IMG/VR virus record: IMGVR_UViG_3300031772_000003
Coordinates: 62,001 to 126,000 of that record
Reading direction: 5' to 3' (one strand)
Length of the DNA: 64,000 nt
Origin: a virus
The notes beneath the pieces are model-generated. The model was not told the DNA's origin and did not search any database. It was given only the letters and a program-made list of their open reading frames with translations. The translations under genes were made by a program, and so were the position numbers. Shown in pieces: positions 1 through 64,000 of this stretch (positions are counted from its first letter, which is position 1; the number at the start of each line of letters is the position of its first letter).

Positions 1-1455
1 CTCGGCTTCTACTAGCCCCTCGCCCAGGTGACGGACGGTGACGATGCACCAACGGAGGGGGCCACGTATTAGACCAACAACCGTCTCTCCTCGGGATACG
101 ACCGTAGTGCCCCATGCACCCCCCGCAGATTTGGTTTGAAACCCCTTATCCCGAAGGGCGTCAATCGCATCCTCCACGTCCAAGTGGACCTTGAAGTAGT
201 CACTGCCGCCCTCGTGGATTTCAACTCCCATTCCCTGGAACAAGTACCGAGCGGACTTGAGCGAATCCACCTGCCCCGCTGAAACCGGGAGTGCCTCGTT
301 GCAGGACTCAGTGATGGCGGGACCCCAGAGGTCATCGGCATTGCAGGCAGCCGCGGCGTTGCAGATGGAGCATTGGGATTCCGTAATCCCCTGCCGCTCG
401 ACCCACCTGCCGAGCTTGTGGCCGTGCGCCGCAGCAACAGCCTCAGCAACGGAGAGGAGAGATTCGGTGAGGGGGTTATCAGCAGCATGGGACACCACCG
501 CCTCACCCGTATGTTTCAGCGGGATTCCTTGTGCCTGTTTGTTACGGCATTGGTTGCAGAGCCCTTTGCCAGCGCATACGAGGCAACCCGGCACCCCACA
601 AGTACTGCCACAACCGGGGCAGCCCCGCTTGCGCTCAGTCAGCCTTCCCTCCGGCACCGTGACGTTGCAGAAGTAGCAGTAGTTCGTGGGATCGAGGGGG
701 CCGCTGCACGTGGGGCAGAGCCGTGCCGCTTTGGATTCGCGGCGCAGTGGCCGTGGGGGGCCCAACCGATCGGGACCAATCTGTGTGGTGATGAGGCGCA
801 GGATCGCAATGGTCGCCGCCTTGGGGTCCATGCGGCCCTCGGCCACGGCATGGACGATGGGGCCGATCTTGTCCTCCATAGGGCCGTCTTCAGTGAGCCT
901 GTTGTCCGGGACGTCTTCCTTGCAGAGGATGCAGCGGTTGGCGACCATCGGGGACTTGCAGTTGGGGCAGAGGTGGGCGGCCTGGGACTCTCCAAGGAGC
1001 CTGCCCACGGCCTGCTCCAAGTCCTCGCCCCGCTCCACGGCGGCGATGGCCTCGGCCACAATGCCCTCGGCGCTCTCATCGAGGGGTACGACATCGGTGC
1101 TGCTGCACCGCGCGCACTTCCCGGCTTCACCCAACCACTTGGCCCCACACTTCTGGCAGCCTGCAGCCAACGGGGGCTTCGCCCCGACCGGAGCCGGGGG
1201 CGAGGAGGGGAGACCCCCGGCTGCCGGTGGGGCCGGGGCCACGGGCCCCGTCGGTGGACGGCCTGGGACGCGGGGCCGAGGGGGCCTGCCTGCACCCTCG
1301 GGCTCCTCGGCACCCGCCTCTGGCGGTGCGAGTATGGCGGTGAGGTTGAACTTGGTCCCGCACTTGGGGCACACCAGAGTCGCCGCCTCCGTGAGGTCGA
1401 AGGCGTCGAATGGGGACGCGACGTTGCAGTGCGGGCAGGCCACGGCTGGACTCAT
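1..1455 (-). CDS. Multi-zinc-ribbon protein, 3' end cut by window edge
   Basis: The frame is open from an ATG at 1455 (SD AGGAG seven bases upstream) to the left edge without a stop, at least 485 codons. It holds several CxxC pairs: C7/C10 with C29/C32, then an Ala/Pro-rich linker (about residues 40-105), a ribbon near 110-130, one near 175-195, and a dense Cys cluster near 250-305. The C-terminal part in view is a non-Cys alpha/beta-looking segment. The ribbons should bind zinc structurally. I do not recognise the family. GC-rich third positions and the linker resemble other modular proteins in the window. Long open frames on the opposite strand here are shadows of this gene. Confidence 0.75.
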   Translation of the reverse strand, partial: MSPAVACPHCNVASPFDAFDLTEAATLVCPKCGTKFNLTAILAPPEAGAEEPEGAGRPPRPRVPGRPPTGPVAPAPPAAGGLPSSPPAPVGAKPPLAAGCQKCGAKWLGEAGKCARCSSTDVVPLDESAEGIVAEAIAAVERGEDLEQAVGRLLGESQAAHLCPNCKSPMVANRCILCKEDVPDNRLTEDGPMEDKIGPIVHAVAEGRMDPKAATIAILRLITTQIGPDRLGPPRPLRRESKAARLCPTCSGPLDPTNYCYFCNVTVPEGRLTERKRGCPGCGSTCGVPGCLVCAGKGLCNQCRNKQAQGIPLKHTGEAVVSHAADNPLTESLLSVAEAVAAAHGHKLGRWVERQGITESQCSICNAAAACNADDLWGPAITESCNEALPVSAGQVDSLKSARYLFQGMGVEIHEGGSDYFKVHLDVEDAIDALRDKGFQTKSAGGAWGTTVVSRGETVVGLIRGPLRWCIVTVRHLGEGLVEAE

Positions 1456-1465
1456 CAGCAAACTC

Positions 1466-1699
1466 CTAGCTTTCCCACTGACTCGATGGGCCGTAGGGCA
1501 GGGCCTCACGGGCATGAATGAGGTTGGAGCGGAACTCTCGCATTGCCATTGACATCGTGCTGTCACCCGCCGCGGTCTCGTAGACGTAGGTGCGGTCGAT
1601 CAAGAATGAGAGGGTACGGCGGACGCATGCCAAGTCCTCATCGGGTACATCCGCTTCACTGAGCAGATGATCCACGGCTTCCTCGATGAGGTCTCGCAT
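1466..1699 (-). CDS. Small acidic helical protein, 77 aa
   Basis: The start ATG overlaps the stop of the preceding gene as TGATG, so translation is probably coupled. The N-terminal half is rich in Glu, Asp and Leu (MRDLIEEAVDHLL) and looks helical. No motif or family is recognised. It is followed after 10 bases by the zinc-ribbon gene that runs off the left edge. Confidence 0.65.
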   Translation of the reverse strand: MRDLIEEAVDHLLSEADVPDEDLACVRRTLSFLIDRTYVYETAAGDSTMSMAMREFRSNLIHAREALPYGPSSQWES

Positions 1700-2313
1700 C
1701 AGATCACTCCTGGCTCGGCGTCGCCGGCCATCGGCACCTCGATGTCCACGAGCCCCATAGGCTCCACGGCCTGGGGAACATTGGATGTCTTGGTCAGGGT
1801 CAGGGCCCACCCCGTCTTTTCCTCCCCACCGGTCTGGGCCGCCTGGACATCGAAGCCTCTGGTCTTAGCATACTGGGAGAGGGTGTCAAGGACGCTTTGT
1901 GACACATCGGGGTAGAAGTAGAGGACGATGACGGAGTTATCGACGCTGAGGTCAGCCCCCGCATATTGGGGCAGGACGCGGAGGCCGTTGATATGCAGCA
2001 TGAAGTCATCGAGGTCGCGGCCCAGCGGCGTCTCCCGCTTGTCCTCATCCCCCAGCATCGCCTCGGTCCTCAAGAGGACCCCCACCGCAGTGGCCGCGGT
2101 CATGCGGCCCTCCACGAGGGCCTCCACAACGGCCTCAACATCCACGGGAGCCATGAGGTCGAGTCCGCATGAGGGGCATCGGCGGGGGTAGCGGCCGGGG
2201 TATCGGGGGACACGGAGCCCACAGGATCGGCAGGTGTGGTGAAGCCGCTCGGGGTCGAGCCTACGGTCGTAGGCCCGGTACATACCGGGCGTCAGGCGTA
2301 CCTGTTTGGACAT
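1699..2313 (-). CDS. Zinc-ribbon protein of unknown function, 204 aa
   Basis: The start ATG at 2313 is chosen because GGAG lies six bases upstream; eight more in-frame codons upstream have no SD. Near the N terminus two CxxC knuckles (CRSCG and CPSCG) about 20 residues apart form a zinc ribbon; the rest is an acidic alpha/beta region with no family match by eye. Its SD lies in the 3' arm of a 9-bp hairpin (2321-2348), so initiation may be controlled by RNA structure. Confidence 0.75.
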   Translation of the reverse strand: MSKQVRLTPGMYRAYDRRLDPERLHHTCRSCGLRVPRYPGRYPRRCPSCGLDLMAPVDVEAVVEALVEGRMTAATAVGVLLRTEAMLGDEDKRETPLGRDLDDFMLHINGLRVLPQYAGADLSVDNSVIVLYFYPDVSQSVLDTLSQYAKTRGFDVQAAQTGGEEKTGWALTLTKTSNVPQAVEPMGLVDIEVPMAGDAEPGVI

Positions 2314-2320
2314 GCACGTT

Positions 2321-2348
2321 CTCCTCGCATAGATCATACTGCGAGGAG
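2321..2348 (-). promoter_or_regulatory. Hairpin covering the SD of the downstream gene
   Basis: A perfect 9-bp inverted repeat (ctcctcgca / tgcgaggag) with a 10-base loop. In the minus-strand transcript the 3' arm contains GAGGAG, the SD of the gene starting at 2313. The structure would hide the ribosome binding site unless melted by translation or a ligand. Confidence 0.5.
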
Positions 2349-2358
2349 ACGAGATGCG

Positions 2359-2820
2359 TTAGCTGAGGATGGATTGGATAGCGGCAAGGCAGGAAGGGGA
2401 GAGGCGGAACCGCAACTCCGGCTCAGCGGCCCATAGCTGAACTATCCCATCGGGGTTGATGCTGAAGCTGGCAGCGGGTGAGCATACCACCCGCTCCCTG
2501 TCGGAGACTCGGATGCACTCCATCCCGATACGCACCACCCCATCGCTCCCCGCGAGGGGGGCATCGACTTCGTCCACAAGCAGGCCGGGGCATGCTGTCT
2601 CGATTGCTTGCGCAATGGCTCGCTCGCGCTCCGTTGCGGGGCCTGGGGACCACCCGTACCCATCAAGATAGTTGTCCGCCTCGGCCTCGGTGAGGCCCGG
2701 CAGCGCCGCCACAACGTCGTGCTGCTTGTCCCCTGTGTGCAACCTCGCAGAGGACAAGGAACCCTCGGGGGAAAAAATGAGGCTTAGCGTATCACCGTTG
2801 GCCCTGTGGAACTCAAGCAT
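2359..2820 (-). CDS. Hypothetical protein, 153 aa
   Basis: The ATG at 2820 has GGAGGG five bases upstream; a GTG directly before it is too close to that SD. The N terminus reads as beta strands (MLEFHRANGDTLSLIFSPEG). No catalytic motif or known family is seen. It sits alone between the RNA ligase and the zinc-ribbon gene. Confidence 0.65.
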   Translation of the reverse strand: MLEFHRANGDTLSLIFSPEGSLSSARLHTGDKQHDVVAALPGLTEAEADNYLDGYGWSPGPATERERAIAQAIETACPGLLVDEVDAPLAGSDGVVRIGMECIRVSDRERVVCSPAASFSINPDGIVQLWAAEPELRFRLSPSCLAAIQSILS

Positions 2821-2854
2821 CACGTCCCTCCTTCAGCAGGCCCTCCGCAGCGCG

Positions 2855-3949
2855 TCAGTTCTCCTTCCCTGTAAGTCGCTCGGGCCTGTAGGTCTCCCGC
2901 ATCCACGCCCGAGCCCCCAGGGTAGTCTTGCCGGCCCGCCGCAGAAACAACCACGGAGAGAGTGGGGTATCCTTCACTGCCGCGGCAAAGTCCTTCTGGC
3001 TCGGGGCGTCGTGGTGCAGGGTCCACAGTGCCTCCGCGCCGGCGGCCATGCGCTCGACCCTCAACTCATAGCCGGCGATCCTCGCCGCGAACTCCGGGAA
3101 GTAGCCCTTGATCTCCGCGGTGTCTCCGAGCAGCGCGAGGCGGGCGAAGTGCTTCTCCTTCTCGCCGCTGCCGGCATTGACGGCGTGGAAGATAGCGAGA
3201 TAGCTTGGGTCCTTCACCTTGATCCTGTTGCAGGCCCCATCACGTACCACGTAACCCTCAGATAGAGGAGGCAGGGTAGAGAATGATGCTTGTAGCGCCT
3301 CCAAGGTCCGGGGCAGATCGTAGCGGCACGGGCGGCTGAAGGGCCACTCCACTGCGTGCTCAGCCCCTAGCAGTTCTACCTGCCGCCGCCGGTCCATTAA
3401 AGCCAACAAGTACAGGTCCTCGCAGTCGTACCTTGTGACGATGCGATTGTAGGGCCCCACGTACTCGCAGATGAAGCAGTGGTCCTCATTCTCGTCGGCA
3501 AAGAGGCCGTCAGGCGAACCGCCAGTCTCGCGCTCTATGAGAGCCAAAACACACGCCCTGAAGGTGCCCGGTGCATCGCTGAAACCTCCCTCCGCATCCA
3601 GCGTCCCTCGGGTATGGAACGTCCAGTGCTCGCCGTCACGGTAGAAGACGATGAGCGAGCCGTCTACCTTCTCCTCGACCGCGGCGGTCGCCCAGTCGAT
3701 CTTGGCGGCTTGGCCCTCATGGGCGTTGTAGAACCGCTTGAAGCTCATGCTCAACACATCGAAGGACGGCAGGGCCAGCATCAGGGCCCTGCACTCGCCG
3801 TACATGCCGCCCTTCGGGGTATCGAGACCGTAGTTGAGCAGAGCCCGTCTGCCATCAGTCACCACGACGACGCCGTGGGGGGGCTGGCGGATCGCCTCAA
3901 GCGCGACTCGTGGAGTGGGGAACGAGCGCAGGAAGTCCTGGACGATCAT
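2855..3949 (-). CDS. T4 Rnl1-like RNA ligase
   Basis: A 364-aa ATP-dependent RNA ligase that joins 5'-phosphate and 3'-OH RNA ends through a ligase-AMP intermediate. The nucleotidyltransferase motif I is EEKVDGS, with the expected AMP-accepting Lys94. Upstream, GECRALML and the Phe/Tyr-rich stretch before motif I match the T4 Rnl1 arrangement, and a downstream EGYVVRDG with KVKDPSY fits motifs IV and V. The ATG at 3949 is chosen for the TTGGAG SD; an in-frame extension upstream is compositionally odd and overlaps a small gene. In T4 the enzyme repairs tRNA cut by host anticodon nucleases; the same role here is inference. It is one of three RNA ligases in the window. Confidence 0.88.
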   Translation of the reverse strand: MIVQDFLRSFPTPRVALEAIRQPPHGVVVVTDGRRALLNYGLDTPKGGMYGECRALMLALPSFDVLSMSFKRFYNAHEGQAAKIDWATAAVEEKVDGSLIVFYRDGEHWTFHTRGTLDAEGGFSDAPGTFRACVLALIERETGGSPDGLFADENEDHCFICEYVGPYNRIVTRYDCEDLYLLALMDRRRQVELLGAEHAVEWPFSRPCRYDLPRTLEALQASFSTLPPLSEGYVVRDGACNRIKVKDPSYLAIFHAVNAGSGEKEKHFARLALLGDTAEIKGYFPEFAARIAGYELRVERMAAGAEALWTLHHDAPSQKDFAAAVKDTPLSPWLFLRRAGKTTLGARAWMRETYRPERLTGKEN

Positions 3950-4005
3950 TGTGGCTCCAACGTTGCGATGCGGATCACCAAGTCCTCGTCCTCCCAACCC
4001 TCGTG

Positions 4006-4149
4006 CTAGCGGCGGCGAGGGGTTCGAGAAGAGGTGACGACGTTGGGGTGAGGGCCGCAATGGATGTTGTGGTAGGAGGGACGGGAGCTCTTGGGTTTGT
4101 CCCCGGCGCGAGCGGCTCGGCCCTTCTCGTATGCGCAGCGACGGTTCAC
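4006..4149 (-). CDS. Small basic protein, 47 aa
   Basis: A GTG start at 4149 overlaps the upstream stop as GTGA and has GGAGGA six bases upstream. The product is very basic (many Arg and Lys, ending RTPRRR), with two Cys and three His, and may bind nucleic acid. No homolog is recognised; support is frame, overlap and SD only. Confidence 0.45.
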   Translation of the reverse strand: MNRRCAYEKGRAARAGDKPKSSRPSYHNIHCGPHPNVVTSSRTPRRR

Positions 4150-4298
4150 GAGCCATCCTCCAACGTCAGGATGCCGGCGATGTCGGTGATGTTGATGTCG
4201 CAGAAGGTCCGAACAGATTCTCGGAGAGCGAGACTCCCTTGGCCTCGCTCTCCCGGTCGACTCTCGTCACCAACGAGCGCGTGGCCAAAAGGTGCCAC
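4146..4298 (-). CDS. Small hypothetical protein, 50 aa
   Basis: A GTG start at 4298 lies just after the stop of the upstream gene, but the SD is weak. The C-terminal stretch TFCDINITDIAGILTLEDGS looks like natural protein sequence. It ends with a TGA overlapping the next GTG start. The start is uncertain. Confidence 0.45.
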   Translation of the reverse strand: MAPFGHALVGDESRPGERGQGSLALRESVRTFCDINITDIAGILTLEDGS

Positions 4299-4300
4299 TG

Positions 4301-4678
4301 TCACTTGCCATGCTCGGTCTCCTTCTTCGCGGCTCGGTAAGCCGTCTCAGCGTCCCGCAGAGCCAAAATCTGCACGGAGAGGCACCCGTCGACCGCAGCG
4401 CAGTAACCCCGCGCCAGCGCCGACGCGGCGAGCAGGGCCTCGACCGCCGCAGACATTCCCTCGCGCGTGACAGGGCCAGCCCCAGTCGCCACTGCGTAGC
4501 TGGTGATCCGCTCCCAACAGATGGCATTCTCCGCCGCCAACCCGTTGCGGACGGCCTCCAGGTGTGCGACCCGCGCCCGGAGCGCGTCTGCGGCGTGGGC
4601 CTCCGCGAACAACTCCTTCGCGTACTCCTCAATGAAATCATCACCTTCTTCAAGCCGCTTGAGCAGATCAGCGTCCAT
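4301..4678 (-). CDS. Helical Ala-rich protein, 125 aa
   Basis: The ATG at 4678 has an excellent AAGGAGG SD inside the preceding gene, whose last 11 bases it overlaps. The product is almost all helix (Ala, Glu, Arg, Leu), probably a coiled coil. Its second half resembles the C-terminal part of the gene just upstream (AALLAASALARG versus MMLAASALAK, then YRAAKKE versus YRAAEKE), so the two may share a duplicated C-terminal module. Function unknown. Confidence 0.7.
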   Translation of the reverse strand: MDADLLKRLEEGDDFIEEYAKELFAEAHAADALRARVAHLEAVRNGLAAENAICWERITSYAVATGAGPVTREGMSAAVEALLAASALARGYCAAVDGCLSVQILALRDAETAYRAAKKETEHGK

Positions 4679-5492
4679 CGGCAGCCTCCTTCTCGGCAGC
4701 GCGGTAAGCTGCGATGAATCCATTCAAGACGCACCGATGGGAACTTGACTCCCAATCGGAGTCCAGTGTGAACTTCGCCAGCGCCGACGCGGCGAGCATC
4801 ATGCGCGCGTGGGAGCCACTATCCGGAAGCGCCGACAGCGCGGCATCCGCAATCGTCTTGGCGTGCCCATAGAGGCCAGGGCGCAAGCCGGGGACAACCC
4901 ATTTCTCTGCCGCAATGTCTTGAAGGGCCGCCGTCAGCCTCTGGCACTCGGCCTCCAGTTCCTTGACCCGCCCCTCAAGCGCTCGCATCGGGTGCTTCGC
5001 ACACTGACACTGGGTGTAGTGTTCCTGCGGTGCTGCACTTGTCGGGTGTCCTTTGATCATCATCCCGCACCAAACACAGATGGTCGTGGCCTTGGGGCAT
5101 TGCCTGCTGTGAGCCAGGTAATCCTGCAGAGCGCTCCCGATTTCATTCAGATCGGCTACCGCGAACAGAGCGCCACAAGGGCAACGGAATCCCATGGGAC
5201 TGTGGTGCCACTTCTCCAGTTCAGCCTCCACGGTCTCAAGCCGCCCCCGCAGGGCAGCCATCGGGTGCTTCTCGCAGTGCTCGATGTGGTCCTGCATCAA
5301 CGGGCCGTCGACGGGGCCGGGAACTCGGATGCCGCAGAAGCCGCAGTGGCTGCCCCACGTCACCACGGGGCAGTGCTTAGCGTGTGCCACATAGGCGTCT
5401 ACCGCGGCCACGATACCATGGGGTGGCGGGCCGATCTCGAACTCGGCTCCGCATGCACACCGATAGCCGCACGCCTTCTGCTCGGTCTCCAC
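4668..5492 (-). CDS. Tandem zinc-finger protein, 274 aa
   Basis: A GTG start follows GAGGAG and a partial copy of the window's recurrent upstream motif. The sequence holds two repeats of a Cys/His unit: CxC, then HxxxC, then CxxC, then HxxxC, around residues 8-75 and 104-168, each ending in KHPMxAL and a coiled coil. The pattern suggests two zinc-binding modules joined by helices, then an Ala-rich helical tail related to the next gene. Function unknown. Confidence 0.7.
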   Translation of the reverse strand: METEQKACGYRCACGAEFEIGPPPHGIVAAVDAYVAHAKHCPVVTWGSHCGFCGIRVPGPVDGPLMQDHIEHCEKHPMAALRGRLETVEAELEKWHHSPMGFRCPCGALFAVADLNEIGSALQDYLAHSRQCPKATTICVWCGMMIKGHPTSAAPQEHYTQCQCAKHPMRALEGRVKELEAECQRLTAALQDIAAEKWVVPGLRPGLYGHAKTIADAALSALPDSGSHARMMLAASALAKFTLDSDWESSSHRCVLNGFIAAYRAAEKEAADGR

Positions 5493-5515
5493 CCCTTAGT
5501 CTCCTCATGTCCCTC

Positions 5516-5530
5516 CACCCCTAATCAAGT
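5516..5530 (-). promoter_or_regulatory. Upstream motif copy 1 (2-base deletion)
   Basis: Minus strand ACTTGATTAGGGGTG, matching the window-wide motif ACTTGATTCTAGGGGTG except for two missing bases. It lies between the stop at 5530 and the GTG start at 5492. Confidence 0.5.
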
Positions 5531-5949
5531 CATTGCGATCTCCCGCCCCCAACACGATGCCCCATGTCATCCAGGGCCTCCCTCACATCCTCGTACCACT
5601 CCTGGCCTAAGCTCTGCCCCATGTCGGCACCAGAAGCGATCAGGGCGGGTTGGGCCGCGGCAAAGCGCTGGCCCACCTCAGACTCGAGGAACGCCGTCAC
5701 TGCCTCAAGGGTAGTGGTGTCGTAGTAGTTGAGGCACAAGGCCAAGGTACTCTCCAGTAGCTGCTGCTCCCACTTCAGTCTGCATCTCTTAATTGCGACG
5801 GCGACGTTGCACACATCCTCTGGGTTAGTGTTCCGGAGAATGGACGCCACGAACTGATCCAACACCAAGTGCAGGTTCCGGGCCGCCCCTGTAGCCTCGA
5901 CGTAACGCCGCACCAACTCATCCCGTGCCTTTCTCCCTTTTGGTTCCAT
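5530..5949 (-). CDS. DUF2059-like helical protein, 139 aa
   Basis: The ATG at 5949 has AAGGAG upstream. The C-terminal half carries the pattern of DUF2059 proteins: YYDTTTLEAVTAFLESEVGQ followed by the end of a long helix. No signal peptide is seen, whereas many DUF2059 proteins are exported, so the assignment rests on the motif alone. The N-terminal half is a basic helical region. Confidence 0.5.
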   Translation of the reverse strand: MEPKGRKARDELVRRYVEATGAARNLHLVLDQFVASILRNTNPEDVCNVAVAIKRCRLKWEQQLLESTLALCLNYYDTTTLEAVTAFLESEVGQRFAAAQPALIASGADMGQSLGQEWYEDVREALDDMGHRVGGGRSQ

Positions 5950-5961
5950 GTCCTCACTCCT

Positions 5962-6186
5962 TTATGCTTCCCCCCTGCCGCATCGGGTCGCCTGCATGCC
6001 CGGGGGGATAGTGGGGGCCCTGCGCTTGGCCTGCTCCATGTCGTGCATGATCCAGCCCATACTGAACGACACAAAGGCCGCCCCAGCGGGCGACATTCCC
6101 TGAGTGATCCTGGCGAACCACGCCGCGAGCTTGATCGGCCCGTCCTGGCCGAACTCGGCCTCGAACTGGGGCACCAGGACATCCAT
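5962..6186 (-). CDS. Hypothetical protein, 74 aa
   Basis: The ATG at 6186 lies four bases from a full copy of the recurrent motif, which also supplies a GGGGTGAGGG SD. The middle (SPAGAAFVSFSMGWIMHDME) is mildly hydrophobic. Not recognised. Confidence 0.6.
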   Translation of the reverse strand: MDVLVPQFEAEFGQDGPIKLAAWFARITQGMSPAGAAFVSFSMGWIMHDMEQAKRRAPTIPPGMQATRCGRGEA

Positions 6187-6190
6187 CCCT

Positions 6191-6207
6191 CACCCCTAGA
6201 ATCAAGT
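6191..6207 (-). promoter_or_regulatory. Upstream motif copy 2
   Basis: Perfect ACTTGATTCTAGGGGTG on the minus strand, between the stop of the methyltransferase gene and the ATG at 6186. Confidence 0.6.
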
Positions 6208-7721
6208 CACTTGAGCGCATGCTTGGCCCGTGGAATAGCGAGGTCGAGGAGGTAGTGGCGGTCGCTATCGATCCCACAGGCCCTGAATCCATCGGCTATA
6301 GCCGCCACGATAGTCGAGCCGCTGCCGACGAAAGGATCGAGGATCTCGCCATCGGGGGGGCAGATGAGACGGCAGAGATACCGGAGCAACGCCTGTGGCT
6401 TAACTGTAGGATGATCTGCCCTCACGTCCTGGGGGAGCCCCTTCCGCCGTTCGCTCCTGGATGCCTTGGAGCAGTAGATGAGGCGCAGGGCCTCCTCGTC
6501 CTCGGGCCCGTAAGGACAGGACTTGAAGAATCTCGCGGCGGAGCCCGCATCCCCTCTCTTAAGAGAGGGGATGCGCCCGTACTCACCGTAGGTAGCGCCG
6601 TTCTCATCGCCGGTATGGCTCGGCTCCGTGCCTTTGACACCCCCTTGCTGGCCTTTGGATTGGGGGAAGCAGGACAGCACGGCCTCTGAGCCATCCAAAA
6701 TGAGATTGGCAGGCCACCTCCCCCTGAGCGGGGGCCGCTGGAACTCCACCCTCTCCATGTCCCGCCCCGCGTCGGGCTCGGCCCCGATGGCCCCTGAGTC
6801 CTTGGAGGTGCAGCGTCCCTGGGGCGTCGCGGATGCCTTATCGGCCTCGGATTCATAGCCGACGCGGCAGGCATCGATGTTCAACCCCCCACAGCGTTGC
6901 TTGAGGGTATTGGCGGCCACGGTGCCGTCGAGGGGCTTGCGGCAGAGCAGGATCGGCTCCCAAGCCGGTTTTAGGGCCGTACCCCAACCCTCCCACTGCT
7001 TCGCTGCATCTGTAGCAGGAGCCGTTACATCCAGCGTCCGCCTGCCACTCGCGGTGAAGCTGCCGGGAGCAGCCTCGGCATCTGGGTCCTTGGCCTGCTT
7101 GAGGTTCCATTCCGGCTGCTCCGGGGGATGGTACTTACCTACAACCTTTCGCTCAGCCCCAGCGGCCTTGTCAATGGCTTTGTCCACAGACAATGACTTC
7201 GGGAAGCCGGAGGAGTACACCCACATCAACGTGTCCCTGATCTCCCATCCCGCATCCTCTATGGCACAGACGAGCCGATGCCAGGTACGGGTGCCACCGA
7301 AGACCAGCATATAGGCACCGGGCTTGGCGACGCGGAGACACTCAGTAGCCCATGTGGTACACCATGCCTGGAACTTCGCCATATCGGCCAAGCGATGGTC
7401 AAGCTCGTCAAACTGCGGCATCTCACAAGTGCAAGGGGTATGGGACTTGCTACCCCGCTTGTGCTTGTGGCAGACCTTGCACATGGGATTGCGTGTGGAC
7501 GTGAAAGATGGTCCGGGGTTCCTGGACTTGCCATCCTTGAAGCCGAACGCCTGCATCCCGTACTTCCACGGTGCATCCCACTCCTGGCCCATGAACTCAA
7601 GGCCATAGGGTGGGTCCGTGACGATGGCATGGAACCTGTTGGCCTCCAAACCAGGCAGGACCTCCAAACAGTCCCCGAGGTACAGGGCCACTCCGGCCTC
7701 AACCCACGGTTCCTTCAGCAT
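6207..7721 (-). CDS. DNA methyltransferase (DPPYG type), 504 aa
   Basis: Transfers methyl from S-adenosylmethionine to adenine N6 or cytosine N4. The catalytic motif DPPY is at residues 36-39 and a SAM-binding PFVGSGST lies near the C terminus, the order of beta-class enzymes. The long middle region would hold the target-recognition segment. The ATG at 7721 is chosen for the GGAGG SD and overlap with the preceding small gene. A perfect 30-bp palindrome (6546-6575) lies in the coding region and encodes IPSLKRGDA, probably an inserted palindromic element. No linked endonuclease is evident, so it is probably an orphan phage methylase against host restriction. Confidence 0.88.
   Translation of the reverse strand: MLKEPWVEAGVALYLGDCLEVLPGLEANRFHAIVTDPPYGLEFMGQEWDAPWKYGMQAFGFKDGKSRNPGPSFTSTRNPMCKVCHKHKRGSKSHTPCTCEMPQFDELDHRLADMAKFQAWCTTWATECLRVAKPGAYMLVFGGTRTWHRLVCAIEDAGWEIRDTLMWVYSSGFPKSLSVDKAIDKAAGAERKVVGKYHPPEQPEWNLKQAKDPDAEAAPGSFTASGRRTLDVTAPATDAAKQWEGWGTALKPAWEPILLCRKPLDGTVAANTLKQRCGGLNIDACRVGYESEADKASATPQGRCTSKDSGAIGAEPDAGRDMERVEFQRPPLRGRWPANLILDGSEAVLSCFPQSKGQQGGVKGTEPSHTGDENGATYGEYGRIPSLKRGDAGSAARFFKSCPYGPEDEEALRLIYCSKASRSERRKGLPQDVRADHPTVKPQALLRYLCRLICPPDGEILDPFVGSGSTIVAAIADGFRACGIDSDRHYLLDLAIPRAKHALK
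6546..6575. repeat. Perfect 30-bp palindrome inside a gene
   Basis: The arm cgcatcccctctctt is followed directly by its exact complement, with a CTTAAG centre and no loop. It stays in frame within the methyltransferase gene. It resembles short palindromic elements that insert into genes without breaking the frame. Confidence 0.75.
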
Positions 7722-7723
7722 CC

Positions 7724-7885
7724 TCAGCCTCCGCGTTGCGCCGGGCACTCCTGCCTGGCGAGACCGCGGCTCCGCTGCCACACGCGAGACAGGTACGGTA
7801 TGCCCAAGTGCTTCCCACACCTTGGCTTACCTCTATCACGCTCCCCTATACACGCTGTGGGGTACCAGCATGCTGTGCAACTCAT
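7724..7885 (-). CDS. Small Cys-rich protein, 53 aa
   Basis: An open frame fills the gap between two genes, starting 3 bases after one stop and ending just before the methyltransferase ATG. The N terminus has CxxC and further Cys, then a basic tail. The SD (GTGAGAG) is weak. Not recognised. Confidence 0.4.
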   Translation of the reverse strand: MSCTACWYPTACIGERDRGKPRCGKHLGIPYLSRVWQRSRGLARQECPAQRGG

Positions 7886-7888
7886 CTC

Positions 7889-8107
7889 TCACGCAGTAAC
7901 TCCGTCAGTCCCCTTCCATTCTCGACCCCCTCCGTACCGTTCCTGTCCTATCACGGTAGCCTCATCATCGGTCCCGTTGTCCCGGAGGATACCACGGAAC
8001 ACAACCACCTCGATCCCGGACTCGAAGCTGATCAGGACGCCCGCCTCCGCGGGCCTGTCCTCATGGGTGTTGACGACTTTGAGCCCAACCAAGTCACGCC
8101 ACTGCAT
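7889..8107 (-). CDS. Hypothetical beta-rich protein, 72 aa
   Basis: The ATG at 8107 overlaps the end of the Dam-type gene and has AAAGGAG six bases upstream; two earlier in-frame starts lack spacing. The sequence (LVGLKVVNTHEDRPAEAGVL) suggests a small beta-barrel. No family recognised. Confidence 0.6.
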   Translation of the reverse strand: MQWRDLVGLKVVNTHEDRPAEAGVLISFESGIEVVVFRGILRDNGTDDEATVIGQERYGGGREWKGTDGVTA

Positions 8108-8666
8108 CGTCATCTCCTTTGGCCCCCTCCCGCCAGTCCACGAACCGGACCCGCGGGGCGAATGGGTCTTCCCTTGCATCACCCTCAAAGATGACGAGGA
8201 CTGAGGGGAATGGTGCCCCCACTGATCCTGCTACCCCCTCAAAGTGAATGCGTCCGCGGAGAAAGAGGATTTCCTTGGCTGCGGGGGCATTTTCTTGGAA
8301 CCATCGAGTGTCTGTCCTTGCCGGCAACAGGCATACCACGGTTGCCCCTGCTTCTGCTTCGATGCGAGCCTTATCGACCCATTTGCCTATGTCTTTTCCA
8401 TAAGGTGGGTTCAACCAGTTTGCCCCAACATATTCTGTCACGAGCATAGTCTTGAGGTCTATGCTAGGTAGTCCCCTACGATCCCACACCTGCTTCAACC
8501 CGTCCTGTTCCGGGCTGAAGAACTTAGGGGCCTTCGCATTGTCCGCGGTGGCGCACACGTCCAGGATGAACGGTTTGCCGATGTGGTGCTCGCACCTGCG
8601 GACCAGCCACCAAGGAGTTCCCCACTCCTGGTGATGGGAGCTAAAATGAACGGGGGAGACCGGCAT
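8094..8666 (-). CDS. Phage Dam-type DNA N6-adenine methyltransferase
   Basis: 190 aa, matching the phage Dam family: N-terminal HFSSHHQEWGTP, LDVCATADNAKAPKFFS, the catalytic NPPYGKDIGKWVDKA and LLPARTDTRWFQ are the family's signature blocks in order and spacing. The enzyme methylates adenine in host-type sites, commonly to protect phage DNA. The ATG at 8666 has AAGGAACT upstream. It is one of six methyltransferases within 20 kb. Confidence 0.93.
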   Translation of the reverse strand: MPVSPVHFSSHHQEWGTPWWLVRRCEHHIGKPFILDVCATADNAKAPKFFSPEQDGLKQVWDRRGLPSIDLKTMLVTEYVGANWLNPPYGKDIGKWVDKARIEAEAGATVVCLLPARTDTRWFQENAPAAKEILFLRGRIHFEGVAGSVGAPFPSVLVIFEGDAREDPFAPRVRFVDWREGAKGDDDAVA

Positions 8667-8669
8667 CTT

Positions 8670-8849
8670 TTAGTTCCTTCCTGCTGTTGATTGAGCCACC
8701 ACAGTAGCGAGGCAGTGGAGTAATTTGAGGCCGCTGGGGCTCGTACCCGAACTGGCTCGGCAATTGGCATGCGAACTGGCAACTGCTCTAGCAGCAGTCG
8801 GGTATCTCCTCGGGAGCGGTACAACGGCTTGTGACGGGGCTATAGCCAC
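8670..8849 (-). CDS. Possible small protein, 59 aa
   Basis: A GTG start at 8849 (GGGAG-CTTGGGGAA upstream) lies 15 bases after a stop, and the frame ends 3 bases before the Dam ATG, the spacing of real genes here. The product is Ala/Ser/Arg-rich with no motif. A second frame overlaps, so the call is weak. The stretch also has small inverted repeats. Confidence 0.35.
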   Translation of the reverse strand: MAIAPSQAVVPLPRRYPTAARAVASSHANCRASSGTSPSGLKLLHCLATVVAQSTAGRN

Positions 8850-8864
8850 TTCCCCAAGCTCCCT

Positions 8865-9158
8865 CTAGTTCGACTCCCAGGGCCGTTGCCCCTTATCCTG
8901 AGTGTCCCCGTCACCCTCATTGCCCTCTTCGTCCTCACACCATGCCGCTCCAGCCGCGGAGCATGGAGTGATACACCCGAACGTGGGGTCGTCGCGGGGG
9001 TCCGTGACCCCGCCCTTGGGGTCTACCACCAGGGGTACGACCACACCCGCATCAGTGAGGCCCCAGGCAATGAGGGGCTGGACCTCCATCTCATCACCCC
9101 CTTCGTGCATCACGAACCAGCCGTCTGCCGCGATTATCTGGACCAGTTTGCCACTCAC
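8865..9158 (-). CDS. Hypothetical acidic protein, 97 aa
   Basis: A GTG start overlaps the upstream stop (GTGA), with GGGGGA as SD. The N-terminal 50 residues look like a compact beta domain (GKLVQIIAADGWFVMHEG); the C-terminal 35 are strongly acidic. Not recognised. Confidence 0.65.
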   Translation of the reverse strand: MSGKLVQIIAADGWFVMHEGGDEMEVQPLIAWGLTDAGVVVPLVVDPKGGVTDPRDDPTFGCITPCSAAGAAWCEDEEGNEGDGDTQDKGQRPWESN

Positions 9159-9970
9159 TTGAGGTCCCCCTTCCTCCCCCTCTTGCCCCGGAAGTAGCTG
9201 CGGATCGCCAACTCGCCTTCCCGCTGCGGTGCCTCGGGCCGCAGCTTCGTGGGGTGAAACCAAAAGATTCCCTTGTCCTCTAGGCCCCGTGGATCAGTCG
9301 ATGCCCGCCAATGCACGCACATCCCTCTGCCCCCTTCCACGATCCTCAACCCGCACATCCTGCACAGCATCGGGACCAAGTGGTCGTCGGGGATGCTCGT
9401 CACGGTACTCGCGGTCTTGTAGGGCTCCGCGAGCATGCCTTTCCGAGCCATGACCTCCAAAAGGGCTGCCGTGGCAACGAAGCATCCACCCTGAACCCCT
9501 TCCCCCGGTATATAGGCCGGCGGCGGTGGGCCCCACGCCCGCGCGATCTTAGCCTTGTCTTTCTCATATACAAGGGCCCAGTGCTGGTTCTTGTAGTCGG
9601 GGTGGCCGACGAGCCCGATGTCCTCGGCATCGATGAGGCTGAGCAGGTACGCATCCGCTCCCTTCTGGAGCGCCAGGGTGTCGTAGTCGGTACTAAGGAA
9701 GTGGGATACGCCCCACTTCGCTTGGGCATGATGGATCGCATCGACCAGGAGGCCATAGAGCCCGGTGCCCCATCCCCAACGGCGTGTGGAGCAGTAAACT
9801 TCGCACCCCAACCACTTGCGCATCTGCTCCGCAAAACCGGGCCGGCCATCCACTGCGAGCATGATCGACGTAGTGGGGCCGCAGGCCCACTGGAGCGCGT
9901 CATAGGTATCGGCGACGAGGTTGGGGTAGTCGTGGCACCGAATACAAGCCACGAGATCAACGGTACTCAC
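9155..9970 (-). CDS. GT-A-like glycosyltransferase, paralog A
   Basis: 271 aa. The N terminus reads like GT-A glycosyltransferases (MSTVDLVACIRCHDYP), with a DYDT motif in the place of the metal-binding DxD. It shares CIRCH, GWGTGL, STDYDTLA versus SVDYDTLA, GLVG and YIPGEG versus YVPGEG, and the PDDHLVPMLC segment with the gene at 39996-40760, so the two are clear paralogs 30 kb apart. The sugar donor and acceptor are unknown. The GTG start overlaps the HAD gene and has GGAG eight bases upstream. Confidence 0.65.
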   Translation of the reverse strand: MSTVDLVACIRCHDYPNLVADTYDALQWACGPTTSIMLAVDGRPGFAEQMRKWLGCEVYCSTRRWGWGTGLYGLLVDAIHHAQAKWGVSHFLSTDYDTLALQKGADAYLLSLIDAEDIGLVGHPDYKNQHWALVYEKDKAKIARAWGPPPPAYIPGEGVQGGCFVATAALLEVMARKGMLAEPYKTASTVTSIPDDHLVPMLCRMCGLRIVEGGRGMCVHWRASTDPRGLEDKGIFWFHPTKLRPEAPQREGELAIRSYFRGKRGRKGDLK

Positions 9971-10364
9971 TCAACAATCTCCACAGGGCCTTGGCGACAG
10001 CCTGCTCCTGTCGCTCACCTAACAGCGCAGCGGCGACGGCATCCCACCCCGGGAACCCGCCGAAGTTACGGTCATCGATGTAGACATCGGCATAGACCTT
10101 GCGGCTCTCCCCAAGGTAGGTGAAGGGGTCAAAAAGTCCCGCGGGTAGTTCGTTCGCTCCTGCGATCATAATACCATGCTCGGAGAGCCAGAGCAGAGCA
10201 GCAGAGAGATCCTTGCCCTCCCTACAAGTCCAGAGGATGAGGTGATGCCCCACCGCAGCTAGCCGCTGCAACGTCTCCACGGCACCGGGCAGAGGCTTCC
10301 CGATCTCAGGGTACGAGTGCTCCACCACGGTCCCGTCAAAATCCACAGCGACCACCAGATGAAT
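9957..10364 (-). CDS. HAD-family phosphatase, probable ATT start
   Basis: About 135 aa. DFDGTVVEH is HAD motif I (nucleophile Asp and general acid-base Asp), LWTCRE fits motif II, and YIDDRNFGG fits motif IV; it looks like a small cap-less phosphatase of unknown substrate. The SD GAGGAG is six bases before an ATT codon at 10364, giving IHLVVAVDFDGT; the first canonical start, a GTG at 10355, is 15 bases from the SD. I favour ATT, but GTG is possible. Confidence 0.8.
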   Translation of the reverse strand: MHLVVAVDFDGTVVEHSYPEIGKPLPGAVETLQRLAAVGHHLILWTCREGKDLSAALLWLSEHGIMIAGANELPAGLFDPFTYLGESRKVYADVYIDDRNFGGFPGWDAVAAALLGERQEQAVAKALWRLLSEYR

Positions 10365-10374
10365 GGCTCTCCTC

Positions 10375-10752
10375 CTATCCCCGACCCTTGGGTCTCATAG
10401 GTCCGAGCGGCGTATCGGGTACGACGATCTGGCTCGCGGCCTGCCGCCGCAACTCCCGAAGCTGAGCAATGACGGCGGCAGTAGCGACTTGGAGGGCATT
10501 GGGGAGTTTCGCCACCGCCTCCTGTAGAGTCTTGGCCTCGATTGGAGCGTCGACGGGCACCTGCCCCACGGGGGTCAGCAGTGTTGCGTGGCCGAAGTAC
10601 ACGACCTCCCGATCCGGATCGGGCGAGCCATCTTCCCGCAGAGGCACCAGCACGCGCAGTCGGGCAGATCCCATGTCGGTAAGCGTCTCCTCTCGGTAGA
10701 GATTTTTCGCATCCAACTCAATGATCGGCATTCCCAGTTCCACGGCACTCAT
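10375..10752 (-). CDS. Hypothetical protein, 125 aa
   Basis: The start overlaps the upstream stop as ATGA. Beta-rich N-terminal part (RLRVLVPLREDG), then a helical region (KLPNALQVATAAVIAQLREL). It looks like a small phage accessory or virion protein but no family is recognised. Confidence 0.6.
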   Translation of the reverse strand: MSAVELGMPIIELDAKNLYREETLTDMGSARLRVLVPLREDGSPDPDREVVYFGHATLLTPVGQVPVDAPIEAKTLQEAVAKLPNALQVATAAVIAQLRELRRQAASQIVVPDTPLGPMRPKGRG

Positions 10753-11627
10753 TCTCGGCTCCTTGTCTCCGCGACGGCCTTCTCGACTCGCGGCACCGCG
10801 ATGTCCCAGAAGAAATGGGAATCGGCCTCCACACCTATCACTCTGCGGCCCGCACGGGCCGCTGCTTCAATAGTCGTCCCCGATCCCATGAAGGGGTCAC
10901 ACACAACGGTATCGGGTCCGTGTGTGAAGATTTGGATCAGCCGCTCGGGGAGTTCAAGAGGGAATGAAGCTGGGTGGCCTTTGTATCTGCCCGCTGGCAG
11001 CAACCACGCATCCTTGTAGATCGAAAGGTCGGGGATAGCGTTCTTGCCTCTCTGGCCCGTGCCACCACGATGGAACCATTGCCCCTTCGAGCCGAGCAGA
11101 ATCCACTCGTGGCATGGTCTCATGTACGGATCGCTATCACAACCGGCACGGGTCTCATTGGCGAAGCTGTCGGCCCCGTTGCTGCTCTTGACCCACACAA
11201 TGGGTTCTCGGACGTGGGGATCAATGGCGGCCATCATGTCGAAGACGCGGAAGCCCAGGGGCTCGATGCGGGCCTTACCCACGGTCTTCTCACTGCCCCT
11301 ATGGCTCCGGTACGCGGGGTCCCACCCAAACCAAGTGTGGTTGAACTTATGGTCACGCTGCCACCTGATGACGGGCGGGACGTTCACGGCGAGCGTCCCG
11401 CCGGTGCGGAGGAGCCGGTACGCTTGGCGCAACCACTGCTCCGTGAATACGTAGTAGCGGGGCCACGGCATCTCGTCGTTGACGGTGCCGTAGTCCATTC
11501 GGCAGTTATAGGGGGGAGACGTGACAATGAGGTCAACGCTTCCCTCCACTAACTGCGGCAGCACCGTCAAAGCATCACCGCAGTAGAGCGACACGGCCCC
11601 ATCAGAGGAGGACCAATCAGGGCTCAT
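10749..11627 (-). CDS. DNA methyltransferase (TSPPYN type), 292 aa
   Basis: Amino-methyltransferase with catalytic TSPPYN near residue 38 and the SAM motif DPFMGSGTT near the C terminus (beta-class order). The SPPY form is most often seen in N4-cytosine enzymes, but N6-adenine is possible. The central WVKSSNGAD and the target-recognition segment are intact. Start and stop both overlap neighbours by four bases, placing it in a tightly coupled run of genes. Confidence 0.9.
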   Translation of the reverse strand: MSPDWSSSDGAVSLYCGDALTVLPQLVEGSVDLIVTSPPYNCRMDYGTVNDEMPWPRYYVFTEQWLRQAYRLLRTGGTLAVNVPPVIRWQRDHKFNHTWFGWDPAYRSHRGSEKTVGKARIEPLGFRVFDMMAAIDPHVREPIVWVKSSNGADSFANETRAGCDSDPYMRPCHEWILLGSKGQWFHRGGTGQRGKNAIPDLSIYKDAWLLPAGRYKGHPASFPLELPERLIQIFTHGPDTVVCDPFMGSGTTIEAAARAGRRVIGVEADSHFFWDIAVPRVEKAVAETRSRE

Positions 11628-12043
11628 TCCGTTTCCTCTTTGACATACATCAACACTGCCCTTTGACGATTAGGGATCGTCAATCCGGGATAGCACTCCT
11701 TGGCCGTGAGGGTCAGCCGCTTCGCCACCACCTCCATCCTCACGGGCCAGCGGCGTAGCGCCCACGCCGCGAACCACCGGGCCTTGAGGGCCTGCCACCA
11801 ATCCTTGGGGTACTCCACCCGCATCTCCTCACTGATCTCATCCACGACGTGGCCCAGGATGAAACTACGGAAATGGAGGGCAAAATGGCTAGTCACGTAG
11901 TCACAATTCACAGACCAACTGCCGTTGCGTAATAGGTCCTCCGCAACCACAGCTTGGGCCTCTATGGCATAGCGATCCAGGACGATCTGCTTGAGACGCA
12001 TCTCGGCCATTTTTGCCACGTCGAGTTTAGTGGTAAGGTTCAT
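11624..12043 (-). CDS. Hypothetical protein, 139 aa
   Basis: The ATG at 12043 has AAAGGAAG upstream and overlaps the preceding stop (ATGA). Mixed helical protein with a Trp-rich middle (WWQALKARWFAAWALRRWP). No motif recognised. Confidence 0.6.
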   Translation of the reverse strand: MNLTTKLDVAKMAEMRLKQIVLDRYAIEAQAVVAEDLLRNGSWSVNCDYVTSHFALHFRSFILGHVVDEISEEMRVEYPKDWWQALKARWFAAWALRRWPVRMEVVAKRLTLTAKECYPGLTIPNRQRAVLMYVKEETE

Positions 12044-12303
12044 TTCTCTTCCTTTAATGGGCCTCCCGCCTTCTTGCGCTTCGCGGTGGGACCATATCTC
12101 AGTAGGATGTCGAGTTGGGTAGCCAGGTACTCCCGAGTATCGTATACCGCGGACCAGCAATTGGTACGGCTCAGGGCCTTGCAGGCTCGGCGGGCCGCCA
12201 GTAACGTTTCCCTGTTGGAAGAGTACAGTGCTCCACCGGCAGCTTCCATCGCCTTATCTAGCAAACAACAGCCGCGACGCCAACCTCGGGGTTTTCTCAT
12301 CAT
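12040..12303 (-). CDS. Hypothetical basic protein, 87 aa
   Basis: The ATG at 12303 has AAGGAG five bases upstream and overlaps the preceding stop. Basic at both ends, helical in the middle with three Cys. Not recognised. Confidence 0.55.
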   Translation of the reverse strand: MMRKPRGWRRGCCLLDKAMEAAGGALYSSNRETLLAARRACKALSRTNCWSAVYDTREYLATQLDILLRYGPTAKRKKAGGPLKEEK

Positions 12304-12611
12304 GCTTTCTCCTTCCTTGCGGCCTCGTTCAGGGGCCGCCGGGCACGGTTGCCTTTGCCGCAACGGCGTTCAGATGGCGGGCCTACCTTTCTCCGCCCAT
12401 CCCGCAACTCCTCCGTGACTTCGAGGCAGCGGCGGATGTGTGCTTCAAGCGGCTCAGGGTCCCCACGCAGGCTCGCCATGAGGGCTCGGACCGCATTTTG
12501 GGCCCAGTGGTGGCCGTTGCACATCACGCCCGCCCCACATTCAATCACGGTCTCGGTGAGGGGGCAGATGATCGCGTAAGCCGCGTTCTCCACGTCATTT
12601 TCGTCCAACAC
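12300..12611 (-). CDS. Hypothetical protein, 103 aa
   Basis: A GTG start at 12611 with AAGGAG six bases upstream. The N-terminal part carries Cys and His (CGAGVMCNGHHW), the C terminus is Arg/Lys-rich. Possible small metal- or nucleic-acid-binding protein; no family recognised. Confidence 0.55.
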   Translation of the reverse strand: MLDENDVENAAYAIICPLTETVIECGAGVMCNGHHWAQNAVRALMASLRGDPEPLEAHIRRCLEVTEELRDGRRKVGPPSERRCGKGNRARRPLNEAARKEKA

Positions 12612-12614
12612 GCT

Positions 12615-13307
12615 TCACTCCTTCTCAGTCTCCCTCAGCAACAGTCGAAACGGCCGGCTCCCCGGCTCCACGGCGATGCGCCCCAAGACCCCTCTGCCCA
12701 AGTACTTAGCAACGCATACCCTAGCCGTGGCCCCGCTCCTCCAATGATAGTCGATCCCGGCGAGAAGCTCCTTGATGGTACAGAGGGGGTGGGCCGCCAC
12801 GAACGCCTCCGCGGCCTCGCATGTGGCCCGGAAGTCGGTATAGAACCGGTACTTCGAGCCCGCCACGCCCATGCGCTGGTGATCGAGGCCACAGCACTCC
12901 AAGAGTCTCGTTGGCTTCTTCCTCATGAAACGGGCCTTATAGTCAATCTCCACGTCGCCGGCCTTGCCTACCCGCAGCACCCCGATGCCCTCATTCTGCA
13001 AGCACCGGTGCGCCACCGGCCCGATTCGGCTCCCCATCTTCTTGAAGCCCCTGCGGCGCACCTCGGGTATGGCGATGCTGATCCAGTTGGCCTCGTATGC
13101 CCAGTACATCGCCTGCTCCAGCACCGCGAAGCCGAAGGTGGTTTTGCAGGCAATGACCCACGCCACGCCGATGCTGCGGCGCAGCGCCACGAGATCAGCC
13201 CGTGGACACGAGCGGGCCAGTTGGACCTCGGGGTACACCTCCCATCCATCCGCAACGAGCCATGCGGAGACGGCAGCAGCCAACTTCTCCTCCGGCGCGT
13301 TAGGCAC
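12615..13307 (-). CDS. Putative PD-(D/E)XK-like nuclease fold protein
   Basis: 230 aa. WEVYPEVQL, then CPRADLVALRR, then VAWVIACKTTFG resembles the strand order and Asp/Lys positions of PD-(D/E)XK nucleases, but the usual ExK is replaced by CKT, so activity is doubtful. The C terminus (CTIKELLAGIDYHWRSGAT) looks like a winged helix. It lies between methyltransferase genes, which would fit a restriction-like partner. A GTG start overlaps the upstream gene by 8 bases. Confidence 0.45.
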   Translation of the reverse strand: MPNAPEEKLAAAVSAWLVADGWEVYPEVQLARSCPRADLVALRRSIGVAWVIACKTTFGFAVLEQAMYWAYEANWISIAIPEVRRRGFKKMGSRIGPVAHRCLQNEGIGVLRVGKAGDVEIDYKARFMRKKPTRLLECCGLDHQRMGVAGSKYRFYTDFRATCEAAEAFVAAHPLCTIKELLAGIDYHWRSGATARVCVAKYLGRGVLGRIAVEPGSRPFRLLLRETEKE

Positions 13308-13884
13308 CCGCCAGTCTCCGAAAGAGCACCAGGCACCGGAACCTATGGTTGGTGCTGCGGACCACGCCAATCACGCCGTCGAGAGCCCACTGCTTCTTCG
13401 AGTACATGGGCAGGACCTGATCGAACCACGCAACGCAGCCCCCGAGCTTTACAACTTTCCAACATTCTTGTAAAACATGATTGCGGTTCACCACCCGCGT
13501 CCCATAGTGATCCGCATCCTCAACGGAGTATGGTGGGTCAGCAATGATGAGGTCAAAGGAGTAACCAGCCCACTGAGGACACAACGAGAGGTGGTGGGCA
13601 TCGCACCTCACGTCACAGTCCGCGTCCTCACGAATGTCCACCCTCACGTAGTCCCCGGGGGCCAAGGAGCCACTAAAGAGGTGCATCACGTCTTTGGCAT
13701 CGGGGAATAGGGCCATGACACGCTTCACGAAGCCGGGGGGAAACGAGCCGTAGAGTCCGCTGCCCCTGTAGTCGTTGCCAAGCAGCCAGATGCCGTAGAT
13801 GCGGCCCTGCTGCACCACAGGTGGGGGCCACTTGGGGAACGCTGCGGCATAGGCATCAACTCGGTCTTGGAGGCTGAGGGCCAT
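13300..13884 (-). CDS. SAM methyltransferase-like protein (ADPPYS)
   Basis: 194 aa. VMHLFSGSL in the SAM-binding position and LIIADPPYS as catalytic motif indicate an amino-methyltransferase acting on DNA. It is shorter than the neighbouring enzymes and lacks an obvious separate target domain. The ATG at 13884 has a poor SD and overlaps the upstream gene by 29 bases, so the start could lie elsewhere. Confidence 0.7.
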   Translation of the reverse strand: MALSLQDRVDAYAAAFPKWPPPVVQQGRIYGIWLLGNDYRGSGLYGSFPPGFVKRVMALFPDAKDVMHLFSGSLAPGDYVRVDIREDADCDVRCDAHHLSLCPQWAGYSFDLIIADPPYSVEDADHYGTRVVNRNHVLQECWKVVKLGGCVAWFDQVLPMYSKKQWALDGVIGVVRSTNHRFRCLVLFRRLAGA

Positions 13885-14662
13885 TCTGTAGGTCCAGTAG
13901 GGTCCGCGTTACCCGCTCACATGCGAGCGCGAAATAGTCCTGTCTGATCTCGATGCCAATAGCTTTGCGGCCCACCCGTATTGCCGCCTCCATAGCCGTC
14001 CCGGAGCCCATCATCGGATCAAGTACCGTGTCGCCTGGGTTGGAGCTATGCAGGATCGCCCGGGTCGCCAAGGCCATTGGCATCTGCGCGGGGTGAGCCT
14101 TCCGCTTCGTGCCCGGTGCCAGGACCGCCTCCTTCGAGGCCATGCAGCCGCCGCTCACGAACGGGATGTCGTCCCAGATGTCCTTGATGCTGCACCCTTT
14201 GTTAGTCCGCCCCCATGGCAGCGCCGCCTTAGAGACGCGGCGCTGCACCCCATGGTTGAAAATGTAGCTGTGGGGGTCCATGACGTAGTAAAGGATAGGT
14301 TGGTAGCCGAGGCAATATCGAGTCCTGGCCGGCATCGAGGAGTTGAACCAAACGATCAGGTTCCGGAACGCCGCGTAGGTGCCGAGGATCGCCATCATGT
14401 CCCCAACCCGCTCCTGCCGCGTCATCACGTAGATCGACCCGTTGAACGTGACTCGGCTACAGATGTGGCTGAGACAATGCCCAATCCACGCCACGTAAGC
14501 CTCCGGGGCCATCTCATCCTCGTAATCCTTGCCGAGATTGAATGGGGGGTCCACGAAGGCGAGATGGACGCTGCGGGCAGGCAGCTGGGGGAGGACCTCG
14601 CAGCAATCCCTTTTATACAGCGCTACGGAACCATTGGGTGAAGTCCAGTCAGGACTGAGCAT
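13856..14662 (-). CDS. DNA methyltransferase (DPPFN type), 268 aa
   Basis: Catalytic DPPFN at about residues 38-42 and a SAM-binding DPMMGSGTAMEAA near residue 225, the beta-class order. VWFNSSMPARTRYCLGYQPI in the middle matches the conserved region after the catalytic motif. Complete length for the family. It overlaps both neighbours. Confidence 0.9.
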   Translation of the reverse strand: MLSPDWTSPNGSVALYKRDCCEVLPQLPARSVHLAFVDPPFNLGKDYEDEMAPEAYVAWIGHCLSHICSRVTFNGSIYVMTRQERVGDMMAILGTYAAFRNLIVWFNSSMPARTRYCLGYQPILYYVMDPHSYIFNHGVQRRVSKAALPWGRTNKGCSIKDIWDDIPFVSGGCMASKEAVLAPGTKRKAHPAQMPMALATRAILHSSNPGDTVLDPMMGSGTAMEAAIRVGRKAIGIEIRQDYFALACERVTRTLLDLQNGPQPPRPS

Positions 14663-14942
14663 TCAGGGCCTCTCGCTTCCGCCGCAGAGCCTTGAGGACC
14701 GCCGCCTTCATGTCCTGGATACAGTGCCAGCAAGACTCGCAAGCCACAAGGCCCAAAGGCCCGGGGAGGAGCCGCCAGTGGTGGGTGTGCCTGCGGCACG
14801 TCTTGACTTGGCAGACCCGAAATGTAGGTTGCTGGGGCAGCCGATGGCCTTTCCAAGGCCCCTCCCCATTGGGGAGATAGAAGGGGCCCTGCCGCCCCCT
14901 GAGATCGGGCTCCCGTGCGTCAACATCATCTTCAGCCATCAT
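14649..14942 (-). CDS. Small zinc-binding protein, 97 aa
   Basis: The segment CQVKTCRRHTHHWRLLPGPLG followed by CESCWHC gives a Cys/His cluster of zinc-binding type. The C terminus is a basic helix. The start is one of two adjacent ATGs overlapping the upstream gene. No family recognised. Confidence 0.55.
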   Translation of the reverse strand: MMAEDDVDAREPDLRGRQGPFYLPNGEGPWKGHRLPQQPTFRVCQVKTCRRHTHHWRLLPGPLGLVACESCWHCIQDMKAAVLKALRRKREALNAQS

Positions 14943-15372
14943 CTACTGTCCCGTTGCTGATGAAGACCTGACTCTGCGTTAGGACCGAGTTGATGAGCCT
15001 CCGCATCTCATCCGAGCCGAGGAGTGGCCGCAGGGCCTCAATGAACTCCCCCTCGGTGCTGATGTTAATTTGCGCAGCCTTCCTGGGGTAGCGCGGGGTG
15101 AGGATCAGCGGGTACATCATAACCCCGTGCCTGATGGATAGCAACGGTATCCCAAGGTGGTCCAAGCAGGGAGCTACGAGGTCGAGCGTGTAAATAAAGT
15201 CGGGCTCTGCATCGCTAAGCCGTGGTGGATCAGGCTCTCCCCGATGCACCCGTGCCAGCACGACGTTGCGCATGCGCCGGCCCAGTTCAGCCGCCACTAA
15301 CTGAAGGACCGCGGCGGGGGTACGCTGCTTCACACAGCCAAAAACAGGAGGCCAGAGGTCTAAGACACACAT
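14932..15372 (-). CDS. Hypothetical protein, 146 aa
   Basis: The ATG at 15372 has GGAG seven bases upstream. N-terminal helix, then a hydrophobic alpha/beta stretch (CLDHLGIPLLSIRHGVMMYP). No motif seen. Confidence 0.55.
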   Translation of the reverse strand: MCVLDLWPPVFGCVKQRTPAAVLQLVAAELGRRMRNVVLARVHRGEPDPPRLSDAEPDFIYTLDLVAPCLDHLGIPLLSIRHGVMMYPLILTPRYPRKAAQINISTEGEFIEALRPLLGSDEMRRLINSVLTQSQVFISNGTVDDG

Positions 15373-15384
15373 CACACATCTCCT

Positions 15385-16689
15385 CTACGTTTGGATGTCT
15401 TTCAGCTTCTCTACCTCCGCGAGGCCGTGGGAAGCGACCCAGCCCAAGACCTTGCGGAACGCCTCGACGTAGCACCCAATGAGATCAGTCGTGTTGGGAG
15501 GATGCACGCCGCCAATGTAGCTGTGTCGGGCAATGAACTCCGTCGCCACTGGATAATCCTCACCGCGATAGTCGATCCGGCGGCCCCAGGGGCAGGTCCA
15601 CGGGCAGCCCCGGCCATACCCAGCCCGTTGCTGAAACACGTCCTGAGCCGGGACGGGACGGGTCTGCCACTGGCCCAGTGGCACCCCCTCGGCTCGCAGG
15701 GCCTTGACCACGGCGGCCTTGAAGGTGCCGGTGTAGTTGGCGGGGATACCGATGTCCTCGGGCCTCCACGCCACGACGTAGTTGTAGAAGACCTCATGCC
15801 TGCCGTACCGGGGCATAGGGGTAGCGACGCCTCGGATGCCGGTGAGTCCCACCGTGAGGCCCGATGCGAGTTCACGTCTCAGCAGATTCCTCTCCTCCAG
15901 GTGCCGGAGTTGGGACCTACAGAATGCATTGGCCCACTCCGTGGAGCGGTACATCCACCCAATTCCCAGAGCGTTGTAAAGCCGTTCACTACTAGGCCGG
16001 TGGTCTTCCCCGAACTCCCGCATCCTCCGGGCCCTGTCGGCGATTTCGTCGTCGTCGGTCGTAACAAGCCCTCCCTCGGCACTTGAGAGGTTCTTGGAGC
16101 GGTTGGTCGAGAAGGCAGTGGCGCGTGCCACAGAGCCCACCCTACGGCCCTTGTAGGAGGCACCATGGGCCTGGCACGCATCGGCAACGACGACAAGCCC
16201 ATGGATACGGGCGATGGGCAGGATCGCGTCGTAGTCACACGGCATCCCGTGGATGTCCACGGGGACGATGGCGCGGGTGTGGTCCGTGATGGCCGCCTCA
16301 ATGCGGGCGGGGTCCATCGTCCCATCCACGGGGTCGATGTCCACGAACACGGGTATGGCGTTCTGATGGAGGACCGCCGCGGCAGTGGCCCAGTACGTCA
16401 GGGCGGGTACGATGACCTCATCCCCTGGGCCTATGCCAGTAGCGGAGAGGGCGATGTGGATCGCGGCGGTGCCTGAATTGACGACGAGGGCATGCTTCAC
16501 GCCACAGTACTCTGCCCATTCCTTCTGGAGCGCGAGGGCATTGGGGGCGTGGGTGCCGTGCAGGATGCCGCTGTCGAATACGGCCATCACGGCGTCACGG
16601 TCTTCTTGGGTGATAGTGGGCCAAGACTGAACCGCTCCCTCGGGGATGGCTCGGGGGCCACCTAAAATAGCGAGATCGGAACTAGGCAT
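15385..16689 (-). CDS. DegT/DnrJ/EryC1/StrS aminotransferase
   Basis: 434-aa PLP enzyme that typically transaminates keto-sugar nucleotides. The PLP-phosphate region NSGTAAIHIA, the cofactor Asp170 in ADACQAHG, and the Schiff-base Lys199 in TNRSKNLSSAEGG are present. Full length for the family. In phages such enzymes supply amino-sugars; the nearest sugar genes are a glycosyltransferase-like gene at 9.2-10.0 kb and the cassette at 40-47 kb. The ATG at 16689 has AAGGAGG upstream. Confidence 0.92.
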   Translation of the reverse strand: MPSSDLAILGGPRAIPEGAVQSWPTITQEDRDAVMAVFDSGILHGTHAPNALALQKEWAEYCGVKHALVVNSGTAAIHIALSATGIGPGDEVIVPALTYWATAAAVLHQNAIPVFVDIDPVDGTMDPARIEAAITDHTRAIVPVDIHGMPCDYDAILPIARIHGLVVVADACQAHGASYKGRRVGSVARATAFSTNRSKNLSSAEGGLVTTDDDEIADRARRMREFGEDHRPSSERLYNALGIGWMYRSTEWANAFCRSQLRHLEERNLLRRELASGLTVGLTGIRGVATPMPRYGRHEVFYNYVVAWRPEDIGIPANYTGTFKAAVVKALRAEGVPLGQWQTRPVPAQDVFQQRAGYGRGCPWTCPWGRRIDYRGEDYPVATEFIARHSYIGGVHPPNTTDLIGCYVEAFRKVLGWVASHGLAEVEKLKDIQT

Positions 16690-16713
16690 TGGGAGCCTCC
16701 TTCCAATCCGATT

Positions 16714-16983
16714 CTACTTGGCCCCCACCTTCCCCTTCTGAGATTTGCTCCGCTTCTCCCTGTAGGTCGGAACCTTACACTCGCGGTCCGCCATATTGCG
16801 GCGCGGTGCCCAGACACACTCCAGAACCCCCGCCCCGACAGCGGCGCGGACCCGCTGCCTCATCGCCTCATGGGCTGTATCTGCTGCTCGCGAAAGTTCC
16901 ACGACGGTAAACCCCCCGGAATCAGCCTGCGGCTTCCGAGCCTTCTCCAAGGTCCGCAGCAGCGTCAACACATCCATTGCCAT
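16714..16983 (-). CDS. Putative winged-helix DNA-binding protein, 89 aa
   Basis: Helices around FTVVELSRAADTAHEAMRQR and AVGAGVLECV resemble a winged-helix arrangement, followed by a very basic tail. It could be a small transcription factor, but the match is only structural pattern by eye. Start with GGAG upstream. Confidence 0.45.
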   Translation of the reverse strand: MAMDVLTLLRTLEKARKPQADSGGFTVVELSRAADTAHEAMRQRVRAAVGAGVLECVWAPRRNMADRECKVPTYREKRSKSQKGKVGAK

Positions 16984-17011
16984 TTCGCTATCTCCTCGGT
17001 TCTATCCTCCC

Positions 17012-18145
17012 CTATCCCATAGTCGCCGGCACGATGTCATCAGGCACGGCCCCAAAACCGTGCGGCACCTCAGTCGCGCCCTTGAGGCTCAGCGGCAGCG
17101 TCCACGAGTAGGCCCGACGCTCCGATGTGAGATAGAGCCACTGCTTCGGTTCCGCGAAGGCCCCCATCTCGTCCATCGCCCACGGCCCCGTGGGGCACAT
17201 CGCGCCGTTGATAAACATCAGGTCTTCGAGCAGGTTGGATTGGTGGAAATGGCCGAACTCAATAATCGCCAACCCCTCCTTCTCACGGGCTGCCTTCACC
17301 TGCCTGCTGAGATTCCGCAGGATGTCGCGCGAGAGCCCGTAGATGGGGAGGCCCGCAATGGAGTTGCCGCCCCTCACATGGTCGCCATGTGCCAGCAAGA
17401 CCTTGTGGCCCAGCCGCCTGAACGTGTAGAGCCTGCTGCCCGGAATCGTGATGCCAACGCGCCCGGGGGAGAGGCCACGCACGCCCAGAAGCGAAGCGAG
17501 CCAGCAGTAGATCAGCGTGTCGAGGTTCTCCTCGACGTGGCGCTTCGATTGCGGCTTGTCGTGGAGCCGCCCGTGGTTCCCTGCGACGCACTTGATCTCG
17601 ATGTGCTCGAAGTGTTCGAGCAGCAACAACACTGCTTGGTAAAGGACCCATGAGGTCTGGGCCACCGCGGGAACCGTGGCGAACTCATTGGTGACCTCAT
17701 CATCGAGACGCAACTTACCGTGGGTAATGTCACCCATCAAATCGAGGTGCAGGGTAGAGAGGCCGTAGAGGGGGCGCAGTTCCTCGATCTTGCGGATCAC
17801 GTCGCGGCAGAGGACCCAAAGGGACGAGCAGAACCGGCCGAAATCATACTGGGTCAGTCCATCGGTCTGAGCCTGGGTCCACCGCTCATTGGCGTGGCAG
17901 TCCCCCAGGAGCAGCACCGCATCCATCCGCTCCAGCTTCGGCGTCCCAGAGGCACGCAACTTCCGCGGCATCGGTAGGGTCGGGGCCGCCGCAGCAAACT
18001 CCTGGGCCAGTCTCTTCCAGTCCCCTGACTGCCCCGAGAGCGTTGCGTTCTCACGCCGAAGCCGGCGCACCTCGGCAGCCAGGGCCGCCTGCCCCGAGGC
18101 ATCCGCAACCGCGGCGATACGGCGGGCTTCATTATTCTTGGGCAT
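17012..18145 (-). CDS. Calcineurin-like metallophosphoesterase
   Basis: 377 aa. An N-terminal coiled coil (about 1-50) precedes the phosphoesterase domain with motifs GDCHAN (81), GD (138-139), GNHGR (189-193), HGD (253-255) and GHFH (298-301), the full di-metal set. Similar phage proteins hydrolyse phosphoesters in nucleic acids or nucleotides; the substrate is unknown. The ATG at 18145 with GGAG nine bases upstream is chosen; the longer frame upstream overlaps the membrane protein gene. Confidence 0.87.
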   Translation of the reverse strand: MPKNNEARRIAAVADASGQAALAAEVRRLRRENATLSGQSGDWKRLAQEFAAAAPTLPMPRKLRASGTPKLERMDAVLLLGDCHANERWTQAQTDGLTQYDFGRFCSSLWVLCRDVIRKIEELRPLYGLSTLHLDLMGDITHGKLRLDDEVTNEFATVPAVAQTSWVLYQAVLLLLEHFEHIEIKCVAGNHGRLHDKPQSKRHVEENLDTLIYCWLASLLGVRGLSPGRVGITIPGSRLYTFRRLGHKVLLAHGDHVRGGNSIAGLPIYGLSRDILRNLSRQVKAAREKEGLAIIEFGHFHQSNLLEDLMFINGAMCPTGPWAMDEMGAFAEPKQWLYLTSERRAYSWTLPLSLKGATEVPHGFGAVPDDIVPATMG

Positions 18146-18410
18146 CAATTCTTCTCCTGGGCGTTCCCGCCCGCGCTCCCAATCCCCCACCAACCGAAAA
18201 AAGGACCACAGGCAACCAGTGTCCATGTGCGAGCGCCGCTGCGGCGTAGGCAAACACCAGGAGTGCCAGTATATCCTCCACGAAGACGATGAGGCCACAG
18301 AGGTTCCGCTGGCCCCGCATGAGAGCCTGTATGCGGTGCATAGAGAGCCACCAGCCGACGAAGCCAACCGCGGGCAGGCTGATTAGTACCAGGAGGCTGG
18401 GAAGATTCAT
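18132..18410 (-). CDS. Small two-helix membrane protein, holin-like
   Basis: 92 aa with two predicted membrane segments (LPSLLVLISLPAVGFVGWWL and LIVFVEDILALLVFAYAAAA) and a basic C terminus, the general form of a small holin. No lysis enzyme is adjacent except a 3D-domain gene 16 kb away, so holin is only a suggestion. ATG chosen for a GTGAGG SD. Confidence 0.55.
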   Translation of the reverse strand: MNLPSLLVLISLPAVGFVGWWLSMHRIQALMRGQRNLCGLIVFVEDILALLVFAYAAAALAHGHWLPVVLFSVGGGLGARAGTPRRRIDAQE

Positions 18411-18425
18411 TGGCGGCCTCACACA

Positions 18426-18659
18426 TCAAAGGGCTTCTACTAGAGGAGGCTGCTCCGAGAACCAGGGGCAGCGGGTCACCATCAACGCAAGCTCATTGTT
18501 CTTGCAGACCTCCAGAAGATTAGCGGCGATCCTACACTCCTGGGGGCATCGTGAGCAGTTGAGGCACAAGCATTGGTGCCGGCGCAGCATCTCCATCGGC
18601 ACATTGGTCCAGACCTCCACGCCTTGATGCTCCTGCTTCTCAAGCCTCAAATGGCCCAC
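18426..18659 (-). CDS. Cys-rich small protein, 77 aa
   Basis: A GTG start with GGAG upstream. The motif CLCLNCSRCPQEC plus further Cys suggests a zinc or Fe-S site. Not recognised. Confidence 0.55.
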   Translation of the reverse strand: MGHLRLEKQEHQGVEVWTNVPMEMLRRHQCLCLNCSRCPQECRIAANLLEVCKNNELALMVTRCPWFSEQPPLVEAL

Positions 18660-18670
18660 AAGCCATTCTC

Positions 18671-19018
18671 CTAGCCCTGTGGCAGGTAGAAGAACTGGAA
18701 CCCCCCGTCACTCAACGCCGTGAGCCGCTCGATCACGAGGGGGCCTTCATCATCATACCAATCCGCAGTGAGCGCTGCGACGGCTTGGATCTGCTGCTGA
18801 GACAGCACAGGGAAATGGTGCTGATTGAAGTCCCAGGGGCCAACACCGAGGGCCCTCGCCAAGTCCTTGGACTGTGCCGTGGTGACGCAGAAGACACAGC
18901 AGGCAAAAACGAGCGTACCGGGTTTGGTTTCGGCGTAGTAGTTATTGGCGTACTCAAGGTAGTTCTTCACGGCGGGGCTATAGGGGCCGAAGGCAACGAG
19001 TTGAGCATCCATACCCAT
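18671..19018 (-). CDS. Hypothetical protein, 115 aa
   Basis: The ATG at 19018 has AAGGA eight bases upstream and is 11 bases after the previous stop. Mixed alpha/beta with the stretch AKPGTLVFACCVFCV-like hydrophobic core (residues 30-45). Not recognised. Confidence 0.55.
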   Translation of the reverse strand: MGMDAQLVAFGPYSPAVKNYLEYANNYYAETKPGTLVFACCVFCVTTAQSKDLARALGVGPWDFNQHHFPVLSQQQIQAVAALTADWYDDEGPLVIERLTALSDGGFQFFYLPQG

Positions 19019-19029
19019 CAGCCACGTCC

Positions 19030-19365
19030 TTAAGAAGCCTCGGGTCTGCTGCATCGTTCTTCATGATCACACGCGATCGTGAGACGGACGTAGTTGATCG
19101 CGTCCAGATACGTGTCCCACACACCCTCATTTTGAGGCTTGCGATCATCCAAGTTCTGGAGGCGGTCGATCTTGAGGCACAAGAGGATCGCTGCCATCTG
19201 CGAGGGCCGAACAGTGGTGCGGAGCAGCGGCGAGATCATCGCGGCCATCCGCTTGAAGTTGCTGAGCTTATCGGCGGTGGCATAGTCGGCGCTCTTACGC
19301 CGCGAGAGTACCAACGCCTCCTGCTCTAACTGCGTGATGAGAGCCTCGAACTCCATCCCGGTCAT
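19030..19365 (-). CDS. DUF1599/Nmad1-like helical protein, 111 aa
   Basis: The pattern LSRRKSADYATADKLSNFK, then PSQMAAILLCLKIDRLQNL and WDTYLDAINYVRL, resembles phage helical proteins of the nucleotide-modification-associated (DUF1599-like) and MazG-related type. Such proteins may act on nucleotides. The ATG at 19365 has TAGGAGG and overlaps the previous stop (ATGA). Confidence 0.5.
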   Translation of the reverse strand: MTGMEFEALITQLEQEALVLSRRKSADYATADKLSNFKRMAAMISPLLRTTVRPSQMAAILLCLKIDRLQNLDDRKPQNEGVWDTYLDAINYVRLTIACDHEERCSRPEAS

Positions 19366-20168
19366 GCCGCCCCTCCTATCCGACCGATGCACTCACGATA
19401 GAGCCTCACGCAGTTCCCACAGTCCCGGCACAGCGGCGACTTGGGGGAGCCGCAGAGATGGATGAGCCCCGAGCGGCCCACACGATACTGAATATCAGAT
19501 GTGACCTGCAATTGCCGCTGTCCCAACAGGGACCAGTAGGAGTTGAGGATGTGGGCCTTATGCCCATACTCTACCCACAGTAACACCGGGGGGATCATCC
19601 GGGCATCGGTGTACCGCATCGCCGTGAGCAGCACAGGGACGCCTTGGGCGACGTAGTGGTCGGCTAACGCAACCAAGGTATTCATCTCCCATGAGTTGAA
19701 CCTGATCCTCACCGCCATGACGTTGGGCGGGCAGTCTACGAACAGGGGGATGCGCCCGTTGCAGGTGAACACCACGGGGCCGGGGAAATCAAAGCGCGGT
19801 ATCGAGGTGTTCCAGTAAGGCTGCCTGTAGTAGTACCTGGCCATCTCAATCAGGGTCCCGCGCGTGAACATGATGGCTTTGTCAGCGGGTAGGCCGAGGT
19901 CAGGCAGCAACCAGTGGCCCTGTGGCAGCCTGATCTTGCCGTCTTGGTTACTGTCATGGCCATCATTGATCCTGCAGATTTTTCCCTCGGCCTCCTCGGG
20001 TGAGGGGAATCGGCTGTAGCGGACCGACTCGTAGTAGCCTGGAGCGTTGAAGTAACAGCAGGGGCAAGGTGCAGCCTGCATCGGCGTACCCCCACCGGGG
20101 CATGGCCCGATCTGGGGTCTGCATGTCACGATCTCACTGCCTGCGGTCTTGGGGTTCTCTGTCAACAC
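19362..20168 (-). CDS. Cys-rich hypothetical protein, 268 aa
   Basis: A GTG start with AAAGGAG overlaps the methyltransferase end by 35 bases. Cys pairs lie near the N terminus (CPCCYF) and C terminus (CGSPKSPLCRDCGNC), enclosing an alpha/beta core (NTLVALADHYVAQGVPVLL) with a beta-rich look. The Cys layout and core hint at a divergent Fe-S or radical SAM-like fold, but the canonical CxxxCxxC is absent. Function unknown. Confidence 0.6.
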   Translation of the reverse strand: MLTENPKTAGSEIVTCRPQIGPCPGGGTPMQAAPCPCCYFNAPGYYESVRYSRFPSPEEAEGKICRINDGHDSNQDGKIRLPQGHWLLPDLGLPADKAIMFTRGTLIEMARYYYRQPYWNTSIPRFDFPGPVVFTCNGRIPLFVDCPPNVMAVRIRFNSWEMNTLVALADHYVAQGVPVLLTAMRYTDARMIPPVLLWVEYGHKAHILNSYWSLLGQRQLQVTSDIQYRVGRSGLIHLCGSPKSPLCRDCGNCVRLYRECIGRIGGAA

Positions 20169-20778
20169 TTGCCGCTCCTTTCAGGCGTGCCACAGACCCA
20201 GCGAATACTGTGGGGTCCACCTCCATCCCAATACACTGTCGCCCCGTCTCCAAGCACGCCATGGCAGTCGTTCCACCACCCAAAAACGGATCACACACTA
20301 ACTCGCCGGGCTCGGTGAGGTTGGTGATCCAATGAGCGAACCAGTAGACCGGTTGCCCCCACTTGTGGTAGCGCTTGTCTTTGCCCCCACCCAGGATGAG
20401 GTCAAACGGCGTCCGGGTGCCTTTGCGTTCGGTCTTGACAAACCACACCGCAGGCTTCCACATGACCGTAACCCACTTGCCGGGCAGCCTCTTATAGGCC
20501 GTATGGCGCATCCCCCCAACCCACCAGTATCGTAGACCTGATGCCCGCAGCACATCGAGAATATCAGGTAGAATGACGTGCCCCGTGAGGGCAACCAACG
20601 AGCGGCCTGGCTTGAGGAGCCTGTAGGCTTGGGCTGCGAACGGTGCCCATACCGGCAGGTCATCTACGCGGTAGGGTGGGTCGGTCAGGAACATGTCAAT
20701 ACTGTCGCTCGCCATCCGTTCCAGCAACGGAACGCAGTCAGAGCAGTAGAGCTTGAGGCCGCCGCGCTCCCATGACAT
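20134..20778 (-). CDS. DNA methyltransferase (DPPYR), 214 aa
   Basis: The catalytic DPPY lies about residue 34 and the SAM motif DPFLGGGTT near residue 180, with AKAYRLLKPG-type segment between, as in beta-class phage methylases. It is compact, so the target-recognition region is short. The ATG at 20778 overlaps near the upstream stop; the SD is moderate. Confidence 0.88.
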   Translation of the reverse strand: MSWERGGLKLYCSDCVPLLERMASDSIDMFLTDPPYRVDDLPVWAPFAAQAYRLLKPGRSLVALTGHVILPDILDVLRASGLRYWWVGGMRHTAYKRLPGKWVTVMWKPAVWFVKTERKGTRTPFDLILGGGKDKRYHKWGQPVYWFAHWITNLTEPGELVCDPFLGGGTTAMACLETGRQCIGMEVDPTVFAGSVARLKGAASVDREPQDRRQ

Positions 20779-20779
20779 C

Positions 20780-21115
20780 TCAGCCAAGCCTCTGCTCCTC
20801 TCGCTCAACCTTCAACCTAGCGATAGCCGCCGCCCTGACTTCGGGGGCGACGACGGCACAGCGGCTCTTGTAGTTCTCGTGGCAGAACCAGCAGGTGAGC
20901 CCGGCGCGCCACGCCACGCCATCCAACCCTACGTCCACACCACAAAAGCGGCACACCCCGATCTGGTGGTGCCACATCCGCCTGGCGATGCGGCGGGTCA
21001 GACGATACAGGCCCAGCCACAACGAGAGTCGCCGGCGGAGGCTGTGCCCCACCCACTGGCCACGAGCATCAAACCGGGAGGGGCTGTATTTCCGCAACTC
21101 GCGCCACTTGCTCAC
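20780..21115 (-). CDS. Zinc-finger-like basic protein, 111 aa
   Basis: CRFCG and CWFCH about 20 residues apart make a treble-clef-like zinc site, surrounded by Arg-rich helices, suggesting nucleic-acid binding. A GTG start overlaps the upstream stop (GTGA) with GAGGAAG as SD. Confidence 0.6.
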   Translation of the reverse strand: MSKWRELRKYSPSRFDARGQWVGHSLRRRLSLWLGLYRLTRRIARRMWHHQIGVCRFCGVDVGLDGVAWRAGLTCWFCHENYKSRCAVVAPEVRAAAIARLKVEREEQRLG

Positions 21116-21498
21116 CGCTTCCTCCTCCTTGCCCCCCGAAGCCACTCCTCCACGGTCTTGATTTCAACGCCCTCACCAGCGTCTCGGAGGAGGCGGCCCA
21201 CCCTGACCTCTACGGCGGCCCCATGTGACTTCCGCCAGCCTTTGAGCAGTGCCATACCGTCGCACCGGCAGATCGCGGCCACGTCTCGGCGCATGATCCG
21301 GCGGAACAATCCTCTAGGAAGGCCGGGCGTGAACTCATGGAGGTGGAGGAAGACCCTATCCATCTCGGGAGGACTGATTACCCGATAGCCTGCTTTACGG
21401 AGCTCGCGGGCCGCGGCGTCGAATGCGGGGTAGCCCCACTGCCGCTGGCCCCGAATTGGCCCAGAGAGGTACAGGAGCTTGGATCTGGCTCGTTTCAC
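21112..21498 (-). CDS. DUF4406 nucleoside deoxyribosyltransferase-like protein
   Basis: 128 aa. LYLSGPIRG, FDAAARELRKAGYRVISPPE, and DVAAICRCDGMALLKGW then SHGAAVEVRVGRLL match DUF4406, a family related to nucleoside 2-deoxyribosyltransferases and common in phages. Likely handles nucleosides or NAD-derived compounds; substrate unknown. Overlaps both neighbours by four bases. Confidence 0.82.
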   Translation of the reverse strand: MKRARSKLLYLSGPIRGQRQWGYPAFDAAARELRKAGYRVISPPEMDRVFLHLHEFTPGLPRGLFRRIMRRDVAAICRCDGMALLKGWRKSHGAAVEVRVGRLLRDAGEGVEIKTVEEWLRGARRRKR

Positions 21499-21740
21499 TG
21501 TGGTTTCCTAATGCGTAGCCACCGTTTATGAACCCACCTGTGGTCGCAGATGAGGCAGGCAAATCCATGTCCCGTAAAGGCGGACCAAAAGGTCAGCAAT
21601 TCAAGGCTAAGTGCGCGGCCTCCACACTTAGGGCAGGGGGGCCACCAAACTTGCGGGGACCAAATATCCTTGCTCTCTATCGTAGTCACAGACACTGCCC
21701 ATCCCCAATGGATGTTCAGTTCCACCAGAGACCGTATCAC
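21495..21740 (-). CDS. Zinc-ribbon protein, 81 aa
   Basis: CPKCGG and CLICDH pairs spaced about 28 residues apart form a zinc ribbon, followed by a basic C terminus. A GTG start overlaps the upstream stop as GTGA. Confidence 0.6.
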   Translation of the reverse strand: MIRSLVELNIHWGWAVSVTTIESKDIWSPQVWWPPCPKCGGRALSLELLTFWSAFTGHGFACLICDHRWVHKRWLRIRKPQ

Positions 21741-22192
21741 GACAGCGTGCTATCAGGTACAGTCGTCCCCTCTACTTGGGGCGCGACCTCGCGGGCCACG
21801 AAGGCTGCAACGTCTGGGCCATAGGCCCCAGGGAGAGGATCAGTGGGCAGGAGATCGCGGACCCAGCGCCAGCCTGTTTCGGGGGGCATCTGAACAAGAG
21901 CCTCGGCCTCACCCACCATGTTCCCAAGTTCCACGCTCTCCGGTGGCATCACCCTAGCTACTTTGGGCTTGGGTTTCCCGGTCCAGGAAAGGGTACAGAT
22001 CAACAGCCTGTTGTTGGCATCGCCCCATACAGTAACGCGCTTGTGGAAGCAGCCCCAACGCCTGACGGTATAGATGCCAGGCTGCATCGGCAACCATTGC
22101 TGGCCCTCACTACCAACCCATCGAGCCAACCAGAGACAGATCGGTCGGGGGGCGCGGTAGACTTCCTCGACGGTGTATTTGTGAAACTGCAT
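21737..22192 (-). CDS. Hypothetical protein, 151 aa
   Basis: The ATG at 22192 has GAGGAG seven bases upstream. N-terminal half Trp/Arg-rich beta (YTVRRWGCFHKRVTVWGD). No motif recognised. Confidence 0.6.
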   Translation of the reverse strand: MQFHKYTVEEVYRAPRPICLWLARWVGSEGQQWLPMQPGIYTVRRWGCFHKRVTVWGDANNRLLICTLSWTGKPKPKVARVMPPESVELGNMVGEAEALVQMPPETGWRWVRDLLPTDPLPGAYGPDVAAFVAREVAPQVEGTTVPDSTLS

Positions 22193-22217
22193 CACCATTC
22201 TCCTCAAAGAGTGTTTT

Positions 22218-22244
22218 CGTATCCTCCCCTATGGGGAGGATACG
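22218..22244 (-). terminator. 12-bp hairpin at a gene end
   Basis: Perfect 12-bp arms (cgtatcctcccc / ggggaggatacg) with a 3-base loop. The loop holds the TAG stop of the small gene upstream. In the minus-strand RNA it is followed by AAAACACTCTTT rather than a U-run, so it is an imperfect terminator, an attenuator, or a structure near the next SD. Confidence 0.5.
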
Positions 22245-22381
22245 AGAGATACCCAGGCTTGGTTGCTCTCAAGATAGTGACCGCACCATTTGTTGTACCT
22301 CACAGCAGCGAGTAGCTCCGTATACGCTGCCTCGTCCGATACGGCTCTGTAGACTAGACACTCTGAAATTGGGGTACTCAT
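22229..22381 (-). CDS. Small protein, 50 aa
   Basis: The ATG has GGAG six bases upstream and overlaps the previous TAG region. The sequence (residues 9-35, LVYRAVSDEAAYTELLAA) looks natural and helical. Its stop lies inside the hairpin loop. Not recognised. Confidence 0.6.
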   Translation of the reverse strand: MSTPISECLVYRAVSDEAAYTELLAAVRYNKWCGHYLESNQAWVSLVSSP

Positions 22382-22384
22382 ATG

Positions 22385-22672
22385 CTACTCCACGGGACAC
22401 TTGCTCACGGCTCGGGGGCTCGTTGCTTTCCTCCACGCATCATTCATGTCCTTGATGAACCTACGTTCAAGGGAATCGCCTTCAATCCCAGTATCGGGCC
22501 GCAGGAGCAGCATAGGGACATGGCCGCGTCCCCACGCCGCATGTTCTACGTCCCGTGCCTGCTTCAGGGTATGGACGGTCTTCACGCCCCCATAAGGCCG
22601 CCATGTCCCGCCCCAGACCGATCCCTGCATCTCCTGGAAGCGAGCAGTGGGCATCCGTTTGGCCTTCCTCAT
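22385..22672 (-). CDS. Hypothetical protein, 95 aa
   Basis: The ATG at 22672 (AAGAG upstream) begins a basic N terminus, then a helical segment with Trp and Arg. A long upstream extension overlaps the previous gene and is rejected. Not recognised. Confidence 0.5.
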   Translation of the reverse strand: MRKAKRMPTARFQEMQGSVWGGTWRPYGGVKTVHTLKQARDVEHAAWGRGHVPMLLLRPDTGIEGDSLERRFIKDMNDAWRKATSPRAVSKCPVE

Positions 22673-22682
22673 CAGGTTCTCT

Positions 22683-23492
22683 TCACGCGAGCCGTCGTGA
22701 CTGGCAAAGTGACCGCAGACGGTCGCACCATGCGCAAATGGACACGGGACAGAGCGTACCATCCACGACAGCAACGATGTTCCGACCCCTAAGATTAGAA
22801 TCATAATGCTCAAGGGTACAGAGGCCGGCCCTTGAGCGTTGGGCAGTGGCCCCCGAATCATCCGCCTCCAACTCCACAACGACAACGGGGTCCGGGCTTG
22901 GGATGCCCGTTGGCCCTGTGGGGCCACCTGAGCATCCTACGGTCCCTGTTGGGCCTGTACTACCCGTGTGCAGGATCGGGGTGCCGCAGCAGGAGCACAG
23001 CCGCCTCAGACACCCTACATCGATTGCCCCACGACCCCCTGCGGAGCGGACGCCATCAGGGCACCCCTCACCACAGGGTGCCACAAGCCAGTGGGGATCA
23101 ACGTGGATGTCCACGGCATCGGGTGGGAACGTAGCAGGAGACGCGGGCTCCAGCACGGTGCCTTTGGTCCCCACGGGAATCTTGATGTGGGCGCTGTACT
23201 TTCGCTCACCCTCAATGAACTCCACCCGATCACCCACGGCGAAGCCGGAGGGGTAGACGTAGGGCTCTTTCGGTTTCCTGCTGGGCTTCTTGACCAGCTT
23301 CTTGTTAGAGCATAACTCAAGCACCGTTGCGGGGAGATGCCGCTGTAACTCATGGATCAAGAACGAGACAACCTCCGAGGTCGCGTCAATTTGGAGGGTG
23401 TCCCACATCTCCTGAGCGCACTCATCATTGAGATTGACCCCGAAAGGCACCCTTACATTGCCACACACCAGTTCAATCGGGATTCGGGACAT
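22683..23492 (-). CDS. Protein with Gly-Pro-Thr collagen-like stretch, 269 aa
   Basis: The N-terminal 80 residues are an alpha/beta segment; residues about 85-140 resemble an SH3-like barrel (VGDRVEFIEG, VGTKGTVLEP). Then comes a Cys-rich region and a short collagen-like GPTGxxG stretch (about 177-195) before a C-terminal domain with Cys pairs. Collagen-like repeats occur in phage tail proteins, but no other tail feature is present. Start with GGAAGG. Confidence 0.55.
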   Translation of the reverse strand: MSRIPIELVCGNVRVPFGVNLNDECAQEMWDTLQIDATSEVVSFLIHELQRHLPATVLELCSNKKLVKKPSRKPKEPYVYPSGFAVGDRVEFIEGERKYSAHIKIPVGTKGTVLEPASPATFPPDAVDIHVDPHWLVAPCGEGCPDGVRSAGGRGAIDVGCLRRLCSCCGTPILHTGSTGPTGTVGCSGGPTGPTGIPSPDPVVVVELEADDSGATAQRSRAGLCTLEHYDSNLRGRNIVAVVDGTLCPVSICAWCDRLRSLCQSRRLA

Positions 23493-24753
23493 TACTTGCG
23501 TTCCTTCCTAAAACACGGTGATGCCACGTCGCCTTATCCCGGAACTTGGCGACGAGGCGGGTCTGCCACGCCTTGAGTTCGGCATTGGTCAGTGCCTCCG
23601 TGAGCCAAAAGTCGTTTGAGCACTCATCAGTCGTCCCCCACGCCACATCCTTGAACCGGGCAGGGTCGGCCTTGTAGACCGCGGTGCCGGGGTAGGGGCA
23701 GAAGAGCGTGAAGCTGTACTCATCGAGGTCGAGGCCAGCCGCGAACTCCTCGGTGTCCAGCAGGGTCTCGTTGGTCTCTCCGGGCAACCCAATGAGGAAG
23801 TAGCCACGGACTTTGATGCCGGCGCGGTGAGCTAGCAGACGAGCCTTATAGATCATCTTGCGGGTCGTGCCCTTCCCACAGGACCGCAGGATCTCGGAGG
23901 CCCCGCTCTCCACACCAATCCCTACCGCTTCACAGCCAGCCTCCCGCATGAGGCTCATCATCTCGGCATCGACGGGGCCCGCATGGAGGTCGGCGAAGAA
24001 GGGGAGGCGGAAGTCCCGCTTGATCTTCCCGTGGCAGAACTCTTTGACCCATCGCTTGTCCACGTTCCAAGTGGCATCACAGAACCTGGCAAAGTCGAGC
24101 CTGTACTCCTCCGCCACGCTCTGCATCTCATCGAGTAGATCACCTACTGGGCGATGGATCATGTCGTGGCGGCCCAAGACTCTCTGGCCATCGGCACAGA
24201 AGATGCAGTGGTAGGGGCAACCCCTGTGGGCCTGGAACGAGGTGATCCGCTTACCCGTATCCTTCTGGGCTACGGCGATGTTCCGCTCGCACTTGATGAG
24301 CTTGCGGTCGGGCCAGGGGAGATCAGGCCATGATAAGATGCTGCGGGGGCCATAGGTGATCCGCAACTTAGCCCCCGGTTCAATGGGGCCTTGCCCCAAA
24401 ATACTCGACATGGCCTGCTCACCCTCCCCACAAACTACGTAATCAAAGTCCGTGCAGTCCTGTGGCACCGCTGAAGCATGGTAGCCCCCAATGACAGTCA
24501 GGGTATGGGGCGAAGCTTCCTTGATCTGCTTCGCAACGTCGCGGCACCACGCATAAGTAGGAGACGTTGCAGAGAACGCCACGACATCAGCCCCACAAGA
24601 AGCGTAGACGATCAGTGAGCGGTCATCGAAGCAGCCTTGGAAGAATCGGAGGTCAACATTGGGTACATGCTTGCGGAGGTAGGCCCCAATGTAGCCGAGC
24701 CCCAGGGCCTCCCAGGAGTTGAAGTAGGCACCGTGAACTAGGACGACGCGCAT
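23473..24753 (-). CDS. B12-binding radical SAM enzyme
   Basis: 426 aa. Residues 1-130 form a cobalamin-binding-like domain (LGLGYIGAYLR, GADVVAFSATSPT, VIGGYHAS); residues 170-350 form a radical SAM core with the 4Fe-4S cluster CxxxCxxC at C179, C183 and C186 (RGCPYHCIFC). Such enzymes carry out methylations or rearrangements of unactivated carbons. No neighbour suggests the substrate; sugar or tRNA modification is plausible. ATG with no conflict upstream. Confidence 0.9.
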   Translation of the reverse strand: MRVVLVHGAYFNSWEALGLGYIGAYLRKHVPNVDLRFFQGCFDDRSLIVYASCGADVVAFSATSPTYAWCRDVAKQIKEASPHTLTVIGGYHASAVPQDCTDFDYVVCGEGEQAMSSILGQGPIEPGAKLRITYGPRSILSWPDLPWPDRKLIKCERNIAVAQKDTGKRITSFQAHRGCPYHCIFCADGQRVLGRHDMIHRPVGDLLDEMQSVAEEYRLDFARFCDATWNVDKRWVKEFCHGKIKRDFRLPFFADLHAGPVDAEMMSLMREAGCEAVGIGVESGASEILRSCGKGTTRKMIYKARLLAHRAGIKVRGYFLIGLPGETNETLLDTEEFAAGLDLDEYSFTLFCPYPGTAVYKADPARFKDVAWGTTDECSNDFWLTEALTNAELKAWQTRLVAKFRDKATWHHRVLGRNASNVPNPD

Positions 24754-24759
24754 GGGCAG

Positions 24760-24888
24760 TCACTCCTCTGCCTTAACTTCCTTGACAGGAGATGCCACAA
24801 ACTTCACCATGTCCTCCGGCAGGTGCGTGTTGTGGAAGGGTGCATAATCGGGTGACACTTCAATGGTCCACTTACAGTTGAGCTTCAT
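24760..24888 (-). CDS. Small protein, 42 aa
   Basis: The ATG overlaps the previous stop (ATGA). The sequence (MKLNCKWTIEVSPDYAPFHN) looks like a small beta protein. Not recognised. Confidence 0.55.
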   Translation of the reverse strand: MKLNCKWTIEVSPDYAPFHNTHLPEDMVKFVASPVKEVKAEE

Positions 24889-25313
24889 GCCTTTGCCTCG
24901 ATCTGCTCCGAAATCGCCACAACCCTGCCCTTCTCGTCCTTGATGAGCTTGATGAGTTTGATCCGGCCCGACTTGACCGCCCTGTCCCACCGGAGTTTCT
25001 GCGGCTCAGGGAGAAGCCGGTAAGGGCAGCAGATGGTGCAGAACTCATCTCGATAGTAGTCGTCCGGGATACGGTGATCGCGGACCACGGCAACTCCAGG
25101 AGCCAGGACAGCGAGCCCCATGGGGTAGGTGAGGATACCTGTCTCCAAGAGGTGCTCCAGATTCTCCGCGAAGAAGTTGACGATCCTATAGGGCCTGCCA
25201 TCTGATGCGGCCACGGAGAAGCAGTTCCCGTGCTTTGAGGGGAACCCCATCTCCAAATAACCCACGAGAGTTTGCCCCGTGATCTCCGAAAATGTCAGTA
25301 GTTTCCTCTGCAT
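24885..25313 (-). CDS. Hypothetical protein, 142 aa
   Basis: Start ATG at 25313. Beta-rich with a CTICC motif near residue 95 and a Lys-rich C terminus. No family recognised. Confidence 0.6.
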   Translation of the reverse strand: MQRKLLTFSEITGQTLVGYLEMGFPSKHGNCFSVAASDGRPYRIVNFFAENLEHLLETGILTYPMGLAVLAPGVAVVRDHRIPDDYYRDEFCTICCPYRLLPEPQKLRWDRAVKSGRIKLIKLIKDEKGRVVAISEQIEAKA

Positions 25314-25326
25314 TGGGTTTCTCTCC

Positions 25327-25497
25327 TCAACAATGATCGAGCCAGAGTTCCTCCAGCTTGTCCTGCTGCCTGTCCGTCAGATCATCCCCTCGTCGGTCAT
25401 CGAGGGATTCAATGAAATCGAGTTCCCATTTCGAGAGCCCCGACTCCACCTCCAAGAGGTCATCCAACATGTCCTCCCAATTAACGGGGATGTCCAT
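25327..25497 (-). CDS. Small acidic helical protein, 56 aa
   Basis: ATG at 25497. Very acidic (about 18 Asp/Glu) and probably a helix (DLLEVESGLSKWELDFIESL, LTDRQQDKLEELW). The pattern resembles small phage proteins with a C-terminal LTxxQxxxLExLW. Fills the gap exactly. Confidence 0.65.
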   Translation of the reverse strand: MDIPVNWEDMLDDLLEVESGLSKWELDFIESLDDRRGDDLTDRQQDKLEELWLDHC

Positions 25498-25509
25498 TGT
25501 GGCTCACCC

Positions 25510-25842
25510 TCAAAGGGGCCGGGTCTGATCCGTCGCCTCCCCACATCTGCACAAACCCTCATCGCGGGGCACCTTCTCTAGCTTTTCGCCCCTATGGTAG
25601 TGCTCCTCGCAGTGTGTCCACGCGATCCCATCATTGGTCAACACCGCAAGATGAGCAGGTGGAGGGCTTACGAGGATGTAGTCGCTCCGCCGCCCGACAA
25701 GCCCGAAGGCGGGCTCAGCGTCAAGCTCGGCTTGGAGTATGTCGTAATCGGCTTGGGTCGGGGGGTGATCGAGGCCGCAGAGGTGCAGGATCTGAAAGCT
25801 ATGGCTCAGCGCAACGATGCCGTGCTTGGGTTGATCCACCAC
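25510..25842 (-). CDS. Hypothetical protein, 110 aa
   Basis: A GTG start with GGAG upstream. The C terminus has CxC and His (HCEEHYHRG). No motif recognised. Confidence 0.5.
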   Translation of the reverse strand: MVDQPKHGIVALSHSFQILHLCGLDHPPTQADYDILQAELDAEPAFGLVGRRSDYILVSPPPAHLAVLTNDGIAWTHCEEHYHRGEKLEKVPRDEGLCRCGEATDQTRPL

Positions 25843-25844
25843 TT

Positions 25845-26252
25845 CTATCTCTCCTTCTGACTCACGTCAACGATACAGGCATTGCCGGGGATAGTTGCGT
25901 TCAGCAATGCCTTCTTGCCCCCCTCTGGCCTCCGCCGCTCGATGACATCCTTGAGTTCTTGCAGCACAACATCTGCCTCATTCGGTGCCCGTGCTTCGGT
26001 CTGGGCCGCGATCCTGCGAGCCACGGACCTGCTGGGGCAGGGGGCGAGCCCCAGCGTCTCCAGGGATACCTCAGCCTCGGGGATGCCGGCATGGCGGTCG
26101 AACCACCCCGATACATTAAGGACACCTTTGCGCCGGTCCACGATGATGTTGATCCCCATCGCTCCATTAAAGTGGTCAATGATGACGTGAACGAAGCGGC
26201 GTCCGTTTACCTTGGTCTTGAGGACGTAACTGGGGGGGAGTTCAGGTGGCAT
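25845..26252 (-). CDS. Hypothetical protein, 135 aa
   Basis: The ATG at 26252 overlaps the RNA ligase end by 11 bases. Alpha/beta with VHVIIDHFNGAMGINIIVD near the middle. No family recognised. Confidence 0.55.
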   Translation of the reverse strand: MPPELPPSYVLKTKVNGRRFVHVIIDHFNGAMGINIIVDRRKGVLNVSGWFDRHAGIPEAEVSLETLGLAPCPSRSVARRIAAQTEARAPNEADVVLQELKDVIERRRPEGGKKALLNATIPGNACIVDVSQKER

Positions 26253-27222
26253 GCTTTGTCTCTTTCCGCAGGAGATAATCCTCCCCATGCAGCTTGAGGA
26301 TGACCCTACCCACACGCTCATCAAACCGCTCGTGAACAGGTTTGATCACGATGCCCTCGCGCACATGATCGGCACCAGGCATTGTGGTCTTGCCGTTAGC
26401 CAAGGCAGTTAGGTCCGGCGACCAGGGGCCGCGGTAGAGCAAGGGCACCAGGGGTAGCCCGAGCCGCTGCACCAACTCCACCATTGAGTCATAATCAAGG
26501 TAGGTGCGGGTCATTGTGTCCAATGCATCGAACACGGTGAGCAGGTACTCGTCACGACCCGCTCCATACTTGAGGTCCTGCACCTGGCCATAGACCTCGC
26601 CGTAGATGGCAATGTTGGGGGTAGCTTGCAGGCAGTTGGCCAAGGCGTATCGTTCCGCAACTCTCCACCACATGTTGGCGGCATCTTGCTTCTTGATACA
26701 GGTGTGTGAGCCAACCCACAACCTACCATCGCGGTGTAGGAATCTGCTACATGCCCCATGGACTTTCTCGGTGATCACTACCTCCTCCCCAGGCACCAGC
26801 ACCTCACCCCACCTGCGCAGCCCCTCAATGTCGGTGTAGACCGGCAGGAAGCCTGGGTCCTTCTCATTCTCACCCCCCATCGTGGCAGGATCAGGTGGCT
26901 CATACTTAGTAATGCCAAGTATGTCCGCTACATCTTGCCCCTCAATCCATGTGGGTTCAGCAGGGGTCAGCAAGCCCATTGAGAAGATACCGCGAAGCCG
27001 CTTGGCCTTGATCCTGTTGTGTCCGTCAAGGAACGCCCACCTGGGGTCAGCAACGGGGACAAGCGAGTCCACAGGGACGTAGACGGCAAGCCCCCCTTCC
27101 TGGAAGTCACCTGTACGGACAACGAGGGGGTAGTCCCAGACGTGGGTGATCGAGAGGGTATCCGCGTTGGGGTGCTTCATTATGGGGCCAACACGGACGA
27201 CTTGGACGTGGAACTCACTCAT
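26242..27222 (-). CDS. DraRnl-like RNA ligase
   Basis: 326 aa. An N-terminal OB-fold-like domain (about 1-120: HVQVVRVGPIMKHPNADTLS) precedes the ligase domain with motif I TEKVHGACS (Lys153) and the later EVYGQVQDLKYG. This order, OB domain first, is that of the Deinococcus RNA ligase family (Rnl5), which seals 3'-OH/5'-P nicks in RNA duplexes. Complete. Second of three RNA ligases. ATG at 27222 chosen; an extension of 26 codons upstream overlaps the next gene. Confidence 0.87.
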   Translation of the reverse strand: MSEFHVQVVRVGPIMKHPNADTLSITHVWDYPLVVRTGDFQEGGLAVYVPVDSLVPVADPRWAFLDGHNRIKAKRLRGIFSMGLLTPAEPTWIEGQDVADILGITKYEPPDPATMGGENEKDPGFLPVYTDIEGLRRWGEVLVPGEEVVITEKVHGACSRFLHRDGRLWVGSHTCIKKQDAANMWWRVAERYALANCLQATPNIAIYGEVYGQVQDLKYGAGRDEYLLTVFDALDTMTRTYLDYDSMVELVQRLGLPLVPLLYRGPWSPDLTALANGKTTMPGADHVREGIVIKPVHERFDERVGRVILKLHGEDYLLRKETKHAT

Positions 27223-28126
27223 GATCTGTCTTCGCCAGTTTACGGAGCTTATCCAGTGGTACGTAGTACTCGGGGTAGAGCCCACGTAGCCAATTCTCAA
27301 ATGCGATCAACCCCATGCCCATTGGTAGAACATTATGGCATGCCCTATCAGTTAGATTTGATAGGAACATCATGTCCCGGTAACCCTTGGGAGTATCAGC
27401 GGGGTGGTTTTGGCTCGGCGTCGGTGCTCCTGGGTTGCCAGGATGCCCAGACGGTCCTCTAGCGCCACACTTGCAGCTTCCGTACTTGTGCTTGTAGTCC
27501 ACGTGGCAGATAGGGCAGATGTATGTCCCCGGAGGAGGGGCAGGGTGGGGGGTTAGAATGTCGCCTATGTGCCACTTGACCTCCTCGGCGATGTACTCCC
27601 CAAGCCTGCGGAGCTCATGTGCACGATCCTCCGCGGCTTCGGGCAGCAGGGTAGCAGCCTGCGGAATGGAGAGAGGAGGCGGCGATCCCTGAGAACCTGG
27701 ACGGCCGGCTGGCTTCGGTCCTATCGGAGGCCCGTTCACCCCGCCTTTACACACCAGCCCCTCGGAGAGAGTTGACGGCGGAGGTAATGCGGGATCGGGG
27801 GGCTCGATCCGTTCGGTTGGCGGGGGGTTGTAGCCCCGGCGGGCCTTGCTTTCAGGGCTCTCGGGGTAACTACCGGTCATCGCATGCTTCAGCCACACCT
27901 CACGAACCCGCAGCGCCGCGAGCTTGCCGCGCCTGTCGGCGATGCGCCGCCACACTCTCATGGATAAGCCAAGGGGCTTGTCATGAACAATAGTAACACC
28001 CATCTCGAAATCCTGCGTGGCAGTGACCCGAAGGCTGGAGAGGGTTTCAAGTTCGGTCTCAAGGGCGGCGATCCGCTCCCTGGTGTGGTTGAGACGATGC
28101 TCCAAGAACCAATGGCGCAGACTCAT
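27215..28126 (-). CDS. Coiled-coil, Pro-rich, zinc-knuckle protein, 303 aa
   Basis: N-terminal coiled coil (about 1-60), a Pro/Gly-rich linker (95-160) and a zinc site CPICHVDYKHKYGSCKCG (near 208-225), then a C-terminal helical domain. The layout fits an adaptor or scaffold. No family recognised. Overlaps the ligase gene by 8 bases. Confidence 0.55.
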   Translation of the reverse strand: MSLRHWFLEHRLNHTRERIAALETELETLSSLRVTATQDFEMGVTIVHDKPLGLSMRVWRRIADRRGKLAALRVREVWLKHAMTGSYPESPESKARRGYNPPPTERIEPPDPALPPPSTLSEGLVCKGGVNGPPIGPKPAGRPGSQGSPPPLSIPQAATLLPEAAEDRAHELRRLGEYIAEEVKWHIGDILTPHPAPPPGTYICPICHVDYKHKYGSCKCGARGPSGHPGNPGAPTPSQNHPADTPKGYRDMMFLSNLTDRACHNVLPMGMGLIAFENWLRGLYPEYYVPLDKLRKLAKTDHE

Positions 28127-28305
28127 GCCTTGCTCCCTCTATGGGCTTCGCGGACCTTCACCGCCTCGGGGTCGTGCTGCCTGCAATAGGGCTTGCCACC
28201 ACGCTCGACCGCGGCGCTGCGGGGGCAGGGGTGGAAACTCGCCACTGAGGCGAGGCCATCGCCGCGGTCGTGTACCCGCTCACAACACCGTTCTTTCTCA
28301 CTCAT
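28123..28305 (-). CDS. Small Cys/His protein, 60 aa
   Basis: The ATG overlaps the upstream gene end by 8 bases. Cys and His residues (RCCERVHDRG, HPCPR, YCRQHDPE) suggest a zinc site. Not recognised. Confidence 0.55.
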   Translation of the reverse strand: MSEKERCCERVHDRGDGLASVASFHPCPRSAAVERGGKPYCRQHDPEAVKVREAHRGSKA

Positions 28306-28456
28306 CATCACCTGGGTCCTGCACCTCCTCCCTTGCAGCCTCCAAGCATACCTCGCATGCCTCCACCTCAATAGTCGTCCCATCCCGCAGGACCGTGGCC
28401 TGCAAGTTCGCTCCACATCGGCAGACGACATCGACGCTCACCGTGATCTCAAGCAC
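28298..28456 (-). CDS. Small CxC/CxxC protein, 52 aa
   Basis: A GTG start overlaps the ATPase stop; GGAG seven bases upstream. CRCG and CEVCL pairs make a mini zinc ribbon with beta strands between them. Not recognised. Confidence 0.6.
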   Translation of the reverse strand: MLEITVSVDVVCRCGANLQATVLRDGTTIEVEACEVCLEAAREEVQDPGDDE

Positions 28457-29762
28457 GGGCCCTCTCCTTCTCTCCCCAGAAATGATCCAAGGCAACTTGG
28501 GTACACAATTCCTGGAACTGCGCTCCTGTCATGCCCTCCCCCCTTCCCACATGCTCCTTGATCCGTTCGGGGCAATCAGCGAGGATGCGCTGAGCCACCT
28601 GCATCCGCTCCTCGGCCCCCAAAGGGCCCAGAGCTATGATCCGGTCAATTCGACCCGGCCTGGTTGCCCCATTGCCTCCTAAAGCTGGATCGAGCAGATC
28701 GGGCCTGTTCGTCGTGATGATCGTCACGACCCCATCGGAGTTCTCGACGCCGTCGATGACATTGAGCAGCGTATCGAAGCTCACGGGACTGCCAAGCTCC
28801 CCGCCCCTCGTCACGTTCTTCCTGTGCTCAAACGTGGCATCGATGTCCTCGATCAAGGCAATGCAGGGGGTCCTGTTCTTGAGCCAATCCCAGTTGCGTT
28901 GAAGGTCGCGGCTGGAATGGCTCGGCAGGTGCAACACGATGATGGGGAGGTCAAGGGCTTGGCCGATCCCACGGACCAGCGATGTCTTGCCCGTGCCGGG
29001 AGCGCCCTTAATGAGCCAGCCTCGATGCCACGGGATGCCGCGGCTCCTGTGCCAGTCCGCGGCGGCGAGCCACCGCCTCAGTTCAGCCACGGCGGCCCAG
29101 ACCTCAGACGGAAAAGCCAAACGGGCCAGTGGGTCGGCGTCAACCGAAAGAGCCTCCCCCACATCTCCCGCGGCCCATCCCACGAGGTGCTTGTCCCAGA
29201 ACCAAGCTCCATCAGCCGCGGGGGTCTCGGGCTGAGGAGGACCGAAGGATGCCGCGCGCTCCTGCCCATTTCCATCCCCGATGGACCCATAAAGCCTGGA
29301 CACGGTGTACCGCCGGTCCGTGGAGCCTGAGTCCTTGTGGCGATTGTAGTCTTCGACAGCAGCGATCAAAAGAGGCTCAATCCGCATGAAGCCCCGCGGC
29401 ACCAGCAGAACTAGTGCCCCCAACCCCTTCCCCTTCTCGCCGTTGTAGCTAACGTGAAGCGGAACGATACCCCGCCAGAATACTTGGGTGGTTCGCCCCC
29501 GAGCCTCATACGCAACCATCTGCCTCCTCCCCCTGGGCCTGACATGGGGCCAGTAGGCACTGTAGCATCTAGTGGTGCCACGGGTGGCCCTGCACGTCCG
29601 GACCAGATGCCCCACCAAGGCTACACCCAATTGATCCTCAAGTTCAACTCGGATGAGGACGAGGTTCCGGAGCCACGCAAAGAGGGCCTTGACTTGGCCC
29701 AGCAAGGCCCCGAACAGACCCCCTATGGCCCCACCGGCCAAGAAAGATGTGCCCGCATTCAT
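28449..29762 (-). CDS. Bcs1-like membrane-anchored AAA ATPase
   Basis: 437 aa. A membrane segment at 7-30 (FLAGGAIGGLFGALLG) precedes a Bcs1-type N domain and an AAA ATPase core: Walker A GAPGTGKTS (253-261), Walker B IALIEDID (301-308), sensor ITTNRPDLLDPAL, then GRIDR. Mitochondrial Bcs1 translocates folded proteins across membranes; bacterial and phage homologs are known but their roles are not. Here it might remodel a membrane complex. ATG at 29762 overlaps the previous stop. Confidence 0.85.
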   Translation of the reverse strand: MNAGTSFLAGGAIGGLFGALLGQVKALFAWLRNLVLIRVELEDQLGVALVGHLVRTCRATRGTTRCYSAYWPHVRPRGRRQMVAYEARGRTTQVFWRGIVPLHVSYNGEKGKGLGALVLLVPRGFMRIEPLLIAAVEDYNRHKDSGSTDRRYTVSRLYGSIGDGNGQERAASFGPPQPETPAADGAWFWDKHLVGWAAGDVGEALSVDADPLARLAFPSEVWAAVAELRRWLAAADWHRSRGIPWHRGWLIKGAPGTGKTSLVRGIGQALDLPIIVLHLPSHSSRDLQRNWDWLKNRTPCIALIEDIDATFEHRKNVTRGGELGSPVSFDTLLNVIDGVENSDGVVTIITTNRPDLLDPALGGNGATRPGRIDRIIALGPLGAEERMQVAQRILADCPERIKEHVGRGEGMTGAQFQELCTQVALDHFWGEKERARA

Positions 29763-30250
29763 CTTGAGCCCCCAACGGGACAATCCACTTCAATAGCACC
29801 CGAGTACAAGAACCTAGCCTTGCCGTCCCAGATACCCGTATACAAGGCCCGCCCCTTCAGTGGTGCGAGCCCCACGTCCTCTAAAAGGACTTCCGCTCCA
29901 ACGGGAATGGAATACAGGAGCAGGGCTGGGGGTGCGCTGACCGTAAGGGACCTGCGCCCCTGAACGTAATGAGGGTAGGGTATCCACCCAGGGTCAGGGA
30001 CGTAGCGCGGCTCCACCACGTCCCCACAACGCAGGCACACCAACTCCACTTCCTCATGTTCGTCCAAGCAGTCCTCGCACCGGTGGGTGTAGCGCCGCTC
30101 ATGACACGACCGCTTGAGTCCCTTGTGGGTATGTACCCTACCGCATCCACAAGTGCCCCGCCACTCCGGATCGGGTATGAGGTCGGGGCCCCTTCTATTG
30201 ATCTCGGCCATTTCTTGTCGTGTCTCCACGACGACACCGGGCGGCATCAT
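29759..30250 (-). CDS. Zinc-binding hypothetical protein, 163 aa
   Basis: CxC with His (GTCGCGRVHTHKG), then CEDC and CLRCG pairs, give two possible zinc sites; the C-terminal half is beta-rich. Adjacent to the Bcs1-like gene with a four-base overlap. AAGGGGAA SD. Confidence 0.6.
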   Translation of the reverse strand: MMPPGVVVETRQEMAEINRRGPDLIPDPEWRGTCGCGRVHTHKGLKRSCHERRYTHRCEDCLDEHEEVELVCLRCGDVVEPRYVPDPGWIPYPHYVQGRRSLTVSAPPALLLYSIPVGAEVLLEDVGLAPLKGRALYTGIWDGKARFLYSGAIEVDCPVGGSR

Positions 30251-30262
30251 CCTCACTTCCCC

Positions 30263-30505
30263 TTACCATTTTGCATACGGCCACTCCCGCCCCGTCATTC
30301 TCTCATAGCGTAGTCGCGCGCGGCGGCGGGACTCCGGGTGCCAGTACGCCCATTGCCTCGGCGACGGATGAGCGGCGCGGAGGAGGCGCATAAGTTCCTC
30401 ACACGCATAGGTGAGGGCGGCCTGGCCGACGAAGCGTCGAACCCAGTACCGGGCGAAGACCTCGGCCCGGAGATCGCATAGAGCATCAAAACCGGCGAAG
30501 GTCAC
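30263..30505 (-). CDS. Hypothetical basic protein, 80 aa
   Basis: A GTG start with GGAGGAG upstream, directly after a 30-aa frame. Helical and Arg-rich, Trp/Tyr in the C terminus. Not recognised. Confidence 0.5.
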   Translation of the reverse strand: MTFAGFDALCDLRAEVFARYWVRRFVGQAALTYACEELMRLLRAAHPSPRQWAYWHPESRRRARLRYERMTGREWPYAKW

Positions 30506-30598
30506 TTACTCCTCCCCCGGGTCATGTTGTAATTGAACCCACAGCCCGCTCGCCTCCACACCGTGCAGTAGCTCCTCAAGATTATTGTCATTTGTCAT
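30506..30598 (-). CDS. Possible 30-aa peptide gene
   Basis: A complete frame with GGAG eight bases before its ATG fills the gap exactly between two genes. Acidic, ends DPGEE. Its small size makes it uncertain; it may be a leader peptide. Confidence 0.4.
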   Translation of the reverse strand: MTNDNNLEELLHGVEASGLWVQLQHDPGEE

Positions 30599-31044
30599 CA
30601 GCGGCTCTCCTTGCAGGCACGGCGCAGCCGTGCAAGCTCATCTGTAAGAGCAGCACACTCCGCCGCGGATAGGTGAACCCCGGTCAAGACACACCTGCTG
30701 GGTGCTTCAATACTTTGTTCTGCAGTCTCAAGAGCAGCCATAGAGCATACATGCCCAGCGGTGTAGCAGAACTCTACCCCACAACGGTGACACCGGCCCA
30801 CATCGACTTTTTCCCCGTGGAATCTGTGCGTCTCGAATACGCCCCAGTCCTTCGCCTCAAGGTCAGCCATGCTGAGGCAATAAACTGCACCGTGCCTGCC
30901 GACCTGCTCTGGCTTCGCTGGATCAACCGGCAAGCACCAGCGCAACACGTTGTCCAGCCCGTGGCATAAGACGTTTGTCCATTGGCCTCTACGAACCGCC
31001 ATATCTCTACGCTTGCCCTCTAAGATTGCGTCAGGTAAGTTCAT
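30598..31044 (-). CDS. Zinc-binding hypothetical protein, 148 aa
   Basis: The ATG at 31044 has GGAG seven bases upstream. CHRCG, then CYTAGHVC, forms a zinc cluster near residue 85-100; the C terminus is helical. Not recognised. Confidence 0.6.
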   Translation of the reverse strand: MNLPDAILEGKRRDMAVRRGQWTNVLCHGLDNVLRWCLPVDPAKPEQVGRHGAVYCLSMADLEAKDWGVFETHRFHGEKVDVGRCHRCGVEFCYTAGHVCSMAALETAEQSIEAPSRCVLTGVHLSAAECAALTDELARLRRACKESR

Positions 31045-31054
31045 GGCTTCTCTC

Positions 31055-31120
31055 CTACTTTCTCTGTAGTAGTCGCTTCGCAACCAGGGCATCGAATCTG
31101 CCCACCCTGGGGATGGTCAA
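31055..31120 (-). CDS. Possible 21-aa peptide gene
   Basis: A short frame from a TTG overlapping the previous stop (TAATTG), basic and hydrophobic. A competing frame starting with ATT ends by overlapping the next ATG as ATGA. Only packing supports it. Confidence 0.25.
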   Translation of the reverse strand: MTIPRVGRFDALVAKRLLQRK

Positions 31121-31297
31121 TTACCCTAGTGCCTTTGCATCGAGGGCCGCCCCCATTCTCTTGTTAATATCGGCGACGGTATCCCACGAGCCCCGTCCCT
31201 CCAAGTATCGCTCGAAATCCAACAAGGCATCCAGTTCCCACTTCAATTTCTTGAAGGTTTCAAGGTGGCTCGGCACAAGTTCAGCCTTGCTGTTCAA
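31121..31297 (-). CDS. Small helical protein, 58 aa
   Basis: A TTG start overlaps the upstream stop (TTGA) with GGAG eight bases before. Mostly helix (LETFKKLKWELDALLDFERY). Not recognised. Confidence 0.55.
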   Translation of the reverse strand: MNSKAELVPSHLETFKKLKWELDALLDFERYLEGRGSWDTVADINKRMGAALDAKALG

Positions 31298-31845
31298 TGC
31301 GGTCTCTCCTTCGGGTAGCCCACCAAGGCCACCTGGTACGTCACGTTCACGGGTGGCCACTCCAAAATGACCCTCACTGATGCCATAGTCGCCGTGACGT
31401 TGACGCCCATGGCCTCGGGGCAGTAGATAACTATGGTACGAGGGGTTTGAGGATAGGGACCAGGAGGCGGGGGCTGATGTACCAGGTGCTTGGGGGCCAA
31501 CCGGATAGCATCTTCCAGGTAGGTTAGGTACTGCCTGACACGAACCTCCTCCTTGAGTTTCTTCCGAGAGCCACTCTGCCAGTAGAGGCAGTTCCTACAC
31601 TGTCTCTCTGTCCAGTTGGGATGCTTGGCTCGCATCTTCTCGACATGGGAGGCAAGATCAAACATGGTCCAGACGGCCCAGATGGGCTTGTCGAGATCCA
31701 GCACATCCCCCAACAGTGGGGCCTGTGGGGGGCATGAGGGACGCTTGCCGTGGTTAGGGCAACCGTACTTATGGCCGGGGTATGGCCTGTAGCAAAGGCC
31801 GCGGACCGAGGAGTCAATGACTGGGATCACGAGTTGGTAGGGCAT
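31294..31845 (-). CDS. DUF2284-like metal-binding protein, 183 aa
   Basis: The Cys-rich segment CYRPYPGHKYGCPNHGKRPSC followed by CPPQAP and CRNCLYW matches the DUF2284 predicted metal-binding family. Function of that family is unknown. The ATG at 31845 has GGAGG and overlaps the upstream stop (TGATG). Confidence 0.65.
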   Translation of the reverse strand: MPYQLVIPVIDSSVRGLCYRPYPGHKYGCPNHGKRPSCPPQAPLLGDVLDLDKPIWAVWTMFDLASHVEKMRAKHPNWTERQCRNCLYWQSGSRKKLKEEVRVRQYLTYLEDAIRLAPKHLVHQPPPPGPYPQTPRTIVIYCPEAMGVNVTATMASVRVILEWPPVNVTYQVALVGYPKERPH

Positions 31846-32345
31846 CACACAGCCCCTCCATTTTTCCCGCTTTGTGGCCCGGAGAACGGCAGCAGCGGCG
31901 GGGTGCTGCCGCTCGCAAGCAATTCGGAGATTCCACTGGCCATCCGCTTGCCCACGGTCCCGCCAGTGGGCAGGAGCAGCCACGGAAGGAATGCTTCCCA
32001 AGCCTCCCATATCCCATTCTCAACAGCCTCAAGTTGGGCCTTGAGAAGCAGGAGCAGGACCCGCCATTGCTGGCGGCACTCGCGCTCCCATTCAATCAAA
32101 GCGTCAACCTCGGAGCGGCGTCGCCGCTTGCCGGGGGTGAGGCGGAACCGCTCGGCAGCCGCATCGGGCAGGGTCAGGCTCACCTCCAAGTGGAGACTGC
32201 GGTAGCAGAACTGGACGAAGGCCCGCCGCGACCGCACGCTCTGGCCCACCACGATGTCATCGCAGCCGTACCGGCGCAGCGTCCCCTCGATCTCAATGCG
32301 GGAGCGCTCGACCGAAACATGGGTTGAATTGGCAAAGTGGCTCAT
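31845..32345 (-). CDS. Conserved phage hypothetical protein, 166 aa
   Basis: The N terminus MSHFANSTHVSVERSRIEIE with TLRRYGCDDI resembles a hypothetical protein recurring in phage and metagenomic contigs. The middle is Arg-rich, the C terminus Trp-rich. ATG at 32345 overlaps the previous stop. Confidence 0.6.
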   Translation of the reverse strand: MSHFANSTHVSVERSRIEIEGTLRRYGCDDIVVGQSVRSRRAFVQFCYRSLHLEVSLTLPDAAAERFRLTPGKRRRRSEVDALIEWERECRQQWRVLLLLLKAQLEAVENGIWEAWEAFLPWLLLPTGGTVGKRMASGISELLASGSTPPLLPFSGPQSGKNGGAV

Positions 32346-32623
32346 TTCACACCCTTCCGGTGAAGCCATCCCGGCTCCATCCGCCAGCGCGAGCAGTTAC
32401 GCCAAGCCGCCTCGGCCCGCCTCTGGGCCCACTCCCGAGACAGGGCATAGCCCCTAATGAGGACGGTGCGGCCCGTCTTGTTCCGCCGCTCCACCAGCCA
32501 GCCCCAGCATTGGTGGTCCCCAGACCACCACGTGATGGCCACAAGACTGCCGGGGCCTCGGGGCTCCTCCTCAACCACGACGTTGGTTCCACGCCCACTG
32601 GTATCGCGCCAGTCCAAGTCCAC
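32342..32623 (-). CDS. Hypothetical protein, 93 aa
   Basis: A GTG start with GGAG six bases upstream. Beta-rich first half, basic Trp-rich second half. Not recognised. Confidence 0.5.
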   Translation of the reverse strand: MDLDWRDTSGRGTNVVVEEEPRGPGSLVAITWWSGDHQCWGWLVERRNKTGRTVLIRGYALSREWAQRRAEAAWRNCSRWRMEPGWLHRKGVK

Positions 32624-32641
32624 GTCGCGCTCCGGACCGGC

Positions 32642-32884
32642 TCAGAGCCCCAAGCCGTCCCTGATCTCCTGGGCCGCCTTGTAGTAGAGTTGCTCGATCA
32701 AGGCGAAGTGGGCCGTATATTTCTCCTCGTTATCAGGATCACCACGGAGGTTATTCACTCGGTCCAGCGCCTCGGCGACCGCCGCGATCTTGAGGGCGTT
32801 GTCGAGGTGACCCCGCTGCACCACAGGGGGGCTGACCGAACCTGTGCCCGATGGGGGCTGTCCGACACCACTTCCATTCGACAT
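32642..32884 (-). CDS. Hypothetical protein, 80 aa
   Basis: ATG at 32884 with AAAGGAG. Flexible Gly/Ser/Pro N terminus, then a helical acidic C terminus. Not recognised. Confidence 0.5.
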   Translation of the reverse strand: MSNGSGVGQPPSGTGSVSPPVVQRGHLDNALKIAAVAEALDRVNNLRGDPDNEEKYTAHFALIEQLYYKAAQEIRDGLGL

Positions 32885-32925
32885 CTCAGACGCTCCTTTC
32901 CTTGTGTGGAACAAAAGGCTCACTC

Positions 32926-33204
32926 CTACATAACACGAAACTGGGAAGCATACAAGTGATCCACCTCGGCTCTTTCCACCCACACGCGCTCCATGCTAGC
33001 CTCCTGCTCTCGAAACTGGCGGTGCAGGGTATCTCTGTGGGTATCTGCCAGAGCCTCTGTGCTACACACGGAGCAAACACATAGGGCATCGAACCCTCTG
33101 CCACCAATCGTACCACGAAAGACGAGCCACACATAGGCAGACTGTCGGCCCTGGTTGAGCACAAGGGGGAGGTTGACATGGGTTGCGCGTTTGGATCTAG
33201 CCAC
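32926..33204 (-). CDS. Cys-containing hypothetical protein, 92 aa
   Basis: A GTG start with GGAGG six bases upstream. The motif CVCSVC and a helical Glu/Arg C terminus are seen. An overlapping ATG frame is rejected because it lacks protein-like composition. Confidence 0.5.
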   Translation of the reverse strand: MARSKRATHVNLPLVLNQGRQSAYVWLVFRGTIGGRGFDALCVCSVCSTEALADTHRDTLHRQFREQEASMERVWVERAEVDHLYASQFRVM

Positions 33205-33218
33205 ATCTGGCCTCCTTA

Positions 33219-33431
33219 CTAGACGTTACGGTAACGTCCCCTGATCTCCTCGCCGTAGTCATGACCATCCACCCTAATGCCCCTCCGTATCTCGGCCCGC
33301 TTGTGGGCCCCAATAGGAATGTGGGCCGTGGTAGAGTGGGTATGGATGGACCTGCCGCAGATATGGCAGACCCACACAAGGGGCTCGCCCAAACTCTTCC
33401 TGCCGTCTCGGCCCAAGCCATCATGCCTCAA
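33219..33431 (-). CDS. Small zinc-site protein, 70 aa
   Basis: CHICGRSIHTHSTTAHIPIG gives a Cys/His zinc site; basic C terminus. The start is uncertain: a TTG near 33431 overlapping the upstream gene fits best. Confidence 0.5.
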   Translation of the reverse strand: MRHDGLGRDGRKSLGEPLVWVCHICGRSIHTHSTTAHIPIGAHKRAEIRRGIRVDGHDYGEEIRGRYRNV

Positions 33432-33693
33432 TGACTGCTCTCCCTTTCTTAGGAGTCGAGCGGCGACGATGCAGGAGGAACAGGCCGTAGAGACTCGTGG
33501 ATGGAGTCCCGAGAATCGCCACGAGTTCCTCCACGAGCGGGCCGACCCGGGCCCAGCACCGGGGACAGACCCAGATGGAGTCCCCGTCATCTATGGGGAC
33601 CCAGAACCAGCCCGTGGCATCCATTACCGCCCCCACGGCGCAACTGGGGCCGGTCTCGTATGGGTGGGTCGCTCCACAATGACAAATCAGCAT
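33421..33693 (-). CDS. Small zinc-finger-like protein, 90 aa
   Basis: ATG at 33693 with GGAG upstream. CHCGATHPYETGPSC and CPRCW suggest a zinc ribbon; basic C terminus. Not recognised. Confidence 0.55.
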   Translation of the reverse strand: MLICHCGATHPYETGPSCAVGAVMDATGWFWVPIDDGDSIWVCPRCWARVGPLVEELVAILGTPSTSLYGLFLLHRRRSTPKKGRAVIEA

Positions 33694-33695
33694 CG

Positions 33696-33899
33696 CTATC
33701 TCCTCACTTCAAGAAGCATGCGCCCCCAGCAATCATCACAGTATCGTCCTGCGGTGAGGCCGTAGCCGCTCCTGGGCTTGCCGGGCTTGTCACATGGCAC
33801 CCACTCCCCCGTGGCAGCACGGACATAACACTGACAGTGGTTGCACCCGCATGGGGTCAACGCTAGGGGCTCACAATGCACGGCGAACTTGGCCATCAT
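33696..33899 (-). CDS. Cys-rich small protein, 67 aa
   Basis: ATG at 33899 with GAGG five bases upstream, inside the end of the upstream gene. CGCNHCQC plus CDDC indicates a compact metal site. Confidence 0.55.
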   Translation of the reverse strand: MMAKFAVHCEPLALTPCGCNHCQCYVRAATGEWVPCDKPGKPRSGYGLTAGRYCDDCWGRMLLEVRR

Positions 33900-34242
33900 C
33901 TATTCCTCGCTCAAGAGGCTTATCGTCAACATCCACAATGACGACCCGGCGTGAGCCAATCATTTTCTTGACACGCTCCTCATCCCCCCACCAGCATTGC
34001 ATCCCCCAAACCACAACGCCGCTGTCGAGCCTGATGCAGGGATTAACGTAGGCGTCACAGAACGCCTGGGCCAACTCCGCGGAATCGAAGCCAAGAGCCC
34101 AGTCCCTCACAATCTCGTCATAGGAAAATCCGAAAGGACCGAAGGGAGGGTGCTGCTCGCCAAGATAGGCGCCGTAGCCCAGAAGCCGCACCTCCTCGTC
34201 GCTGGCGGAGAGAATAGCACCAACCCTACGCGGTTCGCTCAA
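33871..34242 (-). CDS. Hypothetical protein, 123 aa
   Basis: A TTG start overlaps the upstream stop (TTGA) with GGAG. Alpha/beta (GRVIVDVDDKP-like C terminus, residues 100-110, RRVVIVDVDDKPL). No motif. Not recognised. Confidence 0.5.
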   Translation of the reverse strand: MSEPRRVGAILSASDEEVRLLGYGAYLGEQHPPFGPFGFSYDEIVRDWALGFDSAELAQAFCDAYVNPCIRLDSGVVVWGMQCWWGDEERVKKMIGSRRVVIVDVDDKPLERGIDDGQVRRAL

Positions 34243-34463
34243 CCCCCTCTCTCCTCCTGTTCAGCGGCCTGCGCGGCCACTTTGGCATTATGTGGGTCAA
34301 AACTGAGCACGTGGTCCAGCCCACTGAAGGCACATGCCGCCTTCTTCTGCCACGCAGTCTTCTGGCCACCTCTGTACGTCTTTACCAGGAGGGCCCGCAG
34401 AGCCTCACGCTGCTGCGCCGCCCTCAACCTGATCTTCTCAAACTCCCGACAGACTTCGTTCAA
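34239..34463 (-). CDS. Helical basic protein, 74 aa
   Basis: A TTG start with AAAGGAGG seven bases upstream and TTGA overlap. Mostly helical, Arg/Gln-rich. Not recognised. Confidence 0.5.
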   Translation of the reverse strand: MNEVCREFEKIRLRAAQQREALRALLVKTYRGGQKTAWQKKAACAFSGLDHVLSFDPHNAKVAAQAAEQEERGG

Positions 34464-34672
34464 CGTCCCACCTCCTTTGCCAACCGAGCCTCCTCGGCCT
34501 TGAACCTCCTGCCGAGCTTGCGGAGCGTTGCCAGCCATGCTTCACGGGCATCATGGGGCACCTCACGGAACCGGGTCGCCCCAGGGCACATCTCATTCAA
34601 GGTAGCTGAGGCGTGCTTGGCCAAGGCAAGAGCGGCAATGAGATAGTCGTCGTACACACTCCGCTTAGACAT
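34460..34672 (-). CDS. Helical protein, 70 aa
   Basis: ATG at 34672. Ala/Lys/Arg-rich helices (LIAALALAKHASATLNEM). Not recognised. Confidence 0.5.
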   Translation of the reverse strand: MSKRSVYDDYLIAALALAKHASATLNEMCPGATRFREVPHDAREAWLATLRKLGRRFKAEEARLAKEVGR

Positions 34673-34684
34673 GTCACAACTCCA

Positions 34685-34942
34685 TCAAGTGTCCAGGTAT
34701 TGTTTCCGCCGTCCGCCATCACGGCCCAAACGCCTCGCGTGGATACCGTCATCCGAGGCATGGCGGAGAGTATGCAGGGCTCGCTCCTCCCCCTCTATTA
34801 CCGCCTCGATCTCCGGAGCGAACCCATTAGAGTACTGGGGCCTCCGGCACGCGACGCAGCAGTCGTGCCAACGCCAACCGTGGTTCGGTTTCCCGCAAAT
34901 GAAGCACGGCTTCGCCGGCATCCCATTCTCCTCACTATCCAT
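34685..34942 (-). CDS. Zinc-knuckle protein, 85 aa
   Basis: ATG at 34942 with GGGGTGGGG supplied by motif copy 3. CFICGKPNHGWRWHDCCVAC gives a Cys/His cluster; Arg-rich C terminus. Not recognised. Confidence 0.55.
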   Translation of the reverse strand: MDSEENGMPAKPCFICGKPNHGWRWHDCCVACRRPQYSNGFAPEIEAVIEGEERALHTLRHASDDGIHARRLGRDGGRRKQYLDT

Positions 34943-35309
34943 CCCCACCCCTAGAATCAAGTTGGGTCACGATAACCCTCTTCTTGACCCCAAACCTCAG
35001 AGCTTCGGCATGTGTGGGAAACCACACATCAAGCCGCCGTCCCTTGATTGCCCCTCCCTTATCGAGGACCACGAAGGTCTGGCCCGGGAAGCAGGATAGT
35101 GCGATCCGAGTCCCCCGTGGCAGCACCCCCCAGTCCGCTGCAACGACACCCCACCTCGCACGCTGGCCCGAGGCCGTGATGCCGTAGAGTTTATGAGCAG
35201 GGGGCTTACCGCAGCACCGCTCGCAGGAGCAGAATGCCGTCACGGTGTATGAGTCCGCAGGGGCCAGGGGCGAGTTGAACATGAGGCAGTAGAGCAACAG
35301 GCACAGCAT
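34935..35309 (-). CDS. 3D-domain protein with signal peptide, 124 aa
   Basis: A signal peptide (residues 1-20, MLCLLLYCLMFNSPLAPADS) precedes a 3D domain: VTAFCSCERCCG, GVVAADWGVLPRGTRIAL, and VVLDKGGAIKGRRLDVWF with the conserved Asp residues. 3D domains occur in cell-wall-active lytic transglycosylases, so it may be a secreted lysin or cell-wall modifier. The SD is GGAG. Its last codons are encoded by motif copy 3. Confidence 0.78.
   Translation of the reverse strand: MLCLLLYCLMFNSPLAPADSYTVTAFCSCERCCGKPPAHKLYGITASGQRARWGVVAADWGVLPRGTRIALSCFPGQTFVVLDKGGAIKGRRLDVWFPTHAEALRFGVKKRVIVTQLDSRGGDG
34946..34962 (-). promoter_or_regulatory. Upstream motif copy 3
   Basis: Minus-strand match aacttgattctaggggtg, ending in the GGGG SD of the gene at 34942. 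It lies in the coding end of the 3D-domain gene (QLDSRGGDG), so it is conserved whether or not coding. Confidence 0.6.
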
Positions 35310-35332
35310 CACTGCTCCTCTCTCTCTCCTCC

Positions 35333-35347
35333 CACACCTAGAATCAA
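35333..35347 (-). promoter_or_regulatory. Upstream motif copy 4
   Basis: Minus strand TTGATTCTAGGTGTG, one mismatch in the GGGG run. Lies 23 bases before the ATG of the 3D-domain gene. Confidence 0.5.
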
Positions 35348-35413
35348 CCCGGGAGCGGCCTCTACAAGCCCCAAGGACGCACATGGCAGCCCCTTGGCTG
35401 CATCCGGGAGGGA

Positions 35414-35821
35414 TCATTGGGCCTCTGGTGCCTCTAAGGCCCCACATCGCCTCTTGAGGGCCTCTATGTCTTCCTGCTGTAACGCTGCAAGGCCCAGCAG
35501 AAGCTCCTCGTTGCGCCGCTCCTGCTCGATGGTAGAGTCAATCGTGGCCAGGATCGAGTCGAGGAGGCCATTGAACCGAGCGTGACTCTCGGTGTCCACA
35601 GCCTCACTCCACCATCTGTGCTTCAGGGGCTCGATCTCGGCCTCGACATCCATGATCGACCGCAAGAGCTCGCCCTTGCGGGCGAAGAGAGAGACACAGC
35701 GGTCGAAGCCATCCCCACTTTCGAGGATAGCGCCCTGCTCCCGTGTGATGGCCAGAAGCTCTCTGTAGACCCCTGCTTCCGCTGCATAGGCAGCGGGGAG
35801 TGAATCGGCCAAGCTAGCCAT
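35414..35821 (-). CDS. FlgN-like coiled-coil protein, 135 aa
   Basis: Long helices with the FlgN/FliT-like pattern: EAGVYRELLAITREQGAIL, then FARKGELLRSIMDVEAEIEP, then IEQERRNEELL. Flagellar FlgN proteins are chaperones, but here there is no flagellar context, so I call only the fold. ATG at 35821 with GGAG eight bases upstream. Confidence 0.5.
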   Translation of the reverse strand: MASLADSLPAAYAAEAGVYRELLAITREQGAILESGDGFDRCVSLFARKGELLRSIMDVEAEIEPLKHRWWSEAVDTESHARFNGLLDSILATIDSTIEQERRNEELLLGLAALQQEDIEALKRRCGALEAPEAQ

Positions 35822-35848
35822 TGCCATATCTCCTGACCAAGATGGGGC

Positions 35849-36055
35849 TTAAAGCTCAAAGATGCTCCTACAGGTCAGACCAGCGACCTGCTCGATGGTC
35901 AGCGGTGTCCCCCGCCGTGACCAATAGAGGTCGCAGCGATCACACTGGTAGTAAGCCGCTCCATCGTAGAGCCTCCGCACCTCAACGGTGACAGTGGGGC
36001 CACCGCAGCGCGGGCAAGAGCCTAGCTCTACGTCGAGCCTGTCATGGGTAACCAC
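35849..36055 (-). CDS. Zinc-ribbon protein, 68 aa
   Basis: A GTG start with GGAGG. CPRCGG and CDRCDLYWS about 25 residues apart form a zinc ribbon. The longer frame upstream overlaps the previous gene. Confidence 0.6.
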   Translation of the reverse strand: MVTHDRLDVELGSCPRCGGPTVTVEVRRLYDGAAYYQCDRCDLYWSRRGTPLTIEQVAGLTCRSIFEL

Positions 36056-36059
36056 GGTC

Positions 36060-36521
36060 CTACTCCTCCTTCGGCTCCATGGCGTCAAATGCCTCTTGGC
36101 ACTTCCTGCACCATCTCCACCCGTGGCAATCGCGTCGGGTCTGCGGGTCGGCGGCATCCCCACACTGCGGGCAGGGTGGGAGGATACCGGCAAGCTCAAG
36201 CCTAGCCTCCAAGAACCCCTGTATCCATGCCGTTGTCACGGCTCCGGAGCCAACGTTTCGGAGCACGATCCCAATCGCTTTCCGCAGGGCATCGCGCTGG
36301 GCCTCTATGTCACAGAGGTAGTGGCACACCATCCAACCCTGTCCATCAGGAACGGCATCGGGGGTGCCCTCGGGGCACGGGGCCCAGGAGGAGGTAAAGC
36401 AGACCTCGCACACTTGCATCCGCGCCCTCCACTCCTCCAGGACGGCCCGAAGGTCCGGAGCCATTGATGCATCGCGGAGGTAGCGGGTAAGCTCGGCGTT
36501 GGACATCTCTTTGGGGTTCAT
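36060..36521 (-). CDS. Zinc-site hypothetical protein, 153 aa
   Basis: The ATG at 36521 begins a helical N terminus; then CEVC, CPQCG and CRKCQ sites. Probably two zinc-binding clusters in an adaptor-like protein. Start chosen for the GGTG-rich upstream; uncertain. Confidence 0.55.
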   Translation of the reverse strand: MNPKEMSNAELTRYLRDASMAPDLRAVLEEWRARMQVCEVCFTSSWAPCPEGTPDAVPDGQGWMVCHYLCDIEAQRDALRKAIGIVLRNVGSGAVTTAWIQGFLEARLELAGILPPCPQCGDAADPQTRRDCHGWRWCRKCQEAFDAMEPKEE

Positions 36522-36541
36522 TGCACCACATCCTTCCAAAG

Positions 36542-37195
36542 TCACGCTGCGAAGTCGCGCAGCTTGAGCTTCCACATCAAGCGTTCGCCCCCACGGGTCA
36601 GGAGCAGCGGCACGGTGCGGGCCACGATGCCCTCTGCCATGCCACCGCAACCACCCTCAGCAGGTCCAATGGCCGTTTGGCCGCCATGCAGGATGTCGAG
36701 AAGCTCTTCGCGGCTCGCAGGCAGCGCTCCAATAGTCCCGAGATACGGCACGACCATCAGGCCCAACTTGTTCGCCACGTCCTGGACATTAGCGGGCTCA
36801 AGCCACCACTCCCCCACCAGCGCGTCGAAGATGCGGAGGGCCATGTTGGGGCGGTAGATGCCACCCCTCTGGATACCTGCCCCGTAGCCCTCGCCGTAGA
36901 TCGTGACAGCGGTGCAGGCACAATCAGGAAACGCGGCCCGAACCCTGTCGGCAGGGAGCGTGTTCGCCAGATACTCAAAGAACTTGGCAGGCAGTTGGGC
37001 AGTGTCCGTCCTGCCCGTGTAAGCAACCGAACCATCGTCGCGCAGGCAAACACGGACGTTGGTGCCGTCAATCTTCTCCGTGACGGCCCACGAACGGGGC
37101 AGGGCGAACTCGGGCAGGCGCAATGCCTTGGGCACAACCTTAAAACGCTCGTCGCGGTCGTAGAGGGTCTCGATCTTTGGATACTCAGTATCCAC
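36542..37195 (-). CDS. Rnl2-type RNA ligase
   Basis: 217 aa. Motif I TEKIDGTNVRV (Lys41), then GRTDTAQL, then GYGAGIQRGG-type motif III/IIIa, GIVARTVP (motif IV) and MWKLKL (motif V) match the T4 Rnl2/RNA_ligase family. It is short, essentially a nucleotidyltransferase core. Seals nicks in RNA or RNA/DNA; third RNA ligase in the window, giving three unrelated-subfamily ligases. GTG at 37195 with GGAG seven bases upstream. Confidence 0.86.
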   Translation of the reverse strand: MDTEYPKIETLYDRDERFKVVPKALRLPEFALPRSWAVTEKIDGTNVRVCLRDDGSVAYTGRTDTAQLPAKFFEYLANTLPADRVRAAFPDCACTAVTIYGEGYGAGIQRGGIYRPNMALRIFDALVGEWWLEPANVQDVANKLGLMVVPYLGTIGALPASREELLDILHGGQTAIGPAEGGCGGMAEGIVARTVPLLLTRGGERLMWKLKLRDFAA

Positions 37196-37267
37196 TGTAT
37201 CTCTCCTATCAAACCCCTCCCCCAGCCCCAGCCCGCACGGATTCTCACCGTGGGCGTTGGCCAGCAC

Positions 37268-37450
37268 TCAATTCGCCTCCCGCCGCCGAGCCACACGCTC
37301 CGAGGCCAGGGCCTGCGCCTCCAAATCATTCAATGCCTCTACCATGTCCTGGCAGAGGAGCCGAACCGCCACACGCTCCCGCCGCGTGAGACGGTCCAGT
37401 TCGACCCGCTGGTCATTCTTGTCCATGATCTCCAGATGCAGCGTCTTCAC
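37268..37450 (-). CDS. Small helical protein, 60 aa
   Basis: A GTG start with GGAGG and a motif copy 21 bases upstream. Helical and charged (VELDRLTRRERVAVRLLCQD). Not recognised. Confidence 0.55.
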   Translation of the reverse strand: MKTLHLEIMDKNDQRVELDRLTRRERVAVRLLCQDMVEALNDLEAQALASERVARRREAN

Positions 37451-37471
37451 AACATACTCCTCCTTCCCTCC

Positions 37472-37487
37472 CACCCCCAGAATCAAG
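37472..37487 (-). promoter_or_regulatory. Upstream motif copy 5
   Basis: Minus strand CTTGATTCTGGGGGTG, one mismatch. Its TGA is the stop of the upstream gene. Confidence 0.5.
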
Positions 37488-37827
37488 CCGGCGGCCCATT
37501 CTGATAGAGGGCGTAGCCATCCAGGGCTGCCCGCAGCAGCGGGCTCCCCGGCAATGAGTCGATTCCCGCCTGCTTCTGGGCCCACACGAGGTAGGCACTC
37601 ATCAAGGCGATGAGATAGATGCTGGACCGGGGGCCGAAGTAGGGGACATCGTAGGTCGGGAACCGGCCCTTCTTGTCGCGCTGCCACAGCGGGTACTCAC
37701 CGCTCCGTTCGGAGGCGAAATCCGCGGCCTCCTGGGCCTGAGCCGGGGTGAGCGTGGCGAACCTGCCGTAGCAGTCGGCGGCGTAGAACATCACAGCACC
37801 GGCCATCATGGGGTCCATCTGAGCCAT
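37483..37827 (-). CDS. Hypothetical protein, 114 aa
   Basis: The ATG at 37827 has GGAG eight bases upstream. Met-rich N terminus, helices with PTYDVPYFGPRSSIYLIALM. Its stop codon TGA lies inside motif copy 5. Not recognised. Confidence 0.5.
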   Translation of the reverse strand: MAQMDPMMAGAVMFYAADCYGRFATLTPAQAQEAADFASERSGEYPLWQRDKKGRFPTYDVPYFGPRSSIYLIALMSAYLVWAQKQAGIDSLPGSPLLRAALDGYALYQNGPPA

Positions 37828-37843
37828 CTTGGGGTCTCCTCTC

Positions 37844-38242
37844 TCAGTACTCACTCGGCAGCATGACGACCCAAAGCCTGCCGCTCGGGCGGTCCTGGGC
37901 CGCGACGTAGAATGTCCACTCCCCCTCCTCGAAGTCGACGTAGTTGAAGTCCTGTTGGGCCAGGACCGCGGTTCCCGTATCGAGTCTGCACGCGAGCCGC
38001 GCTGTCTTGTCGGGACGGACCGTCAGGGTCCAGACCTGGAACACCGCGCCAGGGCCGCCCTTGCGGATCACGTCGGGGAGGTGGGATGCGATTGCCTGCA
38101 TCAGCCAGAACGCCCCACTCTCGCCCCCGTGCTCGGCCACGTAGAGCGCCCCATCGGTCAGCACGACGTTGCGGAACGGGAAGCCGAGGCGGGTATACCC
38201 CTCCGATCCCGTGAACTGGCTCAACTCGGTCTGGTCGATCAT
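37844..38242 (-). CDS. DUF6876-like protein, 132 aa
   Basis: The pattern FTGSEGYTRLGF, VLTDGALYVAEHGG, FWLMQAIASHL, VWTLTVRPDKTARL and VVMLPSEY matches DUF6876, a small phage/bacterial family of unknown function. ATG with AGGAG upstream. Confidence 0.6.
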   Translation of the reverse strand: MIDQTELSQFTGSEGYTRLGFPFRNVVLTDGALYVAEHGGESGAFWLMQAIASHLPDVIRKGGPGAVFQVWTLTVRPDKTARLACRLDTGTAVLAQQDFNYVDFEEGEWTFYVAAQDRPSGRLWVVMLPSEY

Positions 38243-38279
38243 CGGTAGCTCCTCCTACAGACAGGCATTCTCCTCCCCC

Positions 38280-38296
38280 CACCCCTAGAATCAAGT
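38280..38296 (-). promoter_or_regulatory. Upstream motif copy 6
   Basis: Perfect ACTTGATTCTAGGGGTG on the minus strand; its TGA is the stop of the upstream gene. Confidence 0.6.
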
Positions 38297-38974
38297 GGGC
38301 CTAACTAGCCGGCCAAGAGTAGCCACAAGGTTGCGGCAGCCGCCGACCACCCCAACGACGAGCAGGGCGGCCTTGGAGATGAACCATCGCCGCCATTGGT
38401 GAGACAGGGGCGGTGGGACCGCGGGCAGTGGTGGGGGCAGAATGGCTGGCCCTGTGGCCGGCAGCAGAATGTCCGACTGAACGATCACGGCGGGGTGGAG
38501 GGCGTCGCTCACGGTACGGATGACGGGGACAACGGGCTCGATTGGCTTCGCCCGCTCCAGGGGCTTGGCTCTCGCCGTCGGCCGGCGTTCCCACTTCACC
38601 CGCTGCACATTCTCCTCTACCGTCCTAGAAGGGAGGAACGTGATTGTGCGGGGTGGCCGCTCGGCCCAAGGAGCCTCAAAAAGGATAACGCTCTTCATCT
38701 CGTCCACCTCGGCGGGAAAGGCCCAATGGCCTCTCCGTTCCCCTGTGGGTAGCCCCTCATCCCACAGATTGACCGAGATGGCTCCACCCCGCATCTTGAA
38801 CCCATTGGGGTGGTGGGCCATTGTGCAGAGCCCATCAGGCTCCATCGTCAGCGACCACCGCTGGCCATCCCCCGCATGGCTTATCTCGACCGTCACCCGC
38901 AGTTCGAGGTACGGACCCCTCGCGGTTCCCAGCCTGCTTCTGAATGTGCCAGCAGGGTAGTACAGTCCTGTCAC
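38291..38974 (-). CDS. Hypothetical protein with C-terminal membrane segment, 227 aa
   Basis: A GTG start with GGAG seven bases upstream. N-terminal beta domain (TVEISHAGDGQRWSLTME), Pro-rich middle, then a hydrophobic segment (residues 205-220, KAALLVVGVVGGC) near the C terminus. Probably a membrane-anchored accessory protein. Not recognised. Confidence 0.5.
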   Translation of the reverse strand: MTGLYYPAGTFRSRLGTARGPYLELRVTVEISHAGDGQRWSLTMEPDGLCTMAHHPNGFKMRGGAISVNLWDEGLPTGERRGHWAFPAEVDEMKSVILFEAPWAERPPRTITFLPSRTVEENVQRVKWERRPTARAKPLERAKPIEPVVPVIRTVSDALHPAVIVQSDILLPATGPAILPPPLPAVPPPLSHQWRRWFISKAALLVVGVVGGCRNLVATLGRLVRPT

Positions 38975-39098
38975 CCGCGCGCTCCTTAGACAAGCCCAAG
39001 AAGCTCAAAATAGTGCCTTCTCCCTCCACTGGGTGTACCTGAATAACGGTCAACCCAGCTTGTAGGCGTGCGCTGACGCCTCGTTAGTCGGAGAAGCA

Positions 39099-39263
39099 GG
39101 GGGTGGGGGGACTCGAACCCCATCCTCGCAGCCCCACACCCATGGTGGCGAAACCGGTAGCTAGTCGGCCCCACCACAACAGGATGAAGGTGACAGGCAG
39201 GTAGCTAATCCTCCTGTGCCTCTACAAGGGGCTGCGCGCTCTAACCCTATGAGCTACACCCCC
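39099..39263 (-). tRNA. tRNA-like gene with 100-nt anticodon-loop insertion
   Basis: Minus strand: 7-bp acceptor GGGGGTG (39257-39263) pairs with CACCCCC (39099-39105); then TA, D stem GCTC/GAGC around ATAGGGTTA, anticodon stem CGCAG (39232-39236) / CTGCG (39127-39131), 4-nt variable region, T loop TTCGAGT between GGGG and CCCC. The anticodon loop is 100 nt, whereas 7 is normal, so the sequence could carry an intron or be a fused relic. The stem could extend by CCCC/GGGG. Anticodon unassigned; no encoded CCA. Motif copy 7 is 33 bases upstream. Confidence 0.55.
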
Positions 39264-39296
39264 GCGGGATTCCAAAGAGCCTTCGATCTTCCCTCT

Positions 39297-39313
39297 CACC
39301 CCTAGAATCAAGT
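39297..39313 (-). promoter_or_regulatory. Upstream motif copy 7
   Basis: Perfect ACTTGATTCTAGGGGTG, about 33 bases before the tRNA-like gene, with no protein start between. Confidence 0.6.
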
Positions 39314-39487
39314 GGGCTCAGGAAACCTTGCAGGCAGCACCCGACGGTTCTCTGGGAAGCCTCTCCAGAGGCCCTGGCAGCCCCGTGGCTGCGTCCGGGG
39401 GAGGCTGGTGGGCTTCTGATACCTCCGGGCGGGTATGGGCCCTGAAAGTGGCTCCTGGGAGGGGTGTTTCGCCGCCACTGTCCTCAA
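39308..39487 (-). CDS. Possible 59-aa basic protein
   Basis: A TTG overlaps the previous stop (TTGA) and the frame ends in the TGA of motif copy 7, as in genes upstream of motif copies 5 and 6. Arg/Pro-rich. No SD. Its middle shares 38 of 50 bases with 35385-35434. Confidence 0.35.
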   Translation of the reverse strand: MRTVAAKHPSQEPLSGPIPARRYQKPTSLPRTQPRGCQGLWRGFPENRRVLPARFPEPT

Positions 39488-39801
39488 TTCAAGGTGAAGC
39501 TGAGGTCAGGCTGGAACGCCTGCCGCACGGCGGCACTGTCCTCCTTGATCTCCGCCGCCATGGCCTCGTCGTTCCGGCAGGACTGACAAAGGACATAGAA
39601 CGGCACCAGGACGTGCCCGTTGGGCAGGATGGCCCCCGCGAGACCCCCTGGCAGGTAGCTGACCACACCGACAATGGGCTTGGCACCACATCGCCCACAG
39701 CCGCAGCCCCGGCCCTGGAGGACAGCGAACGCTGTGGCGGCGGCGAGGCTCAGTGCCTCATCGGCCAGGGGCAGCGGAAGCTCAATGCAGGCTGAGGTCA
39801 A
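39484..39801 (-). CDS. Small CxC/CxxC protein, 105 aa
   Basis: A TTG start with GGAG seven bases upstream and motif copy 8 before that. CGCGRCG and CQSCRND suggest a zinc site; hydrophobic middle (residues 43-65). Not recognised. Confidence 0.5.
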   Translation of the reverse strand: MTSACIELPLPLADEALSLAAATAFAVLQGRGCGCGRCGAKPIVGVVSYLPGGLAGAILPNGHVLVPFYVLCQSCRNDEAMAAEIKEDSAAVRQAFQPDLSFTLN

Positions 39802-39829
39802 TGGCTCGCTCCTCGGGTTACCCTCCCCT

Positions 39830-39846
39830 CACCCCTAGAATCAGGT
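39830..39846 (-). promoter_or_regulatory. Upstream motif copy 8
   Basis: Minus strand ACCTGATTCTAGGGGTG, one mismatch; its TGA is the stop of the upstream small gene. Confidence 0.55.
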
Positions 39847-39999
39847 GAGCTTGCCCAGGAAGCAGCGGGACCAGTCCCAGCCAAGACAGCCGAGGTCCAC
39901 CACGGGGCCTTTGTGCTCCCATATCCTGGGGTGAAACCTGTAGTAGGGCAGGGTACCGGAGCCCTGCTGCAACTTGGCTAGAATGTCCTGAGCCGTCAT
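39841..39999 (-). pseudogene. FkbM-type methyltransferase N-terminal remnant, 52 aa
   Basis: The frame (ATG overlapping the previous stop) ends after GPVVDLGCLGWDWS, which resembles the start of the SAM-binding motif of FkbM-type methyltransferases, preceded by TLPYYRFHPRIW typical of the same proteins' N terminus. The catalytic domain is missing; the TGA falls in motif copy 8. Could also be a small independent gene. Confidence 0.4.
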
Positions 40000-40760
40000 C
40001 GCTCTCCCCCTACTCGCTGCCGCTGGAAGTAGTCACGGTCAGCGGACAGCACGGGGTGGAAAACCTTGTAACCCTCGTTCTCTGCCCCTCGTGGGCTACG
40101 CCTTGGCTTGCACGTAGACCAGATGGGCTTACCGAGGCACACCATACTCAACCCCAGAGACTTACACACCAAAGGCAGCAAGTGGTCGTCGGGCAAACCA
40201 GTCCACCGTCTCGCCTGTCTACCCGATTGCAACAAACCACTCTCACTCAGTCGTTCCAAGAGTGATACGGTGAGTAGGGTACAGCTACCATGCAGCCCCT
40301 CACCAGGTACGTAGGTCGGAGGGGTAGGCCCAAGAACCCTGCTCAACCTCGCCCTATCCTGACCGAACAGGCGAGCCCAGTTCGCATTCACCCTATACTT
40401 GCCAACCAGCCCAATGCCATCCGAGGTGACATGTCCGAGCAGAGCGGCGTCTGCGCCCCGCCCTATGGCGAGCGTGTCATAATCAACGGAGAGCGTGTGG
40501 ACCCAGCCGTAGTGTTGGTGCAGCCACGCAACGGACTCCATCTGTAGCTCAAATAGCCCCGTACCCCAACCATGCTGCCGCGGTGAGCAGTATGTTGGGA
40601 TGCCATTCTGGATTAACTTAGCAGCAAGAGCGGGGTTGCCGTCTACGGCACAAAAGACAAGGGTACCCTTCGACTCGGTGGACCACAACCATGACTCGCA
40701 GGCATCACGAACCAGAGCCACGTCGCGGTGGCAGCGGATGCACACGGCAAGATCAAGCAA
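39996..40760 (-). CDS. GT-A-like glycosyltransferase, paralog B
   Basis: 254 aa with the same blocks as the gene at 9155-9970: CIRCH, QHGWGTGLFELQ, SVDYDTLAIG, GLVGKY, YVPGEGLHGSC and PDDHLLPLVC. A GT-A-like fold with DYDT as the metal motif is inferred. Here it heads the 3' end of a sugar cassette. The TTG start has GGAG seven bases upstream. Confidence 0.62.
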   Translation of the reverse strand: MLDLAVCIRCHRDVALVRDACESWLWSTESKGTLVFCAVDGNPALAAKLIQNGIPTYCSPRQHGWGTGLFELQMESVAWLHQHYGWVHTLSVDYDTLAIGRGADAALLGHVTSDGIGLVGKYRVNANWARLFGQDRARLSRVLGPTPPTYVPGEGLHGSCTLLTVSLLERLSESGLLQSGRQARRWTGLPDDHLLPLVCKSLGLSMVCLGKPIWSTCKPRRSPRGAENEGYKVFHPVLSADRDYFQRQRVGGER

Positions 40761-40795
40761 AAAGCCACTCCATGAGAGCTACACCACCCACGGGG

Positions 40796-41629
40796 TCAAT
40801 CATGGTAGCTCTCCACCAGCGCCCGGGCGTTGCCACCCATGATGCGCTCAAGTATCCTGGGGGGAAGCCCCAATGAGTTGATATGACTAATCTGCGGAAC
40901 GTCCTGGTCATCCCTCACGAGGTCGGACCCAAAGAGAAGCCGGTCACTCCATGCTTCCAAGAAGGCACGCCCCCCATCCTGCAAACGCCGTAACGCACCA
41001 TAGCCCGACATGGCAGACAGGTCGCCGTAGGCATTGGGGTAGCCACCCAAGACAGACTCAAGTGCCCCTGGACGTATGGCAGGTCGGTCGATCTTGTTAC
41101 TGTTGAGATCGTCCTCAGTAATATCCTGGCTAATTTCTGCCCACCAATGCGTGGCATGCAGGATGAATGCAGTCTCCTTGCACTGAGCAAGGACTCTCCT
41201 AAGCCCAGGGAGTCCTACTGTATCAACCCCTCTATTCCCCGCCAAGTGGATCAATACAGGGAGCTTGAACTCTGCACAGATGTGATAAACCTCAATCAGC
41301 CTGGGGTCATCCACACCTAAGTCCATCATGACCTCACCAAAGCCCTTGGCACCCTGCTCTACCCACTGCTCAATCAGGCTTCGCCACAAACCACGATCCA
41401 CTACCCTAGTGTCCAAGCAGCAAAAAGGTATGAGCCTGGACTCCCCCGCCGTCGCAGCAAGAACTTCAGCCGACGTAACGGGGTAGAGAGCATCGAGGCT
41501 ATCGTAAGACATCACGCACGCGGTACCAATACCATGCCCATCCATCCATCGCAGGAGCGAAGTAGAGGTGAAGTAACCCCATCTCTCTCGTATACGCCCT
41601 ATGTGGGTGTGGATGTCTAACACAATCAT
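40796..41629 (-). CDS. Amidohydrolase-2 family enzyme
   Basis: 277 aa TIM-barrel hydrolase: HxH metal motif at H7-H9 (DIHTH), GFGEVMMDLG, a later His in VLIHLAGN, and GSDLVRDD (active-site Asp) before NARALVE. The family includes decarboxylases and deacetylases. In this cassette a role in modifying a sugar or lipid-like intermediate is likely. Overlaps the next gene. Confidence 0.85.
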   Translation of the reverse strand: MIVLDIHTHIGRIRERWGYFTSTSLLRWMDGHGIGTACVMSYDSLDALYPVTSAEVLAATAGESRLIPFCCLDTRVVDRGLWRSLIEQWVEQGAKGFGEVMMDLGVDDPRLIEVYHICAEFKLPVLIHLAGNRGVDTVGLPGLRRVLAQCKETAFILHATHWWAEISQDITEDDLNSNKIDRPAIRPGALESVLGGYPNAYGDLSAMSGYGALRRLQDGGRAFLEAWSDRLLFGSDLVRDDQDVPQISHINSLGLPPRILERIMGGNARALVESYHD

Positions 41630-42273
41630 CGCCTCAGCACCATGCCAATGAGTTGACCTTCTACTGCGTCACACCGTACTGGGAAGACTAGGCGACGGCC
41701 TACGTACCAACCATCCTCCCAAGCCCTCCAATAAGTGAGGTCGATCATGGAGTCGAAAAGGGTAGACCACCTCTGCACATCCTCTGCGCAGATAGTTCGG
41801 CAGCCGGGGGTCGCTGCTTCCACGCTCTGCCGAACGTAGCCACTCCCTGTCTTCGTCCTGTGATCATGACTATAGCCACAGGTTATGACAATCACGGCTC
41901 CTGGCTTGGCAACCCGAGCGATGTGACCAAGAGCGGCGTCTTTATCGTACACATGTGGAAGGGCACTGACGCAAAACACTGCGTCATAGGCTGCACCAGG
42001 CAACTTACTTTTACAGATGTCATCCTGGGTCACCACCCCCGTCGACGGAGAAAAGTCAGTAACCGTAACGTCGTAGTTGATGCACATAAGCATTTGAGAG
42101 AGAACGCAGTATGGCCCGCAACCCACATCGAGAACTCGTCTTCCCCTAGCCTCCTTTAGCCAAGACAGGGCGTAGGGGTACTCGACAACGCGCTCGAATA
42201 CTTCAGGAGCCCTCCAAGTACGCCAGCCGCCCTCTTTTGAGCCATACGCTGCTGCTCTTATTTGCACATTCAC
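41626..42273 (-). CDS. Class I SAM methyltransferase, small-molecule type
   Basis: 215 aa. VLDVGCGPYCVLS is SAM motif I; AVFCVSALPHV and AKPGAVIVITCG fit the next motifs. Presumably methylates a glycan or precursor in this cassette. GTG start overlapped as GTGA. Confidence 0.82.
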   Translation of the reverse strand: MNVQIRAAAYGSKEGGWRTWRAPEVFERVVEYPYALSWLKEARGRRVLDVGCGPYCVLSQMLMCINYDVTVTDFSPSTGVVTQDDICKSKLPGAAYDAVFCVSALPHVYDKDAALGHIARVAKPGAVIVITCGYSHDHRTKTGSGYVRQSVEAATPGCRTICAEDVQRWSTLFDSMIDLTYWRAWEDGWYVGRRLVFPVRCDAVEGQLIGMVLRR

Positions 42274-43820
42274 TTCGGTCTCCTTACTACAATCCCAAGC
42301 CAGTGTTTAGACTTGCCAGACACCAAGCGAATGCTCGTAACAAGCTCAAACTGATGCCTGCAGCACAGAGCCAAAATCGAGCCTCGGTCATAGACCCTCA
42401 AGTGATCGGCACTCATCACACCACCTTCCGGCACTGTGACCACAACTACACCACCGGGTCGGAGTACTCTCTTTGCCTCAGCCAGGGCTTTACCATCATC
42501 CATCACATGTTCCAAAACCTCGCCCATTAGAACTGTATCAAAGCTGTGGTCATCGAGTGGCAAAGACTCCGCCAAGGCAGGAAGAAGTTTGGCGTGGACA
42601 CCCACGCTCATCAAATTGAGCTTGGCTTGTACGAGAGCCTCCCGACACACATCTACTCCTACAAGCTGTTCCACGCCGGTAACACGAGACGCCACAGCTA
42701 GCCCCACCCCATTAGAGCAACCCACATCCAATACGGCGGGTCCGTGGATGTACTTCGACATCCAATCGAACCGTGCGCGCAAGTGGGGATAGTGCTTATC
42801 GCCCGGAGACGACCACCGCTGCCACACTGTGTCAAGACGGGTCGTGCCGTTATTTCGGTCCCTTACGAATGCAGCCTCGTCAGCAGTCAACACAGTAGTA
42901 ATGTCAGGGAAGATTTCTCTATACCTCACTCTATGTGTATGGTTAGCCATTGCCGGGAGTGCCTTATCCCAATAGGTCTCGAATGGGTGGGAGAGGAGAG
43001 ATTCGAGGTCAGTTAGGCTATCGTAGTGGATAACATACGGGTCGAGGTCGCTCAAGCCATTACCAATAAGGTTACAGTTCGTGATAACAGCCGCGCCACT
43101 GGCAAGATACTCCATCAGCTTCGCCGGAATGAAATCACCATAACCACTCTCCGTAGGGCACACCAGTGCAGCAGCTTTGTACAAGGCATCCCAATAGGAA
43201 TCTTGGTCAAGCACGTCATTTATCGGTGGTGTAAACCCAATAACATGCCCCATCTTGCGGTAGAGGTCAAGGCGCTTCTCATAAGCCCCTGTTCTGCTCC
43301 TATAGCCACCAACAAACCAAACGCCCGACCTGCCTGGGTAGCCGTTGACAATACGCTGCTCTGACACTGACCATCGAAGGCACGGCACCCCCTCCCATGA
43401 TGCTGCATTCTCAAGACGTTGATAGTATTTCTGCTCCGTACCCATCTTAGGACAATACTCCGCAGACCTACGATTCCATACAGGCTGCCTACAATAGAGC
43501 TTATCAAACTGCCGATACCATTTGTCATCCTTCCTATAGTTCCATGAGTCACACTCCACGAAAACTTTGACAGTTCCTCTAACTTGCCGAAGGTCTGGCA
43601 ACCATTTTGCATAACGACGGCGCACCGTCCCGTAGAGGTAGTGGGGCTGGAAGGTGTCAATAGCGCGGTAGAGAGCCGACAGCGAGAGGTCGTGAACAAA
43701 GCCGGGTCCCCATAGACCAACCTCGACATCGGGTCCAACCTCATACATCCAATCGCTGTGGGAGGCGGCATTGAAGTTGGCTAGAGATGCTTTAGGGTAC
43801 AGGAAAAGAACACGTACCAT
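42270..43820 (-). CDS. Glycosyltransferase-methyltransferase fusion, 516 aa
   Basis: Residues 1-290 look like a CgeB/GT1-like glycosyltransferase domain (VCPTESGYGDFIPAKLMEYLASG near its C-terminal half). Residues 345-516 are a class I methyltransferase with motif I AVLDVGCSNGVG and DTVLMGEVLEHV, LRPGGVVVVT. A single polypeptide pairs sugar transfer with methylation, perhaps to cap a chain. Overlaps both neighbours. Confidence 0.75.
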   Translation of the reverse strand: MVRVLFLYPKASLANFNAASHSDWMYEVGPDVEVGLWGPGFVHDLSLSALYRAIDTFQPHYLYGTVRRRYAKWLPDLRQVRGTVKVFVECDSWNYRKDDKWYRQFDKLYCRQPVWNRRSAEYCPKMGTEQKYYQRLENAASWEGVPCLRWSVSEQRIVNGYPGRSGVWFVGGYRSRTGAYEKRLDLYRKMGHVIGFTPPINDVLDQDSYWDALYKAAALVCPTESGYGDFIPAKLMEYLASGAAVITNCNLIGNGLSDLDPYVIHYDSLTDLESLLSHPFETYWDKALPAMANHTHRVRYREIFPDITTVLTADEAAFVRDRNNGTTRLDTVWQRWSSPGDKHYPHLRARFDWMSKYIHGPAVLDVGCSNGVGLAVASRVTGVEQLVGVDVCREALVQAKLNLMSVGVHAKLLPALAESLPLDDHSFDTVLMGEVLEHVMDDGKALAEAKRVLRPGGVVVVTVPEGGVMSADHLRVYDRGSILALCCRHQFELVTSIRLVSGKSKHWLGIVVRRPK

Positions 43821-44449
43821 TACTGCCCCCTCCGAAACACAGCACCAATAAAGTCAGGCGAGGTCGGCACCATCCTCTCCAAAGTGAAGCTCTCACTAAT
43901 CTTGTCTATGACAACCGAGGGACTAGCCCATATCATCGACTCGAAGTTCCCCAGTTCGACGTGGCTTCTCCCCCTCTTATCCTTCCACCGTGTGGTCAAT
44001 TTCATACTCGTGGATAGCTCCAAGAGGAAATAGCCGCCAGGCATTAGAACTCTAACAACCTGCCCAATCACCTTATCTAGGTCGAATGAGTGGTCCAAGC
44101 AATTGGTGTAGACAATACACAAGGAAGAGTCAGCCGCAGGTATTGAATGGAAATCCCCCACAGTCACGTAGGGGTTACTCTCGCCAGGATACAAATCAAT
44201 GCCCTTAGCGCCCACGAACCCAAGCTGCCTCAACGCAACGACTTCTTCCCCCAGCCTAGCCCCCAAGCACAACACCCCAGGGCTTCTAGGTAAGCCCCCA
44301 GTAAGTATCCCAAGCCTGTCCACAATCCGAGATAACCTCTGGTTGAATGCAGCCTTGAACTCTGCTATTCCTGTCTGGAGTTTCGCGGCTTGGTGCTTGA
44401 TGTATGACTCGTAGTCAGGGTAATTTCGGTAGACAATGGGATTAGCCAC
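43820..44449 (-). CDS. SAM methyltransferase-like protein, 209 aa
   Basis: VLCLGARLGEEV (motif I variant with Arg), GIDLYPG, and LMPGGYFLLEL fit a class I methyltransferase with degenerate motif I. N-terminal helical part. Sits in the sugar cassette. GTG start with GGAG. Confidence 0.7.
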   Translation of the reverse strand: MANPIVYRNYPDYESYIKHQAAKLQTGIAEFKAAFNQRLSRIVDRLGILTGGLPRSPGVLCLGARLGEEVVALRQLGFVGAKGIDLYPGESNPYVTVGDFHSIPAADSSLCIVYTNCLDHSFDLDKVIGQVVRVLMPGGYFLLELSTSMKLTTRWKDKRGRSHVELGNFESMIWASPSVVIDKISESFTLERMVPTSPDFIGAVFRRGQ

Positions 44450-45257
44450 GCCGGGACTCCTTGAACAGCCGTTGGGCAGTTGCTACCATAGACGGAATCT
44501 CCAAGAGAGGGAACCGAGTACAAACACTTTGGTAGTCAGTCGTGTGACTACAAGACAAGAAATAGTCAAAGTAGCCCATGTAGTAAGCGTAGAAGAAGCT
44601 ATCCATCGGGTCAGGATTGGGGCGTCTGACTCGCCACAATCCGGTATGAACACCGTGGTGTGGACCAGACCCCTCCCAGTCTATTCGGTTTTCTTCTTTA
44701 GGTAGTCCAATCCCGGACTCTACCATAAGGTGGTAGAGAACCTCCTCGTTTCGCTGCTTCCCAAAAGCACCTGCGAGGAGCCTTCGCCTATAATCCTTGA
44801 GCAAGCCGCCCACAGCTTCATAGTAAGGACGCCTTCTAATGAAGTGCAGGCCAGACAACCGCTCCTGCCTTGGTCGCAAGCAGTTACTATAGGGTAACCC
44901 GTTAGCTTCACAGTGGCTTATATGGACAGCCTCAATACCCCGCTCCTCTGGGCAGAGCAAAATGTCTACGTCACCGATGTAAGCATTCTCATACGGCTCA
45001 AACACCAACTCATCCAGGAGCCAACGCAGTGTCTTGAGTGGCTGCCCTTTCAAAGGCAACTCTGATATGGGGTCTACGACAAAGCGATAGTCATGATCTA
45101 CAGGTACAGATGCTCGTATCTCCGCTGATACTCTATCCCGAGGGGTTGTCACCACCCGCAACCCGTAATCTGGATAGACCCGTGACAGGAACCACATGAA
45201 GTGCGGGAGGTATCGCTCATAGCCGCCACCAACTACCAAACCCACACAAGTACTCAT
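44442..45257 (-). CDS. Glycosyltransferase-like protein (DVD motif), 271 aa
   Basis: N-terminal GGGYERYLPHFMWFLSRVYP and the DxD motif in YIGDVDILL fit a GT-A glycosyltransferase; HTGLWR and HHG follow later as in GT8-like enzymes. Sugar unknown. The ATG overlaps the previous stop. Confidence 0.65.
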   Translation of the reverse strand: MSTCVGLVVGGGYERYLPHFMWFLSRVYPDYGLRVVTTPRDRVSAEIRASVPVDHDYRFVVDPISELPLKGQPLKTLRWLLDELVFEPYENAYIGDVDILLCPEERGIEAVHISHCEANGLPYSNCLRPRQERLSGLHFIRRRPYYEAVGGLLKDYRRRLLAGAFGKQRNEEVLYHLMVESGIGLPKEENRIDWEGSGPHHGVHTGLWRVRRPNPDPMDSFFYAYYMGYFDYFLSCSHTTDYQSVCTRFPLLEIPSMVATAQRLFKESRRG

Positions 45258-46219
45258 GCCCACACCATATTACTTTCGATGTAGTCCACGGTCTGCTTGT
45301 ATCCCAAACGCTGACCCCACAGGTGGCTTGCGTCAGCCACATCCCTATAATACGCAGGATCATCCCTCAATCGCTGGAGAGCTACGTACAACTCCTGTTC
45401 AGTGCAGGCTTTGACCACAGGGCAGCCCCCATAGTAACCAACGAACTGGCACTTGCCCCCACCGTAAACCGTGGGCAGACCCAGCCTCATTGCCTCCAAC
45501 CCGCTCTTGCCCACACCACCAAGCGGCATAATCTGGTCCACAAAGACATGGCACCTCGACTTGGTTTCGATAGCCTGGACATAGGGGACACCCCGTAGTA
45601 TCTCAATCGGGGTATGCAGTTGCTTGCAGACACTCTCAATAAGGTCAGTCCCTTTATCCTGCCCCACAACATGATACTTGGCTCCTGGGGTGTGGCAGAC
45701 CGTAAACTTCCTGAAGGGTGTGGAAGTATTGACAAGCTCAAAGGGCTGCATCAACGGCACCGCATCGGGGTCGCACCACAGAAGGTCGCACATGGCGAAC
45801 CTGCGAAGGCATGGCAGCCCGCCAACGTAACTATTGATCTTGTCGTGCCCAGCCCTGTACCTCGTACCTGACCAGAAAAAGATCAGGCTCTTACCGGCGA
45901 GCCACTTCGCTACAACGCTATTGCCTGCATCAGGAGCATGCGATAGCCTCATGCCCGTCTTCTTACTGAGGTACGCCGCAACAGTGATCAGCCCATGATA
46001 GTCACAGATAAACAGCTTCTTCACTCTGGACATTAGCCGGTCCACTGCCGCAAAGTCCTTGCCAACCATGAGACCGTCGCCAAACTGGTAGGGGGATGGT
46101 ATCGCCGTAATGAGGTGCGTCTTGTACCGAGCCGAGTAATTGCTGAACGCCTGGTTCAGGTTGACTGCACCGCCAAACCCGCCGTGGTGGGATACAAAGA
46201 GCATCTCTTCTTCACGCAT
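45254..46219 (-). CDS. Glycosyltransferase, GT4-like, 321 aa
   Basis: N-terminal SHHGGFGGAVNLNQAF and C-terminal GKSGLEAMRLGLPTVYGGG match the acceptor-domain start and the donor-domain motif of GT-B enzymes. Part of the cassette. The ATG at 46219 has GGAG seven bases upstream. Confidence 0.7.
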   Translation of the reverse strand: MREEEMLFVSHHGGFGGAVNLNQAFSNYSARYKTHLITAIPSPYQFGDGLMVGKDFAAVDRLMSRVKKLFICDYHGLITVAAYLSKKTGMRLSHAPDAGNSVVAKWLAGKSLIFFWSGTRYRAGHDKINSYVGGLPCLRRFAMCDLLWCDPDAVPLMQPFELVNTSTPFRKFTVCHTPGAKYHVVGQDKGTDLIESVCKQLHTPIEILRGVPYVQAIETKSRCHVFVDQIMPLGGVGKSGLEAMRLGLPTVYGGGKCQFVGYYGGCPVVKACTEQELYVALQRLRDDPAYYRDVADASHLWGQRLGYKQTVDYIESNMVWA

Positions 46220-46985
46220 CCCAATACTCCGTTGTGAGCCAAGACTCACCCACGTTGATATAGTCGAAGACCGCCCGTGCCATCTCGTGGTCTACCTGCC
46301 CCACCCGCTTACTCTCAACCTGTATAGCAGTAAGAATGTCATCCAGTCCCCCCCACGGGATCGCGCTCGGCTGTCCTCCATTGTAAATCGACCTACGACC
46401 CATAAGCCCCAACTCCACCACGCTATTGGCGATCCCATCATGGGGCGTCAAGCGTATCCCCAAGAAGCACCGCTCGTAGATACCTCGAAGGGCAACGCGG
46501 TCAAACTGGTACGGACTCTCCACGACGTTGACGCCGAAGCCACACCGCTCCACAACGCGGTCAAGAAGGTCTTGGCGATAAAACTTGGGCTTGGTCTTAG
46601 GTGCGTAGGCGTAGATTTCTGAACCTAGCGGGGTCGGTGAGAAACCATTCATGTCCGACCCCACAATCGGAACGACCTTGCAGGGGACGTTAGCCTTTGC
46701 GAGATCGTCCTGTATAAATGAGGATATGGCAAGGTGCCTCACGTTAGGCTTGGTCATGACTTTCAATGCCGTGGGTGGGAACTTCATGATGTCGGAACCC
46801 CGCCATAGCACTATGGCTAGCCCTTTGTGCCTAGATAAGGCTTGGGCATCGTCAGGTGTGTACAGCCCATAGAAAACAACGGGGGCGGAGGGATCGGTGT
46901 AAGGACTCAAGCCATGCCGATCCACGAAGGGTCCAAATGACTTCTTCACGATCGCACTCATCCTACACTGACCGATCCTACTCAC
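46212..46985 (-). CDS. Glycosyltransferase-like protein, 257 aa
   Basis: GVNVVESPYQFDRVALRGIYERCFLGIRLTPHDG with NSVVELGLMGRRSIYNGG resembles the C-terminal donor domain of GT-B glycosyltransferases. N-terminal motif weaker. GTG start overlaps GTGA. Confidence 0.55.
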   Translation of the reverse strand: MSRIGQCRMSAIVKKSFGPFVDRHGLSPYTDPSAPVVFYGLYTPDDAQALSRHKGLAIVLWRGSDIMKFPPTALKVMTKPNVRHLAISSFIQDDLAKANVPCKVVPIVGSDMNGFSPTPLGSEIYAYAPKTKPKFYRQDLLDRVVERCGFGVNVVESPYQFDRVALRGIYERCFLGIRLTPHDGIANSVVELGLMGRRSIYNGGQPSAIPWGGLDDILTAIQVESKRVGQVDHEMARAVFDYINVGESWLTTEYWDA

Positions 46986-47686
46986 GCCTTGCCCCTCATG
47001 TATTCTAGCGACCTCTGCCGAATCAGCTTATCACACGCCTTTTGCTTCGCCCTACCCGACGTTGACATGCTACCAGGTCGTGGGTGCCGATACACGTAGG
47101 TCACCACGGGTACATGCTTAGTCGCACAGCCCGTCTCCCCAAGTAGGACGGCTATCTGATAGTCTACCGCTGAGGAAATCGAGGTATCGAGACCCCGGCT
47201 TTTGCGGTAAAAATCCAGGGACCAGAACTGCTGACACCCCGCTCCCCACCACCCACAGTTACAAATCGCGCTCCATAGGGTAGTACCAGGAGGGAGGGGT
47301 TTGCTCCACCCGTGCCTATCGGTTCCCATAAACTTCCAGGCCGTCCATACATAACCGACAGACGTATCTTGAAAGGGGGGTACACCCACGGACAAGCTAT
47401 TAGACATCAGGGTATCATCACTGCCCAAGAACGTCACCACGTCGCCTGTGGCAGCGTCCAGGGCAGCTTTGAGGGCGGCGGCACAACCGCCGTGGGGGAG
47501 CTTGAGCAGGGTAACAGGCTGGCCCGCTATGAGGCTTTCCACAACGTCGGCAGTATCATCCGTCGAGCCGTCATCGGCGATGATCAACTCCCACTGCTTA
47601 TGGGTCTGGGCGAACACAGAGCGGATCGCCTCAGCTATATAGGGGGCAGTGTTGTAACATGGAACCAACACGCTTACCACTTTCAT
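46982..47686 (-). CDS. GT2-family glycosyltransferase
   Basis: 234 aa. SVLVPCYNTAPYIAEAIRSV and ADDGSTDDTADVVE are the GT2 nucleotide-sugar motif; GDVVTFLGSDDTLM supplies the DxD-like site. Transfers a sugar from a nucleotide donor, probably inverting. ATG overlaps the giant gene's stop (ATGA). Confidence 0.9.
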   Translation of the reverse strand: MKVVSVLVPCYNTAPYIAEAIRSVFAQTHKQWELIIADDGSTDDTADVVESLIAGQPVTLLKLPHGGCAAALKAALDAATGDVVTFLGSDDTLMSNSLSVGVPPFQDTSVGYVWTAWKFMGTDRHGWSKPLPPGTTLWSAICNCGWWGAGCQQFWSLDFYRKSRGLDTSISSAVDYQIAVLLGETGCATKHVPVVTYVYRHPRPGSMSTSGRAKQKACDKLIRQRSLEYMRGKA

Positions 47687-50600
47687 GCTCTCGCTCTGAT
47701 ATTCACAGGCTGCCATTCCCCTGATGGAAGCTGAATGCCGGTGACATGGACGGAACGGCCTTTGAGCAATCGAATCTCCTGCTCCTCCTCACCCAAGGAT
47801 GGTTGGCAGCGGGCGAACAGCGTCCCCTTCCAGTCAACACTCTTTGATGGAACCGACGCCCGGAGGACGACGCAGGGGCCCCCATGCCCCCAATGGCACT
47901 CCGCTTTGTCCTCCTCGTCAGCCCAGTAGACTCCAATCCCCCGTGTCCGGATGTGCTGCCACACCGTAGCGGGATCAACCGGGTCAACGTCGATGGCCCG
48001 GTACAGCACCAGGGGGTCGGACATCCCAGCAATGCCCTCAAGAGCATCGTCCAGAGCCCGCTCGATCTCTTCCCGAACCATCTTCTCCGCACGAGCATCC
48101 ACCTCCACATCCGTCGCGTCGTCCCCAAGATCCTCCCGGGCGAGGTCAGCATAATTGTTTATCTCGTCCACGGAGTCGTGCAGCACCGCTGCAACCATCT
48201 CCTCCCGCTCCTCGTCGGTCAGTTCAGGGGCGAGGCTATAGGTGCTGGGCTGGAATGACTCCGCGACCTGCTGCCCCTGGTCAACCACCCGTTTCACAAC
48301 GCCAGCCCGACGTACAGTAGGGGGTCGTCGCTTACTTGCTTGCCTTGCCATATCATCATTCACCCATGCAGGAGCTACGTCATAATCCTGCTCTCGCCAA
48401 ATATCCGCACGGTGGTTCCCATCATTGATCACGACACTACCATCCACCTCACGAGTAACTACGATAGGAGGGAAGCCCCTACCAAAACTCCGCTGAAGCT
48501 CATCCTCTGGGTAGGACTCAACCTCAGAGCGAGCCTGCAGCTCACGGGCGAGTAGTTCCACGTCGCTGTCATCATACCCATCATCGGGGTCCCACGGCAA
48601 GAAATCGCGCCAGTTATCAAACCCAGAGCGATGATATTGCGTCTCCCCCGCGGTCCACCTCTCCAGCATCTCCTCAGCCTGCTCCATAAAAACAGGGTCA
48701 AGCTCTCCCTCGCCCTTACGTAGGGCTTCTGCACCCTGCTTCTCCACACGCTGCGGCTTCAGGTCAGCTAGGTCAACCATAGCGGTATAGACAAAACGGT
48801 CTGGCTTAACACCCACGAATTGAGCCACCGTCTGCTGCGTCCACTTACCGTAATTGTCCGTAGCATCCCAATCATGCTCCGGCGCTTTTCCCTCGTAGTC
48901 ATCCACGGGCTGACCAAGAGGGGGCACCGCAGCTTCAAGCAGGCTCTCGGTTACTTGCTCCCCCTGCTCGACCAACTTCTGGATCTGGTCATACCCGTTC
49001 TCGACCACAACCTCAGCGACCGGGTGCTGGTCAATGTACCTTCGGGCATTCACCAGCTTGCCCGTGTGCTTCAACGCCCGCAACGGCTCACGCGACGTGA
49101 TCGCTCCCAACTGAATCATCTGTGTGGTTACGTCCGCGAGCTTCCCCTTGTCCTTACCTACCAACACCCTCCTTCGAACTTCCTCTCCTTCCACGTCCAC
49201 CTCATCCCCAACAAGGAAACCACTACGTTCCTGGGGGTTCTTGAGGATCACACGAAAGGTCTTGCCGTCTGGGGTCTTGGCAGTAACTTGCTCGAACGGG
49301 AAGGGAGCTAGATCAGGATGATCTATGCCTACTTGTTCCTGTATCCCGGACTCGTCCCGCTCGACCAGCTTCTGAATCTGCTCATGTGCGTTCTTCAACA
49401 GTGCGGCAAGTCCGAAGTGTTGGGGCTTGACCCGGTACATCTCCTCCCACGTCACCCACCTATGGCCCTCCGTCTCCCAACCATGTCCAGGCTCGAACTC
49501 CTCCGGGACGATGCCGAGGAAATTGGAGTACTGGAACCCCTCAGTAGTATAGACATAACTCGGCACTAGCTCCATCGAGCCCGTGTACCCCGTCTCCTCA
49601 ATGAACTCGCGTCGAGCCGCGGTCTCCGGTGCCTCGTCCTCGATGCGACCCCCCCAGATGCCCCAAGTGTGGGGCTCGTTGACCTCGGAGCTACGGTAGG
49701 CCAGCAGGAACCGGCCCGTGGAGGTGCAGAGGGGGAGGATGCCTGCACCTTGATCGCCCCAGAAATGGCGGCCAGCAGTATTCGCGTAGTAGGTGCCGTG
49801 GGGGGTAAGAGCTTCGATAAGGGCACCGGCATTGACACAGCGGTCCAGATAATCCACCGCGTCCTCCTGGGACAGGTAGCGATGGTGGTGGGTTATGTTA
49901 GAGTCCCACCACTCAAACTCCACCTCTGGGCAGTCATCAGGAGATTGGCCAGCCACAAGCTCCCGGAGGGTCTGGAGAGCGGCCACGGCAAATGGTGCTT
50001 TGCTGCTGCCTATCTGTACCTTGAACCCTGAACCATCGTCTCCGGGACGGATACGGATGCTCCCCGCATCCAGGGCAGCCTGGAAGCCATCCTTGCCATA
50101 CTTACGCTCAGCCCTAGCGACATGGTGTAGCCCACCACCCCAGGCATTGGTGCCGTGGTCAAACGAACCATCAGACCATACCCATGCACCATAGGGACCA
50201 ATCTCGTAGGGGCTGAGGCGGGCTTCCTGCACACTCTCCTCCTGCACCTGCCCCGCGATCTGAATCCACTGCCGCACCAGGTTCTTCATCTCCCACACAG
50301 TCATCGTCTCACCGGGAACCTCGGACTCAACACCGACCTCTGTAGTTAGCTCCACCGTAAAATGTGCGGAGGTGTGGGCAAGAAGGTTCAAGAGGGTGAG
50401 GTATGCAGCATTGGACGTAAGCCCCGCCATTGGGGGGGCACAACGCACGAACAAAGTAAGGTCCTCTAAATTGACAAGGATGCCCCCATGCTCAATACCC
50501 AAGCGGATGCCGGCGGCGTCATCCCGATCATCATCCGGGACAGCGGGCGCATACTTGTCATAAGCCGCCTTTGCATGGAAATAGCCGGTCTCAATCTCCC

Positions 50601-53600
50601 CATCACCCCATATCCACGTCCCATTCTCAGCCACGTCCTCAATGCTCGCGTAGGCTTCGGAGAGAGATTCCACCACACTACTAGCCTTTATCCGTAGCTC
50701 ACGGAGCCTGTCCTCAAGGGGGGTCCAATCTACCGCCTGACCAGCGATCACCCGTATATCCACGTCAGACTCCCCATATGGCCTCTCAAACTGGCCTGTC
50801 TCCTGATTTAGCTTTGCACCACCACCGGCAGGTTGGCGATGATTAGATAGTCTAATCTCTAGCCCATCCTCTCCATCAAACAACTCAAATTGTAGATACC
50901 ATGAGTCTGCGAAATCATGACAGTTATCTTGCCCGCCTAAGTGAATCAAACCCACAGACTCACACCGCTGAATCACCTCATCTGCTGCCAGAAGCAGGGC
51001 ATCTCTATATGCAAGAGCCGCTTGGTAAGTCTCCTCCGCCTCCTGCTTCTTTGCAGCATCCTCTTCGTCTTGCTCGCTATCACGTAATGCAGCATCATAG
51101 AGACTTGCCTCCCACGCCTCGTCCGAATCGTAGTCTCGCCTTGGGAAGGCATCCAGGAGATCGGGTAAGTACTGCCTTAGCTCATCCGGCCAGTCATCCC
51201 CTATAACCTCACACACCACCCTGTCCAACTGCCCCACGTCATCCACGACTTTGCTCTGCTTGAACCAGGCACGGAACTCCGGGGTGTCCGTGGCGAGCCT
51301 GGGGTCGGTAGCCTCCGTCAGGGCTTCTGCCGTCCAACCGGGTTGAAATGGGATACCAGCCGCGGGCGCTATGCGGGGGAAGTCCATGTAGAAGTCATCG
51401 GGCAACCCCGCCCGCTTCGCATGCCTCTTGGCCAGCGCCAGGAGCTTAGCGGCCTTGCGCTCACACTCCTCAGCATCCTTTGGGTAGCCCAGCCGCTTCC
51501 ACTCCTCCACCTCATCCTGTTCCTTGATCGCCATCAAGTAGTAGTGCGTCGCAAGAGAGTAGGACGGAATCCTGTAAGCCCCCTCACTCAGCGCCATGTC
51601 CAGCGAGCCCACGGTGCGGGCATCCACCACGAACCGCCCTTTGCCCATCAAGAACTGCACCGCCAGTTCATACTGAGCCTTCCAGTCAGCCCGCTGCCGA
51701 TCCTGCCAATGGGTGAGAAAGTCCCGGTCAGTCCGCTCGATTGCGGAGTAACCCGGCATGCTCCTGCCCTGGAAGTAGGAGAGGTCCTGCCACTGCTCCC
51801 CCAATTTGATCTCAGTCTTCTTGCCATCTTTCCCACTGAACGTCACGGTGCCAATGGTGAACTCTTTGCCTGTCAAGGAGCCGTCACCCACGTATCGTGT
51901 GATAGCTTCTGGCTTCAGGTAGGCAACCGTTGCGTGGGCGTGGTACTCGGGGTGCGTGTCGGTACACTTGAGGTTATCCGAGACGAGCTTGTTGAGCCGG
52001 TCCAAGCCGGCACTCTCGATGTCGTACTTCAACACAGCGGCGTTATCCGAGGATTCGCTAGGAGGGAAGGATGAAAGCTTGCCAAACTTGATCGTGACCC
52101 GCTCCTCGCCCTTGAGGGGCTTCTTCACTTCCTCCGGGTCGGAGGTGTGCAGCCCGTACTTTATCGTAATGTGGGCCTCTGTCTCCCGACCATCCCCCAT
52201 CAAGTCTTCGTCCTTGACCCGCATACCCTGCGCGAGTATGCCCTCCTTAGCCCCACCAATGAGGTCGGCTTGCAGGCAACCATAATCGTGGGTCTCCTCA
52301 TTTAGAGCCGCGTCCAACGCACCGATGGTGCGAGCCTCAAACGTAACGATCTTCTTGGGATTAAATGCGTCCTTTAAGTCGCGCAGCAACGCCTCGGGAA
52401 TGGGCCGATAGCGCTGTGCCTCCGGGGGCACTACAGAGACCCAACCAGTCCGCGCATCGTACCTGCCTTTGTAGAGTTTACCTGCTACTCCTGGACCAAA
52501 CTCTATGTCGTGTGATCCAGGAAGGTTGATCCCCTCGTGATCCCTAACATTGATTACCAAACCCCCCGGCCCAGTCCACATCCAGATGGTATGGATAAGA
52601 CTTTCTTCATCTTCGTCCTCTCCCCCCTGATCGTGCCCGATCTGAAAATAGAGTTCAGCGGCTTGATCCGCAGGGTCCTGATCCTCATAGGGATCAAAAT
52701 TGGGGTAAATAGTAGATCCCCGCTCGGTGGCTTTTGCAACTTCCCGCTTCCACGATACCGGCCTCTTGGCCTCACTCAGCATGCGGTCTAGCCCCCCTAC
52801 TGTGGCCTCAGCGGGCACCCCTCGGGGCTCGGGCCTGGCCCGACTTGGGTCATAAGCGGCGGGTCCCGCTGTAGACAAGCGCTGGAACTCCTGCTTCGCC
52901 AGTTCCATGATCTGGTCTACCAGAGCCTTCGCCTCCGGATCGCCCTCCACGGACTGGTACAGGACCCGGTACTTCCGGGTATCCTCCCACCGGGCCTCCG
53001 GCCCCTTCTCCCGCACCAGTTCCCAGTACTCAGCCGCCAGTTCCGTGGCATACGCCCGCTGCTCCCCCGGCCATGAGAAGTAGTAGCCGGCATTCCTGGA
53101 GCCGGCGTAGGTCGTGGGCCAGTCCCCTAAGTCCGTCCGTGCCTTGTCTTCGATGGCGTGGTAGGTCTCGTGCGTCATGATGCCAGCAAACTCTTCCACG
53201 AATCTCCTATCGGACACCCAAAGATAAATTGCGCCCTCACCGGGCGAGTACATGCCCCCACTTCCAGCCCCGGAATCAGCCCCCGGCGTATACGTGAGTC
53301 CGCCCCCATGCGTCTTGATGTGGACCCGCATCCCAAACAGGTCCCAGCGAAACTTGTCCAGCACCTTCGGGTCTTTGGGCGTAGGAAGCCCCGATGCTTC
53401 CAAGTCCTGGATTATGATGTCGATGGTCCGCTGGCCGATGACCTCACGTAGAGTAACGGTATAGTCCACACCTACCGGAATCTTCCCATTGAGTTCCTGC
53501 GCCCATCTGCGGGCCTTCTGATAGATCAATGCTGGGACCAAAGATTCGACCAGCAAGTCCAGTTCGCCCACGGTGTGGGCATCAGCGGACATCGCATCCT

Positions 53601-56600
53601 CAATCACAGGGGCCTCGCCTGCCGGGGTGACGGAGTCCAGGGCGATCTCCTGAATGCCGGCCCTACCGGGCTGCTTGTCTGGGTGCCACGAGCCTGTCCG
53701 CCTAACGCGCCACACCCGCGTCGGCGTCGCAGAGGCCAAACTCGCCAAGGGCTTGCCCTTGAGGACCCGGAGGAGCTCTGCCCTGTCATAACGGGTGAGG
53801 GCCCGGAGGATTTGCTTGCCGGCCATCGGCACCGCGGGGTAATCCCCACCAAGTGCGAGGCGGAGAACCCTGGGGGTAACGTGCCGCTTAGCAAAGTCGA
53901 GGAGCCAATCAAGGCTCTTGAGAGTCTCGGCAGGGGTGTAGCCCATGTCGGGATGTACCCGCACGAGCTCGGCATAATGCTCCGGCCTCTCTTGAACCAT
54001 CTCGATCCACAGGAGAAGGCCCCCCACATCATCCTCATCAGGGTCCACGTCGGTCAAGGCGGACCCTGGCACCTCGAAGACATAACCCCATGGCTCCTCC
54101 TCCACAGGTATGCCGGGGTGGTTAGCGTAGGAAACGGCCTCCCCAAAAGACGGAGTCAGGTAGACCGCTTCCCGCCGAGCCTGTTGCCATCCCCGTTCCC
54201 TGCTCCCCCCTAACGGCTTGAGGCCCTCCCGGACAATGGCATCCGCTGCGGCTTGAGTGGGGCACCCGTGGTAGTAGGCCGTGGCCCGCATCGGCTCATC
54301 GGGGGTTGGGGCCTCCATGAGGGATTCAACGAGGTGGGCCAAGCTGCCGATGGACTCCTCAACACCCACGTCATATTCCTCATCATTCAGCTTTGCCCCA
54401 TAGTAGCCAGGCTTCTCGTAATACTGGTGGGTCCAGTAGTCCAGCATGTCCTCTGGTACTGTGTCGGCCCGTTGCCACCGACCGCCGATGAGAATATCGT
54501 ACTGGCTGGGCTCAAGCACTCGTTCCTCATAGTCGCCAGTGTCCACATATCTATCATTTGGGAATGCCCCACACTGTTGCAGCCTATCGTCCAAGAAATG
54601 AGCGGGGATACGGACGGCGACCCTACTCCGCGCGAGGGACGCATCATCGAGCCAATTAGCCTCGGTAGTAACATAGAACCTGTAGGTTCCCTCCTCATCG
54701 GGGTCCTGATCCGCCCACCTGTTCTCCTCCCGGGGGATGTCCACAAAAGAGCCGGGCATATCACCGGGATGGGCGGTGTAGAGGCCCTGCCGCAACAACG
54801 CTCGCATATCACCTTTGGGATGATAGCGGTAGTAATAGCTTCCCCTGTGCTGCTGATGTGCAACCGTGTCCTCGGCCAAGGACTCCTCAGCCCTACCCAC
54901 GAGCAAGGAGGACATGGGGACTCGTTCCCAGCCGTCTTGTGGGTAAAGGTTCTGCTCCGGGCCCTGGATCAGGTCCTTCCGCCACATCCTATCCGGCCTC
55001 AACACCCCGTGGTGAGCAATGACAATAGGGCTCAGGGCAATAAGCTCCTGCTTCTGCTCCGGTGTCATCAGGGTAAGCAGACACTTCGTGTTCGCTGCCA
55101 AGGGGTTCTCCGGGTTATCCTGCTCAGCCATCTGCCACAACCAGTCAGGGCATGTCTGCCCGTACTGCCCATCCCACGAAAGAATATAGGACACCTCGGA
55201 GTCATCAGGCTCAACATCCATGAGAGCGGAGCCGGACACCCCAAACACGTATCCATACCGCTCGTCACTATTCGAGGCATAGTCCGCGGCGACCCCAAAA
55301 TCAGGTGTCAAGTACACCCTACCACGAGTTGGGCAGGCTGCGGGTCCACCCATCTTATCCCACGGTTGACTATACGATCTATCGGGTTGAATCCCAGACC
55401 TCGCAATCGCCCGTGCCTTCCGGGTCGTGGGGCAGCCGTGGTAGTACATCTTCTCGGCCTGCTCCTGTGACGGAGGAGGGGATTCCTGAAGAGCCTCTGA
55501 GAGCAGGGAGGACAAGGGGTACGCTTTCCAACCAGACTGATCCCAATAGTGCCCCTCACCAGGATGACGCAAGCGCCAGACCCGTGTAGGCACCACAGGC
55601 CCCAGATGGGCCACGGTCAATGGCCTCTCCCGCATCACCTCCTGCTTTTGCTCCGGGGTCATTCGCCGGAGGATTTCACGGGGATCGGCCATGTGGGGGC
55701 TACCAGGATCGACCGCAGCAGCTATATCATGGAGCCAATCGGGGGTATCATCACCCCACAGGAGGCTGCCCACCCTATCCTCATCGGGCTCCACGTCCTG
55801 CAGGGCCGAACCGGGCACCTCGAAGATGTAGCCATCAGGCGGGTAGTCATCGGGGATTCGCGGGTCATGCCCGGACGTAAGAGCATATTCCACAGCAACC
55901 CCAAAATCAGGTGTGAGGTACACGCGCCCCTGCATCGGCTCCACCCGCGGAGACCAATGACGACTCGGTAACTGATCCGGTCTGATCCCAAATCGAGCGA
56001 TCTCATTGGCCCTTCTTGCGCTGGAACAACCATGGTAATAGGTCTGCTGGGTCTGTGTCTCAGAAGGGGGCGGGGCCTCGATGAGCATGGCCCGGTCAAG
56101 GGACCCAATAGATTCGCCTACCAACTCAAACAATAACTCCCCACCCGTTCCTCTTACAGGTGCCCCCTGCATCTCAGGGAACCGCTGCTCGATTGCCTCT
56201 ACAGCATGATGCACCTTCAGTTTCGCCCCACGATCCCACCTCTCCCACATACCATAGAACTCAATTCCCCACTCCGCCTCCACAGCATCAGGTGGGTAGA
56301 AGCAACCCCGCTGAGATATGATTTCCTGCTGATCCACATCACACAGCAGCCCACCTCCCTCAGTGTAGCCCAAGACATCCCCACGCTTGTGTCCCGCCCT
56401 CCGAAGCAACCAATCCAGGAGTATTGGCACATGATCTTCCACTGTGGTCATCGTGACCCTGTAGGTGTCCTCATCGCTACCCTCCTCATCATACTCCTCA
56501 TCATCTTCTATCCCCCACTCCCGCGGCTCCCCTTTGACAGACACCCGCAACAATGTTAGCAGGGCTTTACTGCCGTCCATTGTCAAGAGCCCAGTCTCGC

Positions 56601-56955
56601 GTGACCATACAAAGTAGACCTCGCCCAGCTTGCGGGAGAGCAGGGCTTCCATGGTCGGTCGCTGCCGGTAGCGCCGCTCCACCTCCGTAGCCGCAGCGTG
56701 CGCCCGCTCGTAGTCCCATCCCTGAAGCATCAGAGATCGCTCATAAGTTTCGTGGACCAGCACAGCGGGCATCTCAACGGGCTGGACGCCGTTGTCGATC
56801 CAGATTTCGTCTTGGGGGATGAAGGCGTAGCGGCAGCCATTCCCGCCCTGAGAGAAATCCAAGTCGTAGGTATCGCGGACGGCCCTGCCGTCCACGATCC
56901 AGACTTTGAGGCCCTGTGTCGTGCCCCAGTAATGGATGTAGGGGGAGGGCAGCAT
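47683..56955 (-). CDS. Giant polyvalent protein/polyprotein, 3090 aa
   Basis: ATG at 56955 has GAGGG upstream. Modules in order: a zincin-like HETYERS segment (about 70-110); ART-like copies A (306-475) and B (503-690) with YYHGC and VYLTPDFG; another ART-like region (about 700-830); ART-like copy C (894-1090); HETYH zincin (1262-1266); a domain of unknown fold; 2H phosphoesterase (HIT 1595, HAT 1674); helical domains; duplicated YG-W-DG modules (2101-2380); NUDIX box (2434-2456); ParB-like NDGNHRA (about 2850); C-terminal R-S-E type ART (2900-3090). Most junctions carry LxE|A-like sites, several preceded by VGSLD. Probably a packaged effector polyprotein matured by a prohead protease; untested. 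Confidence 0.8.
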   Translation of the reverse strand: MLPSPYIHYWGTTQGLKVWIVDGRAVRDTYDLDFSQGGNGCRYAFIPQDEIWIDNGVQPVEMPAVLVHETYERSLMLQGWDYERAHAAATEVERRYRQRPTMEALLSRKLGEVYFVWSRETGLLTMDGSKALLTLLRVSVKGEPREWGIEDDEEYDEEGSDEDTYRVTMTTVEDHVPILLDWLLRRAGHKRGDVLGYTEGGGLLCDVDQQEIISQRGCFYPPDAVEAEWGIEFYGMWERWDRGAKLKVHHAVEAIEQRFPEMQGAPVRGTGGELLFELVGESIGSLDRAMLIEAPPPSETQTQQTYYHGCSSARRANEIARFGIRPDQLPSRHWSPRVEPMQGRVYLTPDFGVAVEYALTSGHDPRIPDDYPPDGYIFEVPGSALQDVEPDEDRVGSLLWGDDTPDWLHDIAAAVDPGSPHMADPREILRRMTPEQKQEVMRERPLTVAHLGPVVPTRVWRLRHPGEGHYWDQSGWKAYPLSSLLSEALQESPPPSQEQAEKMYYHGCPTTRKARAIARSGIQPDRSYSQPWDKMGGPAACPTRGRVYLTPDFGVAADYASNSDERYGYVFGVSGSALMDVEPDDSEVSYILSWDGQYGQTCPDWLWQMAEQDNPENPLAANTKCLLTLMTPEQKQELIALSPIVIAHHGVLRPDRMWRKDLIQGPEQNLYPQDGWERVPMSSLLVGRAEESLAEDTVAHQQHRGSYYYRYHPKGDMRALLRQGLYTAHPGDMPGSFVDIPREENRWADQDPDEEGTYRFYVTTEANWLDDASLARSRVAVRIPAHFLDDRLQQCGAFPNDRYVDTGDYEERVLEPSQYDILIGGRWQRADTVPEDMLDYWTHQYYEKPGYYGAKLNDEEYDVGVEESIGSLAHLVESLMEAPTPDEPMRATAYYHGCPTQAAADAIVREGLKPLGGSRERGWQQARREAVYLTPSFGEAVSYANHPGIPVEEEPWGYVFEVPGSALTDVDPDEDDVGGLLLWIEMVQERPEHYAELVRVHPDMGYTPAETLKSLDWLLDFAKRHVTPRVLRLALGGDYPAVPMAGKQILRALTRYDRAELLRVLKGKPLASLASATPTRVWRVRRTGSWHPDKQPGRAGIQEIALDSVTPAGEAPVIEDAMSADAHTVGELDLLVESLVPALIYQKARRWAQELNGKIPVGVDYTVTLREVIGQRTIDIIIQDLEASGLPTPKDPKVLDKFRWDLFGMRVHIKTHGGGLTYTPGADSGAGSGGMYSPGEGAIYLWVSDRRFVEEFAGIMTHETYHAIEDKARTDLGDWPTTYAGSRNAGYYFSWPGEQRAYATELAAEYWELVREKGPEARWEDTRKYRVLYQSVEGDPEAKALVDQIMELAKQEFQRLSTAGPAAYDPSRARPEPRGVPAEATVGGLDRMLSEAKRPVSWKREVAKATERGSTIYPNFDPYEDQDPADQAAELYFQIGHDQGGEDEDEESLIHTIWMWTGPGGLVINVRDHEGINLPGSHDIEFGPGVAGKLYKGRYDARTGWVSVVPPEAQRYRPIPEALLRDLKDAFNPKKIVTFEARTIGALDAALNEETHDYGCLQADLIGGAKEGILAQGMRVKDEDLMGDGRETEAHITIKYGLHTSDPEEVKKPLKGEERVTIKFGKLSSFPPSESSDNAAVLKYDIESAGLDRLNKLVSDNLKCTDTHPEYHAHATVAYLKPEAITRYVGDGSLTGKEFTIGTVTFSGKDGKKTEIKLGEQWQDLSYFQGRSMPGYSAIERTDRDFLTHWQDRQRADWKAQYELAVQFLMGKGRFVVDARTVGSLDMALSEGAYRIPSYSLATHYYLMAIKEQDEVEEWKRLGYPKDAEECERKAAKLLALAKRHAKRAGLPDDFYMDFPRIAPAAGIPFQPGWTAEALTEATDPRLATDTPEFRAWFKQSKVVDDVGQLDRVVCEVIGDDWPDELRQYLPDLLDAFPRRDYDSDEAWEASLYDAALRDSEQDEEDAAKKQEAEETYQAALAYRDALLLAADEVIQRCESVGLIHLGGQDNCHDFADSWYLQFELFDGEDGLEIRLSNHRQPAGGGAKLNQETGQFERPYGESDVDIRVIAGQAVDWTPLEDRLRELRIKASSVVESLSEAYASIEDVAENGTWIWGDGEIETGYFHAKAAYDKYAPAVPDDDRDDAAGIRLGIEHGGILVNLEDLTLFVRCAPPMAGLTSNAAYLTLLNLLAHTSAHFTVELTTEVGVESEVPGETMTVWEMKNLVRQWIQIAGQVQEESVQEARLSPYEIGPYGAWVWSDGSFDHGTNAWGGGLHHVARAERKYGKDGFQAALDAGSIRIRPGDDGSGFKVQIGSSKAPFAVAALQTLRELVAGQSPDDCPEVEFEWWDSNITHHHRYLSQEDAVDYLDRCVNAGALIEALTPHGTYYANTAGRHFWGDQGAGILPLCTSTGRFLLAYRSSEVNEPHTWGIWGGRIEDEAPETAARREFIEETGYTGSMELVPSYVYTTEGFQYSNFLGIVPEEFEPGHGWETEGHRWVTWEEMYRVKPQHFGLAALLKNAHEQIQKLVERDESGIQEQVGIDHPDLAPFPFEQVTAKTPDGKTFRVILKNPQERSGFLVGDEVDVEGEEVRRRVLVGKDKGKLADVTTQMIQLGAITSREPLRALKHTGKLVNARRYIDQHPVAEVVVENGYDQIQKLVEQGEQVTESLLEAAVPPLGQPVDDYEGKAPEHDWDATDNYGKWTQQTVAQFVGVKPDRFVYTAMVDLADLKPQRVEKQGAEALRKGEGELDPVFMEQAEEMLERWTAGETQYHRSGFDNWRDFLPWDPDDGYDDSDVELLARELQARSEVESYPEDELQRSFGRGFPPIVVTREVDGSVVINDGNHRADIWREQDYDVAPAWVNDDMARQASKRRPPTVRRAGVVKRVVDQGQQVAESFQPSTYSLAPELTDEEREEMVAAVLHDSVDEINNYADLAREDLGDDATDVEVDARAEKMVREEIERALDDALEGIAGMSDPLVLYRAIDVDPVDPATVWQHIRTRGIGVYWADEEDKAECHWGHGGPCVVLRASVPSKSVDWKGTLFARCQPSLGEEEQEIRLLKGRSVHVTGIQLPSGEWQPVNIRARA

Positions 56956-56965
56956 GTCGTTGCCC

Positions 56966-57295
56966 TCAATTAGGTGGGCCACTACGCATCTGCGTAGCAA
57001 TGAGCAACCGAAGTGATTCTATTTCCTTTGTCTGACTCTTGATCGCGTCCTTAATCTCTTTGAGGCTTTCATGAACCACCGTAGCTATGACCTCTGCTGC
57101 GACGGCCTTATGTTCTGCTACGGTCAAGCGCGCACTCACTTGTGACGACACGGCCCATGTAAAGGCGTAGGCCCCGCAAGGAAGAACGATGAGGAAGCCG
57201 AGCGCGGTGAGGAACGCCCATAAAGGCGTCCTACCCTTGACGCAAGCGGTGCGGTGCTGCTCACAAGTCTCGGTTGTCACAGGCGTAGGCATCAT
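56966..57295 (-). CDS. Membrane protein with coiled coil, 109 aa
   Basis: One membrane segment (LWAFLTALGFLIVLPCGAYA) after a short Cys-containing N terminus, then a C-terminal coiled coil. Spanin- or holin-like, but too small for certainty. It is just upstream of the giant gene and may be co-expressed. SD is a G run. Confidence 0.5.
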   Translation of the reverse strand: MMPTPVTTETCEQHRTACVKGRTPLWAFLTALGFLIVLPCGAYAFTWAVSSQVSARLTVAEHKAVAAEVIATVVHESLKEIKDAIKSQTKEIESLRLLIATQMRSGPPN

Positions 57296-57311
57296 GGCCC
57301 CCCCCCCTTCT

Positions 57312-57413
57312 CTAATGTAGCCCGCTCGTGCTGGCTGTGGCAAGGATATACTCCTTAGCTGTTAGATCACAGGGGACTGTGACACTCCACAACCAACCTT
57401 GAACAAGGTGCAT
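57312..57413 (-). CDS. Possible 33-aa peptide gene
   Basis: An ATG with AGGA upstream begins 12 bases after the previous stop. Ends before the G run that is the next SD. Hydrophobic start (MHLVQGWLWSV). Leader peptide or small protein; unrecognised. Confidence 0.4.
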   Translation of the reverse strand: MHLVQGWLWSVTVPCDLTAKEYILATASTSGLH

Positions 57414-57425
57414 TTTCCTAGCACG

Positions 57426-57776
57426 TCAAATGACCGGAGACTGCCACACATGTCCTGAATCAGCCTCGGGGTCGAGCAACGCTACCATGAGGTCGCGCGC
57501 CGCCGCCCCACCCGATCCAATGATGCGGAGGACCTTGGCCGAGGTGACCTTCTCCACGCGCAGATCGGTCCCACCCCCATAGGCACCGAGGTTAAACGTG
57601 GTCACGAGATCGGTCCACGTTGAGCCATCCACGGAGCCCTGAATCTTGAGTGCGAGGGTGCCGGTGGTGAGGTTCCACAGGACGAGACAACGCGACGAGG
57701 GGTTGGCGGAGTGGATATTCAAGACGGTGCCGGAGGCCGCGGGCACGGGGAGGATGTCGAAGCTGACGCCGATCAT
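57426..57776 (-). CDS. Beta-rich hypothetical protein, 116 aa
   Basis: Almost all beta strand with Gly/Thr turns (LALKIQGSVDGSTWTDLVTT). This resembles small phage head or tail decoration proteins with an Ig-like or jelly-roll fold; no family match. Overlaps the large charged gene (ATGA). Confidence 0.5.
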   Translation of the reverse strand: MIGVSFDILPVPAASGTVLNIHSANPSSRCLVLWNLTTGTLALKIQGSVDGSTWTDLVTTFNLGAYGGGTDLRVEKVTSAKVLRIIGSGGAAARDLMVALLDPEADSGHVWQSPVI

Positions 57777-60067
57777 CGGGGTCTCCTCTCCAGACGCTCC
57801 ATGAGAACGCCCTCACGCCACCGCTGGGAGGATTCCAGGATGAGACGAACCGCCGCAGCGGGGTTACGGAGGACCGTGCTGTTGAGGTAATTTCGAGCCC
57901 GAGCCAAGCGCTCAGGAGTCAAGTTCCAGAGACGTTGGGCTTTGGCATCCCACTCACAGGACCCGGGCGCGTCGTCCTCAAGTCCCGCGGGGCCAAGTCG
58001 CATTATGTTCTCCGGCACAGCCACGGGACCAATACGGTCGATGCCGACCCACTGGGCCTCACCGGTCTCAAGCTCCACGAGGCACTTCAGCCTACGGGCG
58101 TCCACAACGACGCCTTCGAGAGGGCTGCCGTCCTCCATGATGACGAGGACGGGCATGCGGGGGGTGAGACCCTCGCGCGGTAAATCATCCACGAAATGCT
58201 CGGCGTCGCCCTTCGAGACGCCCTGCCCACCCTGGCCCCCCTCCAAGGGGTCACAGGGGGCCGCGAGGTCGTGGCCGGGGGCCTTGATGTCGAGCACCTG
58301 AAGCACGGTCTGGATCGCCCCGGGGGCGTAGTGAATCGTGACCGTGGGCCTGCCAGGATCATTGTCGCACCTGATTCCGTGGCCCTCAAGCTCCGCGATC
58401 AGGGCGGCACGGGCCGCCAGAGGGACGGTAACGGCATGTGACTTGCTGCCTCCCTCGGGATCGTTAGTAGCAGGCACGGGCTTGGGAGGAGGAACGGACA
58501 TCGGGTCCACGGCCTCCTTAACAGCCTCGCCCCGTGAACCACGCGCCCAATTTCGCTGCCCACACCGCAAGCATGTACGCGGCGTGAACATTCCCTCTCC
58601 CTCTGGGTCCCACAAAAATGCTCGTCTGCACTTCTCACACTGAAGCCGCATGAGCCCACGCGCTTCGGCACCGGGCCATATTGTCCCCCGCTCCCCCTGC
58701 GCTACGACCTTTTCACTTACCCTCTCCTCAGCCAGCAACTTGTCCACATCCGCGAGCAGGCCCTCTCCGCCCTCCCATCCCATCACGTCCCGTCCCGTAA
58801 AGTAGCCTCTGGGATTCGATGGAATAGGCTCCTCGGGTTCCTCCTCATCATCTTCGTCTTGAAGTTCACCCTCGGGTTCCTCACCCCCCACACCCGGCGG
58901 CTCGGCAACGCTCAGGTACTCATCGGGCAGGCTCGTGATGTCCTCCAAGTGGCCCCACCAATCCTCCGGGAGCGTCGAGGGCCTGCCGTCCCAGTCATCT
59001 GGAGCCTCTACCACACCAGCAGCGACAGCCAGCGCCGCTTGGTCCCAGACAGAATCGACATAGAGCGTCGATCCATCCTCAAAGTAGACCTCAATGGCCC
59101 CACCCGTCCCCGGTAGGGTCCAGACCTCGCAGGGGACGTGGCCGGGAGGCAGATCACTGGCCTCCTCCTCGTCCCTGCCTACAGTGAGAGACGCGAAATG
59201 GGGGTCACCCGCGGCGACCTCGGCCAAATAGCGGTCCACCTCCTCCTCAACAGGAATCTCGCCCTTCAACTCCACATCCTTGCCACCACGCTTGGGCCAG
59301 CCACCCTTCCCCTTGGGCTTCTTACCCTTCTTGCCCTTGCCACGGAGCCACGGCGGCAGGCCCTTGCCTCTTTTCTTCGGGGTGGGCTCCTCCTCATCAT
59401 CCTCACCGCGGTCCATGGGACCCTTGCCCTTGAGCAGCTTGGCAATCGCGTCGGAGTCCTTGCCCTTGGGCTTATCCTTGGGGCGAACGTCTTTACCCCC
59501 TGGCTTCGGCTTCAGCGGAGGTTTACCCCCCATACCACCAGACCCCTGCAACTTGTCTTTGGGCAGTTCCGTCCCATCCTCTTCGTCCTCTGGCTCCTCC
59601 TTGCCCTTGGCCCACTTAGTCTTGAGAGCGGCGGGCATGGGCGGGCCGGGCCGTTTCTTACGACGTTCCTCGATGGACTCTATGATGGGAGCCGCTGCAA
59701 GTTGGTCCTCCACGGTCGTATCCTCAATAGACGAAGCAGGGTCAGCAGGGGGCTCGTCCCCCCGCAGATCAATCTCCGTGAGAGCATCGGCAGGGTCCGC
59801 ATCCCCATCCACGGCGGCGGGAGGGGACGGAGCAAATGCCTCCACGATCTTGGGAAAGGGACGGGGCGCGGGAACAGGAGCAGGAATCCCGCCCAGCATC
59901 CCAAGCGTGCCTTCATCCAGGCCAAGTTCCCCAACGGGAGCAACGGACTCCACGATGGATTCACCGCCACTTGGGCCCATCATCTCCAAGAGGCCCGCCT
60001 GGTCATCGGGAGCAGGCTCGGGCGGGGTCGGTCCTGGCATAGGGGGGAGGGGTGGCATATCAACCAT
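57773..60067 (-). CDS. Highly charged, LxE-rich protein, 764 aa
   Basis: Pro- and acid-rich N terminus (1-100), a Lys/Gly-rich repeat region (about 135-275, KGKGKKGKKPKG type), acidic middle, a zinc ribbon (CEKC and CLRCG, about 480-510), and a C-terminal globular part. Many LxE/IxE triplets (LTE, IVE, IIE, LAE) near small residues resemble prohead-protease sites. Basic-plus-acidic composition fits a DNA-binding internal head or scaffold protein. ATG with GGAG eight bases upstream. Confidence 0.55.
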   Translation of the reverse strand: MVDMPPLPPMPGPTPPEPAPDDQAGLLEMMGPSGGESIVESVAPVGELGLDEGTLGMLGGIPAPVPAPRPFPKIVEAFAPSPPAAVDGDADPADALTEIDLRGDEPPADPASSIEDTTVEDQLAAAPIIESIEERRKKRPGPPMPAALKTKWAKGKEEPEDEEDGTELPKDKLQGSGGMGGKPPLKPKPGGKDVRPKDKPKGKDSDAIAKLLKGKGPMDRGEDDEEEPTPKKRGKGLPPWLRGKGKKGKKPKGKGGWPKRGGKDVELKGEIPVEEEVDRYLAEVAAGDPHFASLTVGRDEEEASDLPPGHVPCEVWTLPGTGGAIEVYFEDGSTLYVDSVWDQAALAVAAGVVEAPDDWDGRPSTLPEDWWGHLEDITSLPDEYLSVAEPPGVGGEEPEGELQDEDDEEEPEEPIPSNPRGYFTGRDVMGWEGGEGLLADVDKLLAEERVSEKVVAQGERGTIWPGAEARGLMRLQCEKCRRAFLWDPEGEGMFTPRTCLRCGQRNWARGSRGEAVKEAVDPMSVPPPKPVPATNDPEGGSKSHAVTVPLAARAALIAELEGHGIRCDNDPGRPTVTIHYAPGAIQTVLQVLDIKAPGHDLAAPCDPLEGGQGGQGVSKGDAEHFVDDLPREGLTPRMPVLVIMEDGSPLEGVVVDARRLKCLVELETGEAQWVGIDRIGPVAVPENIMRLGPAGLEDDAPGSCEWDAKAQRLWNLTPERLARARNYLNSTVLRNPAAAVRLILESSQRWREGVLMERLERRPR

Positions 60068-60151
60068 CAAATAAACTCCTGCACGTATTGGCAGAGCACG
60101 ACGACAGCTACAAGGTATTCTACGGGGCAGGGGCAGGCCGCGTTTCCCCTA

Positions 60152-61423
60152 CTACGGCTCGGGAGCGGCGACAAGGGATGCCCACCGGATGATGTAGTCA
60201 GCGATGCCGTTGAGGATGCTCACCGTCCCATCGTTCCTAATGAAGTGATAGACCCCCTCCGCCAGCACCCCCATGGAGACCCTGGGGAGGTTGCAGTGGG
60301 CACGGAAGCTCGGGGGCAGATCGACCTCGACCAGGCATAGCTCATCCAGAGGGAGTTGCAGGCTATAGCGGCGGACCCCCATCGCTATCCCCGGGCCCCC
60401 CTTGCGCCGGTTGGGGAGCAATACGTAGGTGGGTTCCTCCTCCAAGTCCCCCTCCACCAAAGCGGGCAGCGTAGCCCCAAAGCGCACATCTATCGGGGCG
60501 ACACCCGCCGTGATTGCGAAGCCGCGCCGCTTGGTCTTCGAGCGCGAGGGGATCATGCCGCCCACGACTTGGCTGGGGTCCATGAATACATGAAACCGCT
60601 TCCAATCCGGCTTTTCGATAGGCTCACCACTACCCGTCGCGTACACCATCCCGGACCCCTCACCATCGGTCCAGGTGAAGCTCTTTTGGAAATACTGCGC
60701 CGCGATCTCCAGGGCGTCCGCAAACCCGATCCCGATCACGGTGAACCCCGGCTGCTCGTAGACTTTCGGGGGCGTTGCGTCTGTGTCCGTGTAGGTGCCG
60801 CGGGTAGGAACGAAGCTGAAGCCCCTGTTCCACAGCACCCAGGCTAACTGGGCGTTCCGGGGATCATTCTGGGCATTGGTATCCTCATCAATATAGGCAG
60901 TGAGCACCGCCATCGGGGTGTGCTTGAAGTGCTGGAGGAATCGGTACAGGCTCGCCTCAAAAACAGAGGCTTTCCCCATTATGCGGCCCACAGCCCGTTC
61001 GACTAACGGGTCCACAGCACTCTCCTTCGATTCCCTCGTGGATTCATTCATTGCGTCCCGATTCTTCCACCTCGTGTTGAGGTCCAGGACCGCCGCTGCT
61101 GTCACCGCATCGATGCGGCGGGTATCCGTGGGCCATGTCTTGGGTGTATAACGAACCGTGGCCCCACCAATCAACGAGGTGACATCGGCCCTGCCACCCT
61201 GCGTCATCTTACCGGCCCGGCCCAATTCGCTGCGTGGTGGCGGGAAGTAGAGATAGTCACCGACCCGGACATCCGCAAGTGCGACACGGGGCAGGGCCTG
61301 TAGGGCCGCCCGCATCTGCTTCGCCTCAGCCCGGAGATCGAGGTGTTGGGTCTCGGAGCGCAGACGCTCGACATTGAGCCCATGCCCCTCTGGAGGATGC
61401 AGCGACGGTCTCCACGTCTTCAC
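60152..61423 (-). CDS. DUF3293-like multidomain protein, 423 aa
   Basis: Residues 155-255 carry VLTAYIDEDTNAQNDPRNAQ, PTRGTY and FTVIGIGFADALEIAAQYFQ, the order of DUF3293 (unknown function). The N-terminal 120 residues are a basic domain, the C-terminal 150 a beta-rich one. It may be an injected or virion protein as it sits upstream of the polyprotein. GTG overlaps the previous stop. Confidence 0.55.
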   Translation of the reverse strand: MKTWRPSLHPPEGHGLNVERLRSETQHLDLRAEAKQMRAALQALPRVALADVRVGDYLYFPPPRSELGRAGKMTQGGRADVTSLIGGATVRYTPKTWPTDTRRIDAVTAAAVLDLNTRWKNRDAMNESTRESKESAVDPLVERAVGRIMGKASVFEASLYRFLQHFKHTPMAVLTAYIDEDTNAQNDPRNAQLAWVLWNRGFSFVPTRGTYTDTDATPPKVYEQPGFTVIGIGFADALEIAAQYFQKSFTWTDGEGSGMVYATGSGEPIEKPDWKRFHVFMDPSQVVGGMIPSRSKTKRRGFAITAGVAPIDVRFGATLPALVEGDLEEEPTYVLLPNRRKGGPGIAMGVRRYSLQLPLDELCLVEVDLPPSFRAHCNLPRVSMGVLAEGVYHFIRNDGTVSILNGIADYIIRWASLVAAPEP

Positions 61424-62112
61424 TCAACGCCCCCCTCCAGATCAACGTGCTTGTCACAGACCTCCTCCCCGCCGTCGAGGCACATCCAGCCCGATTCCAA
61501 CTCGTCCCCACAAATCGAACACTCCCCAGGCTCCTGCTCCGCAAAAGCGTCAACCTCGAACTGTACCCATTTGTTGCCATCATCATCGGTGCCGCTCTTG
61601 CGGGCCATGCCTTCGATGTCATGGAGGATGATCTTCTCATCCCCATCCTCGTCAGGTTGGGCTAAGGCCCGCTCTGTTTCGTCAACATCGTCAGCCACTT
61701 GGGCCGCGAGACCATCCTCCTCCGCGGTGTTGGTGGCGCACTCGTCACAGATCCCGTCGTTGTTCTCAAGCTCGTCCGCATCGATCTCGCCGTGGCACCG
61801 CCGGCAGTGGTCGAGGTCATGGAGGACGGCTTGGTTGTAGTCGACATGCCCCTCCTCATCCCCGATGTCACCGGGGAGGGGAAGATCGAGGGGGCCGAGA
61901 TCATCATCACCGGGGTCCACGTCCTCAACCCGTGGCCGCCGCCTCTTAAGGGAGAAGTCGGTGGCGCAGTGGCGGCATCGGCAGTGGACGAGGTTGCCCA
62001 GGGTGCCCATGACACACTCCGCCGCCCTCTGCTCGGAGCCGCAGGCGGGGCAGGTCATCACCCACTCATCCTCAACGGCCCCGATACTGCGACGAACATC
62101 TGCTTCACTCAT
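61420..62112 (-). CDS. Acidic triple-zinc-site protein, 230 aa
   Basis: CPAC with a downstream CxCRHC, then CRRCHG with CDEC, then CSICGDEL with CDKH give three zinc clusters separated by long acidic stretches. The N terminus (SEADVRRSIGAVEDEW) echoes the SIG-type linker of the giant protein. Likely a regulatory or scaffold protein. ATG at 62112 overlaps the previous gene by 8 bases. Confidence 0.6.
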   Translation of the reverse strand: MSEADVRRSIGAVEDEWVMTCPACGSEQRAAECVMGTLGNLVHCRCRHCATDFSLKRRRPRVEDVDPGDDDLGPLDLPLPGDIGDEEGHVDYNQAVLHDLDHCRRCHGEIDADELENNDGICDECATNTAEEDGLAAQVADDVDETERALAQPDEDGDEKIILHDIEGMARKSGTDDDGNKWVQFEVDAFAEQEPGECSICGDELESGWMCLDGGEEVCDKHVDLEGGVE

Positions 62113-62254
62113 TGGATTTCTCCACGACAGTTGCGGCTCGCTTGAGGAGCGCCAGTGCCCTGCCCTGATTCCGGCCCAAGAGGCACAGGAACTCAGCGTA
62201 AAGCTCCACGTCAATGCCAAAGTAAGTATACGCTCGGGCCCCAATCCGCACCAC
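62105..62254 (-). CDS. Short helical protein, 49 aa
   Basis: A GTG start (GAGG upstream) after the tRNA-like structure; helical with FLCLLGRNQGRALALLKRA. The frame extends upstream through the tRNA-like region, which I consider non-coding. Start uncertain. Confidence 0.4.
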   Translation of the reverse strand: MVRIGARAYTYFGIDVELYAEFLCLLGRNQGRALALLKRAATVVEKSNE

Positions 62255-62300
62255 GGCCTCTTGGGCATCGGCCCTGTAGCGGATCGGAGTGAGCCATCGC

Positions 62301-62384
62301 TGCCGAGGCGGGACTCGGACCCGCGCCGCGGACGATTCCGCGGTTCCACCCCCGGCTGCCTCTCGGCAGGTGGAGGATTCGGCA
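62301..62384 (-). tRNA. Degenerate tRNA-like structure
   Basis: Minus strand: T arm GCGGG TCCGAGT CCCGC (62308-62324), 3' acceptor CTCGGCA (62301-62307), pairing perfectly with TGCCGAG at 62362-62368, or at six of seven bases with TGCCGAA at 62378-62384. CCGCGGA/TCCGCGG could be an anticodon or variable stem. No convincing D arm or anticodon. Downstream of motif copy 9. A relic or tRNA end used for attachment is possible. Confidence 0.35.
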
Positions 62385-62467
62385 ACTAGCCCCACTTTAG
62401 ATGGGGCGGGATGCATCTCACACACCCCCTTTCCTTAGACCACTCAGAATGATGTGCTATATCCTTC

Positions 62468-62484
62468 CACCCCTAGAATCAAGT
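62468..62484 (-). promoter_or_regulatory. Upstream motif copy 9
   Basis: Perfect ACTTGATTCTAGGGGTG on the minus strand, 83 bases before the tRNA-like structure. Its TGA is in frame with, and 30 bases after, the previous gene's TAA. Confidence 0.6.
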
Positions 62485-62508
62485 GAGGTAGGGCCAAGTA
62501 GTGGAAGT

Positions 62509-63228
62509 TTAACAGCATGGCATCCAACGGGCCCTGCGCCGACGCGCGATGCCACGAGCCACGAAGGCCAACTCGTCGCAAATCGTCACGAGCCTAGTGG
62601 TCCTGTCGAGGCCGTTAGGCGTTGTGGCCCTATCCGCCTCCTCGCAAGGGTCCCACAAGGCGCAGCGCCTGATAAAAAAGCTCGTAGACTGGCTACACAT
62701 GAAGCGGCGGTACGTTCGCTCCAACTGCTCGTCGGTCATCGCATCAATATCGGCGGGGTCAATCGTAGGAGCACCGAAGATGGCATATTCAGCATTGGCC
62801 AGCAGGTAACGGTAGGAATAACCCCACAAGCCGCAGACCCTGGCAGCGAGGTCGCCCAAACGGTCCCGCCAGCCCTCGGGGAGATGCACTGGCTCGCCCG
62901 CATAGACATCGGGGATACGGCGGACCCTGATCTTGTAGCCAGCGGCCACCCACTCCTCCAGAGGGGAGGCCCACAGCCCATCCGCGTCGGCGCTGGCACA
63001 CCATATCCGCTCCGGGTCCGGTGCCTCGTTCAGGATCGGCTCGTGCTCGCGCCTCACCACGAGCCAGCCCGCATCGTATGCCTCGCGGATGTGCCGCTCC
63101 TCCACAGCAGTCATCGCGTGGGACCTGTCGCCTCCGGTGAAAAATGTGATGATGTCCCCCAGGATGCCGCTGCGGCGTACTCCCAGAGCATCGCCTGTCA
63201 GGATAGTGGTGTTGAATGGGCTAGGCAC
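62509..63228 (-). CDS. Permuted-papain-like (YiiX-type) protein, 239 aa
   Basis: ILTGDALGVRRSG followed by SHAMTAVEERHIREAY gives the order of permuted NlpC/P60 enzymes (His before Cys); CSQSTSFFIRRC near residue 185 offers the Cys. Such enzymes are amidases or peptidases, often cell-wall or lipid active. The GTG at 63228 has GGGGAT before it; the longer frame overlaps the caspase gene. Catalytic assignment tentative. Confidence 0.55.
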   Translation of the reverse strand: MPSPFNTTILTGDALGVRRSGILGDIITFFTGGDRSHAMTAVEERHIREAYDAGWLVVRREHEPILNEAPDPERIWCASADADGLWASPLEEWVAAGYKIRVRRIPDVYAGEPVHLPEGWRDRLGDLAARVCGLWGYSYRYLLANAEYAIFGAPTIDPADIDAMTDEQLERTYRRFMCSQSTSFFIRRCALWDPCEEADRATTPNGLDRTTRLVTICDELAFVARGIARRRRARWMPCC

Positions 63229-63229
63229 G

Positions 63230-64000
63230 TCAAATCCCCAGGAGGGTGCGGCAGGTCTGGTCGATCTTGCCTCCCTCGGCCTGTGGCTCCTGGGCATAGT
63301 GCGCGGCACGTAGGGCCACGCGAGCCGCCGCGACGACATCACAAAACCGCTTGCCAAGGCCAAGGGACAGTTGTTCGAGGAAGTAGTGGGTCATTGCCCC
63401 ACAGGGCCGCCCGTTCACCTCCGTATCCGCCGCGGTCTGATCGGACTTACAGCCTGACACGTAGGCTAGTGGGGCAGTGGTCAGATTCGGAGTGGCACCA
63501 CTGGCGGGCTTCTTGGGTCCGAACAGGACGTTCCAGAAGTCAGTGAGGATCGAGAGGATGCCCCTCGGTGCGAAGCCGAGCTTGCGGGCAGCGGCAAGGC
63601 TCCACGCAATGTCAGGAGGCACGGGATACGACCTCGGAACAATGATGAGGGGGTTGGCGAGGGGCATATTCCGCATGAGATCACTGCTTGAGCAGGAATC
63701 CGACATCACGAATACGTTGACCCCAGGAGGGACCCGCGAGAAGTAGTCCGCGAACTCCTTGTCCCTGACCGCTGTGCCATCGATGTCATTCCAAGCGAAC
63801 GGCCTAAGCGCGTACACCTCATCCATTCCGTCCAACTCTTGCCTCGGATTACGGGTCACTACCTGTGCCCCATGACCCGACTGCGCGTAGAAGATGCTAT
63901 CCCCCGGTTCGACATCCACGAGCCACGCCATACGCTTGGCCCACTCCTCCTTAACTGCTCTATCATCCAGCAGGAGACGGAGATCAGCCTCCCTCCATCC
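63230..64000 (-). CDS. Caspase-like (C14) peptidase, start beyond window
   Basis: The frame is open to the right edge, so the N terminus is outside. AWLVDVEPGDSIFYAQSGHG is the catalytic His block and VFVMSDSCSSSD the Cys block of caspase-like C14 peptidases (metacaspase type). The C-terminal 120 residues include a helical region. It may act in host killing, or mature the polyprotein, though caspase families cut after basic or acidic residues rather than LxE sites. Confidence 0.8.
   Translation of the reverse strand, partial: GWREADLRLLLDDRAVKEEWAKRMAWLVDVEPGDSIFYAQSGHGAQVVTRNPRQELDGMDEVYALRPFAWNDIDGTAVRDKEFADYFSRVPPGVNVFVMSDSCSSSDLMRNMPLANPLIIVPRSYPVPPDIAWSLAAARKLGFAPRGILSILTDFWNVLFGPKKPASGATPNLTTAPLAYVSGCKSDQTAADTEVNGRPCGAMTHYFLEQLSLGLGKRFCDVVAAARVALRAAHYAQEPQAEGGKIDQTCRTLLGI

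Follow-up and report, generated by a model that had tools for sequence, protein, structure and literature searches.

A natural tRNA-like element with a structured anticodon-arm insert in a contractile-tailed phage, and short structured inserts in other phage tRNA genes

The tmRNA (ssrA) combines a tRNA acceptor stem and T arm with a longer RNA that is swapped in for the anticodon arm, and in this respect it resembles the element described here, which resides in a 64,000-nt stretch of phage DNA (hereafter the window; positions 62001-126000 in a virus record of 163,716 bases). A tmRNA, however, has no D stem; within its roughly 350 nt there are pseudoknots and a reading frame for the tag. In engineered tRNA scaffolds for recombinant RNA, a foreign structured RNA is placed on an extended anticodon stem; the window element follows the same plan, but it is natural and phage-borne. 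The group I introns of bacterial tRNAs are likewise anticodon-arm inserts, although they are larger and possess a catalytic core. According to a 2014 review, all phage introns known by then were located in protein genes and none in tRNAs (PMC3984707). Archaeal bulge-helix-bulge introns are also short inserts in the anticodon arm. In their defining motif, two 3-nt bulges flank a helix of 4 bp (PMC4090602), whereas the corresponding helix of the window element is continuous. Lastly, YrlA (RF02553) is similar in that a tRNA-like domain is attached to another functional stem, and this domain has been proposed to act as a competitive inhibitor of anticodon nuclease (PMC7790460).

A tRNA body with an insert in its anticodon arm

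The first-pass annotation had described the locus as a tRNA-like gene with a 100-nt anticodon loop. The tRNA part of this description was borne out by a covariance-model search: on the minus strand, positions 39263-39098 (166 nt counting base 73) matched the tRNA model RF00005 with 38.7 bits against a gathering score of 29 (E 5e-7), and cmscan aligned all 71 of 71 model positions around a 99-nt insert. Because of this insert, a scan of the whole window against Rfam misses the element. In its intron mode (-i), ARAGORN reported the element as the sole tRNA in the entire 163.7-kb record, with a score of 113.8. When the record was shuffled 25 times with its dinucleotide content preserved (4.1 Mb in total), ARAGORN gave five hits, the best of which scored 102. 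The tRNA-like element is therefore real and not a product of chance.

All four stems had been said to pair, and this holds for the acceptor (7/7), D (4/4) and anticodon (5/5) stems, while the T stem forms four of its five pairs. Specifically, the 5′ acceptor strand GGGGGUG (39257-39263) pairs over 7 bp with CACCCCC (39099-39105), with pair probabilities of 0.94-1.0 and cmscan support for the 3′ strand. The D arm, GCUC-AUAGGGUUA-GAGC (39238-39254), was recovered by ARAGORN, cmscan and folding alike, and the T arm, UGGGG-UUCGAGU-CCCCC (39106-39122), by ARAGORN and cmscan. The bases of the tertiary elbow are present, namely U8, A14, G18G19, the G53-C61 pair and UUCGA. Imperfections are the U49-C65 mismatch in the T stem, the U15/A48 combination, a variable region of 4 nt and a U at position 73 (39098), after which no CCA is encoded.

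The insert lies between the 5′ and 3′ strands of the canonical anticodon stem of 5 bp and, drawn in this way, comprises 100 nt (39132-39231); other placements of the exon ends give 91 nt (ARAGORN) or 99 nt (cmscan). It does not form the open loop of the earlier description. In the predicted fold, the CGCAG/CUGCG stem is prolonged by CCCC/GGGG into nine unbroken pairs, eight of which are G-C: the 5′ strand CGCAGCCCC (39228-39236) pairs with the 3′ strand GGGGCUGCG (39135-39127) with probabilities of 0.97-1.0. This was the longest anticodon stem among the inserted tRNAs examined, and four additional Watson-Crick pairs arose in only 0.6% of shuffled inserts (p about 0.006). The small hairpins noted inside the insert were also recovered, two being predicted in the minimum free energy structure. 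Hairpin 1 (39187-39222) has the apical loop AUUAGCUA at 39209-39202 and pair probabilities of 0.75-0.97, and hairpin 2 (39137-39186) has a 12-bp upper stem with probabilities of 0.98-1.0 and the loop ACUAGCUAC at 39165-39157. The insert is thus predicted to be a three-way junction of the 9-bp stem and two hairpins. Both apical loops contain the self-complementary motif UAGCUA, and such a loop pair was found in 0.2% of shuffled inserts (p about 0.002). Since UAGCUA is self-complementary, base pairing of the loops would be possible both within one molecule and in a dimer. Within a single molecule, such a contact is plausible, though the unequal lengths of the two hairpins leave it uncertain. An 11-nt near-repeat, GAYUAGCUACC, is present within the insert. 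The folding z-score was -2.64 for the whole RNA and -1.61 for the insert alone, modestly better than shuffles.

Whether a decoding tRNA could be obtained from the element was judged by enumerating ways of drawing the 18-nt anticodon arm (positions 26-43) from its two ends. With the natural CGCAG/CUGCG stem, U33 occurred in no register. The only register with U33 required a shift of the stem by one pair, giving CUGUGGG with the anticodon GUG; correspondingly, ARAGORN removed 91 nt to arrive at a 75-nt tRNA-His(GUG). The bacterial identity pair of tRNA-His is G-1:C73, and this pair is absent in the GUG register, which has C at position -1 and U at position 73. The best anticodon-arm restoration score of the element was 6/8. 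Neither before nor after splicing did it present a 7-nt loop with U33, a purine at position 37 and matching identity, and we conclude that it is unable to read codons.

Known RNA classes were also considered. The earlier statement that the insert is too short for a group I intron was upheld, as there was no Rfam match to such introns and an insert of at most 100 nt compares with a P3-P8 catalytic core of usually at least 200 nt. The continuous 9-bp helix of the predicted fold contains no bulge-helix-bulge. Neither Rfam nor ARAGORN gave a tmRNA match for the element, and YrlA was dismissed because its model RF02553 did not match and the phage lacks a Ro60 (TROVE) gene. No second tRNA scored inside the insert, and an antisense RNA was not favored, as the longest complementarity noticed between the insert and the phage was 12 nt. 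The suggestion of two decayed tRNAs fell away: the halves of the element pair perfectly, and a perfect 7-bp acceptor stem together with a 9-bp anticodon helix is not expected from unrelated pieces.

The phage encodes a contractile tail with sheath and baseplate, a head protease, a portal and a PurZ-like adenylosuccinate synthetase, and its GC content is ∼60%. No close relatives of it were found in the collections searched. On its own strand, the listed ORFs leave a gap of 509 nt around the element, and no ORF of at least 80 aa spans the element. Its 5′ end is preceded at 25 nt by the copy ACUUGAUUCUAGGGGUGAGAGGG (39313-39289, minus strand) of a 26-nt box, ACUUGAUUCUAGGGGUGGGAGGAGAG, which occurs 17 times in the record, in every case on the minus strand and for the most part a short distance upstream of ORFs. 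Further copies in the window are at 39844, 38294, 37485, 35347, 34960 and 6205, and the others are elsewhere in the record. With at most one mismatch, the box core was found at 16 places in the record and at none in shuffles. The box was not found in viral contigs, and genome contigs gave eight single matches, which is chance level. Its probable role is that of a promoter or leader box specific to this phage. Downstream, the next gene on the same strand (38974-38291) begins 123 nt from the element; between them there is no further box, and no obvious terminator was seen on reading the sequence.

The three RNA ligases that had been attributed to the same phage were confirmed on the minus strand at 2855-4156 (T4 Rnl1 type; PF09511, 31.9 bits; PHROG 562), 26242-27300 (PF09414, 93.5 bits) and 36542-37267 (PF09414, 59.6 bits), whereas neither an RtcB nor a Ro60 gene was found. 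Big phages are known to encode RNA ligases in various combinations, for which the usual explanation is the repair of cut tRNAs (PMC7824862), and their presence here is therefore weak evidence for splicing. As to other genes, a PurZ-like 2-aminoadenylosuccinate synthetase was recognized at L003:13044-14336(-), with identical coordinates in the record (PHROG 1211, E 6e-74), and the PurZ-like gene may point to 2-aminoadenine in the phage DNA. A radical-SAM protein at L004:3684-6272(-) contains an HNH endonuclease region in its interior, which may be an intein, and a 3,105-aa ORF at window positions 47683-57000(-) has no relatives in viral contigs.

Structured inserts in other phage tRNA genes

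Viral contigs were scanned for a D arm followed by 72 to 102 nt and a T arm, which gave at least 120 stretches. Among the matches listed there were 124 places, 36 of them without an ordinary tRNA, and several were single tRNAs with 30-70 extra nt. When the scan specified a long insert and a T arm similar to those of the window element, it returned tandem tRNA arrays, each place with at least one ordinary tRNA. Genome searches with RF00005 overlook inserted tRNAs, and their negatives are thus uninformative on inserts.

One kind of insert recurred. It is located between tRNA positions 28 and 29, usually follows the 5′-exon sequence ACG, ends with (G)GUUACUU and is ∼57 nt long. A directed scan for this 28|29 class returned 36 stretches with 34 distinct members and several different anticodons, such as L100:10404-10481(-) in a tRNA-Asn, L295:2330-2407(-) and L296:905-984(+) besides 31 others. 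Removal of the insert restored a 5-bp stem with U33 and a purine at position 37 (score 8/8) in 27 of the 34 members, compared with 0.75% of letter shuffles. A covariance model built from 13 members produced 46 matches in 51 loci, some of them beyond the search pattern and likewise within tRNA genes; an earlier model, R1, with a poor alignment and no base pairs was left out. In the alignment of the 46 matches, all 11 of 11 pairs showed changes on both sides, with 74 such cells as opposed to 21 ± 4 in shuffles (0/500) and at most 16 in slid controls; this alignment had been fitted to the structure, and the unfitted alignment of 13 sequences was already in favor of that structure. The fold consists of an 8-bp helix, an internal loop in which a U-rich strand is opposite UGGCG, and a variable hairpin. 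We found no Rfam entry for the class. Judged from these sequences, it is a conserved structured RNA that would plausibly have to be spliced out in bacteria.

Within nine whole phage records, the matches were confined to one short region per record. Model R3 gave a single match in 725 kb of other phage loci, and this was an already known member. There were no matches in five bacterial genomes and none in 200 genomes of one phylum, where stricter filters applied and an empty answer says little. In archaea and animals, RtcB is the ligase that acts in tRNA splicing. An RtcB gene was present in seven of 13 larger records with inserts of this class or relatives ending in GGUUAUC, as compared to three of 29 comparable tRNA-bearing records without them (Fisher p 0.005; 0.057 when four seemingly related phages are counted once). 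In record G015, RtcB (62408-63562) and a 28|29 insert (60700-60770) are about 1.6 kb apart. The link between RtcB and these inserts is an association only.

The window element and the 28|29 class have in common that both are structured anticodon-arm inserts in phage tRNAs. In contrast to the class, the window element differs in insert length and position and has no arm that is restored on removal. Unfiltered scores against the class models were 3.7 bits (R2) and 1.9 bits (R3), whereas members scored 19-80 bits, and the motifs GUUACUU, GGUUAU and CAGCAA are all absent. The window element is not a member of this class.

Other inserted tRNAs were encountered as well. Inserts ending in GGUUAUC rather than GUUACUU, several per phage, were seen in L082 (three inserted tRNAs), L103 (two) and L081; they were missed by R2 and R3 and are likely relatives of the 28|29 class. 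A second class may be represented by anticodon-stem inserts in L087, L032, L110, L182 and L064, which have CAGCAA or CUGCAA about 10-25 nt before the 3′ end and in most cases leave good anticodon arms on removal. At L086:4972-5120(+), an apparently complete tRNA is nested in the anticodon loop of another. Two phage tRNAs, L125:1926-2058(+) and 155-288(+), have an intact anticodon arm and an insert of ∼50 nt in the variable region, and one L125 tRNA has an apparent UUA anticodon that would read the UAA stop codon. Finally, the anticodon stem of a phage tRNA in L118 is extended to 7 bp and followed by hairpins, with no restorable anticodon loop; on the predicted structures, this is the closest companion of the window element.

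Possible roles of the window element

Our preferred explanation, to which we give a little less than even confidence, is that the window element is a natural tRNA-scaffolded non-coding RNA, probably a stable one. A tRNA-framed RNA without a decoding function is favored because there is no identity-valid arm, no bulge-helix-bulge and no Rfam intron, and because it is the sole tRNA-like gene in the record, the element is not part of a decoding set. Its place in a gap between ORFs, the box in front of it and the similar plan of the L118 tRNA also speak for this explanation, whereas the imperfections of the tRNA body, the modest folding of the insert alone and the lack of an obvious terminator speak against it. 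Transcription would start from the promoter-like box just upstream. Going by the known requirements of the enzymes, RNase P and the tRNA 3′-end enzymes could trim the transcript, since the acceptor stem, the D/T elbow and the 7-bp acceptor register are intact. The predicted structure would then replace the anticodon loop by the 9-bp stem leading into the three-way junction, and the hairpins may touch or dimerize via their complementary UAGCUA loops. Most likely, the insert domain would be displayed by a tRNA body that resists nucleases, or the RNA would keep a tRNA-binding protein of the host occupied; speculatively, this protein might be a tRNA-targeting defense enzyme. A decoy for anticodon nucleases, as the first-pass annotation had proposed, is possible; such nucleases normally require the anticodon, which the window element lacks. 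No relatives of the element were found by BLASTn against phages, by DNA patterns of the insert and the box in viral contigs, or through the neighboring and giant proteins, and very near records are perhaps absent from these collections. Its fold is accordingly a prediction from a single sequence.

Three other explanations were weighed against a tRNA-framed RNA. The element could be a pre-tRNA with an unrecognized intron of 91-100 nt, with a nuclease or the RNA itself making the cuts and one of the three phage RNA ligases joining the ends. This is unlikely, even though the three ligases, the removable-looking short non-group-I inserts of other phage tRNAs and the tRNA-His(GUG) proposed by ARAGORN speak for it: U33 is missing from all CGCAG/CUGCG registers, G-1:C73 is absent from the GUG reading, both splice sites would be buried in the 9-bp helix, and the insert resembles neither the 28|29 class nor a bulge-helix-bulge intron. 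The earlier idea of a new kind of intron is hence weakened for this locus and better supported for the 28|29 inserts. Rather unlikely, too, is a functionless, degenerate tRNA gene whose anticodon arm was broken up when a sequence was duplicated or inserted, perhaps another tRNA as in L086. The modest tRNA score, the mismatches, U73, the near-repeat in the insert and the nested tRNAs of other phages would fit such decay. However, the acceptor, anticodon-stem and elbow pairs are intact, the stem is longer rather than broken, and no second tRNA scores within the insert; on the predicted fold, the 9-bp helix and the complementary loops would each be unlikely for a random or decayed sequence.

We consider it improbable that, instead of being a free RNA, the element is a tRNA-shaped leader through whose processing or binding the downstream gene (38974-38291) is controlled. 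The proximity of this gene and the lack of an intervening box or obvious terminator are in agreement with a leader, but there was no above-threshold Rfam match to a riboswitch or T-box, and a nearby SAM-Chlorobi-like match is far below the cut-off and upstream of the tRNA-like element. A broader proposal, which we regard as quite unlikely, is that large phages contain several small non-group-I tRNA intron families with an unknown excision route and sealing by phage ligases, RtcB for the 28|29 class and T4-type ligases here. The window element would then be a larger, separate member that uses its three-way junction and kissing loops for excision or recognition.

Short structured inserts in phage tRNA genes are common in the surveyed contigs and are overlooked by default annotation, as standard tRNA finders miss tRNAs with inserts of 30-100 nt unless introns are allowed. 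If short non-group-I tRNA introns were indeed spliced outside archaea and eukaryotes, this would be a new process. Should the window element be a free RNA, it would mirror in nature the tRNA scaffold devised in the laboratory and open a way to study what phages do with the tRNA shape beyond decoding, for example decoying tRNA-targeting defenses.

What the first reader, a model, noticed from the sequence alone, without database searches (positions are those of the whole stretch)
47683..56955. 3090-aa polyprotein with LxE|A sites at many module junctions
One frame encodes effector-like modules separated by short sites of the form L/I-x-E followed by a small residue: LIE|A (294), LSE|A (488), LAE|D (696), LME|A (882), LSE|A (1396), LNE|E (1554), LSE|G (1792), LTE|A (1882), LSE|A (2101), VQE|A (2245), LIE|A (2382), LLE|A (2675). 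T4 gp21 prohead protease is known to cut after LxE/IxE. The pattern suggests a virion-packaged polyprotein cut into many injected proteins. I have not seen the protease in this window.
Basis: partly seen in the sequence, partly recalled or inferred. Interest (0 to 1): 0.92.

Follow-up and report, generated by a model that had tools for sequence, protein, structure and literature searches.

The report
Phage polyprotein with built-in capsid tags
A bacterial virus encodes two giant proteins (3,090 and 3,974 residues), each a string of enzyme-like modules joined by a repeated 13-residue peptide that looks like a capsid-packing tag ending in a cut site for the virus's own head protease, so the strings are probably packed into the virus head, cut into separate proteins and injected into the host.

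Summary
The ORF is real: minus strand, ATG at 56955, 3,090 codons. Bare LxE is only marginally enriched. The stronger signal is a repeated 13-residue spacer, ESIGSLDRMLSE|A. It occurs 16 times in this genome: 5 in this ORF, 11 in a second giant ORF (3,974 aa) outside the window, and in no other gene. Its synonymous codons are randomised, so the peptide is under selection. The missing protease exists: a gp21-type protease-scaffold (G000 57335-58861) beside a gp23-type capsid gene, with LxE|A at the capsid's predicted maturation site, and [LMV]xE there in all 20 sister sequences readable at that position. Homologues support the junctions. A related ART gene in a T4-like phage starts with a T4-style capsid-targeting sequence. 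In Tunturi_5-type phages, homology to this ART starts exactly at the predicted P1' residue, after a different linker (KTA|A). In sister phages one module of the second ORF is a standalone gene starting at the junction. Best reading: a virion-packaged polyvalent polyprotein with internal capsid-targeting/cleavage peptides, cut by the prohead protease. Cleavage, packaging and injection are inferred. I found no earlier description.

The parts
47683..56955 (-). Giant ORF g155, 3,090 aa polyvalent polyprotein
56077..56955 (-). Module 1 (aa 1-293), unknown
   Evidence: no Pfam match
56077..56115 (-). Spacer 1, ESIGSLDRAMLIE|A (aa 281-293)
   Evidence: homology to KTA|APLH junctions starts at the A
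55495..56076 (-). ART-like module 1 (YYHG...)
   Evidence: model and Foldseek weakly ART; L015 homologue with N-terminal CTS
55495..55515 (-). Short spacer LSSLLSE|A
54871..55494 (-). ART-like module 2
54871..54888 (-). Short spacer EESLAE|D
54313..54870 (-). Module aa 696-881, unknown
54313..54357 (-). Spacer ESIGSLAHLVESLME|A
   Evidence: homology boundary
53587..54312 (-). ART-like module 3
53545..53574 (-).
52771..53586 (-). HExxH metallopeptidase-like module (HETYH at aa 1262), two paralogues in g184
52771..52806 (-). Spacer ATVGGLDRMLSE|A
52297..52770 (-). Module aa 1396-1553, unknown
52297..52332 (-). Spacer RTIGALDAALNE|E
51583..52296 (-). 2H phosphoesterase-like module (HITI/HATV), weakly like anti-CBASS Acb1
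51583..51618 (-). Spacer RTVGSLDMALSE|G
50656..51582 (-). Modules aa 1792-2100, with EALTE|A and DVGQLDRVVCE|V (51208-51240) inside, VVESLSE|A at the end
49813..50655 (-). Two GTWIWPDG-type modules, split by EESVQE|A (50224-50241), ending GALIE|A; four paralogues in g184
48934..49812 (-). NUDIX module (aa 2382-2674), ends TESLLE|A
47686..48933 (-). C-terminal ParB/sulfiredoxin-like (DGNHR) and ART-like modules
   Evidence: homologues; DGNHR and ART assignment from sequence motifs
57773..60067 (-). g158, 764 aa charged, Pro-rich, scaffold-like protein with several LxE[AS] sites just upstream; possible head-core protein
   Evidence: role is a guess

Best explanation
g155 and its sibling g184 are polyvalent polyproteins of a T4-superfamily contractile-tailed phage. 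The repeated spacer (E-S-I-G-S-L-D-R-M-L-S-E|A) acts as an internal capsid-targeting sequence plus prohead-protease site. Proposed order: (1) late synthesis of the long chains (inferred); (2) spacers bind the prohead core, so the chain is packed (inferred); (3) the gp21-type protease g069 cuts after the Glu of each spacer during head maturation, freeing about a dozen or more modules from each chain (specificity supported by the capsid protein and by module homologues, cutting not shown); (4) the modules (ARTs, NUDIX, 2H phosphoesterase, metallopeptidases, nucleotidyltransferase) enter the host with the DNA and disarm or redirect it (inferred from module types and from T4 Alt/IPs and polyvalent proteins).
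For: Spacer 16 times in two ORFs and in no other of 194 called genes. Identical residues of spacers share codons at 0.36 against 0.379 if independent: the peptide is selected, not freshly copied. Gp21-type protease in the same genome (phrog_207 5e-19; His/Ser motifs and the C-terminal LxE|AM aligned to T4 gp21), beside a Gp23 capsid protein (3.7e-43) with a T4-type portal (5.5e-32) elsewhere in the record. Capsid LKE|A at the position aligned beside T4 FLTE|A; [LMV]xE in every sister capsid readable there. ART homologue in T4-like contig L015 begins MKTFKTFISE|M. Homology to Tunturi_5-type phages starts at the P1' residue: LIE|APPPS beside KTA|APLHD and KTA|APISQ; LME|APTPD beside KHA|APIHD. 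Standalone NUDIX of SCTP-2 begins ...VDRILFE|S. g184 module 1630-1905 is a standalone gene in four sister phages starting at the junction VTE|SILD. Spacer hydrophobics (P7, P4, P3) and P1 Glu match T4 IPIII residues 4, 7, 8, 10, which carry targeting and processing (PMC9026906). The only spacer with no LxE is the very C-terminus of g184, where nothing remains to be released.
Against: No protein-level data. Bare LxE is barely enriched. The spacer was found in no other genome searched. g155 itself lies among glycosyltransferase genes, away from the head genes (g184 is near the portal). Three HExxH modules could do the cutting instead. Protease Pfam score is below the curated cut-off (20.8 against 27). 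Six of 16 spacers have the Glu shifted or missing.
Confidence: 0.72

Rival explanations
1. Packaged polyvalent protein released by its own embedded zincin-type metallopeptidases (or not cut at all), the spacer being only a packing tag or linker.
For: HExxH modules: one in g155, two in g184. Iyer et al. 2017 propose zincin processing of polyvalent proteins; N4 virion RNAP is packaged uncut (PMC5512222).
Against: Junction residues match the phage's own capsid site and the T4 gp21 consensus; in L015 and SCTP-2 homologues with no linked peptidase carry LxE-ended N-terminal tags.
Confidence: 0.17
2. Spacers are conserved flexible or docking linkers of a large structural protein (head or tail) that stays whole; modules act as binding domains.
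For: Long repeat-rich virion proteins are common (general knowledge); spacer conservation needs only a binding role; the C-terminal spacer of g184 has no cut site.
Against: Modules are enzyme-like and occur as single genes in other phages; no similarity to tail or fibre families.
Confidence: 0.08
3. Chance LxE motifs in an ordinary multidomain protein that is neither packaged nor cut.
For: Bare LxE near expectation.
Against: 16 selected copies of a 13-mer; homology boundaries at the sites.
Confidence: 0.03

Closest known systems
Polyvalent proteins of phages and conjugative elements (Iyer et al. 2017, PMC5512222), e.g. P1 DdrB; here also Tunturi_5 gp205 and gp321
   Same: Multidomain chains with ART, NUDIX, 2H, ParB-like and peptidase-type modules; predicted packaged and injected; shared homologous modules
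   Different: Longer; joined by a conserved capsid-tag-like spacer; release proposed by the prohead protease rather than an embedded metallopeptidase
T4 internal proteins IPI-III and Alt, with capsid-targeting sequences cut by gp21 (PMC9026906)
   Same: Short peptide with hydrophobics at P7/P4/P3, Glu at P1, small residue at P1'; gp21/gp23-type head; ART cargo
   Different: T4 tags are N-terminal, one per gene; here they are internal and repeated
phiKZ, 201phi2-1 and SPN3US ejection proteins with propeptides cut after Glu (PMC10052503, PMC9026906)
   Same: Head protease trims packaged, ejected proteins after Glu
   Different: Removal of propeptides, not separation of many mature modules; different motif

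Membership tests
Polyvalent protein | Several conflict-related enzyme domains in one chain | tested here: met
   NUDIX 2.5e-13, 2H 6e-6 just below cut-off, ART modules, HExxH
Polyvalent protein | Homology to modules of other polyvalent proteins | tested here: met
   E down to 4e-52
Polyvalent protein | Packaged in the virion and injected | not testable with these tools
   needs virion proteomics
T4 CTS-bearing internal protein | Short tag with LxE cut and hydrophobic register | tested here: met
   10 of 16 spacers fit P7/P4/P3/P1 against 13% of other [LIVM]xE sites; reference tag set chosen by hand
T4 CTS-bearing internal protein | Tag at the N-terminus | tested here: not met
   Tags are internal; neither giant ORF begins with one
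gp21 (S77) prohead protease substrate | A gp21-type protease with catalytic His and Ser in the same phage | tested here: met
   g069: phrog_207 5e-19, aligned residues; Pfam S77 20.8 bits, below cut-off
gp21 (S77) prohead protease substrate | Cleavage at the sites | not testable with these tools
   no protein data

The most novel reading that the evidence does not exclude
A viral polyprotein strategy in tailed phages: many injected effectors made as one chain, each junction being a combined capsid-packing tag and site for the phage's own head protease, with the junction peptide following protease specificity between lineages (LxE|A here; K/R-x-A|A in Tunturi_5-type phages, whose scaffold, protease, portal and capsid carry the same motif).
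Probability: 0.5. Interest if true: 0.88.

Novelty: new variant of a known kind. Interest (0 to 1): 0.76.

Why it matters
If true, tailed phages have a polyprotein solution like that of RNA viruses, but tied to capsid maturation: one chain ensures co-packing of a dozen effectors and keeps them joined until they are inside the head. It offers a way to predict injected effectors from sequence (find the junction peptide shared with the phage's own capsid cut site), and suggests a modular tag for loading several proteins into phage heads.

Tried and rejected
Pfam S78 and S77 genome searches found no protease; PHROGs did. Close relatives of g155 and g184 in IMG/VR: none. DNA pattern for ESIG[SG]LDRML in IMG/VR: none. 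Peptidase alignment in viral contigs and ART alignment in genomes: none. C-terminal 2,859 aa of g184 against phage records: none. Spacer search of 24 held stretches around sister capsid and terminase genes: none. More SCTP-2 genes with the same tag: none in 150 kb. The test of spacers inside homologous blocks (2 of 16 against 9.1) is biased because paralogue alignments were made with spacers masked; I do not lean on it. Tunturi_5 K/R-x-A|A link: enriched in gp205, gp350, scaffold gp332 and portal gp7, but not significantly in gp225, gp273 or gp321, so suggestive only.

Full report
Observation. The ORF runs on the minus strand from 56955 to 47683 (3,090 codons, ATG). All 12 listed sites are there; the numbers give the P1' residue. 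The window lies at 62001-126000 of a 163,716-base virus record, G000. I read the rest of the record and called 196 genes with my own script, nearly all on the minus strand. A second giant ORF, g184 (G000 140539-152463, 3,974 aa), has the same build. Together the two take 13% of the genome.

What is repeated. Bare LxE plus a small residue is only marginally above shuffles. The repeated element is a 13-residue spacer, consensus E-S-I-G-S/G-L-D-R-M/A-L-S-E-A: 5 in g155, 11 in g184. No other gene product scores above 13 bits (true spacers 22-38). Spacers are far apart in DNA sequence: identical residues use the same codon at 0.36, as expected for unrelated codons (0.379). So the peptide itself is kept by selection. 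Fifteen of 16 spacers carry [LIVF]xE at or within a few residues of the consensus place; the exception is the last 13 residues of g184.

The protease. It lies 3.1 kb outside it: g069 (G000 57335-58861), 508 aa, matches head-maturation protease phrog_207 (5.5e-19) and aligns with T4 gp21, with the conserved HP and SSRG motifs and a C-terminal LxE|AM like T4's; Pfam S77 is below its cut-off. It precedes a Gp23-type capsid gene (3.7e-43). Portal (T4 type, 5.5e-32), terminase (by eye), sheath, baseplate and tape-measure genes complete a T4-superfamily contractile phage. The capsid protein has LKE|A at the place aligned beside T4's FLTE|A, and all 20 sister capsids readable there keep [LMV]xE (LDES, LNES, LDET, MEES, MEED, LEED and others). 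This points to the specificity of this phage's protease without reference to the polyprotein.

Junctions judged from outside. (a) Contig L015, T4-like, has an ART homologue (31%, 2e-20) whose frame begins METFMKTFKTFKTFISE|M, a T4-style capsid-targeting sequence, just where g155 has ESIGSLDRAMLIE|A. That frame has one in-frame TAG. It then runs through a second tag-like stretch (MKTFKIFVE|S, here with Phe at P3) into a methyltransferase-like module. (b) Three other contigs and Tunturi_5 encode long polyvalent proteins with homologous modules joined by K/R-x-A|A. BLAST homology begins at the residue after the predicted cut on both sides: LIE|APPPS with KTA|APLHD and KTA|APISQ; LME|APTPD with KHA|APIHD. 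(c) The 2H and NUDIX modules are single genes elsewhere that begin near the g155 junctions; SCTP-2's NUDIX begins MRLDNVDNVDNVDRILFE|S. (d) In four sister phages g184 module 1630-1905 is a single gene starting at the junction VTE|SILD; in three of these its basic C-terminal tail matches the extreme C-terminus of g184, as if other modules had been inserted into an older gene.

Match to T4 tags. In T4 IPIII residues 4 and 7 mediate targeting and 8 and 10 processing (PMC9026906). T4 IPII and IPIII begin MKTYQEFIAE|A. Aligned on the cut, spacer L, M/A, L, E fall on these four places. Ten of 16 spacers fit this signature exactly against 13% of other [LIVM]xE sites.

Modules. NUDIX (2.5e-13); 2H phosphoesterase-like, weakly like anti-CBASS Acb1; ART-like modules (Arr-ms 1.1e-5 for the g184 copy; AlphaFold model pLDDT 77, best PDB matches all ART-superfamily toxins but at E about 0.01, so weak); three HExxH peptidase-like modules, a JAB-like motif, a nucleotidyltransferase-like module and a DGNHR ParB-like stretch (and sequence motifs). 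Their cellular targets are unknown.

Mechanism. Shown: spacer, its selection, protease gene, conserved capsid LxE, coincidence of junctions with homology and gene boundaries. Inferred: packing, cutting, injection, anti-host function. Main rival: processing by the embedded peptidases, as proposed for polyvalent proteins (PMC5512222), or no cutting.

Novelty. Polyvalent proteins and gp21-cut tagged internal proteins are both known. I found no description of the two joined as a tandem-tagged polyprotein in the open-access library searched, which lacks most subscription papers. I rate it a new variant of a known kind.

Noticed in passing
G000 155129-157279 (g191 portal), 157279-159510 (g192 terminase), 17672-19633 (g026 AAA ATPase): Portal carries an intein (Pfam Intein_splicing 6e-11); terminase and an AAA ATPase carry intein-like insertions as judged by eye.
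   Followed up: partly
L008 539-12463 (G000 140539-152463): Second giant polyprotein g184, 3,974 aa, 11 spacers, downstream of portal and terminase.
   Followed up: yes
L041, L063, L064, L065; g184 C-terminus: Shared tail [ILV]xE-[MIF]T-x-SGAxGxYxVPLGAxP followed by a basic stretch in proteins of this phage clade; may be another capsid-targeting signal.
   Followed up: partly
L012, L016, L028, L032, L033 (Tunturi_5 and relatives): Polyvalent proteins with recurrent K/R-x-A|A linkers; the same motif near the ends of their protease, scaffold, portal and capsid proteins.
   Followed up: partly
L010 (LR756508): Row of ART-like genes each starting with an LxE-ended tag (MKLKRVLQSLLSE, MKLKKVYENLISE, MKLKNLLSE).
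   Followed up: partly
L015 7256-7258: In-frame TAG in the tagged ART gene: sequencing error, decay or recoding.
   Followed up: no
window 38291-47617: Cluster of glycosyltransferase and methyltransferase genes next to the polyprotein.
   Followed up: no
G000 163170-163715, 8380-9201 and 128788-129714: Repeat-rich ORFs: one at the record's end (EALGCSHEAAEVEVAPCFGG repeats) and two with LSSLTTVPEGFAPQAGG repeats.
   Followed up: no
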